The position numbers and the translations under genes are program-made. Source: Selaginella tamariscina (lineage: Eukaryota; Streptophyta; Lycopodiopsida; Selaginellales; Selaginellaceae). Taken from it: DNA of 64,000 bases. The first letter of the stretch is position 1. Each line of letters starts with the position of its first letter. Under the pieces are notes generated by a model that searched no databases, had not been told where the DNA came from, and saw nothing but the letters and a program-made list of their open reading frames with translations. Shown here piece by piece: positions 1 to 64,000 of this stretch. The stretch is from positions 390,535-454,534 of the forward strand of contig PUQB01000052.1 of the NCBI GenBank assembly GCA_003024785.1. The letters run 5' to 3'.

Positions 1-253
1 GGTACATTAATTAATAAATTATTATTACATAAGTCCAGCAACAGTGGTTATGTATATTAGTCCTTTATAATATATACATATATATGTGTACAACGCCATA
101 ACAAATTACATATACGCTACATGTAAACCCAATTTAAACCATTGATATTAAATCCAACAGCTAATATATATTAGAATATTACTATCGTATTTAACATAAA
201 GGCAAACTATATACATAAAGGCACCCTTAGTATAAACCTTTATCCATGTACTC

Positions 254-1548
254 TTGCTTATCATATGTAGTATAGCAACTACTAAAGCAACATTAAAAGG
301 AGTCATTTTCTTGGGAGATTCGATTTTCGATGTGGGAAACAATAAATACATCCGTTTACCAGTTTACCCTTTTGCTTCAATCGCCAAATGTGACTATTTA
401 CCGTATGGGATGTCTGTTGAGGAGCGCTCGAACTCAGTCGTTGTAGTGATGGATATCTCATCTCCGATTTTAATTACTCAAAGGCTTGACCTTCCATTGT
501 CGGTACCCTATCTTAAACTCAAGTGGATGAACGATATTACGTTACCAAAGAGTATAAACATTGCTTCAGTAGGGAGTGGACTTCTCAATAGCACCAATAT
601 TGTATTTGGCGTTGTACCTTTTCTGGAACAAGTAATATATTGAAAGAGATCAGTACAAAGATACCTAAGGAAGAACTTCAGGACTGGGTAATATTCATAT
701 CTTCCGGAGGAAACGACTTACTTACAAAATAAACATCTTAGATAATGATAGATATTGGACCAGATGCAAGGTGCATTTGAGCAAGCGATGAAGAACATGG
801 TGTTTTACTCTGGTGTGGGTGTGGTGAGTGTACACCGCTTGTGAAGATGTTAATCTTCGATGAGGAGTGCTCTCCATTACACAAAGTGATACGCGAGGAG
901 TTTAACAAGCGGATCGAGAGGTTCATGGAGGATGCAAAAACAATGTTACCAGGTTTCATGATGTCATTTGGGGACGATAGTGCAAACTCGTACGATATAT
1001 GAATAATCCTCGAGAGTATGGTTTTGAGGATGTCACTCGACCATGTTGCCCTCACTGCATCGGTTTACCTGCTCCCTGGATGCACAACAAGGACTTTGTA
1101 CAGACCCATCTAAGCACTTGTTCTGGGATATGATACATGGCACACAACATGCATACAAGATTGTAAGTGATAGATTCTTAACGGGAAACAAGACTTTGTA
1201 CGTCCATACAACATTATGGAATTGATTAATGCCCCTGTTACGAGTAACAATGGTACTAATAATGCAAGTAACAATGGTATTAATAGTGCAAATATACCCA
1301 AGGAATATACCCAAGAACAGTGGGAGTGACTCAAATATACCCAAGAAAGTGGGGTGACAATGCAAATATACCCAAGAATGACTCAAATATACCAAGAAGA
1401 GTGGGGGGACAATGCAAATATACCCAAGAAGGACTCCAAGAAGCGTGGGGGGGACAATGCAAATATACCCAAGAAGAGTGGGGGGGACTACACGCTACCA
1501 TCCATTATCCTTGCTTTGATATGTATACTTGGTGTACTTATGGTGTAA
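254..1548 (+). pseudogene. Decayed GDSL esterase/lipase
   Basis: Family role: secreted plant GDSL hydrolases acting on lipids or wall esters. Block I is clear near 310-350 (GDSIFDVGNN, with the nucleophile Ser in GDS). A block III-like SGGND lies near 700 in another frame, and a block V-like segment (FWDMIHGTQHAYKIVSDRF, holding the Asp/His pair) lies near 1125-1185 in a third. The order matches the family, but frame changes near 640, 730-980 and 1110 and several stops mean no single protein can be made. A repeat-rich tail follows, ending in a hydrophobic stretch near 1490-1547. The 5' end and introns are unclear: I see no convincing ATG, and the open frame may start at a splice acceptor near 250-290. 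Alternative: a multi-intron gene with poorly visible junctions. The stops inside conserved blocks favour a pseudogene. Confidence 0.75.
1285..1490 (+). repeat. Minisatellite in GDSL C-terminal tail
   Basis: About seven copies of a core AATATACCCAAGAA with variable spacers (AGTGGGGGGGACAATGCA and shorter forms) span this stretch. In the last open frame they read as repeats of DNANIPKK and SGGD. The repeat runs straight into the hydrophobic terminal segment of the decayed GDSL gene. Confidence 0.8.
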
Positions 1549-1554
1549 TCAGTA

Positions 1555-1960
1555 TGTTCATTTTCTAATAAAATATTTTGTTGTTTCATTAACTTTTGCT
1601 AATATACAATACATATTGGTAAGATATGCATGAAACAGACAACACATATAAAAACACACACGTATCATACAATACACACACACACACATATACATGTATA
1701 AATACCATGGGAAGTGTTTATTCCTACTTATGAAACCCAGCATGGTCTTGAGATTGTTGTTCCAGTCAGAAGGCTCCTTTTCCTGCTCTGATGAAGAAAT
1801 ATTCTCGTCTTTCTGGGCTTGAGATACTGTGCTCTCGCGAGGAATGCCTGCATATCTAACTATATACTATATACATACACGATACACACATACATATACA
1901 TGTTCGTATACATATGACTGTCTGTGCCTGTATAGTGTCAATCATGAATGTAGAAAGGTA
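1555..1960. other. Non-coding stretch with CA/TA microsatellites
   Basis: AT-rich sequence with short (CA)n runs near 1675-1690 and a short complex stretch at 1745-1850. I see no coding frame supported by family motifs. Confidence 0.5.
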
Positions 1961-1979
1961 CGCTCTCCCTCCTCTCTCT

Positions 1980-2012
<33 letters not shown>

Positions 2013-3400
2013 AGGTATGTATGTATGATGTATAACATTTGTCTATGGGTATGCACACGCTTTGTGGCATATATACGTCATATACGTATGTAATATATGT
2101 CCATATGTGTGTGTGTCTGTGTGCTACTATAGATCAAGCAATTGAGACACGGGCGTATCGTTTAGAGGTGAAGATGTCAGGAATCGAATCCAATGGGAAA
2201 ACCAACAGTGCACGCACGTGTGTGTTATACCTGGCTTCAATTGCTTCTTTGAGGCCCCAGTCCTGGCGTTCATGATCATGAGTGTCACCTGGTCCTATTA
2301 AACGCGAAGTTTGCTTCCCCTGTCCAGTTGCATCGCCTATCTATCTATATATATATATTGTGCATGTGCATGTGTGTGTGTTTATACTAGAGCTCGATCT
2401 CTTCTTTGCATATTTGTATGAATATACGCTATAGCTAAAATGCTTCTAATAATCAGTTTAAGAAGCAACATACACATATGTATGTATACGCCTATGTGTA
2501 TGTTTGACTTACCACGTAACACTCTTGCATGCCCAATCTTCCCATTCTTGTGCTCATAGGCAACCAAACCATTCTGGAAAAGAATGTATACCACTTTCGG
2601 GAAAGATAAGAGTCTTTCTGGGTCCTCCAGAACATGTCAAGTTCATGACTCATGTAAGTGTATGTGTGTGTGTCTATATGTGTATGTACTTGATTTGTTG
2701 CTCTAATCACAAAATAAACACACATGCTAAACTTAAAACTAAATACCTTAAGTTCGTTATATAATATAATTTTTATAAATTCATTATGAAAGTATAACTA
2801 TATGTTAAATCGTGTTTGAAACATAAACTTAGTGTCATTATATAAACTACGTTACGATAACAAAACAAAAACAAAAGAGTTTAATGTTTTTGGAGAAGTT
2901 TATATTCTTGAAATTATAATATTATAATAGAGGTTTTAAGAGAATTTCATGTTTTAGAGAATGCTATTAATATTGAAATTCTTTTTATTATAGAACATTT
3001 AATAAATCTTTATGAAAGTTTTGTTCTAATTTAAAATTTTCTAAACGTTTAATATACATTTCGATGTCTAATTTGGGATTTTTTTTTCAAATTTTATGTA
3101 TATTTTCCCCTTTATAATGTGGTAATTAATCAAAACTTGATAAATACTAAAAATTGAGAAAAACATGTATTTAAAAATACTTATATATTGTATATAGATG
3201 AAATCCATTAACTATGAAGATATTTTTTAATTTAATATTCTCTAAATTCATATAAAATCATTTAAATAATTATTTAATTAACTGTGATTAAGAAGGGGGG
3301 CTGAATTATGAAAAACTAACCATAAAGTGTATATATTTAAGTTTTTCATATCCAATTAAATAATTATATATGTGTTTTATGTTTATAGCTTTGGACACTT
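1960..3400. repeat. Duplicated block, copy 1 (partner 31851-33930)
   Basis: The sequence from the TC-rich/(TA)n run at about 1960 through about 3360 is found again, diverged, at 31851-33930. Matching landmarks are a GGAGGTATGTATG segment, the exon-like blocks at 2231-2620, the AAACTTAGTGTCATTATATAAAC segment near 2825, and the AAATCCATTAAC segment near 3200. Copy 2 carries about 980 bp (32618-33597) absent here, and lacks part of the exon-like block near 2550-2620. Confidence 0.85.
2231..2620 (-). pseudogene. Exon-like blocks of an unrecognised gene (copy 1)
   Basis: On the minus strand two open, non-repetitive blocks end at good donors. The block ending at 2513 (followed by GTAAGT) reads ...LFQNGLVAYEHKNGKIGHARV.... 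The block ending at 2231 (followed by GTATAA) starts near 2320 after a CAG and reads ...RLIGPGDTHDHERQDWGLK.... Copy 2 of the block at 32085-32440 keeps the second and a damaged form of the first. They could be consecutive exons of the gene whose possible first exon survives at 32876-33061. I do not recognise the family. Confidence 0.45.
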
Positions 3401-3429
3401 AATAATTTACCAGGGTGAAGAATTTTCTT

Positions 3430-3760
3430 GTTAATATAAATTATAGAAAGACTTTTAAAAAAATTTAAAATTTTAAATTAGTTAACTTTAGAGTTAATAA
3501 ATGTTTTACTAAAAAAAGAGCTAATTCAAATAATATAAGTTTTAAAATATTTTTTATATTGTTGTAAAATTATTGAGTTATGTATTAAATATTAAAAATT
3601 ATGTATAAATTTCAATTTCAATGTTAACATGTTTTATACATTCTTTGTTGTGACCTTTGTATAGTTACTTACAACATGGCCTCACATGAATGTGGTCGGA
3701 AAGCATACAGGCTGTGAACCCTGTGGACAAATGCACATATTCAAGTAAATAAAAACCTAT
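3430..3760. repeat. AT-rich dispersed repeat, copy 1
   Basis: A stretch with TTAATATAAATTATAGA, AGTTAATAAATG, CTAATTCAAATAATATAAGTTT and AATGTTAACATG in fixed order recurs at 55140-55440 and 63490-63800. This copy also holds a small non-AT-rich insert (about 3655-3742) absent from the others, with an open plus-strand frame containing a CX2C pair and ending at a GTAAAT donor. Confidence 0.75.
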
Positions 3761-4748
3761 TTTTATTCCTTTTAATTTCTAATTAAATTAATTGTTCTAC
3801 TTACATAATGTAGAACATGAAATTTTCACTTTTTTTAACGTTGAGGATAGTCATTGTAACGGTGAATACTTATAAAGATTTTATAATTATCTTAAGTGCT
3901 AGGATAAATATTTACCTTTATAAAAAAAAATTTGTATTTAATTAACTATAATAATTATGTCTTCATTTATAATTTTTAAAAACTTTTATAAGATTTAACT
4001 TGTTTATTAATAATTATTAAAATGGTATTTTTTCATATTATTACATGTTTTGAAACTAAGACTATTAATTCCAATAATAAATATTTATAATCCACATAGA
4101 ATTGGCGGTATTTATAAAAGTATCTTCTGTTTTATTTAAAAGTTTATATTTAAATTAATATTTATTAATAAGAATGTGTTGATGTAAAAGTTTATATTTA
4201 AATTAAGAATTATAAACTTCTCTAATATTTCAATGTTAATATTTTAAGAACAATATATTCATATTATGATTAATTTAAGATTTAACTTAAAGCTTTATTT
4301 TATTAATTAATAAGAATAAATTACACATGTATCAAATATATAGCACATGCATTAACTTAATTAAATAACATTTATATAAATATGAGAAAAAAAGAGAAAA
4401 AATTACTAGTATCATTAATGTGTATGAGTTGCATATAAATTTTAAACTGTTCTTATGAAAATAATGTTCTTATATATAAAATTATTTAAAGTATCATGTA
4501 TATACTAGAATATGCTTATTATATATTATTAATAATAAAGCTAATTAAGATTAAACTTATAGTCAAATGAAATATCAATAGAAATGCATGTATATATTTA
4601 TATGCATATATATAAATTAAATATTTGTGTATGATTGTGTTATCTAAGTATAATGTATGCATAAATATTTGTATATATACTGTATTAACCATATTTCTAT
4701 ATATATCAAAAGTAATAATAATTATATATATGAATGTGTTAGATTCTT

Positions 4749-4797
<49 letters not shown>

Positions 4798-5930
4798 ATA
4801 TATGCAAACACATGAATGCATGCACATCCACGTAAACACGTACACATACACATAATTCTAGCTTATTATGCACCTCACACACACAACACACACACTTTTG
4901 GGGAATATGTTGTAATTTATAATAATCTGCATACGCAAATTTTTATAATTACAAGTAATAATAGGATTGTGTGTTTATGTACTTTTGTGTGTTTGTAGTA
5001 CTTAAATGTATGATGATAATTAAAATTACAATAAAAAATATAATACAAAAATGTCTACAATTTTTTTATAACACCAAAAAACACACATACACACACATAG
5101 AGAGTGTTTTTTTTTTTTTTTTTTTAATGTGAATGTGACTTCTCATAATTTGCATCATAGTTAATAAAATATGCATTTAAGTGGAAAATACACAATTTCG
5201 AATTTTATGTTTTTCATTGGTATTTAAATTGTAATAGGTACTAATCAAAATCAATTAAAAAAAACAATCTTTTTCAAAATTTTGTTTAATTATTAAATTA
5301 GGACAAATAATAGGAGGTAAAAGAAAAATACCTTTTGTTGGAAGCCCACACATTCCAAAGGGATCTATATTAGTGGTTATGGTTAGTAATGGTAGACTTG
5401 CAAATACTAAAATGAAATTCATAATAATAACTTGAAATAGTTTAAGACACATTTAAATTATGTGTAAAGAGAGGTCACTCAGTTTCGTAAGGGTACATTG
5501 AATTTAATCAATTAAGAATTCAAAGTCATGTTTTAAAAGAGATTATTCAATTATTCTAACATATGTTTACATATAACATGACAATTAGAGTCAGTCGAAA
5601 GTAAATACTTTAGTTAGATATTTAAACTAGTCTTACCAATTGTAAATATTAAAATTAAAGTGTAAAATTAGGAAGATGTTTTTTTATGTTATTGGGACAT
5701 TTATTAATGTTGGAATATCTAAAGTTGCAATTAGTGTTATAATTACTTGGACATTGCATGTTATATTTGTGAGTGTTCACCTTCAAATAATTGTTCATAA
5801 GTAATAAATGTGATCAACAATAGATTTTGAAAAATATTGTGTAAGTTATCATAAATAATGTAAATAATTATGTAAAAATGAAAAAGTATTTTATTACTTA
5901 CTTTTTTTATATTGTGCATGAACGATGTAT
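3760..5930. other. AT-rich intergenic region
   Basis: Very AT-rich sequence with a (TA)n run at about 4757-4803, CA-rich runs near 4870-4900, and a poly-T tract near 5109-5126. A minus-strand open frame at 5255-5452 starts like a signal peptide, but nothing else supports a gene. No other convincing feature seen. Confidence 0.5.
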
Positions 5931-6930
5931 ATGTCATGTCTTAAATCTCTTGTGTGAGGATATGATAAGTTGGATTGGGTTACTCCTTTAGTAAATCAAT
6001 GTGAAAAGCTTATGAGGTTTACTTTGACTATCATATTACTTTAAAACATAGTGAAACTAGTATGTACTTGTTTTATTTATAACATAAGTCAGTTTATGAA
6101 AGAGAGAAAGAAATATGCAATAATTTATGAAATAACGAGTCGTATAAAAAATGATGTATGTTAAAAAAACTATTGACTTGTGTGGAGTTGCTTGTACTTA
6201 TGGGATTTATATTAAAGGTCTCAAAGGTTGTTGATAACAACAATATCAATGAGAGTCATTCTAATGCATGTATTGTATGCAAGAATAATAAAAAAGTTAG
6301 TTGAAGATAATCATTAAGTAATTTATAAACGTTGCTTTTTTTTAATTTTACTGAAGACATTCAACATGTTGTGCATCATGATTTATTAACAAGCAAAAAG
6401 ATTTTTAACTCATTTTCATCTCCTTCATACAAAGTGTTGGCTATTGTTTGCATACATTGTGGTTGATTATATTGAGGATATTGAGACAAAAAAAGACATA
6501 CATAAGTATTTTTAATTGATTACTCTTAATAACTTAAAGTTGCAAAAAGAAAACTCACTAAGCAATATAAAAGCTTTCAAATTCATAAACCTAATAATAT
6601 CTGTATAAAATGAACTTGATACAGATAAAAGCATGTATCTTAAAAAAGTGAAATGACGAAAAAAATATGGATCTCATCTTCCTAATATACAATAGCTTGC
6701 TTTAAGTATTCATGTTTGCTTTTTTCATGGAGAGAAATTGAAGTATTTAGAGTTTTAATATCCAAATTAGTATAAAATATAAACTTTGAGAACATGAAGA
6801 AGTTGGTGGTTATTACAACAAATTGATTTTTTTATGCTATAAAACTAGAGGGATGCATGTTATGAAAGTAACATCAACTTAGAAGCATAATTGCAAAGAC
6901 TAGTTGGATATGTAAGATAGAGTGGATGAG
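5930..6930 (+). pseudogene. hAT-like transposase remnant
   Basis: Plus-strand fragments in several frames resemble plant hAT transposases. Near 5960-6025 there is LDWVTPLVNQCEKLMRF, like the region after the catalytic core. Near 6660-6720 there is GSHLPNIQ followed by an LALSI-like segment, like the C-terminal dimerisation block (GSHxPxLQxxAIRxLSQ). Stops and frame changes are everywhere, so this is a fossil. I see no terminal inverted repeats or 8-bp target duplication. The assignment rests on two short motif matches. Confidence 0.5.
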
Positions 6931-7102
6931 TTGAAGAGTTTTTAATAATATTACTTTATAATTTTTTTAGCGTTTCTTTACAATCCTCTCGTGGGTTGAC
7001 CAAGTATTAAGTAAATTGACTGGCAAAAGTTCGATTTATAATTCAATTTCATATTAAGACATTTACTATATTAAAGATTTTTTAAATATGAAGGTTTCAT
7101 TC

Positions 7103-7262
7103 TGTAAGATCCACGTGTACGGCTGCATGTGCATATACTATTATGAGCGTAGTAGATTTTGATAGCCGTCAGATTGGATTCAATTTGGACCACTCGTTCT
7201 TGTATATAAGTTAGGGTTTTTAGGCTAATGATATACACATTTTTATATTTTGAATTCTCACA
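7103..7262 (+). repeat. Short LTR of gypsy B/C family, plus orientation
   Basis: About 160 bp starting TGTAAGATCC and ending TTCTCACA. It is the reverse complement, with divergence, of the LTR at 54016-54177. It is followed after one base by a primer-binding-site-like TGGTGGAGGATC, so this is the 5' LTR of a plus-strand insertion. Confidence 0.75.
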
Positions 7263-7265
7263 TTG

Positions 7266-7745
7266 GTGGAGGATCATGTTGAATGTCGTGTTGAACTTCA
7301 TAAACTTGTGGCCCTACTTGCCGTAACACTCGATATGATCCTTTTCACTGAGGAAGGAGACTCTTAACTAAACCACATACCGTAAGTTTGGGGAAACGAA
7401 CCAACACCAGTTCATCAACCATGCAAGTTGTAGTGTTGTTATTGTTTTACTTGTACACACCCCAAGTGTTCTGCTAACTCCGCATGGACCAATGGAAGAA
7501 TGCTTGTCAAATACCAATCTGCATCAGCAGCTCGTGGCAACTGAGAAGGCAGACCTAACTTCATTGGCAACATTGGGTCATGACCATACAAGAGCTTATA
7601 TAGAAAAGTATCAATAGAACTTTGTACTTCAATGACATAAGCATATTGGAGAGACGGCAGATAACCATTCCAATTTAAATGTTGAAAGTTCACATATTTC
7701 GCGATTATCCCTTTAAAGGTCCTGACGAGCTGTTCCACTAACCCT
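7266..7745 (-). pseudogene. Integrase fragment (Ty3/gypsy), inverted
   Basis: Minus-strand open frame at 7439-7738 reads the end of a gypsy integrase core (LVRTFKGIIAKYV, then SPYKLLYGHDP-like FLYKLLYGHDPMLP), matching 43880-44310 and 49990-50280. It sits between a plus-oriented LTR and a plus-oriented RT fragment of the same family, so it has been inverted relative to both. Confidence 0.8.
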
Positions 7746-7756
7746 TGATGATCTTT

Positions 7757-8235
7757 TTAATTTTAACTTGTCATTTGGGCCAAGATTGCGACACGCCATC
7801 CTATTCCAACTGGGGATGCTAGGCCGATCAAGGTACATGTTCGGCGTCGATCACTAAAGGAGCTCAAGATCTTAGGAGCGAATGTTTAGGAGATGTTAGA
7901 GAAGGGTGTTATTCAAAATTTTTGAAGTCCTTGGGCATGCGAACCACATCTTGTGATGCAACCGGATGGGAGCGTTTGATTCTATATCGACTATCGCCCA
8001 TTAAATGATGTAATTATTTCAGATGTGTATCCACACTTCTTTATACTATAGATCTTTTAGATCAATTGGGGTGGAGCCACTGGTTCACCAAGTTAGATCT
8101 CACCTCTGGATATTGGCAAGTTCTAATGGCTAACGTGGACATTTCCAAGACTGCTTTTTGAACATTATTTGGCTTGTACGAGTTCTTGGTAATGCCTTTC
8201 GGTTTGAGCAATGCTCCAGCGACTTTCCAATGTAT
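7757..8235 (+). pseudogene. Reverse transcriptase fragment (Ty3/gypsy)
   Basis: Plus-strand remnant of the RT N-terminal half. It contains SPWA...HLVMQPDGS, YIDYRPLND (consensus CIDYRxLN) and [15 protein letters not shown] sequence near 8195-8235. The same region is found on the minus strand at 51940-52390. In-frame stops make it dead. It is cut at 8235 by the gypsy A LTR. Confidence 0.8.
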
Positions 8236-8749
8236 TGTTGAACAAAGAAAATCCTACTAACTAAACATAGTAGTGGTCACCATCGACAAACTCGTATTAA
8301 GGGTCAACCGGAATAAGATAAAGAAGAAATAGTAAACAGATTAGAGTTTAAAAGGTTGATAATGGGTAAGGATGGCAAGGTGTGTAGTAGGTAGCAGTAC
8401 TACGGATCTCGTCACAGTACTGAGAAATGAATAGTAGACATCAAAGCAGTAAGACGAGTAAAAAATAGTCATATAGAGAGTGAAAGGAAACTTATATTAT
8501 GTCCGCGCATAGCACATGGTACAAAATTACAATATACTCGGGATACCTTTCTAGTCTTAATCTGATTTATTTATACCCGTACTCTTGGTCCTGTACTAGC
8601 AGTTATAGTAACTACCTCTTAGCCTTATCCATTTAGTTATTGTAACTCCCTCTTATCCTTATCTAAGTATGCCGTACTCCGCCTTAAACATCGTATTGCG
8701 GTAGTGACTCACATGTATTATGTTAGTGACTCATACTCCAATATGTCCA
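8236..8749 (-). repeat. 3' LTR of gypsy A
   Basis: The segment starts TGTTGAACAAAG on the plus strand and ends ATATGTCCA. Its first ~410 bp align with 31451-31850. On the coding (minus) strand it has TG...CA ends and is preceded by a purine tract at 8750-8761. It interrupts the RT fragment of another gypsy element. Confidence 0.85.
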
Positions 8750-8761
8750 TCCCACTCTCGG
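8750..8761 (-). other. Polypurine tract of gypsy A
   Basis: Reads CCGAGAGTGGGA on the minus strand, directly before the LTR start (TGGACATATTGG). This is the expected place for the plus-strand primer of reverse transcription. Confidence 0.65.
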
Positions 8762-8902
8762 TTTTTCACAATATATACTATTTTTGGTGTTTTTCCTATT
8801 ATATTTGCCCATGAAATAAACATAACAAGGAATCGTCTAAATGTCTAACTATTATCCTAACATCCCCCCAGACTGGAAGTATTGCATCACCCCGATGCAA
8901 CC

Positions 8903-9313
8903 TTATGATGTGCCCATTGTTCTGCAGAAAGATGTGACGAAGGCCTTGAGCTTGTGGTTCTCTTCACATAATTTGCGTACTTCCTCCGTGTCGTCTGTGG
9001 TTGTGGCTGTCGTTGGGTTGAACTTGCTCATCTTGTCATGGATGTTGCGTACTTGCTTAGCTTGTGTGTGCATGGTGTCCATGAGTACCTTATGTTGTTC
9101 GTACAGACATCGCATGATGTTTGAGTGCTCCAGGAGTTGTTTGTCAATGGCATTACAGTGGTCATGGAGTTGTTGAGTGAGAGTCGCTTCTCCTTGTTGA
9201 ACCACCACTTGTTGCATGATGGAATCGACAACACTTCGAAGATGTGAAAGCTGACCTTCAAGAGTAGTATCATTCGTTGGGTGGTGGTAATCTGGGTGAA
9301 GCGGTTTGATCAT
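8903..9313 (-). CDS. Accessory coiled-coil ORF of gypsy A (decayed region)
   Basis: A 136-residue open frame starting MIKPLHPDYHHP and rich in Gln, His, Glu and heptad-like Leu/Val/Ile (about residues 20-115), suggesting a coiled coil. It lies just inside the 3' LTR, downstream of integrase, where ordinary gypsy elements carry nothing. It is not an Env-type protein: I see no signal peptide or membrane segment. It may be the C-terminal part of one accessory protein that starts at 10833. No family recognised. Confidence 0.5.
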   Translation of the reverse strand: MIKPLHPDYHHPTNDTTLEGQLSHLRSVVDSIMQQVVVQQGEATLTQQLHDHCNAIDKQLLEHSNIMRCLYEQHKVLMDTMHTQAKQVRNIHDKMSKFNPTTATTTDDTEEVRKLCEENHKLKAFVTSFCRTMGTS

Positions 9314-9400
9314 GCATGCACTTAGAACCCTAGGTGTGTCCCACTCCTGATGTGATGCCCCATTTGTTGTAATGGTGAATAGGGCTCTGGCTCCTTCCCT

Positions 9401-10254
9401 TTATCGTGAATGTCGTTCTTGGCTTGTTATCCAAGTGTGGGTAAGGATGAATGTGGTTCTTGATGTGTTTGCTGTACAGCTAGAGCCCGTACTTGCTCTG
9501 TTGGAGTTGCTACATGTGGTGCTATGATATGAGGAGTACCTGTGGTAGTTTGAGGATGAGCTTATGGTGGTGATGGCATTGCGATGTCGCCTGTATTGAC
9601 GTTGTTTGATGGTGTTGAATCCCCGCACTCTATGGGTGCTGTGGAGGTTGGTGATGTAGGTTTGGTTGCGATCTGCCATATGGATGTAATCTGGTGGTGT
9701 TGTGTCTTGACATTCCATGTGTGTTGTGGAAGTTAACGTTGTAGGCTTGTTATGCATCCTTTGAAGGTCTCCTCGTGGTAATGGTCTCCTCTGTAGGACT
9801 TGATCATCTTCTTCCTCATCGTCCACCAATTGGAGTGTCACTACGGGTTCCTGTGTTTGTGGTTCTTCTAGTTTCTTTGCCTGTGAGCGTGGTCGTTTCT
9901 TCGGCTTGCGTCCAAATCATGAGTGTCGAAAACATTGTCTAGGTATTGTGAAGTGAGACCTAACCAGAAGCCCATCGTTGTGGTGAGTACCGGTGTACCT
10001 GTTGGTGCTAAGTTTGCATGCGTAATACGGAGGGCTATTAAAATGTGATAAAGCCTTGTCCTTGCTTTTGGGATTGTGTACAGTTTGCAGCTCACATTGC
10101 AGTCCCACTACGACTAGCTCCCCCAATCCGGTTTGTGTCCCTGTTCAGATACATGATAGATATACCCGATTTCCTTATTGAAACCTACTGGAGTTTTGCG
10201 GAAGGCAAATGCGGTGGTGATAGCCTTGATGCGATTCTTATGAGGTTCCCGTAA
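9401..10254 (-). pseudogene. Middle part of gypsy A accessory region
   Basis: Overlapping short minus-strand frames (9401-9841, 9868-10095) connect the two longer accessory frames. The 9401-9841 frame is rich in Thr, Ser, His and Asn and looks like low-complexity linker sequence. The 9868-10095 frame contains a less repetitive segment with GFWLGLTSQYLDNVF. Frame changes indicate decay of one longer ORF. Confidence 0.4.
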
Positions 10255-10290
10255 AATGGACGTTGGTGCTGTGTTGGCAGTCCTCTGTTT

Positions 10291-10833
10291 CTAGAGAAAC
10301 TTGTCATAGTTGTTAGTGTAGGCTTGTATGTATGTGTGGACTTGTGAAATTGGATCAAAAGAAGTGTCTGGATCTAGGAATTCAAACACATCTATAATGA
10401 GTTTACTTGTGAAAGCGAATGCCCCGCCGTGTATTTGTAAGGTCTTGAATTGTGGTGTATAAGCCTTAATCGCCTGATCGACTAAGTGTTCACCATGCTG
10501 ATCCAATTGTTTGTGAACAAACGTGTCAAAGTATCGCTCCAACTGCATCCGAGGTATCCATTCCCGTATATCTGATATGAGTGTTGGTGCTGGACGAACA
10601 ATAAGGTACAATATTGGTGAAAGTGGAATTGAGACTGCCGATTCAGACTGGGATGTTGTATTTAGTGCTGTAGCGGAAGTGCTTATCGTGTCGGTGTACT
10701 CGTCCATCGATTCCATGAGTGAACGGTGAATGAAGGAAGAGAAAGATGAAGGACTCGAAGATCGCAAGGAGGAAGAAATTAAAGAAGAAATGGGAAACCC
10801 TAGTGTGTGCATTCGGTTGGGTGATGTTGCCAT
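10291..10833 (-). CDS. Accessory ORF of gypsy A, N-terminal part
   Basis: A 180-residue frame beginning with a genuine ATG (MATSPNRMHTLG). A Ser-rich segment (residues 16-35) is followed by an acidic/Thr-rich segment. A folded-looking region then carries IREWIPRMQLERYFDTFVH and HGGAFAFTSKLIIDVFEFL. I recognise no domain. The setting between integrase and 3' LTR makes it an extra ORF of the retrotransposon, possibly captured. In-frame stops after 10291 suggest it once continued into the 9.4-10.2 kb frames. Confidence 0.5.
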   Translation of the reverse strand: MATSPNRMHTLGFPISSLISSSLRSSSPSSFSSFIHRSLMESMDEYTDTISTSATALNTTSQSESAVSIPLSPILYLIVRPAPTLISDIREWIPRMQLERYFDTFVHKQLDQHGEHLVDQAIKAYTPQFKTLQIHGGAFAFTSKLIIDVFEFLDPDTSFDPISQVHTYIQAYTNNYDKFL

Positions 10834-10985
10834 TTTATGCTTAGAAAATTTATGGTCTGTTAGTGTCTTCTGAGCAGTCCACGTGTCAATATCGGGTTGG
10901 TTGGGGGTGTGATTGCCTTGGTTTTTGATAGATTTGACAGAGAATATCTCATCATTGGATTTTGTATTTCTCGAATTTATGCCAC

Positions 10986-11006
10986 GTTGTAACTAAAGTG
11001 GGCATG
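10986..11006 (+). repeat. Left terminal inverted repeat
   Basis: Reads GTTGTAACTAAA, then G, then TGGGCATG. It pairs with 25579-25599 at 20 of 21 positions. The following 150 bp contain GGAATATTCC and TTAGAATATTC palindromic motifs that also occur inside the right end. Confidence 0.7.
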
Positions 11007-11265
11007 ATACGTGAAAATGGGAATATAAAATAAATTACTAATTAATACTTAAGTTTTAATTATTAATTAATCATTTAATTAATATGTAATTAAGCCTTAA
11101 ATATTAATTAATTAATTAATTAATCCTTCAATAACCTTACTTAGTAAGGAATATTCCTAAAATATCTTAGAATATTCATATTATTCTAAAAATAGTTTAC
11201 AATAATGAAGAAATACTATCAAACATAATTACAAATGAAATCATTTTCTTATCAACATGTTAATT
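11007..11265. other. AT-rich subterminal region
   Basis: TTAATTAA-rich sequence with GGAATATTCC near 11140 and TTAGAATATTC near 11166. No gene seen. Confidence 0.5.
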
Positions 11266-11268
11266 TTT

Positions 11269-12456
11269 TTATAAATACTTTCTTTCTATCATACAAAGAA
11301 ATCTTTTCATTTTGTCTAAATCATCACTCTCCGGATTAATCAAATCATTTTGGTCAATATCTTGATGTTGTTGCCACCACTTAACACTCTCACGAATGCA
11401 ATTGGGAGTTGCCATCCTTGTTAATACATAAGATGTGATAAGAGAAGGTCTGCATAAAGGCTCATCTAAAAACTGACGTTCCTTAAGAATAATATTATAA
11501 AGCGCCCGGTTGCTATCCTTCATTTTATAAAATTCAATATCACGAGAAAGAAAAGCTTCAGGAAATGTATGATACGGTGGATACTGCTCACAAAAATTTT
11601 CGAGATTCTTCTTTCTGAGGCACGTATCCAAGTAGTTCACTAGCTCATCCATGATATCGATATCAGAATATGGATCGAAAGTGATTGGATGAATACAAGC
11701 AATGTTTTGGTTGAGCATAGCCTTCTGAGGAGAGTCGTCTACTACTAAGATATGTGCATTCTTCGTTATCCTTAAGCGACTGATCTCCCCATGAGTCCCA
11801 ATTATTCTTTCATTCTTGAAGAAGTATGGCTTGCTTTCCTTTCTTATATTGTGAAATTCGAGAGGTTTATACACATTCGCTGGTCAAAAATCCAATCTTT
11901 ACGAATCACCTCTTCTGCAACACTACAATGTTTCTTAAGTAAACTCAACAGCGGTGTTAAGTTATGAATCTGCATGCATGACCAAATCCCCACAAGCGCA
12001 CCCATCTCCTTAAGCTTTTGAAAGAGACGATCCAACCCTGGACGAAAAATAATATCATATCGAAATTTACCATGACAAGGAATGAAATCTCCTTGTTTGA
12101 TTTCTTTTTTCTATCCTCGGGCCTTTGTCGATGAAGCAGAACACCATTGACATCCAACAACACAATATGGCCATGAGTAACATGAGATAGCGTTGCCTCT
12201 TGAATACTTTGCAAATCACTTGTTTGCTCCCTTTCACATTTATCCGTTGCCACTATTCGTTGCCTATCCCTTCATCATTTAATTGTACATCATCCTTACA
12301 AGATTCAGATATTGCATGCGCTGAAGAAATTGATTTCGGAACTGAAGCCAATAAAAATGATGATGCAAAAACTGAAGTGGCCCCCATGGTAACGATGTTT
12401 TGAGCTGCATTATTATCCATTTCCTGCATGAACTCTGTCATTCTGACATGTGGCAC
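11269..12456 (-). pseudogene. Decayed FCP1/NLI-like HAD phosphatase
   Basis: Family role: HAD phosphatases of the FCP1/SCP type dephosphorylate serine on protein partners. In minus-strand order I see motif I as LLDVNGVLLHR (near 12150; canonical DxDG, here DxNG), motif II in ALVGIWSCM (near 11980), a motif III region ESKPYFFK (near 11830) and motif IV VVDDSPQK (near 11735). A helical C-terminus ends at 11269. The frame breaks by single-base-type shifts at about 12253, 12055 and 11875, so it is a pseudogene. The N-terminal ~65 residues (from 12441) are Ser/Asn/Ala-rich. It lies downstream of, and co-oriented with, the ParB/methyltransferase-like gene. The Asp-to-Asn change in motif I would be expected to impair catalysis even if the frame were intact. 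Confidence 0.75.
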
Positions 12457-12459
12457 AAG

Positions 12460-12712
12460 AAATTGTCGCCAAACCCCTCTCTTACCTCATGGCAATGCTG
12501 AAAATCCATGTTCTCAATTATTTCATTACATCTGCAAAATGATAATTAGCTGACCTTAAAATTATCAAGGTATATTATTTACCTTGTTAATGTGTGACCC
12601 ATGTTTGAACTAAAAGCTTCATTAATCCTTGAGAATTTATTTTCTGTACAAATATAAAAGAAATATACAAAAATGCCTTATGTTACACTCATTTACAACT
12701 ATTCATCACTCT
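12460..12712. other. Gap between the two decayed minus-strand genes
   Basis: AT-rich spacer. On the minus strand a CAG acceptor near 12535 and a GTAAGA donor near 12485 bracket a short stretch with ATGGATTTTCAGCATTG, possibly a 5' exon of the HAD-like gene. Unproven. Confidence 0.35.
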
Positions 12713-12713
12713 A

Positions 12714-15700
12714 TCAATTCATTATCAATTCTTCTTCGCTATTACCTTCTGAATGAGGCGAAGAAGGTCTAAGCCGCTTGTGAGATGGTTCAAGATCTTC
12801 TGCATCTTCTATTGATGTTTCCATGGGTCCTGGAGTGTGCGAATGTTCTGTACTCCTCGAGATAACTTCCGGTCTAATATCTGATTGATGTTCGTTCTCA
12901 GACTCCGAGATTGAACCAGATTCACCTTCAGAGCTATCGCACTTATCTGGAGGGAACTTTCTCAAATACGCCTTTATGGATCGTTGGGGTACTCAGTTGA
13001 GACCCAATCTATCCACTTGTTCAGGTCCTCAACCATGGTCTTATCCTTCTCAACGGCAAACACACATGTATGCCGAAGGTAACACTCCTTCAAGACGGAC
13101 CCCCTAGTGCAGTAGTCAAAAACCCACGCATCACTGTGAGGACCCCTGATCAAGTTGACGATGCTCCGTGCCGCTTGACTTGTAATGTTTGGATAACGTA
13201 CATTGCCGAATACGTCACTCATACCTATCGGTGTATCGGATGGAGGTTCAGGGCCGTTGGAGTGCAAACAGATGCCTGGCCAGTCATTTGGAAGCTTGAA
13301 ATTGTTTGGCGCATTCCTAACAACCAAGTGAACAACAGTATCAATGCACTTGGGATTAGCATCGTTCATATAAAATCCTGTCCAACGATGTCTATTCTTC
13401 TTGGCGAAGGCGAAGGCAAAAGTATCGGTGACATGAGCAAGAATCAAGAAATAAATACCTGAAAAAGTAGGTATCAGTGAAGAGCGCAAGCATGAATTCA
13501 ATAATAAATACCTTCTATGTATATGCTTGCACGGCTAAGTTTCTCCACCAGATCCTCTAGTGCCCTATCTGTCGAAAGATTTTTTGACACCCGCCGATCC
13601 ATCACGAACAATTGAAACGGTTTCCTACAAGCAGTGATGTTACCCCATAAAGTCTCCGAATCTAACAACAAACATCTGTAGGGCTTGTCGTGATTCGTAG
13701 CATCCTCCTTTATAAGGTTCAATTCGGTTCTCCGCTGCTGAAGGACTGCCATAAGAGAAGGCGTCATCCCAATGTTCTCCTTTTTGGCGTTGGCGTGCAA
13801 TAGATTCTTGCCTAGATCTTCCGATTGGTTCACCCATTCGACAAGCATATCATCGTTCGTCACATGCAAATATTTGCTAACCTCTTCATATGTTGAAGTC
13901 GAGGTCCAACCCAGTTTGTGGCAGTGTATTCCCAACCACTCCTTGAAATGCCTGACCGTCTTCAACTCCATTGCCTTGAGATGAAAAGGAGAGGTTGGGC
14001 TGCTGTTATTAATTTGTAGTTTGCCATCGATCACCAAATCAGCCAAGACTTCCATCTCCTCCATCGTTGTTCCATTTAAAGGCTTCAACCATGTGAGCTT
14101 GAAATCGTTGTCTACATCCTTTGTAGATTGAACAGACTTAGCCTTCGGCGTCTTACTGGGTTTCTTTGCAGACTTTTCTGAGGGCTCCCCTTCACTTGTC
14201 TGCTTCTTCTTCAGTGTTCCTTTTGAAAAGGATTCCATAATCCCCAACCATTTGGCAAAGATCCTATCTTCGGGGCAAGAAATCAACATCATCAGAAATG
14301 TTTCCTTCCCGCCCACCTGGGCAAAATCAACTGCTGCAATTTCTTCAACTCTCTGAGGAAAAAGACAGATTAATATACCGGCGAGATAAATCCCGCCCAA
14401 ACAATTTGCTTACCCGGTATTCCGCAGATTGTGTATTCCCTGCGGTAGCTCTTTGTGGTCGCTGAAGAGATTCCCACACGGCTCGCGTGTGTTTAAACTT
14501 CTCCCATATTTTGCTGTTGTAGTGGTTGGTGTCGGCAGCGTCCCATTCCGCCGATAACTTATGGTACTGCTCGATTGTGAGATTCGGCTTAGCTAAAAAC
14601 GCCGATCTTTTTGTCAGCTTCTCACGGGTATGCTCGGAAAGTTTTAGTTGCCATCGTTCCTTTGTTGTGTTCATCGAGAAGTCGTTGGGCTGCCGTTATT
14701 GTGTGCTGGCCACTAATGATGTAGTACTTGATAGATCTTTTATTCTCCGTCTGAATCTTCATGAGTTGTTCTGGTGTTGTGATCCAGACTTTGTCAGCAC
14801 CCTTCCTTCTTTCATAGTATGGACACAAAACAGCATTATGTGGAACGGTATAAGAATTGTCGTCCTTCATCTTCTCCATGAGCTCAGCTACACGTTCCTG
14901 GTTGAGTGGCCTGTAATTGAAGTTTGGGTTGACGCTGCAATATTTAACCCTACAAGGATAAATCTTATCATCCAACATCATTTCCTTGTGACTTATTGCA
15001 GCATGAGATGCCACAGGTGCAGCTGACAAAACGATTGATGATTTTCTTTTGCGATCCGAATCAACATGTGTGATCCCCGACTGCAGCTGTTCTAGTGTTC
15101 TCGGCACACTCTCCAGCTCCCGAAGCTTCCTAAGCAAATTGAACGTGATCTGTAGAGAACCTGAGACCGAGCCACCTTCTCAATCCCTTATGATGTCGCT
15201 GTGTTCTTCTTCAATGTCAAGAGGGAAGATTGCTCCACTTGCTGATTTTCTGTATTGTGAAGCAATATCTCCTGACAATACACCTACTCGATGAGTCTGA
15301 AGATCTTCGAAGTAGACATCCAGATGGATCCCCTCCATAGATGGGCTTTCGTTGAGTTGAAGAAGAACTCCAAGGTCAACATCATTAGTGAACACGTGAA
15401 CGTCATTATCCACAAGTCGACAAAACCACCCGAGATTAATGTTGTAACTGACGACCTCTGGATCCGAGAACGTGACATTGGATGGAACAAGGCATATCTT
15501 GTCGAGCATCGTCCAATCTTGGGTTCGCAGCCTGCTTCGGGTGCTTGACTAGCGAATCTACTTTCCATTGTTTTGCTTGTCCATGAGATGTGACAGAGGT
15601 TAATTTGACAGCAACCATGGTTGCTCCAATGCGCTTCCCATTTATCTTAAAATATGGCCAAGTTGATTCCAGAATCCCCCTGCCCATCTCTTCTCCTGCT

Positions 15701-15868
15701 CTTGTCTTTAATGTCACTCAATTCCACATCTGAATACAAAAATGATTAGTTCAAGTATCCGAGTATAACAGATTTTATTTTAATTCTTACCCAGAATTTG
15801 ACGACGACTCCATACTAATGACTCGATCTCCTTGTTTGATCAAATCGTCCTTCTGCAAAATAATACAC
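12714..15868 (-). pseudogene. Decayed ParB-like / DNA-methyltransferase-like protein
   Basis: Minus strand, N to C. A short exon lies at about 15855-15791 (DLIKQGDRVISME), with a CAG acceptor and GTAAG donor. An N-terminal region (15717-15180) follows, then a ParB/sulfiredoxin-like fold (about 14990-14680) with NYRPLNQERVAELMEKM and YYIISGQHTITAAQRL, the last like the GxHR/GQHR nuclease-fold motif. A Lys-rich linker lies near 14190. The C-terminal half resembles a beta-class DNA methyltransferase: VNLIRGPHSDAWVFDYCT (motif X to I-like, near 13120-13175) and FAVEKDK (motif II-like). The motif IV DPPY expected near 13580 is replaced by VMDRR, so activity is doubtful. Introns of 61 bp (14353-14413) and 53 bp (13459-13511) splice in frame. 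There is an in-frame TGA near 15182 and frameshifts near 15700, 15510, 14650 and 12970. The acidic tail ends at 12714. Confidence 0.7.
14380..14397. repeat. Palindrome variant inside an intron
   Basis: GGCGAGATAAATCCCGCC, two mismatches from the 18-bp array palindrome, lies within the 61-bp intron 14353-14413 of the ParB/methyltransferase-like gene. This ties the palindrome family to the gene and not only to the flanking arrays. Confidence 0.85.
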
Positions 15869-15869
15869 T

Positions 15870-16140
15870 ATAAATATAAAATATAAAAACGCACACACAC
15901 TTGTATAAACCCGAATATACAAAAATAATACACAGAGAGAAGTAGACGTAATTAACTGTCCGAAGCTCACATTTGTGTTAGTGCAAAAGAAAGATAACAT
16001 TTCGTTTTAGAACCACCACAAATGTGAGCTCTGGACAGTTTTACATAGATTCCTAGCTTTTACTCGAAATATTATGATAAGATGATAAAAGTAAATAAAA
16101 TGAGATATGCAACTTATATATACTAATATATATTCACATG
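15870..16140. other. Upstream region of the ParB/methyltransferase-like gene
   Basis: AT-rich sequence with CA runs (15890-15960). A CACAAATGTGAGCTCTGGACAGTT segment at 16017 is nearly an inverted copy of AACTGTCCGAAGCTCACATTTGTG at 15954-15977, so 15950-16042 can form a hairpin with ~24-bp arms. Confidence 0.6.
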
Positions 16141-17640
16141 GAAGGATTAATCTCGCCACCCCTTCAATGCCTCCTGAAAGAGTGGGCGGGATTAATCTCG
16201 CCACCTTTCTGGAGGCCTTGAACGGGAGTGCGGAATTAATCTTGCCACCCTTCTCGGTCTCAGAGAGAACTGGGCAGGATTTATTTCTCACACCCCTTCA
16301 GTGACTCCAGAAAGGAGGCGGGATTAATCTCGCCCACCATGTAAGGGATGGTTAAATGAATCTCGCCACCCTTCCCAGTCCCCTCCATTGGTATGTTGTA
16401 AACCTTCTACGTCTTAGACAGAAACGTTTGGGATTGGTCCAACTCACCAATGGAGGAAAAAGGGAAGGGTGGCGAGATTCATTTCTCCAACAGGCATTGA
16501 AGACTCGGCGGGATTAATCCCGCCGCCCAGGGCCTTCACTCGATCCCTATGCGGCGGGATTAATCCCGGACGCCAATTCCCTGCGCGGAATCGGGCGGGA
16601 TTAATTCCGCCGCCTAGGCACTTCAGGCAGGCCAATGGCGGCGGGATAAATCCCGCCCGATTTCGCACAGGGCATTGGCGTTCGGCGGGATGAATCCCGC
16701 CTCCCAGGCCCTGTGCGAAATCTTGCGGGATTAATCCCCGCCTAGGCCCTTCAGGCAGGCCAATGGCGGCGGGATAAATCCCGCCCGATTCGCGCAGGGC
16801 ATGCGTACACGGCGGGATTAATCCCGCCCACCATGTAAGGGATGGTGAAATTAATCCCACCCCTTCTCGGTTCCCTCCATTGGTATTTTGTAAACCTTCT
16901 CCGTCTCAGACAGAGTTAGGCGGGATTGATTCAACATACCAATGGGATAATGAAGGTTCGGAGATTAATCTCGCCACCGGGTAATGAAGGTTCGGCGGCT
17001 AATCCCGCGCCCTCTCGTAAATCATGCGCTCACACATATATATTGGCTGCGGCATTTTTGAACAGGGATGGGTGGGGGCGGGATTAATCCCGCCCAGGGA
17101 ATTCACGCAGGACATGAACGGCGGGATTAATCCCGCCGCCCTCCGCGAAGGGCATGAGCGTGGGGCCGGATTAATCCCGGCGTTCATGTCCTGCGTGAAT
17201 TCCCTGGGCGGCGGGATTAATCCCGCCGCTCTACGACAAACCGAAGAGCGCGGGATTAATCCCGCCGCCCATGGCCTGCGTGAGGGGCCTCGGCGGCGGG
17301 ATTAATCCCGCCGCCCATTCCCTCTAAATGCCCTGCGCGGAATCCGGCGGGATTAATCCCGCCCATTAGAACCTTCACACAGGCCATTGCCGGCGAGATA
17401 AATCCCGCCGCATTCCGCGCAGGGCATGGATGAGCGGCGGGATTAATCCCGCCGAGGCCCCTCACGCAGGCCATGGGCGGCGGATTAATCCCGCCGCTCT
17501 TCGTTTGTCGTAGAGCGGCGGGATTAATCGCGCCACCCATGCCTGAGGCCTCGGCGGCGGGATTAATCCCGCCGCCATGGCCCCAACTATATAGCGGCGG
17601 GATTAATCCCGCCGCTCGAGGGGCTTAGCGAGATAAAACA
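16141..17640. repeat. Palindrome array 1 (GGCGGGATTAATCCCGCC)
   Basis: About 25 copies of an 18-bp palindrome at 25-70 bp spacing. About 13 hold the exact core GGGATTAATCCC (near 16510, 16558, 16730, 16813, 17079, 17123, 17213, 17251, 17298, 17349, 17439, 17559, 17599). The others differ at one to three bases, often keeping dyad symmetry (TAAATCCCGCC, TGAATCCCGCC). Spacers are GC-rich and also repeated. A ~115-bp direct repeat (16336-16455 and 16829-16945) includes a palindrome and a CCATGTAAGGGATGGT segment. Open frames through the array read GGINPA/AGLIPP repeats; I regard them as by-products. The array lies just 5' of the minus-strand ParB/methyltransferase-like gene. Confidence 0.9.
17090..17545. 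repeat. Nested long inverted repeats within array 1
   Basis: Spacers recur as reverse complements. CAGGGAATTCACGCAGGACATG (from 17096) opposes CATGTCCTGCGTGAATTCCC (from 17184). GCTCTACGACAAACCGAAGAGC (17228) opposes GCTCTTCGTTTGTCGTAGAGC (17496). ATGGCCTGCGTGAGGGGCCTCGG (17270) opposes CCGAGGCCCCTCACGCAGGCCATG (17453). AATGCCCTGCGCGGAAT opposes ATTCCGCGCAGGGCAT (17411). The last three pairs nest around about 17370, so ~300 bp can fold as one hairpin decorated with the small palindromes. Confidence 0.85.
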
Positions 17641-18270
17641 CACACATATATATATGTGTGTGTGTATATATATGTATGTATGTATGGGGTACGTGTGTGT
17701 GCAAGAGATAATAAATAAATAAAATTATACAGTACTGGTACACTAATATGTGTGTACATAGGTATATATGTGTGTATATGTATATCGTGTGTATGCGTGT
17801 GAGCGAAACAAATAAAATCATACAGATAAACAAACACACACACACACATATATATAACAGGAGTGTGCGTGTGTGTGCGAAAGATAAAACTAATAAATAA
17901 ATAAAATTATACAGATAAACACACACATATATATGTGTGTATATAGATATATAATCTATAGAGAAAGAGAGAGAGTCTGTGAATATATAAGCATATATAT
18001 AAACTAGTGTTGTATGTATGTATATATATATAGGTATATATATATGTGTATATGTATATTGTGTGTATGCGTGTGTGAGCGAAACAAATAAAATCATACA
18101 GATAAACAAACACACACACACACATATACATACACAGGAGTGTGCGTGTGTGTGCGAGAGATAAAACTAATAAATAAATAAAATTATACAGAAAAACACA
18201 CACATATATATGTGTGTATATAGATATATAACCCATATGAATATATAAGCATATATATAAACTAGTGTTG

Positions 18271-18322
<52 letters not shown>

Positions 18323-18384
18323 GCAGTGCGCGTGTGTGTGGGAGAGATAGATCAATAAAAAAAAATTTACAGATACTGGTACAC

Positions 18385-18452
<68 letters not shown>

Positions 18453-18720
18453 GCAGATCAATAAAAAATTTACAGAACTGGTACACATAATATATGTATG
18501 TATATATGTATATAGGTATATATATATATGTGTATATGTATATCGTGTGTATGCGTGTGTGAGCGAAACAAATAAAATCATACAGATAAACAAACACACA
18601 CCCACACACATATACATACACAGGAGTGTGCGTGTGTGTGCGAGAGATAAAACTAAATAAAATTATACGCACACTCCTATACATATATACATACATACAC
18701 ACACACACACAGATCTCACC
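17636..18720. repeat. CA/TG and TA microsatellite block with higher-order repeats
   Basis: Dense (TG)n, (CA)n and (TA)n runs. Above them, a longer unit is repeated: GAGCGAAACAAATAAAATCATACAG occurs near 17805, 18075 and 18565, and AAACTAATAAATAAATAAAATTATACAG near 17885 and 18165. This gives three to four imperfect units of roughly 250-500 bp. Long Tyr/Thr/His-rich frames are artefacts of the repeats. Confidence 0.85.
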
Positions 18721-18905
18721 TGTGTGCACAGCGCCGCCGCCGATTTCACAGCCGCCGCCTCTTGAAACCCTAAGAATATACCTAAACCCTAAAGGAATTA
18801 ATATATATATCAACCCTAATAGAATATTCCTTCTGAGAATATACTTAAACCCTAAAAAGAATAAAATATAGATTCGCCCTAAACGAATATTCTTTCATTA
18901 TATTA
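18715..18905 (+). promoter_or_regulatory. Promoter/leader-like segment with telo-box motifs
   Basis: A GC-rich patch (CGCCGCCGCC) is followed by several AAACCCTAA motifs (18770-18880) and AGAATATTC palindromes. AAACCCTAA (telo-box) is a known plant promoter element. No ATG-led gene follows directly, so a regulatory role is only a suggestion. Confidence 0.35.
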
Positions 18906-19097
18906 TTAGCGCGTGCGTGTGCGTGGGTGTATCACATACACCTCAAAAATATAAATCATGCAGGGATTTAACATGTGTGTGTCCATGAGAGTGTTAAAGT
19001 TTCATGTGTATCAATACATACATACACATTGCATATATTAATACACATAATATATACATACACACGTGTATACACACAGACATACACACATATTACA

Positions 19098-19125
19098 TGG
19101 GTTTAGGGTTTAGGGTTTAGGGTTT
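19098..19125 (+). repeat. Short interstitial telomere-type repeat
   Basis: Three to four consecutive TTTAGGG units, the standard plant telomere repeat; a shorter degenerate run lies at 19560-19585. Confidence 0.8.
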
Positions 19126-19129
19126 TGGA

Positions 19130-19510
19130 TTTAGGATGGATCATGCATGGTGTGTATGTATGAGAGAAGAGAGAGTGTTGAAAAATTATTTTTGTACACA
19201 TTGCATATATTAGTACACATATATACTTACACATATTATACACAGATATACATACATAGTATATGAGAGAAGAGAGACAGTACATATTATGGATCATGCA
19301 TGGTGTGTATTATACACACAGACATACATACATATTAGTACATAATATTAGAGAGACCGAGTACATATTATAGATCATGCATGGTGTGTATGTTTGAGAG
19401 AAGAGAGACAGTACATATTAACATGGATCATGCATGGTGTGTATGTATGAGAGAAGACAGAAAGTACACATATACATACAGAGTACACATATATACATGC
19501 ACACGTGTAT
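19130..19510. repeat. Minisatellite, ~50-bp unit
   Basis: A unit containing GGATCATGCATGGTGTGTATGT, AGAGAAGAGAGA and CAGTACATATTA recurs near 19137, 19289, 19373 and 19425 with interruptions. Confidence 0.75.
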
Positions 19511-19858
19511 ACACACAGACATACATACATATTACATGAGTAAATTCATTGTGTTACATATTAGGGTTAGGGTTTTTTAGGGTTTGCTCCCAACAAGCTT
19601 AATATAAATATTACACATGTAAATTCAATGTGTTACATACAGTCACACAGATTGAGTACATATATCATACATGCGTTGAACATGATGTTTTCAATAAAGA
19701 AGCAACCTATTTCTTCAGTTTGGTTTAGGGTTGTGCATGTGTGTGCATATGTGTTTTGTAAGTTCTTGTAATGCGTGTGTAAATTTATGATTGTGTTTAT
19801 ATATGTGTGCAAAACAAACATCGAATAATTAAGAAAATAAATTAATAAACACACTAGG

Positions 19859-20249
19859 AACATATTTTAAATTATACATAATAATATATGATTTTATCTA
19901 ATATATAGCCATATATAGTTTTAATAATATATATTAATTTAATATTGATAAAAGGTTTAACATTGAAATATTCTTGAAATAATAAGAAATTAATTGAGAA
20001 AATCCCATTAATATATACAAATGTAAATTAAGTACTCAAATAATTAACTAAATTAATTATCATAATCATGTTTAATATTGGAATATTCTTGGAATAATAA
20101 GAAAATAATAAAGATATCCATTAATATAAAGAAGATTAATTACTCAAGTAATTAAGGAAATGATATTAATATATATATTATTAAACTATATATGACTATA
20201 TATTAGATAAAATGATGTATTATTATGTATAATTTAAAATATGTTCATA
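19859..20249. repeat. AT-rich inverted repeat, ~82-bp arms
   Basis: The left arm (19859-19940, from AACATATTTTAAATTATACA) matches the reverse complement of the right arm (20166-20249), with a ~225-bp loop. Part of the left arm returns in direct orientation near 20515-20560. A second, direct repeat unit (TTTAATATTG...GAATATTCTTGAAATAATAA...TTGAGAAAATCCCATTAA) occurs near 19935-20015 and 20258-20335. The arrangement resembles stacked MITE-like insertions. Confidence 0.8.
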
Positions 20250-20559
20250 GTGTGTATTAATTTAATATTGATAATAAGGTTTAAACATGAATATTCTTGA
20301 AATAATAACAAATTAATTGAGAAAATCCCATTAATATATACAAATGTAGAATAATTACTGCAATAATTAAGAACAAGACTAATTTAATTATGATAATCAG
20401 GTTTAATATTAGAATATTCTTCAAATATTAATAAAATATAAAGAATATCCCATTGATACTAGGAAATGAAAACTAAATACTCGAGTAATTAAGAATAAAA
20501 TAATAAACAGACTATGAATATATTTTAAATGATACATAATAATATATCAATTTATTTAT

Positions 20560-20822
20560 TGTATAAGTATATATTTATATATATATATATATATATAAAT
20601 ACTTGAATACTAAGAATGTAGAATATAGTCTAAAATTTCGTAATATTAAACAGCTTGAATCACTTGAATAACATTAAATGCAATTTTAAAATACTCATTG
20701 GAACTGGAGAGTATATATGTCAGAGTGTCGGATATTTGTGTCAACTCATCTTAAATTTTATTTTCTGTTCTTTTTAAAAATTTGAATTTCTGACATATGT
20801 ATTGTCGGTCTGACATGTAAAT
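20560..20822. other. AT-rich region before the leader exon
   Basis: Contains a (TA)n run at about 20574-20596 and no coding signal. Confidence 0.5.
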
Positions 20823-21007
20823 TTGAAAATGCATTTAATTTCCCACTCAAATTCAGATCTGGTTCTTTCTCCGGCAAGGGTTTCTTCATTTCTGTATTTT
20901 TCACTCTTTAGATCTTCTTTTTTCTTCATAGTGATCATCTCAGGAGCGAGATTAAATTGGGTGCTATTCTTTATAGGAAAGCACGGCGCCTTCAGTGCTG
21001 TTTACAA
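20823..21007 (+). other. Probable leader/first exon of the DUF7869-like gene
   Basis: C/T-rich, more complex sequence (TTCTTTCTCCGGCAAGGG) ends at 21007 in front of a consensus GTAAGT donor. The next good acceptor on this strand is TTTATGTGCAG at 22066. That would make array 2 part of a 1059-bp intron in the leader of the downstream gene. The ATG at 20829 opens a 62-codon frame that stops just after the donor; I do not claim it is coding. Confidence 0.45.
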
Positions 21008-21171
21008 GTAAGTATTATAAACAAATTTAAAAATACTTATTAAGATTCACTCTCTTACATTCTCTCTTAAAATTACAATTTAGGGGTTTAGAAATGCATT
21101 AGGATTATAATATATTCCGTTAGGGATTTATCACGTTTAAATATCCTTTTAACTTAATATTCTAGGTTAAC

Positions 21172-21925
21172 CGGGCGGCGGGATTAATCCGGCCATTTCT
21201 TTTTCGCCTCTTTGAAGAAGTGGCGGGATTAATCCCGACCATCTCCGGGCAATGCTTCTCCGCCACTGAAAAAGAGTGGCGGGATTAATCCCGTCGATAA
21301 CCTTCTCAACTGATGAAGAGTTACCAGAATTTATTAGAAAGAGTTGTCGGCGGGATTAATCCCGCCAACCATTTTAGGAGGCAGGGAAGGGGTGGCGGGA
21401 TTAATCTCGCCACCACTTCCTGTTTTAAAGATTTGGGGACAGGATTTATCCCGAGATCTCTTTGAAATCATAGTTTTGGAGAGAGTTATGTGCGGTTTAA
21501 TCCCGCCACCCATTCCCCGTCGTAAGAATTGTGGGCGGGATTAATCCCGCCTTGGACTCCCTCCGACAAGGAAGAGCCGGCGGGATTAATCCCGCCTCTT
21601 CCTCCCGAGGAAGGGAGTCCGGCGGGATTAATCCCGCCGACTCTCCGGCGAGGAGTCGGCGGGATTAATCCCGCCGACTCTCCTCCGAAGGAGAGTCGGC
21701 GGGATTAATCCCGCCGGACTCCCCCGAGGAGGAAGAGGCGGCGGGATTAATCCCGCCGGACTCCAGGAGGAAGAGGCGCGGATTAATCCCGCCGACTCTC
21801 CTTGTCGGAGGGAGTCGGCGGGATTAATCCCGCCGACTCTCTCCGAAGGGGTTGAGTCGGCGGCGGGATTAATCCCGCCGACCGTTCCTCGTCGGAGGGA
21901 TTCGTGGGGGATTAATCCCGATCAG
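21172..21925. repeat. Palindrome array 2 (GGCGGGATTAATCCCGCC)
   Basis: About 17 copies of the array-1 palindrome, roughly a dozen with the exact GGGATTAATCCC core, spaced 35-75 bp. From 21540 on, copies are close to perfect. Their spacers (GACTCTCC, GAGGAGTC, GGACTCC, CTCCGAAGGAG) also form dyads, giving compound palindromes over 40 bp long near 21640-21720. The array lies in the inferred intron between 21007 and 22067, upstream of the plus-strand DUF7869-like gene, mirroring array 1. Confidence 0.9.
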
Positions 21926-22066
21926 TTGTATTAATCAAACATGAGATATTATCTCTAAACATAATTATGTATTATTGCATATGCATATTATTAAGTAACC
22001 GTAATTCAGATTTCTTAAAATATTGCATAAACAGATATCATAAATAATACAATTATTTATGTGCAG

Positions 22067-25000
22067 GACAATATGTTTAATACTGGAGATAAAGTATGTC
22101 TTCTTCGGAACAACGAGATAGTTGGCACTGGAACTGTGGAAGTTCGAGATAATAATGCATCATGTCACAATATTTCCCAAGGATCTTGTGTGTACGTATG
22201 GGTGAACACCATTTACAAGCATGTTGAGGTTCTGGGAATGGAATTTGAGGAGGGTTCTCCTGTATTGTGGAATTTGGATGAAGTCAAGGCTGACACAAAT
22301 ATGCAGAGTCACAAACAAATAGTAGCACGAGTTTACCAGATGATGGCTTGCCTGCTGTAATGGATGAGGTGATTCTCTTTCTTCGTGAGATTGAAGTCGG
22401 AAGAGGCATCATCACAGCTATAAATCCAATGGAAGCAGTGTCAGAAGAGAAACTAGGGTCCGACTTCGTGGGTGTAGTTGTGACAGAGGTTTCACCTAAT
22501 GGCACATTGTATCCTGGATCCCTCGTGAGGTGGCGAACATCTGAATTAAGACAAGATGGTTCAACATATTCTGGGTTGGATTTCAATAATAACAACCCGG
22601 AAGAACAACTCATATTTGAAGAGGTTCCTTGCATTGGTCCTATTGTAAGAAAAAGGCGATTCATGGGTTGTAGATCTTCCCCTGCAAGTTTCAGCAAGAG
22701 GGTAAATGGATCCTACATCTTCCGAAAGTGTTACGAGCATTTCCACGATTGACTGTTGCAAGAAGAAGTGTTGTCAGATGGCAGACCGGAATGAAATTAC
22801 CCAATTAGACATGTCTTTCGTATGCTCACCCAAAAGCAAAGGCATGAGTTTGTATATGCTGCACTAACTGGGTGTATTGGGAATGGCCTCGGACACAGGT
22901 TATCAGAGTACATCCATGGTATTTAATAAGGTGGCATCTGCTTCAAAGCTTGGTACAGTATATACGGGATCCCAAAGACCACGTTCTACCGTCGGAGGAT
23001 GAGTGGCTAGATGGAGCGCGAACCTCAGTTCATGGGAACACTGCTTGGTCAAAACCCGCTCTCACATCATGGCAGCCATAGAGATACTCAAGGCTTTTGT
23101 GGAAGCAAATGCAGACAGGATGCCTCACAAATGCCGAACCACAAATGCAGGGGTCAGGGAAATCTCAAGGTTTTACCTTCAATCTACACTCAATTGAAAC
23201 TGTGTGAACATGTGAACAAGTGCCTCAGTTTGATGGGGCTCCAAGCAATCTGCACTGGTACCTTCACAACATATGGAATACTCATTTTAAGGATGTGGAG
23301 ATTGCAAAACACTCTGCTTTTCTAAGTGTGACACTTGTACATCATTGAAGGCTGCAGAGGCTTGTGCAAAACCTTGGTGAGATCACTACCATTCAAAGGA
23401 AGATGGAGGCCCACATGATTGCACAACAAACTTGTCGTCTCAGTACTATGCACACCATGCTTTCTGTATCAGCCCATCAGATACCTGTGCTTGATCCATG
23501 ACAAGATGGATCATTCAAAGACAGCATTCCAAAGCTCTTTGCAACACCAAAGTGCCTTGGAAATGTCATGAAACTTCGATTTCTTTAACAGGTGTGCTAA
23601 CATGGACACGGTTGTGAGTCATATGGAACTTTTCACTTCCACATTGGTCTAGCGACTCCAATTTCACTATTGGGTCGTTAGCCATGTGTTTCAGAAACCT
23701 TGAAGCCCACTCACAGACAAGTCCTATCAGTGATCTCAAAGTGAAGAAACAAACTTCAACCTTTACATAATGCTCTCATGAACACGTCTGCACTTGAGGC
23801 TACTTGGAATATAGAGGCATTGTCAGCAACCTGCACAAAAAACAGATGGCCCTGTTGAGAGTTCAGGTTCAGTGGAGGGATCTAGCTCAAATAGTGTACA
23901 TGTGTCCTCAACATCAAATAAGCTTCCTCGTCATTTGCTTTAAGATGGATAATTGTGCAGGCGAGAACAAAAATAAGGTAAATCATTTTACTAAGGGTTT
24001 CTCAAGCTCATACTTACTTTTATTTTCTAGATATGTGCTAGCATACTGTCAATGCTTTTGCCAAAGTGTGTTTGAAACAATCACGCTCAGTTTCCTTTGG
24101 TTGGTCACACTCATGAAGATATTGATGCGTTCTTCAGCAAGGTCTCCAACTCTACAAAAAGGACAAGTGCACTTACCTTACCGCATATGATGAATCTTTT
24201 TGAAAATTGCATCTCCAAAAAAAGTTTGCTTTGCTTGTGACTGAGGTGCCGACTTCAAAAATTTCTCAAGGAGTATTAAAAAGGGAGTGATTCTTTAGTT
24301 GGACCTTGTGCCGCTACAATTCTTTTTCTCCATACGAGATGGTATACCTATTATGCAGTACAAGTTAGGCATCAGAGCAGGAGTGGTTACCGAAAGAGGG
24401 CTTAATGCTCTTCAAAGTGGAGAGGATGAAAGCCACTTCTCCCAGAAGGAAACCAGACCCTATTCCATTGAGTGCCCAGCTCAAGGAACAAGAGGTTATT
24501 ATTGATGGCATCAAAAATATGTGGCATGGGTTCAAAATCGATGCCAAAGAATTCTGATAAGGCAACTGGTTACTCAGAACTATATAAGCATGTGGTCAAC
24601 TATTGGAGACTGTTGTTCGAAGTTGGAAGGCCTACTATCACAAGTACAGAATTGCAACACCCTTTCTGCCTAAAACAAGGTGGCGAGAGATTGAAATGAC
24701 ATCACTGAGCACAGACGACATAGAAGCCAGTAGTGATGTGGAAGTGCAAACCCACACTTTGTTGGACAAAGGAACCAAAAACCTAAAGCATACTTTGATT
24801 GCTGCAAGGATCTTCAAAAACTAATGATGGTTCTCATTACTCCAGATGCGTCATATAATCAGCCTATTTGGATGGGTCAAATTATCGAACACCTGAAGTA
24901 ATCACAAAAATAGTATGTTAAGGTTGCATGGTTCAAACCAAACAAAAAAGGCGACACGAGAAGGAGAGCGAAAATAATGGATGCCTAGAGAAACATGGTC

Positions 25001-25116
25001 TCCCAATCAAAAACCGCATGTTTTATAATGTTAAATCCATTCGATATGGGTGGATCAAGAGCGTTGAAAAGTCACGATTAACAAACTGCAAGGAATGTAT
25101 GTTTTCTGAAGCTTAA
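22067..25116 (+). pseudogene. Decayed DUF7869-like (transposase-like) protein
   Basis: Starts after the acceptor at 22066; the first ATG is at 22073. The N-terminal segment (22073-22352), with IVGTGTVEVRDNNASCHNIS, resembles DUF8039-type domains of plant mobile-element proteins, and a second similar unit follows at 22370-22570. Further on, NADRMPHKCRTTNAG and EISRF (23110-23170), then KMDNCAGENKNK (23943-23980) and a shifted GHTHEDIDAFFSKVSN (about 24095-24150), match the DUF7869 signature (DNC.RENKN ... VGHTHEDID), whose acidic and His residues suggest a DDE-like nuclease fold. Continuity is lost at many frameshifts and stops. A Lys-rich end is at 25116. Family assignment is from memory of the motif pattern. 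Confidence 0.6.
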
Positions 25117-25578
25117 AGCAATTACAAATTATAAAATATCATATATTTAATATTCATAATTATTATAAACTCTTTAATATAGTACAAATTGTATACTTAA
25201 CTATATAAATTAAAAATGATATGGAAGATTGACTATATTATTATAGGATTTTATATATATATTATTACTACTACAATTTTAATTAATAATTATATTTAAT
25301 ATTAATTTTAATAACAACATCATATTTATATAATGTACCTCTTATGCTCTTCCTTAATTGTTATATTAGGCATATATTATATAATTTAATACATTCTACT
25401 TTTTAATGTTATTAATTTTTGTTCAATGAATGCTATAATTTTAAAGGGTAGAATACAAATAGAATATTCTAAAGAATATTCTCTTTTCAAACATATATTC
25501 TAAAGAATATTCCTTTAATATTAAAAATGCTAATTAAATAGCTAAAAATTGCTAATTATTAGGAAATGGGACTATAGC
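25117..25578. other. AT-rich right subterminal region
   Basis: Very AT-rich. Three AGAATATTC/GAATATTCT palindromic motifs (25460-25515) mirror those near 11140-11180 at the left end. Confidence 0.5.
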
Positions 25579-25599
25579 CATGCCCATTTTAGTTACAAC
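25579..25599 (-). repeat. Right terminal inverted repeat
   Basis: The reverse complement reads GTTGTAACTAAA, then A, then TGGGCATG, pairing with 10986-11006 with one mismatch. Gypsy A sequence resumes at 25600. Confidence 0.7.
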
Positions 25600-25699
25600 T
25601 TATATTTCCCTATTCTTGGATTTCAAGATTCCCTTGTGTGAATGATCCTGTCGATGTTTTCAGAAGATTTTGCGTACGTTTACCCGCCATGTTGACACG

Positions 25700-27130
25700 T
25701 GCTTTTCCATGTCTTGTTCCAACTTTCAATTGAGATCGTATTCTGGGTTGTTGTTCAATTCGTGTTCACTTCCGCTATGCAATTTGTGTTCTGGTTTGTT
25801 ATGCATTTCTGTTTCCGATTTGTTGTGCAATTCGTATTTCGGGTCGTCGTCAAGATCATCCTTTGGCTTGTTGGAGGTATTATTTTGTATGCGATTTGTA
25901 TTCGTTGAAGTAGGACTCATGTTATATCATCGATAAGAGTGACGGTATTGTTAACTCGTATATCAGCAATAATGTATGGTCCATACCATTTGGGATTTAG
26001 ACTTGTGTCCGATGGGTCGGAGATTTCCTCAATAGTGCCATACCATTTCTCCAATTCGGAATATGGGTTGTCGTTGTACTCTTCGTAGTCAATCGTGCCA
26101 TGCCTTAATACGTGTTTGTATTACTTGTATGTTGAAGATTGTTTGCAATCGTTTCTCGTCAAGCTTTTTGAGTTGTAATAATCATTGTTTAACTTGTTCT
26201 GGTTCTCCAATGTTGTATTCAAGTGACATCCGTAATGATGGTATGATATACTCAATAGGCGTAATGGCTTCTAATTTGTATGTAAATTGAAATGGTTGTA
26301 AACTTTGTTGCGACTTTATATGTAGTACGGTTATGTCCATATATCCCAATTTTGCGATTCATGTTCATATCTCTATCTTGGTCAATACGGTCTTCAATAT
26401 TTGTTGTAGCTTCTGCTTGTCCATTGCCTTGTGGATAATACACCGTGGAGACGTAATGCTTTACTAAGTATTCGTTGCAAAGTACTTTGATGACGTTGTT
26501 AACAAATGAGTTCCTTGGTCACTGATAAGTTCCATGGAGCACCAAATCGTACTACAATATTTTCGTAGATAAACTTGGCAAACAAGTGCTATGTAGCAAT
26601 CCCGTAATGCTATAGCTTCCGCATATTTAATAACGTAACCGTGAGTACCAATATATATTGATTCCTCTTGCTGCTTTTAGGATTGATTGGTCCCATAAAA
26701 TCCATTCCCCATTTCATAAATGGAGCTAATGGTTCTGTTGGATGTAGTGGTTGAACTTGATGATGTGGAGCTGGTTCATGTTTGTTATACTTTAAACATT
26801 TTTGACAATATTATAGCATCTTTGAATAACGTAGGCCACCATAATCTAGATTGTAGTATTTTGCGTGCTGTTAACGTCCATGCAAAGTGTCCACCGTGTT
26901 CACCTGAGTGGGCTTATTGTAATACGAGCTGAACTTCCTCCATTGGCACCCATTTCCTTAAGACTTCATCCCTTACCCTCTTGTATAGTATACCTAATAT
27001 CATGCAGTATGGTTTGGATCGTAAGACGAGTTGTTTGCGTTGTTGTGTGGTTGCATATTGTCTGTGCTATCTGGTGGTTAAAAAGTGTTTAATATCTTGT
27101 AGATATCCTTTGTGATTGTAGTGTTTTTGA
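25700..27130 (-). pseudogene. Gypsy A integrase
   Basis: Minus-strand fragments. The DNA-strand-transfer core start is clear near 26690-26790 (PLHPTEPLAPFMKWGMDFMG, where the Asp is the first catalytic acid), preceded by a zinc-binding-type CLKYNKHEPAP segment. A later THLLTT/GNGQAEATTN segment near 26400-26520 corresponds to the G.Q.E core end. The C-terminal tail (25726-25920) is Asn/Asp/Lys/His-rich with HNKPEH/HNKSET repeats. Many stops. Confidence 0.8.
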
Positions 27131-27199
27131 AATAAACTAGCATCTGGTATTCATCTTCACTCCGACACCTTCTTCTTCATACGTAATACGGCTTAAGAA

Positions 27200-28540
27200 A
27201 TCAGCTTGTTGATGTAGTTTGCCTGGTTTGTGGATAATTTGAAAGTCGAACTCCTACAAGAGTAAGAACTAGTGTACTAATCTTCCTTCTAGCTTGGTCT
27301 TGCTTAATAAGTGTATAAGAGCTTGATGATCGACAATGAATTTGACTTCATTTGCTAGCAGATAATGCTGAAATTTCTTGGCTGCATAGACCATTCCGAG
27401 TGCTTCCTTTTCCGTATCGTGTAGTTTTCTTCTGCAGGTGCTAACCGTCAACTTGCGTAATATAATGGACGTTCTTTTCTGTCTTCTTGGTTTTGTGTTA
27501 ATATGCATCCGATAGCGTGTATGACAATGCGTCCACTTGTACATGAAATTCTTGTCTCCAATTTGGGCTAGCTAGAATGGGAACCTTCATTAATGCTTGC
27601 TTGAACGTGTTAAAGCTCTATTTACATTGCGGATCCATTTGAATGGTTGTTGTTTTCCTTAAGGTATAGTTAATGGTTTCGCTATTGCTGCATAGTTTTT
27701 TGATGAATCATCGATGATATCTCATTTTTCCAAGGAGCCTTCGTCCTCCGCTTACATCTTTAGGAGGTTGCATTGTTTGTATTACTTTGACTTTATCTTG
27801 GTCCACCATTATTCATCTTTGCATATAATATGCCCGAGTAGGACTCCTGATTTTACAGAAAATATGCACTTCTCCAAATTAAGAGCTATATTGTTTAATC
27901 GGCATTTCCCAAAACACTTTGTTAATAGTCTAGGTGTTCGTCTTGTGTTCCTTAGATGCTAAATTATCCAAGAAACTTTCATAAATGTGGTCAGATAATC
28001 CCGGAATGTTTTATTAACCAAACGTTGGAAGGTAAATGGTGCATTACATAACCCAAAAGGCATAACTCGATACGCATATGTACCCCAAGGACTAACGAAT
28101 GCTGTTTTTGTTGATCTGCTAGGTCCACTTGTACTTGGTTGTATCCTGAAAATCGTTCAGAAAGGAATACATTTCGTGTCCTACTACCGTATCAAACAAT
28201 TCTTTTGTGAAGGGTATTGGGTATGTATCCCGCCTTGTTACATCGTTCAATTTCTTATAATTGATGCAGATACGCAATTTGCCATTTTTCTTTGGTACTA
28301 CAACAATTGGTGATAACCATTGCGGGTTTTCGATTGGATAAATGAATCCAGCTTGTGATAACTTGTCCACTTCTTCTTTAACTTTTGCCAGGAATGTTGG
28401 ATTCATACGGTATGCTTGCTGTTTCTTAGGGACTACATGTGGTAGTGATTCTATCTTATGGGTACAAATTGTTTGGTGGAACTCCCTTGAGATCTTCGTA
28501 ATTCCAAGTAAAGACATTTGCATTTTGACATAGTACATTT
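27200..28540 (-). pseudogene. Gypsy A reverse transcriptase and RNase H
   Basis: RT at 28538-27700: YRMNP, GFIYPIENPQWLSPIVVVPK, KLRICINYKKLNDVT and HEMYSFLN fit the gypsy RT palm. The catalytic YLDD region near 27990 is degenerate. RNase H at 27550-27200: LHDTEKEALGMVYAAKKF, HYLLANEVKFIVDHQAL, then EFDFQIIHKPGKLHQQADFL. Stops and shifts between 27700 and 28119 disable it. Confidence 0.85.
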
Positions 28541-28569
28541 ATCAGTTATTTTCGGTATTCCGGTTTGAG

Positions 28570-29190
28570 ATCAACTGCTATTTGTACTTTCTTGGTCCAT
28601 ATTCACTTGTTTTAATTTCTACTTCTTCAGTTTTCTCATTACTCATAATTTTCAGTTTCTGTTGAGTTCGTGTTCTTTGTTCATGCTTTGTTTCGAATTG
28701 TAGTTGTTGTTGCGTGGATTGTTTGAACTTATCAGTCAGTCCGAAAATGTCCATATGTTGCTGCTGTTGATCATTAGTAGTCATCTTTTCTTTGCTATCC
28801 TCTTCTGGTGTCATTTGATATAAATCAACTTGTGCTATCTTTACGAGTTCTAGGTTGTTTTCGAAAAGGAGTTTTTCTTCTTCCGTGTTTAAGGCGTAAT
28901 GCCAGTCGAAATCCTTCATTTGTAATGGTTGAGTTGGTTGTTCGATTAGCTTTTTTGTTGTGTTCTAACGACTACTTCTTGTCCATGCTTATATAGTACC
29001 ATTTCGTCGTTCTTCCAATTATGTTGTACTTTTGCATCTCTTAACCAAGGTCTTCCCAGTAATATTTAGTATGGTTTTCTCATTTGCTCAATATGTAGTA
29101 CGACCAAAGACACCTTAAACTTGATCCCTGCAATTTCTATACATACAGATCTGATTATACCAACGGGTCTGACTTTTCTCTGGTTAGCCA
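28570..29190 (-). pseudogene. Gypsy A retropepsin region
   Basis: Near 29060-28980 the minus strand reads ILLGRPWLRDAKVQHNW, the conserved end of plant gypsy aspartic proteases, preceded by VSLVVLHIEQ (29110). I do not see the catalytic D[ST]G clearly. The following 28919-28578 frame is Gln/Glu-rich linker sequence. Confidence 0.65.
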
Positions 29191-29191
29191 T

Positions 29192-31320
29192 TCATACCAA
29201 GAATGGAGCGTTTTCTATGGGCCCTAAACCCAATTCTTTGCAAGTTTGCTCTTCAATTATATTGGGTATGTTTTGGATGTTGTTCTTGCCAATTCGAGTT
29301 GTACTCATTGGTACTTCTTCATCCCAATCCTTTTTGTCTCTAAAAACTTCGGTGGTATTCACTCCAACTTGATTGGTGTCAGTTTGGATGTTGCTGAAGT
29401 CCAAAGCATTTGTTATCTGTGTTCGTAAAAATGGTGTTAAGGTCAGTAACTCTTCTATAGTTAATTGTACAAGTTGTTGCAGAATAACGGCGACAATACG
29501 ATCTCCAAGTGGTATTGCTGACGTGGATTGCTGTGAATGCATGCTCGCTTCATTAGGCATAGAGTCTTGATTTTCTTCTTGTTGTATTTTCTGAATTTGA
29601 TCAGCCACTCTTTGTACTGTAGCCTTCTCTTTCTCCCAATTCTTGCGTATTGGCTCTTCTTTGTTTGGCTCTACCCATACTCATTTAGCTCGTGTTACTG
29701 CATACGTCTCCATTGAGGGTAATTCTGTATCTTCTTCCCATTTGCACTTGTAATTTTGTTTTTCATGGTCATTCTCTAGATCATTTTCTTGTTGGACTTT
29801 AATTCTCCGTGTCGCTGGTTCAGTGGGTGATGTTCATGTGTTGAATTCTCGTTGTGGACATTCTGGTGAATAATGTCCCATCTCTCCACATGTGTAGCAG
29901 CGAACATTGTTGAGTCGATTGGATTCAGTAGAATAGTACCCTTTCTCTCCACATCTGAAACATGTCACATTTGGATTCGGACCTCGTAGTGCTAGTGGAG
30001 GTGGTATTAGTGATAATAAAGATGGTCATGTTTGTGCTGGGGCTAGTAACAAAGATTGTCCCCCTCGTGGTATCTCCGTATTGTTGCCTTGTCGATAGAA
30101 TGCTCTAGATTCACGGGAAATCTCCTTCCATTGTCGTTTCCTTATTCCCCATTATATGATCTTTGTGGATAATCGTATGGATTAGTATTTCATGATTGTG
30201 AATAGTCATATGGGTTCGCATTCCTGGTGTTGTCCCATCTAGGTGGTGGTGGTGGAAAACCCTCAATGCGTCCAATCATTGATTGGGGTTTATATCCCAC
30301 ACTTTGACATTGCCTTGCTTCATGTCCTATTCTCCACACATTTAACACTTGTCATTTTTGCATGTTGTGCAAAATATTGCTTTAATTCTTGGCTGTATCT
30401 CGTTCTCCTTCCGGTATTGCCTTTTTGTTTCTCATTCATCATCATCTACGTATCTTGAAGGTATCAATATTTCAAGTTGTTTTGCTTCTTTGATTGTATC
30501 ACTTAATTCATGCGGTTTTATCAATCGTACTTGAGGTTATAAGTTATCCCGTAGTCCGTTAATATACCATTTCCTTACCAATTTATCATTGACATCTCCC
30601 ACCTCGCAGTGGTTGTATATTCTCCAGAACCTTCATTTGTAATCTTCCACCGCCTCCGTAGGACCTTGCCGTATTTTCTTGTAACTATACTGTCGGGTCT
30701 CGTTTGCAATATTTACGCACATAGTAATTCCTAAATAGTACAAGTAGTGTATTGTACTTATCGATTGTGATGACAATTTCTTAATACCAATCGCTAGCAT
30801 CTCCCTTCAGCGTAAATGGAAATATTCGCAGCTTTTCGTATTCATCCTTGATTTCGTTAGCTTCACATGCCTTCTCAAATTGTTGTATATGGCAAGTCAT
30901 ATCTCGTTCTCTAGACCTGAAAAGGTAAATGGTATGACCTTCCCCATAATTGTTAGTATTCCCATTTCGTCAAGTACTTCTACTGACAACAGATCCTAGT
31001 TTCCTTGCGTTGGTGTGTGTCGCTCGTGATCGTCACTTTCCTGATTGTTGTCCTCTTCCTTTATAACCTTGTCATACTTCGTCGTTTGTTGCTCCTCCCA
31101 TCGAGCTTCAATTCGTTCATTCCTTCTATATTCCTCACGCTCCTCAATCCTCTTTTGGGTCTTTATTACTACTTGTCGTCGTAAGTATCGCTCCTCGCAC
31201 TCTCTTACTATATCTGTCTTATCTCTTCATATCGTTGACGTTCTGCAAGAATACATCGATAATCATCCATTCACTTACTACTAGATGTTGCAATCCATTC
31301 TCATGCGGTCTTTATTGAGC
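29192..31320 (-). pseudogene. Gypsy A gag
   Basis: Near 29965-29875 two zinc knuckles lie in tandem: CFRCGEKGYYSTES (His and last Cys lost) and CYTCGEMGHYSPEC (intact CX2CX4HX4C). A third, frame-broken one lies near 30340. Upstream (30500-31320) are short frames of the capsid-like part. A 138-residue open frame 29608-29192 is Gln/Thr-rich and joins gag to protease. Confidence 0.75.
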
Positions 31321-31430
31321 GTTCTTCCGTCTCTATAATTTCTCTTCAAACTCCAACACTTATTTGGGTATCCATCTACCCATCCTGGTACATTTTATAA
31401 ACACATTGTTAGTTACTTACTAATACAACC

Positions 31431-31448
31431 ATCCCTCCGTGGTCGCCA
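31431..31448 (-). other. Primer binding site of gypsy A
   Basis: On the minus strand, two bases after the LTR terminus, reads TGGCGACCACGGAGGGAT. TGG start and position fit a tRNA 3'-end complement; I have not identified the tRNA. Confidence 0.6.
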
Positions 31449-31450
31449 TA

Positions 31451-31850
31451 TGTTGAACATAGAAAATCCTACTAACTAAACATAGTAGTGAACAAACCCG
31501 TATTAAGAGTCAAACGGAATAAGATAAAGAAGAAATAATAAACATATCAGAGTTCAAAAGGTCAGGAATGGGTAAGAATGGCAAGGTGTGTAACAGTAGC
31601 AATACTACAGATCCCGTCACAGTACTGAGAAATGAATAGTAAACATCAAAACAGTAAGACAAGTCATAGATAATCATATAGAGAGTGAAAGGAAACTTAT
31701 ATTATGTCCGTGCATAACACATGATACAAAATTACAGTATATTGGGACACCTTTTTAGTCCTAATCTAATCTATTTATATCCGTACTCTTGTCCCATACT
31801 AGCAGTTATAATAACTACCTTTAGCCTTATCCATTTAGTTACTGTAACTC
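31451..31850 (-). repeat. 5' LTR of gypsy A, truncated
   Basis: Aligns with 8236 to about 8650, beginning TGTTGAACATAG on the plus strand. Around 31850 the match stops inside a CTCCCTCTCTC run and the sequence becomes copy 2 of the duplicated block. The outer ~115 bp, including the transcription-start side, are missing. Confidence 0.85.
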
Positions 31851-32084
31851 CCTCTCTCTCTTATATATATATGGAGGTATGTATGTATGATGTATAACAT
31901 TGTCTATGGGTATGCACACGCTTTGTGGCATATATACGTCATATACATATGTAATATATGTCCATATGTGTGTGTGTCTGTGTGCTACTATAGATCAAGC
32001 AATGAGACACAGGCATATCGTTTAGAGGTGAAGATGTCAGGAATCGAATCCAATGGGAAAACCACTACAGTGCACGCACGTGTG

Positions 32085-32440
32085 TGTTATACCTGGCTTC
32101 AATTGCTTCTTTGAGGCCCCAGTCCTGGCGTTCATGATCATGAGTGTGACATGGTCCTATTAAACGCGAAGTTTGCTTCCCCTGTCTAGTTGCATTGGGA
32201 CCTATATATATTGTGCATGTGCATGTGCATGTGTGTGTGTGATTTATACTAGAGCTCGATCTCTTCTTTGCATATTTGTATGAATATAGGCTATAGCTAT
32301 AATGCTTCTAATACTCAGTTTAAGAAGCAAACACACACATATGTATGTATACGCCTATGTGTACGTTTGACGTACCAAGTAACACTCTTGCATGCCCAAT
32401 CCATTCTTGTGACCAAACCATGAACTTGTCAAGTTCATGA
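32085..32440 (-). pseudogene. Exon-like blocks of an unrecognised gene (copy 2)
   Basis: The block ending at about 32093 before GTATAA keeps THDHERQDWGLKEAIE as in copy 1. The other block (32375-32440) has lost about 100 bp relative to copy 1. Confidence 0.45.
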
Positions 32441-32832
32441 CTCATGTAAGTGTATGTGTGTGTGTCTATATGTGTATGTACTTGATTTGTTGCTCTAATC
32501 ACAAAATAAGCACACATGCTAAACTTTAAAACTATAATATAATTTCATAAATTCATTATAAATGTTAAAATCGTATTTCAAACATAAACTTAGTGTCATT
32601 ATATAAACTACGTTAGAATACACATCTCTCTCTCCTCTCTCTCTCTCACACACACACACACATCACCTGTATACATTGTGCATATACGTAATAAAGTATA
32701 ATGTGTATATACGTTAATTTTATATGTAATACATAATATAAAACACAATATATATGTTAACACTATAACTTAATAAACATTATGCGTGTGTGTATAACGT
32801 GTATATATGTGCGTGCGTGTGTGTATAACGTG

Positions 32833-32873
<41 letters not shown>

Positions 32874-32875
32874 AC

Positions 32876-33061
32876 CTTGCGGCGATCGATGGCCCAATTG
32901 ACAATGTGGTTGCATAAATCAACCACCTGTTGCTCTTTGCCATCTTCCACGATGAGTGTGGAGCTAAGAACTAGAGATCTACCTGTATCAGCCCTTATTG
33001 TAAGGGCGAACCCTCATTGCCTGGGATTCTTCTGCCTGTCTACCGGCCGCCATGCTGCCAT
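32876..33061 (-). pseudogene. Possible first exon of an unrecognised gene
   Basis: The ATG at 33061 lies about 20 bp after an AAACCCTAA telo-box (33080-33090, reverse). The frame reads MAAWRPVDRQKNPRQ, then TGA, then continues in the same frame as GFALTIRADTGRSLVLSS and VVDLCNHIVNWAIDRRK, and ends at a GTACAC donor (32875). One nonsense codon (probably CGA to TGA) breaks it. Base composition is far from the AT-rich surroundings. It could be exon 1 of the gene remnants at 32085-32440. Family unknown. Confidence 0.5.
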
Positions 33062-33089
33062 TGTCCCTGTAGCCACGCCTTAGGGTTTA

Positions 33090-33934
33090 TCATCACATTT
33101 GCCCTTAAATTCAGTATACTGTGAAATTATAATTTTATTATTACAAACAATTTAATGTGATACATTATTAAATTTTAATCTATCTAAACACATTCAAGCA
33201 CATTAATATTTAAATCGAATGTTTTATAACTCTTCTAATTATTAATTAATTTTATAATATTTTTTACAATAAAGAGACCAATATTCTTTGTCAAAGTCAA
33301 AATAATTGTCGAAATTAATAAAATAAGTTTCATAATATCTTTTATAATAAAGAGCCAACTAACCTCTATCAAAATTAATAGAATAAATATGGCTAATGAT
33401 TATGAATTAATTTAAGGTTTAATAAAAAGATTGTTTAATATTTATTATACTCATTGTTATCAATGTAAATTTATGACTAATTTAAAATGTAAGCGTTGAA
33501 AATTATCAAAATATATAAAATTTGGGTATTTTATCAAAATTAACATAAAATCTGAAAAATTCTTAAATTATACATAGAATTCTATTTGGGTATTTTATCA
33601 AAAACAAAAAATAAAGAGTTTAATGTTTTGTAGAAGTTTATATTCTTAGAATTTATAATTATAATAGAGTTTTAAGAGAATTTCATGTTTTAGAGAATGG
33701 TATTTAATATCAAAATTCTTTTATAAACGTTTTAATGCTTTATTATAGAACAACTATAAATGAAATCCATTAACCCTGAAGATCTTTTTAATTTATATTC
33801 TTTAAATTCATACAAAATCATTTAAATAATGATTTAATTAACTGTGAGTGAAAACTAGCCTTAAGTTTTCATATCCAATTGGAAGTGCTTACTATATATA
33901 TTAGTGTTGTTAATATAAATTAAAGTATAAACTT

Positions 33935-33969
<35 letters not shown>

Positions 33970-34790
33970 AAATAAGAAAATTATTGTATATTCATAGAAT
34001 AATACTGCAGAATCTCTTATATATGATATTCCACATTCTCAGAATATGGTGGGTGTAGTGCTACTGCATATAGATGTTAAAGTGGGAATGTTCCGCCAGT
34101 AGGATTGAGCTGTATGTATACATTGTTTAATATTTGCACGTTTCTTTGGCATAACTCCACGTATTATATTTCTCGTACACACACACACACACACACATCT
34201 ACATTGTATGTATGTGTAAATATACACATATTGTACATAAAGATATTTGTTTGGTATATACATATGTATGTATGCCTAGATGCATAAGAAAACAGTAAGA
34301 TCTGGTTTAATGGTAATCATGTAAGTGCTGCAAGTCTAGTTAAGCAAATATATATATTTTCATTTTAATAATGAAAGATAATTTATATAGTCAAAGAAAG
34401 ATGAAAAAGAATTATATAATTGTCAAACCATGGAAAACATAGATTTTCTTAGTGTTACCAAGGTCATTGTGGTGTCAAACCAACTTGTTTATATTTTATT
34501 CTTATTAGTATTAATATATAATAAGTCAAAAAAGTGTCAAACTAGTTGGGATTAATTTAGAATATCCCATGGATTTAATAATATGTAGTTTATATATTTA
34601 AATGTAGTATCATCTTAGTATTGAGATTAATAATTTTAAACTTTAATTATAGGTAATTCGAATTTAAGTTAATTGTTAATGATAATAAAGATTATTATAT
34701 ATGTGGATAAAGTGATATTACGGCTATTAATAAATATATAAAATATGATATGTAGTGTTCCACCTGTTACAGACACATGACACATGATGC
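33090..34790. other. AT-rich intergenic region
   Basis: Includes the right part of duplicated block 2, (CA)n runs near 33935 and 34180, and AT-rich sequence to 34760. A non-repetitive patch at 34040-34170 has no supported frame. Confidence 0.5.
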
Positions 34791-34798
34791 CTTATCAT

Positions 34799-34868
34799 GG
34801 CACATGGATGAGTCATGCCATCCATGTGCCGTGCACGGACGGGTACGTCCGTACGGTGGAGTACGGAC
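34799..34868. repeat. Cluster of perfect hairpins upstream of the H+-ATPase
   Basis: GGCACATGGATG (34799-34810) pairs with CATCCATGTGCC (34819-34830). GGAC/GTCC at 34837-34850 and GTCCGTAC (34847-34854) with GTACGGAC (34861-34868) form further dyads. This 70-bp GC-rich island stands out in AT-rich sequence about 810 bp before the start codon. It could be a regulatory site or the end of a small foldback element. Confidence 0.6.
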
Positions 34869-35249
34869 CGTATTCACGGCTGAGAACAAAGAAAGTTGGG
34901 AAAAGTCAACAATTTGATTTTGTTTGTTTGGTGTTTGGTAGCCTTACCTTTATAACTTTTTAACTATTCCCTTAAAGAGGTTTATTAACGTTCAGTGTCA
35001 CATCTATAAAGAAATTCCCTTTTAACTATCCAAAGTTATTCTCACTTACCAAACTTAAATATTAACTGTCCATGGTGCGAATCGAGCTTTAGTTAAATTT
35101 ATGTTACACAAGTGCGCCTCTGCCATTGCATCCGGACGCGCATTATCGCTATGAAATTCCCAGCCGTATATTGTCATACTTACAGCCGTTCGATTGAATC
35201 TGCGCAATCTGTATCCGCCGTCCATAGGAATATGCGGAATCTGATCACG

Positions 35250-35678
35250 TCCGTTGGATAATTCCGGGATAGGGGTTAATTGGAGTTTTGCCTTTTTCTT
35301 CCGTTTAGGGTCTGATCCCTCTTGTTTTCTTCGATTTTTCAGCTCCTAGCCTTCGCCATTGTGAGGTAAGATATTCTTCTGTGGTTTTCTCTAAAGGTCG
35401 TGTTTTTCTGAACTTTTTGAGCTATTTCACTGTGATTTCTTGAGGATTTCATTATTGTTCATGTTTTAGCAAGAAATCGCCTCGCAAGATCGTGTTTTTC
35501 TGTGTTTATTGGGTATTTTCATGTTTTTGCAGCGAATCGACTAAAGATCGCGTTTTCCTGCGATGTGTTTCCATGCAAGATTGAGCTAAAGATCGTAAAT
35601 CTGTGTGTGCAGGATCTGAATCCATAATGTTCATCTTCAGCTCGTGAAGCGTTTCGCTTAGGGTTTCGAATCGGAGAT
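35250..35678 (+). promoter_or_regulatory. H+-ATPase leader with probable intron
   Basis: C/T-rich leader-like sequence (TTCTTCCGTTTAGGG, CTTGTTTTCTTCG) begins around 35290. A GTAAGA donor at 35366 and a TGTGTGTGCAG acceptor at 35612 define a plausible 247-bp 5'-UTR intron. The last leader exon would be 35613-35678. Confidence 0.55.
35627..35647 (+). promoter_or_regulatory. Six-codon upstream ORF in the H+-ATPase leader
   Basis: ATG TTC ATC TTC AGC TCG TGA lies 31 bases before the main ATG, downstream of the inferred leader acceptor, so it would be in every mature transcript spliced there. Short upstream ORFs in the leaders of tobacco plasma-membrane H+-ATPase genes are established and lower or tune translation. 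The same role here is inference. Confidence 0.6.
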
Positions 35679-38600
35679 ATGGGAGACGAGAAACCGATGA
35701 GCGACGAGAAGCTCAGCCTCCAGGATGCTCTGCAGGCCGTAAACAAGGAAGCCGTAGATTTGGTATGTTCTTTCTGTTCATTTGGTAACAAAAAGATTCA
35801 TCTTTTACCTCACTGCAGGAGCATATCCCGGTCCAGGAGGTTTTCGAGTATCTAAGATGCACAGACAAGGGCTTAAGCTCAGAAGAAGCCGAGGAAAGAC
35901 TCAAGATTTTTGGTCTCAACAGGCTCGAAGAGAAGCAGGTACGATTTTCGTATTTAGGTTGATGTCCTTTGTATCTTCGTGTTCATCAATATGGTAATTG
36001 TTATGACGTGCCACTCATAATTTGCTTATAGCTAGTCCGTGTGCTTTTGTCATATTCACTAAGTTTTTATTATTTTATTACTAAGTCACGGTCTTGTTAT
36101 ATTGGAATCTTGTCAATGATTTTTGTTCTTCTTCTTCTTTTACCATTTTGTCGTATTCTCACTAGTTTCTTTTCACAGGAGAGCAAACTATTCAAGTTCC
36201 TTGGGTTCATGTGGAACCCTTTGTCATGGGTCATGGAAGCCGCTGCAATTATGGCCATTGCTCTCGCAAACGGTGACGTAAGTGTTTACTTTAACATCAT
36301 TGTTGCTATTAAGCTTATTTATTGTAAATATATGCCAAATAATAGTCGTGTTTGACAGCATCGGCCTCCGGACTGGCAAGACTTCGTGGGGATTATTGTG
36401 TTGCTCATAATCAACTCGACCATAAGTTTCATCGAAGAGAACAATGCTGGAAACGCTGCTGCCGCTTTGATGGCACGACTTGCACCGAAAGCTAAGGTAA
36501 TTCATGTTATATAAAAAGCATTATAACATGACTAGAATAGCGAGTACCGTATGATTTACTTACCAAATACATAAGTTTTGATCCTCAGGTTCTTCGTGAT
36601 GGCCGATGGAACGAACAAGATGCGACCATTCTCGTGCCTGGTGACATCGTAAGCATCAAGTTGGGCGATATAGTTCCAGCCGACTCTCGGTTGCTCCATG
36701 GCGATCCTCTGAAAATCGACCAGGTTGGCTTTTGCTTGCACAGACACGTACACACGCAATATATGGAATAACTATACGTCCGTATATTAGAAATATTTAA
36801 CTGAATCTTTATTTGCAGTCCGCACTCACTGGTGAATCTCTACCTGTTACAAAACACCCTGGAGAGGAAGTATATTCCGGATCAACATGCAAGCAGGGAG
36901 AGATTGAGGCCGTGGTTATTGGAACTGGTGTGCATACCTTCTTCGGAAAGGCTGCTCACTTAGTTGATACGACAAACCAAGTTGGTCATTTCCAGAAGGT
37001 AAGTATAGTATGTGTATTATAATATCTAACGAATTTTTATGCAATAGATTTAATAAGAATAATCACAATTACTAACGGTTACTTTTAGGTTCTTACGGCT
37101 ATTGGGAACTTCTGTATATGCTCGATTGCTATTGGAATGGTAGTTGAATTAATCGTGATGTATCCCATCCAGCACAGAACGTACAGGTCAGGAATCGACA
37201 ACCTCCTGGTTCTCCTCATTGGAGGAATTCCTATCGCTATGCCCACTGTTCTTTCCGTGACTATGGCTATCGGTTCCCACCGCCTAGCTCAACAGGTAAA
37301 TGGCAGTGTGCATGTACCGTCAATATAGTATTTTGATGGTACTGATATATAAAATATATATTGTCCCGTTTTATTGTTCAAACAAGAAAAGTCCTAAAAC
37401 CTTTATATATTATGATATAAGAATCAAAGATTACTTTTTTCTTAATGGTGTTAAGTTTGATTAGATTAAACTTGATGTTCTGAACTCCAGGGTGCTATAA
37501 CCAAGAGAATGACTGCAATAGAAGAGATGGCCGGAATGGATGTACTCTGCAGTGATAAGACCGGAACACTTACCCTGAACAAACTGACGGTTGACAAGAA
37601 TCTTGTTGAGGTTGGTTAATATTTATATATATAGTGTGTGTGGCTAAGCTCAAGCTCTTATTTTGTTTACGAAATCTTGGAGGCGTATTTCTCTGCTATG
37701 CTAATCACGATTCTCTACAGGTTTTCGCAAAGGGTTATGACAAGGATATGATTCTTCTGCTGGCTGCTAGAGCCTCGAGAATGGAAAATCAGGATGCCAT
37801 AGATGCTGCCGTTGTTGGAACGCTCGCTGACCCCAAAGAGGTGGGTCATACGTCACACACATATATACCAACAAACATTATATAGGTTAGATGCAGATGC
37901 ATACACATATATATACACATCGGCATAGGTATTTTTTACGCTGCAATACAGTTTCGATGTTATATTGTTCAACTCGTGAAAATCGAACAGAATATTACTT
38001 CTACGTCTGATAACTATTAATATATTCTATGTATTACAGGCTCGTGCTGGAATTGAGGAAATCCATTTTCTTCCTTTCAATCCCACCGATAAGCGTACAG
38101 CTTTGACTTACATTGATAGTGAAGGAAAGATGCACAGAGCAAGCAAAGGTGCTCCCGAACAGGTGAATAAAATTGTTAAATTCTAATTCAAGTGAAATTC
38201 TAGAAACTGATGCAGACAGACACCACCATATTTGATACCATTAGTGTGTTTTTCATTAATGTCAAGCTATTATAATTGCAGTATTATTTATTTCATGCTA
38301 TAGTACGTAAGATATGTACTAGTTGTAGCAGTTATTGTGCAAAACCATGTGCTATTATTTCATTACAATGTACATTTAAAATATATGAGTTTATAATATC
38401 ATATAATAGTGAGGATTATTATTCTATGCTAGTATTTATAGTATACTAATTATATGCATGTTTTACAGATACTCGATCTTGCTTATAACAAAACTGAGAT
38501 CCAGCAGAGAGTGCACGCTGTCATTGATAAGTTTGCCGAACGGGGACTTCGCTCGCTTGCAGTTGCTGTGCAGGTACATGTTTAAGCACTGATCTCCGCT

Positions 38601-40928
38601 TATCATAGTGGGTTTTTGAAATATTAATGTGTTATTTGTTTTATAGGATGTCCCTGAATGCAGCAAAGATAGTCCGGGCGGTCCATGGGAGTTTATTGGG
38701 CTTATGCCTCTGTTTGATCCTCCTCGCCACGACAGTGCGGAGACCATTCGTAGAGCTTTGAACCTTGGAGTGAACGTTAAGATGATAACAGGTGCGATCT
38801 GTGTGTGTCGTGTTATAATTTGCCTAATCCCTCGCGGTAAACCATCTCGTGATTGACTTGCTCCCAAGTAGTAACACAAAGTGTGTAAAATCATTTGCCT
38901 AGCAAATAATAATATACGTAAGATTTATTTCGCAGGTGATCAGCTAGCCATTGGGAAAGAGACAGCGAGACGGTTAGGAATGGGAACTAATATGTATCCA
39001 TCTTCTTCTTTACTCGGACAAGCTAAAGGCGAGGCATTCGAGGGGCTTCCCATTGACGATTTGATCGAGAAAGCTGATGGGTTTGCTGGAGTCTTTCCAG
39101 GTAACGTAAAATTGCATTAAAGCATAGTAAACAGATATCCTTGTGCGTGCACGTCAGATCACATACTCTTATGTGTTAATTGAAGTGTTGTCTAGATGCA
39201 AATAGTATAGTTATGTAATGTAGCAGTTAAATACGAAAGTAATCATTGTTTGGTTTATATGAAATACAGAGCATAAGTATGAGATTGTGAAGAGACTGCA
39301 GCAGAAGAAACACATCTGCGGGATGACAGGGGATGGTGTGAACGATGCTCCTGCTTTGAAGAAGGCTGATATCGGGATAGCCGTCGCGGATGCCACCGAT
39401 GCTGCTCGGAGTGCTTCAGATATTGTCCTCACAGAGCCCGGCCTTAGTGTTATTATCAGTGCAGTCTTGACTAGTCGAGCTATTTTCCAACGGATGAAAA
39501 ACTATACGGTACTGTTTACTTGCGTGCATGTATCCATCTGCACAGAATAATATCCTTCATACGCTTTTACTAGTTTATTACTTTATATATGTATACATAT
39601 ATGCAATATGATACTAACGGGTGGACTTTGTGTTCGTAGATATATGCGGTGTCGATTACGATAAGGATAGTGGTAAGTGTGTCATGTTCTTATGTGGAGA
39701 AATTCATTGATGTTATTTCTTGCTGTTGTGAAGCTCGGCTTTATGCTCTTGGCTTTAATATGGAGATTTGACTTCCCGCCTTTCATGGTCCTTATTATCG
39801 CTATACTCAACGACGGTAAGTAAAAATATGTTCATCCACTGGCACTCAGGAAGCTGTGACAGGTACAATTATGACGATTTCAAAGGACAGAGTAAAGCCT
39901 TCACCATTGCCAGATAGCTGGAAGCTCTCCGAGATATTTGCGACTGGGATTGTAATCGGCACTTATCTGGCTCTCATGACCGTTATCTTCTACTGGCTCG
40001 CGGATAAGACTACCTTCTTTCCGGTTAGCACCTCTATATGTTTTGTTTATATATAGTGTAATTCAATACTGTGGGTTTACAGGACAAATTCGGAGTTCGA
40101 CACATTGCAAATAATCCAGACAAGATGCATTCGGCTGTGTATTTACAAGTCAGCATTGTCAGCCAGGCTTTGATCTTTGTGACGCGGTCCAGGAGTTGGT
40201 CTTTTGTCGAACGTCCCGGTTGGTTGTTGGTTATCGCTTTTGTAGCCGCACAACTTGTAAGTTAATGTGTATTTATATGTTCATATTGCAATAAGGAGAT
40301 TTACATGTACAGGTTGCCACGTTGATTGCGGTGTATGCAAACTGGGGCTTTGCATTTGTTAAGGGAATTGGCTGGGGATGGGCAGGGGTCATCTGGCTAT
40401 ACAATTTGGTGTTTTACGTTCCCCTCGACATTATCAAATTCGCCGTTCGCTACATTCTAAGTGGAAGGGCTTGGGAGCTTCTGTACGAGCAAAGGGTAAG
40501 CGTTACGGGCACACATTATTGATAACACGTCTTATATAGATATGTAAATACATATTACAATTCATAGTTGTGTAGTGTACTAACTTTGTAAGTTTTCGAA
40601 TAGACCGCGTTCACACGTCAAAAAGACTATGGAAGAGAGGCAAGGGAAGTGAAATGGGCTCAGCAACAGAGGACTCTGCACGGTCTTCAGCCAAAGGATT
40701 TCAAGCCAACAGAGAGGCCTGTTCACACTGAGACCACATATATGGCCGAACAGGCTTTGAGGAGGGCCGAAATCGCAAGGTAAATCAACACATGTCCACA
40801 CACACACACACACGGTTGAATTTAAACTTTATATCTGTTTGCACGTACACACATACACACGGTTGAATTATAAACTTTATCTGTTTGCACTTACACACAC
40901 ACACATTCCTTTCACAGATGTTATACGA

Positions 40929-40961
<33 letters not shown>

Positions 40962-41402
40962 GGTTGAATTATAAACTTTATTGTATCTGTTTGCGCGTAT
41001 ACTTTATGTATGCTTTGTACTGGATTTTACACATGTCAATGCCATATCTATATGTGGGACGTAGTATCACACACGCACGCACTTTGTATTATATTGGCAT
41101 GTTATAGTCTCTATGTATCACTCCATATATCACGTTTTACGGGTATATTTTATTAACTAGTTATAAGATATATAATATCACAGACATATTTTCTTTATCA
41201 TGTATATGTTGTTATATATGTTATATAATAACAGATAGATGACATGGATTTAATGTATATGTCTATGCATAATTAAGGTTGTAATTATTAACGTGTTAAA
41301 TACAGATTAAGGGAACTGCATACATTAAAGGGACACGTTGAATCGGTAGTAAGGTTGAAAGGGTTGGACATCAACACTATCCAGCAAGCTTACACCGTGT
41401 AA
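35679..41402 (+). CDS. Plasma-membrane H+-ATPase (P3A-type proton pump)
   Basis: Exports H+ across the plasma membrane at the cost of ATP, energising nutrient uptake and cell growth. 21 exons: 35679-35762, 35819-35938, 36179-36277, 36359-36496, 36589-36723, 36819-36998, 37089-37295, 37491-37610, 37721-37840, 38040-38162, 38469-38573, 38647-38791, 38936-39100, 39270-39508, 39640-39672, 39734-39815, 39863-40023, 40083-40256, 40313-40495, 40604-40779, 41306-41402. They splice to one 961-residue frame (AHA2 of Arabidopsis is 948; the N-terminus is ~14 longer). Visible residues: TGES loop at 196-199, phosphorylated Asp343 in DKTGTLT, KGAPEQ (437-442), TGDGVNDAP (600-608), membrane Arg669 and Asp698 equivalent to AHA2 R655 and D684, and a C-terminal autoinhibitory domain ending AYTV with penultimate Thr960 for 14-3-3 binding. 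Introns are small, four of 47-61 bp in a row (15-18). No broken codon. Confidence 0.97.
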
Positions 41403-42215
41403 ACCAAGCGCAGGTGTGTCATATTTAATATATAATTTTGTTTACGTTTTTAATTAACCCGATGATGTTTTACTATGGGTTATGAAAGACATACACGCAC
41501 ACACATCGGTTTTATGTGCAAGCATATATATATATATATATACACATGTATACATGTATACATGAATATATATACAGGTTAATACTTGCTTTAATAGACT
41601 CGATGTTATTGCATGCAAAACAGTTTTACTACAAGAACCTAAAAATGATGACGTTGTACAAATAAACTCATTATGATTCAGAAAGTTCATCATTGCGTTT
41701 AAAAAATAATAATAACAAATATTTTTATATAATTATAATTATTATAATTATAAGTAAATTTGAGTATGTTAGTTAAGCATTTAAACTTTGTTCTCACAAA
41801 TAAAAGCATGAAAAAAAAAAATTACAAATACAATGCGCGTATTTCTCATAATAAAAGATACTGTCTTCTACTGGACGTATGGGCCCTACACGTGGCATAA
41901 GTGAATGTAATGTCTATATTCTTCTAATGAAATTGAAAACTTCATTTTTAATTCAAAATTTATAAAAGTGACTGTACAAGTATATCCATGGCATATTCCA
42001 TACATATGTTCGTATATAAGGTGTATGCATATGTTAAACTATGTGTACATAAATGCGTACACACCAACAAAGTGCCTATGGATGTATGTGTCTCACCTGT
42101 GTGTTGTGTGTGTGTGTGTGTTCTATAACAGTAATCGTACCCAATATGCATATATTTGTAGCGACAGTGAGAAGCCAATATATACAGATATAAATGATTC
42201 AATCTATCAAACAAA
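41403..42215. other. 3' region of the H+-ATPase; start of repeat unit A
   Basis: Contains the likely 3' UTR and AT-rich sequence. 41300-41650 recurs, decayed, at 61870-62120. 41800-42220 matches 47500-48340 and 59260-60105 in part (AAAAATTACAAATACAATGC, TATCCATGGCATATTC, GTAGCGACAGTGAGA). No separate gene seen. Confidence 0.6.
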
Positions 42216-42220
42216 TTCAT

Positions 42221-42990
42221 CTAGAACTGCAGCCCATGGAGTATCTTCGTATCCTTGATGCTGGCCTTGATCTTTCTAGTTAGCTTAAGTGCTGCTTTTC
42301 TCCTCTCTTCAAGGAGAGTTGCCTTGTCGGGAACACTATGAATTGGTCCTTCTATTCTCAATCCGTCCGCTATCTTGGGTTTGCACTCGTGATTTGCTTC
42401 TTTGTCTGATGAAGCCTTTCCTGTCTGTGTAAGTCCGTTGCGCATTGCTGCTTCTGATGTATTCAATTGATGATGTGAAATTGGTGGCCTGACTTGTGGT
42501 TTGCCCACCGGTTGAGTGTTGGGCCTTCTCCTCTTGATTGCTGGCTCTTGTTCAGCACATCCGCTTCTCTCCAATTCGGCAGCGCATCCGCTTCTCTTGA
42601 AAATTGATGGCCTGATTTCCACCGGTTGAGTGTTGGGCCTCCTTTCTTGTTCCGACTGCAGGCATCCGCTTCTCTCAATTATTGGTATTAACTCCAGACA
42701 TCCGCTTCTTTCGTTTCCTGGCTTCAACTCCAGACATCCGCTTCTATTTCTTTGAAGAGGTGGCACATCCGGCCACCGATAGCATCTCATGAATCTCTCA
42801 GTAGCTTCTGCATCTACAGCATGTCGATTGGGAGAGATAAATCTCCCTCACCGTATTGGTGAACCTTCACTTCCCAACTCGGCAATAACATCTCCATCTC
42901 CGTGAATTCGTGAGGCCTCTTCCTCTTTCTGGAGGACAACACGCGATCCACAATCTTATCGAGCCTCCTGCTTACCTGATGGTACTCCAT
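42221..42990 (-). pseudogene. RSGC-repeat protein gene, copy A
   Basis: Unrecognised plant protein. It starts MEYHQVSRRLDKIVDRVL at 42990, with a basic RKRKRPHEF stretch and a GEGDLSLPID segment. A middle region of 11-13-residue repeats (ERSGCLELxP) follows, with two RRPNTQPV motifs, then a basic C-terminal helix (LLEERRKAALKLTRKI) ending at 42221. In this copy an 8-bp deletion near 42810 (relative to copy C) shifts the frame after about residue 59. Basic stretches suggest nuclear location; that is inference. Confidence 0.6.
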
Positions 42991-43540
42991 AGTTTCTTCT
43001 CTCACTATAGCTTCCTGCTCAGGCGTCTCAACGAAATGACTGCAACCCTAACCCTTTGGCCTTTTTTTTAAATGTAACTTATACTTGGTATATCTGTTAT
43101 TCGCAGCTTACACACACACACACATATTATATATACATATATATAAAAAAAACTATGTATACCAATGTTTAAATGTCTATATGCAGCAAAATAGCTGGTA
43201 TATTCTTTATTCGTTTAATTCTTATGCACAATAACAAAACATGATTATATATTATAAAAGTGAGAATAATACGTATAATATGCTAAGGAATAATGTTTAA
43301 TAGCTCATTGGTGTTGGCAAAGCGTATATGCACGAGAGAGATTACATTCATCTCTAAGAGATTATTTCTCCTATTTAATTTAAATTAAAAATCGAATTAA
43401 TTATTAAGTAGGTTCCAAGGTCTCAAATGCGCAGTTTATAAAGGATAATTGTCCCAACACGTGGCACATAAATTTTAGCGAATAAAGAATTGTCTTCTCG
43501 ACAACTTGGCATTTGAAAATTTGATACGGTAAGAAAATGG
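42991..43540. other. Upstream flank of copy A
   Basis: CAACCCTAACCC and a T-run near 43045-43065, CA/TA repeats near 43110-43145, then AT-rich sequence shared with 49140-49525 and 60970-61360. GCGTATATGCACGAGAGAG at 43321 also occurs at 49406. Confidence 0.6.
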
Positions 43541-46066
43541 AATTTATATTAAATAAGAGCGAGTGGTTCAAATTGAATCCAATCTAATGACTATCAAAAT
43601 CCATTACCCTAATAATAGTTGTAAATAGAGCTATACATGTGAATCTTATATTATCCCCTCATCTCGGAAGGATGTAAGTTGGTTAAGGTTCTTTGATAGA
43701 TGGGTCAGAACATTAAGAGGAGGAACTGGTGGATTTGTAGGTGGCACAACTTGTTCTCGTTGTACAAAATGTTTCAACCATTGCACGTGTACAATCTCCA
43801 GAGGATTGGGTTGAATGTCATGCCGAATGTCATAAACCTGCGGCCCTACTTGCCGTAGCACTTAATACGGTCCTTTCCACTAAGGAAGAAAACTCTTAAC
43901 TAAACCATGTATCGTAAGCTTGGGAAACCGAACCAACACCAATTCATTAACCTTGTACTCCGCAGGAGGACGATGGTGCGAATTGTAGCATTGTTGTTGT
44001 CTTACTTGTACACGGCCCAAGTGTTCTGCTGACTCTGCATGAACTAATGAAAGAATGCTCATCAAATATTGATCCCACGACCTAGCATCAGCAGCTCGTG
44101 GTAACCAAGAAAGCAAACCCAACTCCGTCGATAACACCGGGTCATGACCATATAAGAGCTTATATGGAGAAGTACCAATAGAACTTTGTACTCTAATGAT
44201 ATAAGCATATCGGAGAGATGGCAGATAACCATCCCAATCCGAATGTTGAAATTCACATACTTCGTGATTATCACTTTGAAGGTTCTGACGAGCCATTCCA
44301 CCAAATCATTTATCTGAGGATGATAAGCACTTATGAAAGTGTGGCGTATCCCTAGTCGAGATGTCAAAAACATGAAATGCCTCAGCCATAAATGCAAGAC
44401 TATTGTCCGAGAGAATTCGCTCCAGATAGGAATGTTGAAACACGACCCGATTAAAGAGAAACTAACCAATAACAAAAGCAGTCGCATTAGCAAGAGCATC
44501 AACTTCTACCTAATGAGTTAAGTAGTCAAAAGTAATAATAACGTATTCATTACTAGCAATTGACCGCGGAAAAGGTCTCATCAAATCAAATGGCACCAAC
44601 TCAAACGGACGAGAAACTGAAATTGACTTCAACTGTCATTCTGAAGCACATGGGGGAGTATTGTGAGCTTGGCACCACACATAGTTATGCACATATCGAA
44701 TCACATCTCCCCACAAGTCCGGTCAATAGAAAGATCTGCACAACTTCTCCATGACACGATAATGTCCCATGTGCCCGCCAAGAATAAGAGAGTCATGGTA
44801 AGCATGGAGGAAGCGTGGAATGAAGATTAAAGGCACTACCAACTGCAAAATGATCATCTAGATCAATCCCCACAAAATAAAGAAGGTCGTCATGAATGCG
44901 ATATTGCAAATGTAAATACATGAAAAGCAAGTCATCAGCAAGTGATGTAGAATTCTCAAACCCATCACAAAGTCTTCGAATCCATGGCTCAACCTTTTGA
45001 ACTTCTCGAACCTCATTCAAAGATGGCAAATCTAACTCTGTATTCTGTGGACACTGAATGTCAAGTACAGCAACTATGGATGGTACAGAATCCTCGTTCA
45101 ATTGATGCTGGAACAATTGGCTCCTCATGGGTATAAGAAAAAAAGAGAAGGTGGAAAAGGAGCTCGAGAAAGAGCATCAGCATCAACTATGGAACTCCTT
45201 GGGCAATAAACAACCTCGAAATCATAAATTTGAAGCTTCAAGGCACATTGAGCAATACGACCAATCAAATTCTTCCACTTCAATAATGAAGTGACTGTTA
45301 CATGGTCACCTTTCAACAATGTTCGAGAACCATGCAAGTAGGCATGGAGCTTCTCAAAACCCCAAACTGCTGCTAGACACTCCTTTTCTATCGTGGAGTA
45401 GTTCACCTCTGCTGGTTGCATGTACGGTTGATATACACAATGGGATGTCGTGACCAGGGACACTCGTAGTTTCCTACATCAATACACCCCCGAGACCAAT
45501 GTCAGAAGCATCTACGTGTAAGATGAAAGGATGAGTATAATTCGGGTATGCCAAAATTGGAGGAGTCGTCAATAGCTCTTTGAAATCTGTAAATGCCTGC
45601 TTGCAATCCTTATACCAAACAAAGAAGTCATTAACGACTTTAGCAACGCCTACAATGGTGCAGTACGATCCGAAAGATGATCCATAAAATGACTCAAATA
45701 TTGTACCTTATTAAGAAAGTGTTGCATATCATTCACACACTTCGGCGTAGGAATTCAAAACTGCAACTAGTTTGTCAGGATTGACTTGTAAACCTTCACG
45801 TGAAATGCAATAACCCAAATAAGTGGTGTCATTAGATCCAAGCACACACTTAAATGGCTTCAATTCCCGCAGCTAATCCAAAACCTTGCATACATCACCG
45901 ACATGCTCCTCCCACGTTCCATCCGAATGAATAAAACATCATCGATGAAGTCGGTAATCACCTCTGGCATATCACAAAGAACCTCGTTCATCATACACCG
46001 GAAAGTCGCTGGAGCATTGCTTAAATTGAAAGGCATCACCAAGAACTTGTCTAGGCCAAATGGTAT
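43540..46066 (-). mobile_element. Short-LTR gypsy B, truncated
   Basis: Minus-strand element of the same family as 49.5-54.2 kb. The partial 3' LTR ends at 43650 (GAATCTTATA), followed by a polypurine tract (43651-43665, read on the minus strand). Internal order: integrase C-terminus with HVQWLKHFV (43790), integrase core with SPYKLLYGHDPVL (44150) and GIRHTFISAYHPQ (44330), RNase H with YSTIEKECLAAVWGFEKL (45370), RT with [11 protein letters not shown] and FIDDVLF (45930-46030). It stops inside RT at about 46066, where repeat unit B starts; protease and gag are absent. Many stops and frameshifts. Confidence 0.85.
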
Positions 46067-46399
46067 TTAAAAGAGCCAAATGTTTGGAAGTATTATATAA
46101 GGTGTTTTGACATTTTTTTTAAACTTTAGAGAGCAACTTATAATAGGTTTGTATAATAATTATTTATGATTATGATATATATTTTTGATTTTAAATAAAA
46201 TATAAATTTTATTTTCAATTTAATGGCAAACAGGATAACTGAATCATAAGTTTTATGTATATATTTATGTAATAACATATGTATACTTTTTTGAGAGAAT
46301 ACAAATACATAATATGTATACATACAAAATGGAATAATACATTTAATATTTACATTATTTAGGGTAATCAAATATAACATAAAATATATCTATGTAATT

Positions 46400-46997
46400 C
46401 TTATTGAGATTGTTCAATTTATGTATTTTTTAAGCACAAAGTATAATAAATATATATTTTTTATAATATATATTTGAATACATGCATGTGTATTTCCTTT
46501 GAATTACATTTATTAACTAGATGTGTATGGATGCACATACATGTTCCTTAATAAATTATATAATATTAGCTAGAATTTTGTTTGTTAAATAAATATATCT
46601 TTTACATATTAATAAAGTATTTTATCAATTATATTTTACTTGTTAATTGAATATATGTTGTTTGTTATTCTTCTCTTTTTATATATTATATGTAACACTT
46701 ATGTGTTATTATAATGTTTTTGTGTTATATTAATAATGATAATTATAATACTCTTGTAATGTAATTATAGATAATCTATTGTATTTAAATTTCATATAAC
46801 TGTAATGCTATTTATTACATATGTAAATACATACACATATATGGACTCGTAAAAAACTTTGTGATACATGATTATCTTATAATTACACTATAACATGATT
46901 ATTTTGAAATTATTATCATAAGAAGTGGTATATTAAGATGAAAATTATATCAATACAAAAGCAAACATACACACATATGTGTTATACACGTGTGTAT

Positions 46998-47033
<36 letters not shown>

Positions 47034-47139
47034 CACACACATATATATATATATATAATGAGATAAAAATGAATATATTCGATTAATAATTGAAATGTGA
47101 TAGCCAATAAGATGTATTATTATAATAATATATATATAT

Positions 47140-47184
<45 letters not shown>

Positions 47185-48340
47185 TTATTTAAAAATTAAA
47201 TAACCGTATATATGTAATTTGTAAGGAGCACACATGTTAAATAGCATATATATTGAATTAATAAAATTGTTGATATTTGTATTTAGTAAAACATTTTGTT
47301 ATTACTACGTTTGAAACGTCCAACTAGTAAAGAATGCATGCACGTGTTTTGAATGCATCCATGCTCTTACATTACTATATATATATATCCCGTAGCAAAT
47401 CTATTGTGAATGATTTAGATTTATTTTAATTTTAAATTTTATAAAAAATTATAATTATAAAAAAAGAATTAAATATGTTAAGTAATTTAGTAAACTCCGG
47501 GTATTAAGAAGCATGGAAAAAAAACATTACAAATACAATGCATAATAAAAGATATCCTATTTGTATTGTGTGTGTAATTGGACATCTCCTTCAAAGTACC
47601 GTATATATATATATATAGATATATATATCCCAGTGAAGCTTAAGTAAGTTGTAGTTTATATAGCTAAATACAATTTTTAATTTTTTAATTAGTTTACTTT
47701 TCCTATATGCGGTTGTAATTGTAATCTAACACAGGTTTCATCAATTCTAACTTAATCAAAGGATATTAAACTTGATTGTTAATTTAAATTTTATAAAAGT
47801 GAAAAAAATTAGACTATATCAAAAACTGGTCAAAGAATTGATAAAAAATCAGAAAATATATTGACGTATATATATATATATATATATATATAAATTTGAT
47901 ATATAGAATTCGATGTAAATTCTAAACTTTCTTTTATTTTATTATAAAGCATTACGTATTTAAGTATATCCATGGCATATTCTGAGGTACCTTAACCCAA
48001 ATGCACACAAAATAAAACATTCGCAGGTGCGGATATATATATAATTCAAAATAGAAGCAGTGTCGGGGATGAGAAGTTTTCCTGTAATACATGACTCTGG
48101 GCATATGCAGTGACCATTTTTAATAGACAGGTATGTATGTATGTGTACATGCGTACACACCATATTTACAAAGTGCATATGATATTAACAGCAATGTGCA
48201 GTAGTCCATGTATGTGTCTCACCTGTGTGTGTGTGTGATCAATAACAATAATCGTACGTCTACACATACCCATTTATTTGTAGCGACAGTGAGATGCCAA
48301 TATATATAGATATACATGATTCAATCTATCAAACAAATTC
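46400..48340. other. AT-rich part of unit B
   Basis: No gene seen. Holds (CA)n at 46998-47040, (TA)n near 47125-47160 and 47868-47890, and a GTAT/GTATG run near 47162-47185. Confidence 0.6.
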
Positions 48341-48342
48341 AT

Positions 48343-49134
48343 CTAGAACTGCAGCCCATGGAGTATCTTCGTATCCTTGATGCTGGCCTTGATCTTTCTA
48401 GTTAGCTTAAGTGCTGCTTTTCTCCTCTCTTCAAGGAGAGTTGCCTTGTCAGGAACACTATGGATTGGTCCTTCTATTCTCAATCCGTCCGCTATCTTGG
48501 GTTTGCACTCGTGATTTACTTCTTTGTCTGATGAAGCCTTTCCTGTCTGTGTAAGTCCGTCGCACACTGCTGCTTCTGATGTATTCAATTGATGATGTGA
48601 AATTGGTGGCCTGACTTGTGGTTTGCCCACCGGTTGAGTGTTGGGCCTTCTCCTCTTGATTGCTGGCTCTTGTTCAGCACATCCGCTTCTCTCCAATTCG
48701 GCAGCGCATCCGCTTCTCTTGAAAAATTGATGGCCTGATTCCCACCGGTTGAGTGTTGGGCCTCCTCCTCTTGATTTCTTGCTCCGACTGCAATCCGCTT
48801 CTCTCAGTTACTGGTATTGCCTCCAGGCATCCGCTTCTTTCGTTTCCTGGCTTCAACTCCAGACATCCGCTTCTGTTTCTTTGAAGAGGTGGCACATCCG
48901 GCCACCGATAGCATCTCATGAATCTCTCAGTAGCTTCTCTGCATCTACAGCAATTTCGATGTCGATTGGGAGAGATAAATCTCCCTCACCGTATTGGTGA
49001 ACCTTCACTTCCCAACTCGGCTGCAATAACTGCATCTCCATCTCCGTGAATTCGTGAGGCCTCTTCCTCTTTCTGGAGGACAACACGCGATCCACAATCT
49101 TATCGAGCCTCCTGCTTACCTGATGGTACTCCAT
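48343..49134 (-). pseudogene. RSGC-repeat protein gene, copy B
   Basis: Same layout as copy A, starting MEYHQVSRRL at 49134 and ending ILHGLQF at 48343. A 2-bp insertion near 48937 shifts the frame after about residue 66, and further small indels in the repeat region (near 48725 and 48790) change frame again. The C-terminal 117 residues are open. Sequence is closer to copy C than to copy A in the flanks. Confidence 0.6.
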
Positions 49135-49619
49135 AGTTTCTTCTTCTCACTATAGCTTTCTGCTCAGGCGTCTCAACGAAATGACTGCAACCCTAACCCT
49201 TTGGCCTTTTTTTTAAAAAATGTAACTTATACTTGGTATATCTGTTATTCGCAGCTTACACACACACACATATTATATATACATAAATATAAAAAAAACT
49301 ATGTATTTGTATGTATACCAATGTTTATAAATGTCTATATGCAGCAAAATAGCTGGTATATTCTTTATTCGTTTAATTCTTATGCACAATAACAAAACAT
49401 GATTAGCGTATATGCACGAGAGAGATTATATTCATCTCTAAGAGATTATTTCTCCTTTTGAATTTAAAGAATTAATTATTAAGTAGGTTTCAAGTTCTCA
49501 AATCCGCAGTTTATATAGGAGTTAGATTAAGTCAATTCGACAGTTATTAAAATCTACTATGTTAATAATAATATGTGCACATGCAGCCGTACACATGGAT
49601 CTTATATCATCCCCTCCTC

Positions 49620-50960
49620 TCAGAAAGATGTAAGTTGGTTAGGGTTCTTTGTAGATGAGCTTGGATTTGGAGGAACGAGCCAGTGGTGGATTTGTAGGCA
49701 GCACAACTTGTTCCCATTACATAAAATGCTTCAACCGTTGCACAAAATGCTTCAACCGTTGCATGTGTACAATCTCCGGAAGATTGGGTTGAATGTTTGT
49801 CGAACCTCATAAAACCTAGGGCCCTACTTGCCATAACACTCGATACGGTCCTATTCACTAAGGAAGGAGGCTCTTAACTAAACCACATACCATAAGCTTA
49901 GGAAAACTAACCAACACCAATTCATCAACCTTGTACTCTACAGGAGGACGATGGTGCGAGTTGTAGCATTGTTATTGTCTTACTTGTATGCAGCCCAAGT
50001 GTTCTTGACTCCGCACGAACCAATGGAAGAATGCTCGTCAGATACCGATCCCACGACCTAGCATCAACAGCTCGTGGTAACCGAGAAGGCAAACCCAACT
50101 CTGTGGCAACACCGGGTCATGACCATATAAAGCTTATATGGGAAGTACCGATGAACTTTGTACTCCATAGCATAAGCATATCGGAGAGACGGCAGATAAC
50201 CATCCCAATCCGAATGTTGAAAGTTCATGATCATCCCCTTGAAGGTTCTGACGAGCCGTTCCACAAACCATCTGTCTGAGGATGATAAGCACTGTGTTAT
50301 CCCTAGTCGAGATGTCAAAACATGAAATGCTTCAGCCATAAATGCAAGACATTATCTGAGAGAATTCGCTCGGACAAGAATGCTAAAACACGACCCGATT
50401 AAGGATAAAGTAGAAGCAGTCGCACTAGCAAGAGCATCAACTTCTACCCAACGAGTTAGGTATCATAAGCAATAATGATGTACTCGTTGCCAGCAGTTGA
50501 CCGCGGAAAAGGTCATCAAATCAAATGCCACCAACTCAAACAGACGAGAAACTGTAATTGACTCCAATCGTCCTTCCAAAGCACACGGGGGAGTACGTGC
50601 TTGGCACCACACACAGCTACGCACATACCGAATCACATCTCCTCGCAACTCCAGCCAATAGAAAGATCTGTGCAGCTTCTCCATCACTTGACAATGTCCC
50701 ATGTGCCCACCAAGAAAGAAGAGTCATGATAAGCATGGAAAAAGCGTGGAATGAAGACTAAAAGCACTACCAACCGCAAATGATCATCTGGATTAGTCCA
50801 CACAAAATAAAGAAGGTCGTCCTGAAGGTGATATTGCGAATGTAAATGCCTGAAAGACAAGTTATCAGCAAGTGATGTAGGATTCTCAAACCCATCACGA
50901 AGTCTTTGAATCCACGGCTCAACCTTTTGAACTTCTCGAACCTCATCTAAAGATGGCAAA
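49620..50960 (-). pseudogene. Gypsy C integrase
   Basis: HHCC-like region near 50690-50580 (MGHCQVMEKLHRSFYW, then CVWCQ), core fragments LVAFDLMTFS (50530), LTSRLGIT (50310) and LVRTFKGMI (50255), and the C-terminal tail to 49630. Broken by indels, including some that remove conserved residues (SPYKLLYGHDP is damaged near 50130). Confidence 0.75.
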
Positions 50961-50999
50961 TATAACTCTGCATTCTACGGACACTGAACATCAAGCACA

Positions 51000-52450
51000 A
51001 CAATTGTGGATGGTATAGAATCCTCGTCCAAAAAGTCCATTGATGCTGGAACAATTAGCTCCTCAGGGGTAGAAGAAAAAAGAAAAGGTAGAAGAGGAGC
51101 TTGAGAAAGAGCATCAACATTAGTCATGGAACTCCTTGGGCAATGAATAACCTCAAAGTCATAAATTTGAAGCTTCAAAGCCCACTGAGCAGTACAACTA
51201 ATTAAATTCTTCTGCTTCAACAACGAAGTGACTGCTGCATGGTCACCTTCTAACAATGTCCAAGAACCATGCAAGTAAGCATGAAACTTCTCAAAACCCC
51301 AAACTGCTGCTAAACACTCCTTTTCTGTCGTGGAGTAGTTCACCTCTACTAGTTGCAACATACGGCTGATGTACGCAATGGGATGTCATTGACCAGGGAC
51401 ACTATACTCTCTTATTAATACACCCTCGAGACCGATGTCAGAAGCATCTACGTGTAAGATGAAAGGACGAGTGTAATCCGGGTACGCCAAAACTGGAGGA
51501 GTCGTCAACAGCTCTTTGAGATCTGCAAATGCCTGCTTGCAATCCTTATACCAAACAAAAGAAGTCATTAACGACTTTAGCAATGGATGCAACGAGTGCA
51601 AGGTGCAGTACAATCCAAAGATGATCCACAAAACGACCCAGATATTGTACATTGCCAAGAAAGCATTGCATATCATTCATACACTTCGGCGTAGGGAACT
51701 TCAAAACTGCAATTAGTTTGTCAAGATCAACTTGCAAATCTTCATGTGAAATGCGATAACCCAGATAAGTGGTGTCCTTGGATCCAAACACACACTTAGA
51801 TGGCTTCAACTTTAAACCAACTTCCTGTAACCGATCCAAAACCTTGCGTATATTTATCAACATGCTTCTCCCATGTTCCATCCAAGTGAATTAAAACAGC
51901 ATCGATGAAGTCGGCAGTCACCTTCGGCATATCACAGAGAACCTTGTCCATTATATGTTGGAAAGTCGTTGAAGCATTGCTTAAACCAAAAGACATCACC
52001 AAGAACTTGTACAGGCCAAATGGTGTCCAAAAATAGTCTTGGGAATGTCCATGTCAACCATCGGAACTTGCCAATATCCAGAGGCGAGATATAACTTGTG
52101 TGACCAATGCTCCGCCATAGTCGATCCAAAAGGTCTACAGTATAAGGAAGTGGATACACATTTGAAATAATTACATCATTTAATAGACGATAGTCAATGC
52201 AGAATCAAATGCTCCCATTTGGCTTTGTCACAAGATGAGGTTTGTCGCCCAAGGACTTCGAGATTTTCGAATAACACCTTTTTTCAACATCTCTTTAACA
52301 TTTGCTCATAAGATCTTGAGCTCCTTTAGTGACTGGCACCGAACAGGTACCTTAATCGGCCTAGCATCCCCAGTTGGAATAGGGTGGCATGTCGCCCTAG
52401 ATGCATACTCCTTGAGTTGATTAATGACTGCAGCACGACGATCATCTGAT
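51000..52450 (-). pseudogene. Gypsy C RT and RNase H
   Basis: RT runs from about 52390. SPLDIGKF... and MSFGLSNASTTFQ flank the active-site motif FIDA VLI near 51900, where copy B has FIDD; the second catalytic Asp is lost here. Thumb/connection: TYLGYRISHEDLQVD (51755). RNase H: KQAFADLKELLTTPPVLAYP (51510), YSTTEKECLAAVWGFEKF (51310), CPRSS.TNVDALS (51130). Confidence 0.85.
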
Positions 52451-52559
52451 GGATCCAGAGAGGGAAATGAGGAACATGAAGGGAAGATGGTTGGAAATAA
52501 AATGAAATAAAAGTGATGTAAACAGAGGTGGAAGCAAATGAAATACAAGAAGAGTCAAA

Positions 52560-52770
52560 CAGGGGGGCAGACTTTTCGAAGTCACACTTGGCATAATTGC
52601 GAGTCAACCAATCCATATCAAGAATAAGGTGAAAAGCTACCACCCGCAGAGGTTGAAGCTCAAGCTCACGATCATCCACATAAACAACAATGTCAACTTC
52701 ATCCTGCGAACAAACATGAGTGTGTTCGTTGATATATAGAATGAAGACTGGTTCTACCGCATAACGCAAA
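52560..52770 (-). pseudogene. Gypsy C protease region
   Basis: LILDMDWLTRNYAKCDFE (near 52600) matches the conserved GMDWL end of gypsy retropepsins. The N-terminal D[ST]G motif is not visible. Confidence 0.65.
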
Positions 52771-52999
52771 TGAAGGTTGCAATGTGTAGCAACAGACTAA
52801 GAAATAAAGGACAAACTTGAACATGTATCCACCAACACTAAAAGGAAAATAGGACGTGGCGTGTGATTAAATCGAGCTTGAAAAGTGAAGACCAAATGAA
52901 CTGGTGCCAAGTGAACCCCTTGATAACTCCCAAAAGAAAGAGGGAAGAATCACTAATTTATTTGCACAAGGACCCTCCTCTACCTCGGGCGATTCATCA

Positions 53000-53995
53000 T
53001 TTTAGGAAGATCCATTGCATCAGGACCTTCTATTGCAGCGGTGCCAATCGGACGTTGTTGACGCCAAGGCCTCCACCCCGGAAATAGGGGACGCCAATCG
53101 GGAACACGTTGACAGTGCCGATACATGTGTCCAACCTCATCACACACCCAACAACGAACTGCACGTTCACATCTTGTCCATAGCCCAACCTTGTGCTGAT
53201 ACCGAGAAACAACAGCATCAACCTCCATTGGAGCAGGTCCATCCCCAACATGAAGTGGAACGAGAAAACGTGAAGTGCAAGTGGGAGAGGTGACAACTCA
53301 TATCGTTGTGCCAGCCTCAAAGCATCGTCAAGAGTCACTGGAGCTAGTGTATGCACAAGCCCCATAAGGTCTTGACGAAGTGCTGGCCACAACATATCTA
53401 ACTTGATGCGTTCTGACATGTTAGATTCTGCACCCAGCAAAAGGCTCGAAAGTAAACACCAAACTACATCATCAACTCAAATGGCTACTGACGAATACAA
53501 TGCAACTACTGAAAAGCTTGTCACAGTTGTTCGCATGTCTAAATGCATATTTGAAATTTCTGAAAGAATACTCCAATCTCCACGAGTTGCAACATCTAGA
53601 TCATTGTACCACGTCCTTTGAAGACAAGTAGGAAACTCGTGCAAACATTGAGCACTGTCCCATGAATGATATGTAGCAACCACGGTGAAATGGTCAAACC
53701 AATGGTACACATCATCTCCAGAATTTCCACGAAAGAAATTTGGTCGGACACGAGGGTTTGCAAGAGCATGAGGAGTATCTTAGGCTGTGAATACTGTCAT
53801 CAACTGATAATGATTATTCAATTGCATCCGCATGGCATTAGCAACTGCTCTACAAACAAAGGATTTGCATATTGTGGATCCATGGAGGAAAAAAGGACAA
53901 AATCTCTAAGAAAAGGAATAGACTTAAACAATGAAAAAGCTATATCTAAGAAAAAAAAGAGATACAAATCGAATACTCCATAAGGACAATTAGAG
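53000..53995 (-). pseudogene. Gypsy C gag
   Basis: Capsid-type segments (LWPALRQDLMGLVHTL, DALRLAQRYE near 53370-53320) are followed by an intact CX2CX4HX4C zinc knuckle, CWVCDEVGHMYRHC, near 53150-53108 in another frame. The N-terminus begins close to the PBS. Confidence 0.8.
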
Positions 53996-54015
53996 TTGCC
54001 CTTCACTTCCACCAA

Positions 54016-54177
54016 TGTAAGAACTCGGAATATAGAAATATGTATATATCATTAACCCAAAAATCCTAATTTTTATACAAAGCGAATGGTCTAAATTGAA
54101 TCCAATTTAATGGTTATCAAAATCCACTATGGTAACAATAATATGTACACATGCAGCCATACACGGTGGATCTTACA
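54016..54177 (-). repeat. 5' LTR of gypsy C
   Basis: 162 bp, TGTAAGAACTCGG...GGATCTTACA on the plus strand, with inverted ends TGTAAGA/TCTTACA. Related copies: 7103-7262 (opposite orientation), the end at 49606 and the end at 43650. Confidence 0.85.
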
Positions 54178-57100
54178 GTATATATTAAAAACATGTTATC
54201 ACTGAATGGTTTAGACTTTTTTAAAAAGGAATTTCTTCTGGATTAAATGGTCTAATGTAAGAGATTAAATTTTGAATTCTGTAGTATTCTGAGGTATATT
54301 TTAAAATATAAAACAAATTTAAATTTTGCAAACATTTTGATTGTTGAATAGCCCACGTGTTCAACACAACACGTGTTTAATATCCATGTGTTGTGTTTTA
54401 TTATAACTGAATTATACCGATGTGTTGCGTTTTGTTTAATTAACTCATGAACACACTCGTGTGAAACTAATATAATATATAAATCTATGTATATACATTG
54501 TATAACACATGTTAGAGTTCAAAAGTTTAAATTTTATTAAAAATGATAAATATATAAAAATTTAAAATACTAACAATATCTTATGTAGATTATTAAACTT
54601 CAACTAATCAGGGTTAGGGCTAAGGTCACATTAAATTAAAAAGATTAAAAAGCTATTTTGTTTCAATTCATACATATTAAATAAGAGTACGATGATTTGT
54701 TTTTTTGTTTCAATTATTATGTAAAGAGGCATCCCATTAAAGAAGAATAATGTGCCACATTTTATAAATTTTGAAGGACTCACTTAAATCTAAAAGCTTT
54801 TTAAATATTTTTCCGTGCCATTTATATAGTATATTTTAGGTAAATTTTATAGATGTGTGTGTGTGTGTTCATACATTATATAAATGTAAGAGGTATATTA
54901 CATTATATATATATATATATTACATAGATTCACAATTTCATATATATTATATTTAATGTTATAGTATATAGATTATATATAATGTTACATTATAAATATA
55001 TAAACATTAAATATATATACATTATATACAAACATGGAAACATGTTAGTAAATTTATAATCTGTAATAGTTTATTATTTTTTACTTCATTGAGTTTGTTT
55101 TATGATATTTTATACTTCTCATACTTAAGAATTTATACTTGATTGAGAATTTTTTTGATTAATATAAATTATAGAGAGCCTGTGTGAATTTATTTAAATG
55201 ATTATATAATAAGAAAGTACATTAAAGTAAGAACTTCATAGTTAATAAATGTTTAATTAAAAAAAATAAGTGGTCTGGGCTAAATCAAATAATATAAGTT
55301 TAAGATATATTTTTATATTGTTTTATAAAATAGTGAATTATATATTAAAGTATTGAATGCATGAATAATTAATGTTAACATGTTTCATACATACTGGGAC
55401 ATTTAAGTAAATAAAAACTTTTTCCATTGCCTTTAATTTTTTCTACATAAATACCAGCTCAAGAAAATATAAATTATTAAAGAATTAAAATTTGATAGTT
55501 CTATAGTTTTATTGAAAATTAATCCATTGTGAGTTTTAATTATTACTTGTATGCACTTATAAACACATTATTAGTTGTATAAGTATGCACTTATAAACAT
55601 ATATATTTATATTTTATAGACCTTATTAATATATATATATACATTTCACATAAATTAATAATTTTATTTACATAGTATAAAACACAAGACTTCCAAGTCC
55701 CTCCATGATTAGTTTGCAGTGACGGTCGACTCCTCCCTAACCCTCGTGAATTACATCTTACAAATATTTATTTATATATTTTTTAAAAAAAGTTATATTC
55801 AATTTAAATATGTCTTTAGTTATAAAAACTATTGTAAGGGTTAATTTTTTTTATAAATATTTTTTATATTATTATGTCTTTCATATGAAAATGAATTTAA
55901 AGGATGCATTAATAATTAAACTAACGACTTATAAGCTTTATTTATATTATCTTTAAGAGTGGACATTTGTTTCCTTATTTAAGTCTAATTGTGGAAATTA
56001 TATAAACAATTATATATAACATTGCAAATCCTATGTATAGTGTATTGCACCAAGGGTTCCTCAAAGAGATTTCTAAAGAAATATCCTCATTATTCTTCTA
56101 AAGACATATATATATATATATATATAACTATAACAAGTGTTTGTTGCATATTACATTTGACTCCTATTTAAAGAATCTCCTTCTTTTGCGAAGAATGGCA
56201 AATATAATGTTCAACCATACTATATTATGAAAAATAAATTAAGTCAAAACAACATCCAGTGTTCTTATTTACAATAACAAACACTTAAAATTTATAAAGA
56301 AAGATAAAAAGAATTTAAAAGATTTGATAATTAATTTACTAAGTAAAAATTGTAATAACATAAAACTTCCACTTCAACCCACATAATTAACACTATCTCA
56401 AAAAATTGATAAACAAAAAGTTATGTCCAACAATTAATTCACTAAGTAGAACCTCAATTCAATATAATTAACATTATCTTAAAGAATTAATAAAGAAAAA
56501 GTTGTGTCCGATTAATAATTGCTAATAAATATGTAATTTACATTACGAAACCCAAACCAATAAGCTATGCACATTGTTCAAGTGTGAATGAGTTAGTATA
56601 ATTTAATAATATTAATATCATTAATTTTCAACATTGTATAATAAAATATACTAAAATACCATAATATATTTCTTATGTTGACAATATATATTATAAACTA
56701 GTTAAACTAATTTGAATTAAACTAATGATTTTTTAATTTTTTTAATTTACAATTTTGGAAAATCTTAATAGTATCATAAAGCTTTTAATTCCAATAAAAG
56801 AAAATTGATTTACTTTTATATTAACACTCTTACTAATAATTTATATCTCATAGATTTTGATAAAATTATAGAGTTATTTTTTATAACAATTAAAGGAAAT
56901 AAAAAAAGCTTTTTATTTACTTAAATTTCACACTCATTATAAACAATGAAAGCAACAAAAAGGATGCATTGGACATATAAAACAATGAAAATTTACAATA
57001 GTTATATTTATATTAAAATAACTTAAACCTCTTTTTTCATTTATTAAAACATATGTAATCTCTAAGGTATTCAACTTATTGATATATATTTAATTATTTA

Positions 57101-57849
57101 AAATTTACAAGGTCTCTCTATAATTATATATTAATAAGAAAAATCTTTAGTGAAATAAAAATTATTAAGTATTATAAATTATAACCTAGTATCTATATAA
57201 CAAACTTATTATTTGAAAGCATATACATGTCTAAGGAACTAGTATGTATACAATATGAAAGTAAATTTTATGTTCACATATAAATGTAAAATCACTAAGT
57301 TATTAAGTTATTAAAAATTAGAAATATAAATATGTGGTAAGACTAAATGTGTATGTGAATGAGGCCGAGGAGGTAATAAAATGTTAAAAATTGAAGATAT
57401 TACAGATTTAAAGTTTTAAGTCACTATGTAATAAGCACCTACATTATATGTGTGTGTGTGTATTGTAGTTATATAGAGAGTTTAAATGTAACATTTAAAT
57501 TAAAATTGTATATGTTATAATTTTAAAATTAATTTGTATACAAGTTTGATTTAATGGTAAATAACATTAAGTATTTAAAGAATTATAAATTAAGTTTGAA
57601 TTTATTGAGAAGTGTTATTATAGGTTAAATTTGGATTTTTTTAATGTTAAACTGTATTAAAAAGTTTACTAATTACAAAATTATAATAAAATATAAATAA
57701 TTTACAATGCAACTTGAGATACATAAGGTATAATTTTAAAAGTTAAAATAGAAAGTACTTATAATATTTATTTATTATATAAGATAAGTATGAATAAATT
57801 ACTTTTTAGAATTTATAGTAAAATTCTCTCATTTTAATAATTATTTAAA
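54178..57849. other. AT-rich gene-poor region
   Basis: No gene supported. Contains the dispersed repeat copy (54600-55740), inverted CACGTGTT/ACACGTG motifs near 54352-54375, and a (TA)n run near 56106-56125. Confidence 0.6.
54600..55740. repeat. AT-rich dispersed repeat, copy 2
   Basis: 54660-54990 parallels 61620-61830 (GATGATTTGTTT...GTTTCAATTAT...GAGGCATC.CATTAAAGA). 55130-55740 parallels 63490-63990 down to the AGAC/GTTCCAAGT...GACGGTC ending. A shorter related copy is at 3430-3760. Confidence 0.75.
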
Positions 57850-58299
57850 AGAATCAAATGTTTGGAAGTATATATAAGGTGTTTTGACATTTTTTTTTAA
57901 CTTTAGAGAGCAACTTATAATAGGTTTGTATAATAATTATTTTATGATTATGATATATTATTTGATTTTAAATAAATATAAATTTTATTTTCAATTTAAT
58001 GGCAAACAAGGATAACTGAATCATAAGTTTTATGTATATATTTATGTAATAACATATGTATACTTTTTTGAGAGAATATAAATACATAATATGTATACAT
58101 ATAAAATATGGAATAATACATTTAATATTTACATTATTTAGGGTAATCAAATATAACATAAAATATATCTATGTAATGCTTATTGAATTGTTCAATTTAT
58201 GTATTTTTTAAGCACAAAGTATAATAAATATATATTTTTATTAATATATATTTGATACATGCATGTGTATTTCCTTTGAATTACATAATAGTGATTTTA

Positions 58300-58898
58300 T
58301 TAACTAGATGTGTATGGTATGCACATACATGTTCCTTAATAAATTATATAATATTAGCTAGTATTTGTTTGTTAAATAAATATCTTTTACATATTAATAA
58401 AGTATTTTATCAATTATATTTTACTTGTTAATTGAATATATATGTTGTTTGTTATTCTTCTCTTTTTATATATATATTATATGTAACACTTATGTTATTA
58501 TAATGTTTTGTGTTATATAATTTCTTTTTAATAATAATAATTATAATACTCTTGTAATGTAATTATAGATAATCTATTGTATCTAAATTGCATATAACTG
58601 TAATGCAATTTATTACATATGTAAATACATACACATGTATGGACTCTTAACAAACTTTGTGATACATGATTATCTTATAATTACACTATAACATGATTAT
58701 TTTGAAATTATTATCATAAGAAGTGGTATATTAAGATGAAAATTATATCAATACAAAAGCAAACATACACACATGTGTTATACACGTGTGTATGTACACA
58801 CACACACACACACACACATATATATTATATATAATGAGATAAAAATGAATATATTCGATTAACAATTGAAATGTGATAGCCAATAAGATGTATTATTA

Positions 58899-58940
<42 letters not shown>

Positions 58941-59621
58941 AAGAATTAAAACATAACCGTATATATGTAATTTGTAAGGAGCACACATGTTAAATAGCAT
59001 ATATATTGAATTAATAAAATTGTTGATATTTGTATTTAGTAAAACATTTTGTTATTACTACGTTTGAAACGTCCAACTAGTAAAGAATGCATGCACGTGT
59101 TTTGAATGCATCCATGCTCTTACATTACTATATATATATATATCCCGTAGCAAATCTATTGTGAATGATTTAGATTTATTTTAATTTTAAATTTTATAAA
59201 ATAATTATAATTATAAAAAAAAGAATTAAATATGTTAAGTAATTTAGTAAACTCCGGGTATTAAGAAGCATGGAAAAAAAACATTACAAATACAATGCAT
59301 AATAAAAGATATCCTATTTGTATTGTGTGTGTAATTGGACATCTCCTTCAAAGTACCGTATATATATATATATAGATATATATATCCCAGTGAAGCTTAA
59401 GTAAGTTGTAGTTTATATAGCTAAATACAATTTTTAATTTTTTAATTAGTTTACTTTTCCTATATGCGGTTGTAATTGTAATCTAACACAGGTTTCATCA
59501 ATTCTAACTTAATCAAAGGATATTAAACTTGATTGTTAATTTAAATTTATAAAAGTGAAAAAAATTAGACTATATCAAAAACTGGTCAAAGAATTGATAA
59601 AAAATCAGAAAATATATTGAC

Positions 59622-59659
<38 letters not shown>

Positions 59660-60105
59660 TTGATATATAGAATTCGATGTAAATTCTAAACTTTCTTTTA
59701 TTTTATTATAAAGCATTACGTATTTAAGTATATCCATGGCATATTCTGAGGTACCTTAACCCAAATGCACACAAAATAAAACATTCGCAGGTGCGGATAT
59801 ATATATATAATTCAAAATAGAAGCAGTGTCGGGGATGAGAAGTTTTCCTGTAATACATGACTCTGGGCATATGCAGTGACCATTTTTAATAGACAGGTAT
59901 GTATGTATGTGTACATGCGTACACACCATATTTACAAAGTGCATATGATATTAACAGCAATGTGCAGTAGTCCATGTATGTGTCTCACCTGTGTGTGTGT
60001 GTGATCAATAACAATAATCGTACGTCTACACATACCCATTTATTTGTAGCGACAGTGAGATGCCAATATATATAGATATACATGATTCAATCTATCAAAC
60101 AAATT
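58300..60105. other. AT-rich part of unit C
   Basis: Microsatellites (CA)n at 58797-58818, (TG)n at 58909-58938, (TA)n at 59622-59656; lengths differ from unit B. No gene seen. Confidence 0.6.
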
Positions 60106-60108
60106 CAT

Positions 60109-60965
60109 CTAGAACTGCAGCCCATGGAGTATCTTCGTATCCTTGATGCTGGCCTTGATCTTTCTAGTTAGCTTAAGTGCTGCTTTTCTCCTCTCTTCAA
60201 GGAGAGTTGCCTTGTCAGGAACACTATGGATTGGTCCTTCTATTCTCAATCCGTCCGCTATCTTGGGTTTGCACTCGTGATTTACTTTTTGTCTGATGAA
60301 GCCTTTCCTGTCTGTGTAAGTCCGTCGCACACTGCTGCTTCTGATGTATTCAATTGATGATGTGAAATTGGTGGCCTGACTTGTGGTTTGCCCACCGGTT
60401 GAGTGTTGGGCCTCCCCCTCTTTATTGCTGGCTCTTGCTCAACACATCCGCTTCTCCCCAAATCCGCAGCGCATCTGCTTCTCTTGAAAATTGATGGCCT
60501 GATTTCCACCGGTTGAGTGTTGGGTCTCCTCCTCTTCATTTCTAACTCCGACTGCAGACATCCGCTTCTCTCAATTAGTGGTACTGACTCTAGGCATCCA
60601 CTTCTTTCAATTGCTGGTTTCAACTCCTTGCATCCGCTTCTCTTCATTATTGGTTCTGAATCTGGACCTTCAGATTTCTTGATTACTGAATCCAACTCAT
60701 AACTTCTGTTTCTTTGAAGAGGTGGTACATCCGGCCACCGATAGCATCTCATGAATCTCTCAGTAGCTTCTGCATCTACAGCAATTTCGATGTCGATTGG
60801 GAGAGATAAATCTCCCTCACCGTATTGGTGAACCTTCACTTCCCAACTCGGCTGCAACAACTGCATCTCCATCTCCGTGAATTCGTGAGGCCTCTTCCTC
60901 TTTCTGGAAGACAACACACGATCCACAATCTTATCGAGCCTCCTGCTTACCTGATGGTACTCCAT
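60109..60965 (-). pseudogene. RSGC-repeat protein gene, copy C
   Basis: The best-preserved copy. The frame is open from MEYHQVSRRL (60965) for about 228 codons through GEGDLSLPIDIEIAVDAEA, RCYRWPDVPPLQ, five RSGC/RSRC repeats and two RPNTQPV motifs. A one-base deletion near 60286 (relative to copy B) then gives SSDKK-stop and cuts off the basic C-terminal helix, which stays readable in another frame to 60109. The repeat region has diverged from A and B (for example IKKSEGPDSEPIMKRSGC), so repeat units turn over faster than the flanks. Function unknown. Confidence 0.65.
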
Positions 60966-61869
60966 AGTTTCTTCTCTCACTATAGCTTCCTCTCGATGCT
61001 CAGGCGTCTCAACGAAATGACTGCAACCCTAACCCTTTGGCCTTTTTTTTAAATGTAACTTATACTTGGTATATCTGTTATTCGCAGCACGCACACACAA
61101 ATTATATATACATATGTATAAAAAATATTTATACATATATAACAAACTATATATACAGAATGTTATAAATGTCTATACCAAAAACATTTTGCAGCAAAAC
61201 AAATGGTATATTCTTTTATTCGTTTAATCTTATGCCATTGGTACTAATTAATAATTATTTAAGAAAATAAGAAAACATGATTACATTATATGAAATTGAT
61301 AGGAAAACTGAAATTGAGAATAATACTTCTGAGGAATAATGTTAAATAGCTCATTGGTGTTGCATATATACATACAAAGGTATATGCATAGTTTCATATT
61401 AAATTTTACTGTAATTAATGAGGTAAGAGTTTAATAAAAAACTTTGAAGAATGTCTTAGGTGTTTTAATTTTAAGGTAAATACAATTAATGTTTTTTATT
61501 AATTTATAAATATATATGGTATGTATTTTTAATTATTTGTTAATTTAACTTAAATTAAAAGATATATTTTAGTAAAAAGAAACTATTTTCAATTAACATA
61601 GTTCAGAGCATATTAATAAGAATATGATACAAGATGGATGATTTGTTTATATTGTTTCAATTATACGTAGTCTAAGAGAGGCATCACATTAAAGAGGAAT
61701 TTATATAATATATTTTAGGTATATTTTAAATTTGTAATATATATGTGTGTACATACATATTATAATGATGTATTATATATTTATTACAAACAATTTCATA
61801 TATATTATATATGTTATTATTAATGCTATTATATATATATTATAAACATAAAAATAAATATTAATGTTT

Positions 61870-62120
61870 TAATTATGTGTTAAATATGGATTAAGAGAAC
61901 TGCATACATTGAAGACATATAATATTTTGCTATTTTTGTTACGTTTTTAATTAACCCGATGATGTTTTATACCTGTCTTTGTATGTGTTATGACACGCAC
62001 ACGTCTATTATTTTTTAAGATCCGTATATGCTTGTATGTATACATATATACATGATATATACAGGTTAGTACCTGCTTTAATAGACTTGATTGTATTGCA
62101 GCAACGATTGATTTTTTATA
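61870..62120 (+). pseudogene. Remnant of the H+-ATPase last exon and 3' region
   Basis: GATTAAGAGAACTGCATACATTGAAG at 61889 matches the start of exon 21 (41306) with the intron end before it. After the loss of about 70 bp, the TACGTTTTTAATTAACCCGATGATGTTTTA segment matches 41440-41470, and ACAGGTTA.TAC.TGCTTTAATAGACT matches 41575-41600. A non-coding leftover of a duplicated pump-gene 3' end. Confidence 0.8.
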
Positions 62121-62500
62121 GTCCCATGCATCACAATAAATTTATTTTGTAGATTTGTATTTAGTAAAATATTTTGTTGTTTTAATTTTAAATTTTGTTT
62201 AATTATATGTTATAAACTCGGGTTTTAATCAAGAATATTCTTAGCATCAAATGACTAAGCATTTAGGTTTTAAACTTATACGAAGATTCGTTATTCGTAA
62301 AAGCCTTATGCCACGTGTCAATAAATTAAATTGAAAATGAATTAAACTTGATTTTTAATTAAACATTTAGAAAAGTGAGTTAAAAAATGACGAGAATTCT
62401 ATGAAAACTCCAAACTTCTTTTATTTAATTCTCTATATAATATAAGAGCACTACGCTAAGTATATTCATGGCATATTCCGAGGTCACTTTTTAAACCTAA
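62121..62500. repeat. Start of a truncated repeat unit (unit D)
   Basis: TTTGTATTTAGTAAAATATTTTG (62155) matches unit B near 47275, and AAGTATATTCATGGCATATTCCGAGGT (62458) matches 47960. After ~62500 the similarity ends, before an RSGC gene would begin. Confidence 0.7.
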
Positions 62501-64000
62501 ACCCATTTATATAGTATTTCCAGGTATATTTTAAATTTATAATACTATCCTTTACACTGGGGACGGGCTAGAGTTCAAAGTGACACGCGTACACTTTCAT
62601 ATTTACATTTAAGTGGGATTAAACTACAATTGTAAATTTATTAATTCATTTTTAATTAATCATAAAGAAATCTTTTTAATTTAATGTGTGTAAAATTTTA
62701 AAATGTTTTTGAATTTGCTAAGTATAACATTATCTTATTTAGAGTTATGATAGTTCTTAAATTATAAGTATGTGTACTCAAGTGGCAAGCGTGTGTGTAT
62801 GTGTTTGTCTGTGTTTTTTAATTATACATTGTTAATTAATTATAAATAATAATTAAAATATTGTAATTTTAAGCATATGTTAGAAATATTTTTATATATA
62901 TTTAATCTTGACTTTTCACATGGTCACTCATAATAATACCTCTCACAATCCAAAAAGCCACCACCTCTATATTATTTTTATGTTTTTGTTTTGTTATAAA
63001 TGAATAAATACATACATTATATAAAGTAAAATGTATAGTTTATAATTTATATTATATATATTTCTTATATAGATTCTTATTTAGACAATTTCATGTGCAT
63101 ATATGTTCATATATATAAAAATATATAATGTTATAATATTATAGATTATCATAATGTTATAATAAACATTATATATATTATAAACATTTAAATTTGTATA
63201 CATTATACACAATCCAGCCCCTCCCTTAATCATAGTTAATTAAATAAATTATTTTAATGTTTTTATATGCATTTAGAGGATAGAAATTAAAAATATAGAG
63301 TAACAATCAATTGTGTGTCTATATATCACTATTTATGTTAATAACTTCCAAATTTTAATTAATTATCATTAATACAAAAAAGGGCTAGATTACGAAAGCG
63401 TCCCGAAACATGTTATATTTTATAAATTTATAATCTCTAATAGTTTATTATACCAAGTTTGCTTTATGTGTATTAATTTATAGGTTCTAATACTTACTAA
63501 CACATACTCAATTAAGAATTTTTTGATTAATATAAAATTATAATTAAAAGTTTAAATAACTAAAGAATGCTTCATTAAAATAAGAATAATAAATGCTTGA
63601 CTAAAAAAGTAAGAGGCCGAGGCTAATTCAAAAAATATAAGTTTAACATATATTTTCATACTGTTGTATAAATTAGTGAGTTATATATTAAATATTAAAT
63701 ATTATTTATGAATATTTTAATGTTAACATATTTCATATATTATTTTTGTGGCCTTTATGTAAGTGGGTGGGACATTTAAAAACATTTCCATTTCCTTTAA
63801 ATTTTTTATACATTAATATTAATTCAAGAAAGTATAAATTATTAAGGAATTTATAATTTGAAAATTCTATAATTTTGTGCACATCTATTCCACTGCGAAT
63901 ATTAATTATTTGAGTGTCCATTGTATATACATACACAATGTAAAACATAAGAGTTCCAAGTTCATCCTTAGTGTTGAGACGGTCACTTACAAGGATGATA
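62500..64000. repeat. AT-rich region with dispersed repeat, copy 3
   Basis: 63490-63990 matches 55130-55740 and 3430-3760. The rest (62500-63480) is AT-rich, with weak similarity to 54840-55100. No gene supported. Confidence 0.65.

Follow-up and report, generated by a model that had tools for sequence, protein, structure and literature searches.

A Giant Terminal-Inverted-Repeat DNA Transposon with a DUF7869 Gene and Palindrome Arrays in Selaginella tamariscina

The window analyzed here (the whole stretch of 64,000 nucleotides of contig PUQB01000052.1) contains a gypsy-like retrotransposon interrupted by a long segment with inverted ends and genes foreign to retrotransposons. This raises the question of whether the segment is a mobile element in its own right and, if so, of which kind. 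An earlier note, made from the letters of the sequence, assigned mobility to it by inference. The comparisons described below bear this out: other copies with unrelated flanks, target duplications and empty sites identify the segment as one copy of a giant DNA transposon with terminal inverted repeats (TIRs).

Ends, Target Duplications and Copies of the Element

The boundaries of the window copy are as follows:

10979..25603, plus strand: complete element, 14,625 bp (termini set by other copies; empty site in gypsy relatives)
10975..10978: left target-site duplication ATTT (from the sequence; a single ATTT in gypsy relatives)
25604..25607: right target-site duplication ATTT (from the sequence; empty site in gypsy relatives)
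10979..11006, plus strand: left TIR, ATGCCAC followed by GTTGTAACTAAAGTGGGCATG
25579..25603, minus strand: right TIR, CATGCCCATTTTAGTTACAAC followed by TTAT
11149..11177: two left subterminal GAATATTC motifs (within-window count)
25462..25512: three right subterminal GAATATTC motifs (within-window count)

The inverted ends of 21 bp with a single mismatch (10986-11006 and 25579-25599), on which the earlier note relied, are real, and no further copy of them was found inside the window at up to four mismatches. Taken alone, such ends are not decisive, since Markov shuffles also yield chance inverted 21-mers (four in total over ten shuffles of the window). A chance origin was rejected on the abundance of the exact end pattern in the host assembly, amounting to 2926 occurrences (1482 + 1444) vs. 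0 + 0 for the reversed-pattern control. The left 415 bp of the element match 40 other places at 100%, and the right 415 bp match 40 other places at 85–97%. The genome search for a second copy, suggested in the earlier note, also returned four more complete copies of 14.7–15.1 kb bearing the same genes and palindrome arrays in a single common layout; all full-copy comparisons below refer to these five copies only (the window copy and the four others, including C147).

The other copies also place the termini outside the limits 10986..25599 proposed earlier: the inverted ends do lie there, but the full element spans 10979-25603. The left terminus reads ATGCAC in 7/8 of the other left ends (ATGCCAC in the window copy) and the right one TTGCAT in 28/30 right-end loci (TTAT in the window copy). 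The true termini of the family are, in other words, ATGCAC-GTTGTAAC...GTTACAAC-TTGCAT, with a 4-bp target duplication; most of the other copies seen have TIRs of 27 bp. The motif GAATATTC occurs 11 times in the window, and 10 of these occurrences are inside the element.

The duplication in the window copy, ATTT, had escaped notice (“no clean target-site duplication”); it exists on both sides and is blurred because the left terminus has an extra C and the right one lacks two bases. Across the family, an exact 4-bp duplication was found in 6 of 13 end pairs vs. 4 of 156 mismatched pairings; the other seven pairs, which have no exact in-register 4-bp duplication, show 5 bp (two), 3 bp (one), 2 bp (two) or none (two). 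A nested insertion compared with its own uninterrupted target displayed the duplication ATAA. Two alternative readings of the ends, one without a target duplication and one with a TA target inside the TIR, were discarded after the comparisons with the uninterrupted target and the empty gypsy sites. TIRs common to many copies, a target duplication of constant length and empty sites are features of class II elements, and the family shows them, with the seven inexact pairs noted above. Neither Rfam nor tRNA scanning gave a match in the window, and no phage, plasmid, viral or prokaryotic relatives were found with the queries used.

Genes and Palindrome Arrays

Between its ends, the window copy harbors the following features:

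11269..12271, minus strand: NIF/FCP1-type HAD phosphatase-like gene, broken here (Pfam PF03031)
12714..15848, minus strand: ParB-like plus amino-methyltransferase-like gene, containing introns of the GT-AG type and broken in this copy (from motifs; outer limits by eye)
14380..14397: isolated palindrome in one of the GT-AG introns of the ParB-like gene, with two mismatches
16140..17613: first palindrome array (GGCGGGATTAATCCCGCC), with 26 sites; lies upstream of the ParB-like gene
21177..21922: second palindrome array, with 16 sites; lies upstream of the DUF7869 gene
22073..25116, plus strand: DUF7869 gene, probable transposase, broken here (PF25273 profile)

The first gene agrees with the decayed HAD-like gene of the earlier note: PF03031 (NIF phosphatase) matches the window read-through, broken in frame, at 9.4e-12 and the trimmed ORF of copy C147 (379 aa) at 1.8e-11. 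The motif of NIF/FCP1 HAD phosphatases is DxDx(T/V); in all five copies, it reads LLDVNG, with DVNG at this position.

The second gene was described earlier as ParB/methyltransferase-like and decayed. The motifs IISGQH and FDYC(T/S)RGS are indeed present in 5/5 copies (in C147, the ORFs measure 478, 304 and 273 aa), but the protein found no support in Pfam, NCBIfam, PHROG or PDB, and single-sequence AlphaFold models of two single ORFs were unusable (pLDDT 33–34), so its putative identity is motif-based. The catalytic motif [DNS]PP[YFWH] was found in none of the five copies read in three frames; the presumed catalytic site, as we place it, reads DRRV, and the methyltransferase-like domain is probably inactive. 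Because of the missing motif, binding of DNA by this protein seems likelier than its methylation.

The third gene, viewed before as cargo, is indeed broken and matches PF25273 (6.6e-29 on the read-through translation of the window copy, 5.9e-41 on the joined exons of copy C641), but its product is better read as a transposase. None of the profiles and solved structures compared supplied a transposase label. The acidic blocks DNCAGENKN and GHTHEDID are kept in 5/5 copies, and, judging from the sequence, the DUF7869 protein is most likely a transposase rather than cargo. It would be an RNase H-fold (DDD/DDE) enzyme working on the TIRs, presumably by the cut-and-paste mode usual for this transposon class, and broken copies such as the one in the window would move in trans. 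The ParB-like gene is on the minus strand and DUF7869 on the plus strand in all five copies, i.e., the former would be opposite to the transposase if DUF7869 is one. The N-terminal stretch of the DUF7869 protein resembles a stretch in the ParB-like gene (0/2000 shuffles as good), although the hhalign probability for this pair was just 4.6%, with an E-value of 0.0027, and phmmer found no match.

The earlier note had recognized two arrays of one palindrome. The palindrome is 18 bp long, and each of the two divergent genes is preceded by one array: 42 of the 43 sites found at up to four mismatches (19 of them exact) are within the two arrays, and each of the five full copies has 42–48 sites. These regularly spaced palindromes may be a binding site for the ParB-like protein or for the N-terminal stretch it has in common with DUF7869, and binding upstream of both genes would let the element mark or regulate its own DNA. 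A somewhat unlikely alternative is that tandem or fold-back growth of repeats left the arrays behind and that no protein binds them. Such growth is suggested by related spacers in both orientations (of the 30 best pairs, 17 are inverted and 13 direct) and by the spacer order at 17077-17600, whose nested fold is exceptionally stable (equaled by 0/40 permutations); the other two array blocks do not behave so (4/40 and 6/40 permutations as stable). Against it, the palindromes stay alike (likeness of 0.88, a figure favored by their having been chosen by likeness), whereas the spacers are on average near the shuffled level (0.57 vs. 0.53), and both the number of sites per copy and their position upstream of the two genes count against it as well. 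A more elaborate, parS-like version of the binding hypothesis, which we regard as unlikely but worth stating, is that a ParB-family protein, its methyltransferase domain dead and its N-terminus common with the DUF7869 transposase, loads on the 42–48 palindromes and marks or silences the element, or couples it to the transposase. Were this true, a function could be given to the DUF7869 domain, so far without one: it would be the transposase of a high-copy superfamily.

It is rather improbable that the family is a passenger moved by another transposase encoded elsewhere in the genome, with the DUF7869, ParB-like and NIF genes all being captured cargo. The broken reading frames of the window copy would fit this scenario, as would giant families described in the Ectocarpus paper, for which movement in trans or a complete lack of autonomy is presumed (PMC12477816, as far as its text was available); the conservation of the DUF7869 blocks and the longer DUF7869 frames in C641 (488 + 360 aa) and in C147 argue against it. 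The explanation as a whole, a giant class II TIR family with 4-bp duplications, a DUF7869 transposase and putative palindrome binding by the ParB-like protein or the shared stretch, is a hypothesis which we hold to be very probable. Now that DUF7869 is linked to a demonstrated mobile element whose ends and target duplication are defined, it becomes possible to test whether it acts as a transposase.

The Gypsy Host and Its Empty Site

The host sequence is recognizable as gypsy on both sides of the element, although on different grounds: the RNase H ORF (RT_RNaseH, 4.5e-10 at 27272-27571) is the only Pfam-supported one, and the RT-like and integrase-like ORFs, recognized by eye, have no Pfam match. 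Its length of ~9 kb estimated earlier was not confirmed, since LTR-like direct repeats at about 2000-3287 and 31862-33847 put the host at about 17 kb without the element, other repeat fragments included. The insertion itself, as claimed before, is evident from the empty sites, the target duplication and the copies with unrelated flanks. It is extremely improbable that the segment, sitting between the integrase-like and accessory ORFs, is a natural part of gypsy or spread as its cargo: it is absent from 10/10 gypsy relatives examined at the insertion site (at most eight distinct; 40 relatives scored), on which grounds a gypsy-internal origin was rejected, and the 29 right flanks of the family are unrelated to one another save one identical pair and one 82% pair. 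Of the two results that the earlier note named as refuting its reading, a lack of second copies and gypsy copies containing the segment by nature, neither was obtained, the latter in the 10 relatives examined.

Relation to Known Transposons

The 4-bp target duplication is a feature common to this family and the Sola superfamily. hAT and MULE elements, with duplications of 8 bp or 9–11 bp, do not fit. EnSpm/CACTA elements also possess TIRs, and the N-terminus of the DUF7869 protein has a weak, below-cut-off match to Transposase_23 (TNP1/EN/SPM; E 0.03–0.053, 14.6 bits vs. a cut-off of 21 bits), but their termini are of the CACTA type and their duplication is 3 bp, unlike the ATGCAC.../...TTGCAT ends and 4 bp found here; no other EnSpm domains were found in the element.

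The earlier opinion that the element matches no nameable transposon type was too strong. As far as the accessible text goes, giant transposons with ParB-methyltransferase genes are already in print for algae (PMC12477816), hence the kind of element is known. Sola1-1_Ec32 of Ectocarpus, a giant DNA transposon of 21.5 kb, encodes a ParB-like plus amino-methyltransferase protein of 1104 aa on the strand opposite to the transposase (PMC12477816), an arrangement resembling that of our element with its candidate transposase. Compared by description only, the two differ in the candidate transposase (DUF7869 here), in the methyltransferase part, which seems to lack the catalytic motif here, and in the NIF phosphatase gene and the two arrays of the 18-bp palindrome, neither mentioned for Sola1-1_Ec32 in the portion of the article consulted. 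Transposons of green and red algae have accessory proteins described as containing the same domain pair (Iyer 2011; Petroll 2025, cited in PMC12477816), also compared by description only, and giant EnSpm elements with accessory genes have been reported in red algae (cited in PMC12477816). Retrotransposons with captured cytosine methyltransferases (PMC5890265, as partly consulted) likewise combine mobility with a DNA-methyltransferase-type gene; those are class I elements with C5 enzymes, and ours belongs to class II, its amino-methyltransferase-like domain being probably inactive.

New relative to the published kind are the DUF7869 link and the palindrome arrays: a full-text search of the open-licence literature found no paper for the palindrome sequence, “DUF7869” or “GHTHEDID”. 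The ParB-methyltransferase proteins have been proposed to bind and modify the DNA of their own transposon (PMC12477816, in the part available), and the 42–48 palindromes per element in five copies offer a concrete candidate DNA site for such self-recognition. A DNA transposon of roughly 15 kb with about 2,900 recognizable ends is unusual in itself.

Termini, target duplication and insertion sites

The element interrupting the gypsy retrotransposon is a DNA element with terminal inverted repeats (TIRs) and a 4-bp target duplication, represented in the genome by thousands of ends. Direct proof of the duplication comes from a copy nested in another copy, where CAAAC-ATAA-[ATGCAC...TTGCAT]-ATAA-TTAC is matched by the uninterrupted target CAAAC-ATAA-TTAC. 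Beyond the 21-bp TIR, the left end reads ATGCAC in seven of eight other copies and the right end TTGCAT in 28/30 right-end loci, the exceptions being the window copy and locus L030. Outside these termini, an exact 4-bp direct repeat is present in 6/13 end pairs (ATGT, ATTA, GTAG, ATTA, AAGA, AAAT) vs. 4/156 control pairings of left and right ends from different copies; the remaining seven pairs show 5 bp (two), 3 bp (one), 2 bp (two) or nothing (two). The earlier note saw no clean target-site duplication at the window copy, a statement that no longer holds: with termini taken from the other copies, it reads ATTT-[ATGCcAC...TT(two bases missing)AT]-ATTT. In one pair of ends (L064/L065; C2:121727, C2:135494), flanked by a clean ATTA duplication, both TIRs are of the A type; the pair possibly represents a subfamily with a different left end.

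The proposed insertion into a gypsy element was borne out by the uninterrupted empty site AATTT-CC in 10/10 relatives examined, one of them 99% alike; of 273 candidates 40 were scored, and these ten ranked highest below the window itself. As two pairs have the same sequence, they comprise at most eight distinct relatives. None of the ten naturally contains the element. The right flanks of 29 loci (30 fetched right-end loci minus L030, which lacks an exact end; the window's own included) are mutually unrelated, save one identical and one 82% pair. Eight of the 29 match the element itself, seven of them (L013, L014, L016, L017, L026, L028, L031) lying inside other copies over >300 bp. Self-insertion is hence frequent (7/29), with the caveats that L016 and L017 may reflect a single insertion and that the L014 match is weaker (81%).

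Copy number

The 21-bp inverted ends described earlier are real in the sequence, and within the window alone they are weak evidence, since ten shuffles of it yielded four comparable chance pairs in total. The search for further copies by these ends, proposed in the earlier note, covered the host assembly (300.7 Mb, 1391 contigs; window at C860:390535-454534) and was decisive: it returned 2926 ends (1482 forward, 1444 reverse), and the reversed pattern gave 0. At least 40 places elsewhere in the assembly are identical to the left 415 bp (40 of 1282 candidates scored), and at least 41 match the right 415 bp, i.e., the window copy and 40 others at 85–97% (40 of 1666 candidates scored). Of the 100 ends at the head of the list, 44 form inward-facing pairs 10.2–18.1 kb apart; 18 of these 22 pairs span 13.8–15.4 kb, and 20 combine one G-type and one A-type end. 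Rough extrapolation from these 100 ends gives several hundred complete copies. Copy counts may be inflated, because the flanks of L016 and L017 (contigs C1182 and C971) are identical over 400 bp, which suggests that some contigs are allelic or duplicated.

Genes, proteins and putative class

Two gene blocks diverge outward from the element centre:

11269-12271, minus strand, NIF-type phosphatase gene, after the ParB-like gene
12714-15848, minus strand, ParB-like plus methyltransferase-like gene
22073-25116, plus strand, DUF7869 gene

GT-AG introns are visible. The genes of the window copy are broken; four other full copies (15104, 15055, 14733 and 15075 bp) have longer frames, e.g., NIF of 379 aa and ParB-like of 478, 304 and 273 aa on contig C147, and DUF7869 of 488 + 360 aa on C641. 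These copies are ~99% identical to the window copy over the first 5 kb (97.8–98.8% for that on C616) and 95–96% over the last 4 kb, so recombination or conversion may have given its two halves separate histories. The element centre (17614-21176) is rich in simple repeats and contains a 95% inverted pair (19849-19921/20183-20255) and a telomere-like GGGTTTA run (19099-19135).

Pfam recognizes DUF7869 (6.6e-29 on a manual read-through, 5.9e-41 on two joined C641 exons), whose blocks DNCAGENKN and GHTHEDID occur in 5/5 copies, and NIF (9.4e-12 and 1.8e-11). The DUF7869 protein is likely the transposase, and broken copies would move in trans. Transposition is presumably by cut-and-paste, as expected from the class. 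The putative ParB-like and methyltransferase-like identities come from the motif YYIISGQHTITAAQRLL and from a C-terminal FDYC(T/S)RGS...EKD block, which is taken to be methyltransferase motif I; profile searches gave no match to ParB or methyltransferase. Both enzymes may be inactive, because [DNS]PP[YFWH] is absent from the ParB/methyltransferase gene frames and the NIF motif is DVNG, each in 5/5 copies. The N-terminal stretches of the DUF7869 and ParB-like genes look related (Smith–Waterman 62; shuffle mean 22, 0/2000 as high); yet hhalign rated the pair at 4.6% probability (E 0.0027), and no phmmer match links the two.

Sola transposons produce a 4-bp target duplication, which agrees with the present element. 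CACTA/EnSpm does not fit in its ends or its duplication length. The closest kind is the giant algal transposons with a ParB-methyltransferase gene described in PMC12477816. The open-licence papers searched contained neither "DUF7869" nor the palindrome.

Palindrome arrays

The palindrome GGCGGGATTAATCCCGCC has 43 sites at ≤4 mismatches (19 exact), all inside the element: 26 in array 1, 16 in array 2 and one in an intron; the four other full copies have 42–48 (22–32 exact). Each array adjoins, on the upstream side, one of the two divergent genes, and start-to-start spacing is 36–46 bp in 32/40 gaps within arrays. Tentatively, the ParB-like protein, or the stretch common to it and DUF7869, might bind the arrays, and such binding would regulate or mark the element.

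Likeness is 0.88 among the sites, which were chosen by likeness, and 0.57 among 35 spacers vs. 0.53 for shuffled ones. A subset of spacers shows clear relatedness in either orientation; the top 30 pairs comprise 17 inverted and 13 direct ones (null maximum 11). Folded as RNA, array blocks far surpass dinucleotide shuffles (z −28 and −23), and all three tested blocks fold better than versions with palindromes kept and spacer letters shuffled (0/40). Only block 17077-17600 beats permuted spacer order (0/40); the other two gave 4/40 and 6/40, or 7/40 and 20/40 with flips.

Elsewhere in the window, an LTR-like block occurs in three copies (42082-43316, 48208-49405, 59974-61362), and 46064-49385 matches 57842-61235 at 91.6%; the blocks probably belong to a second retroelement family.
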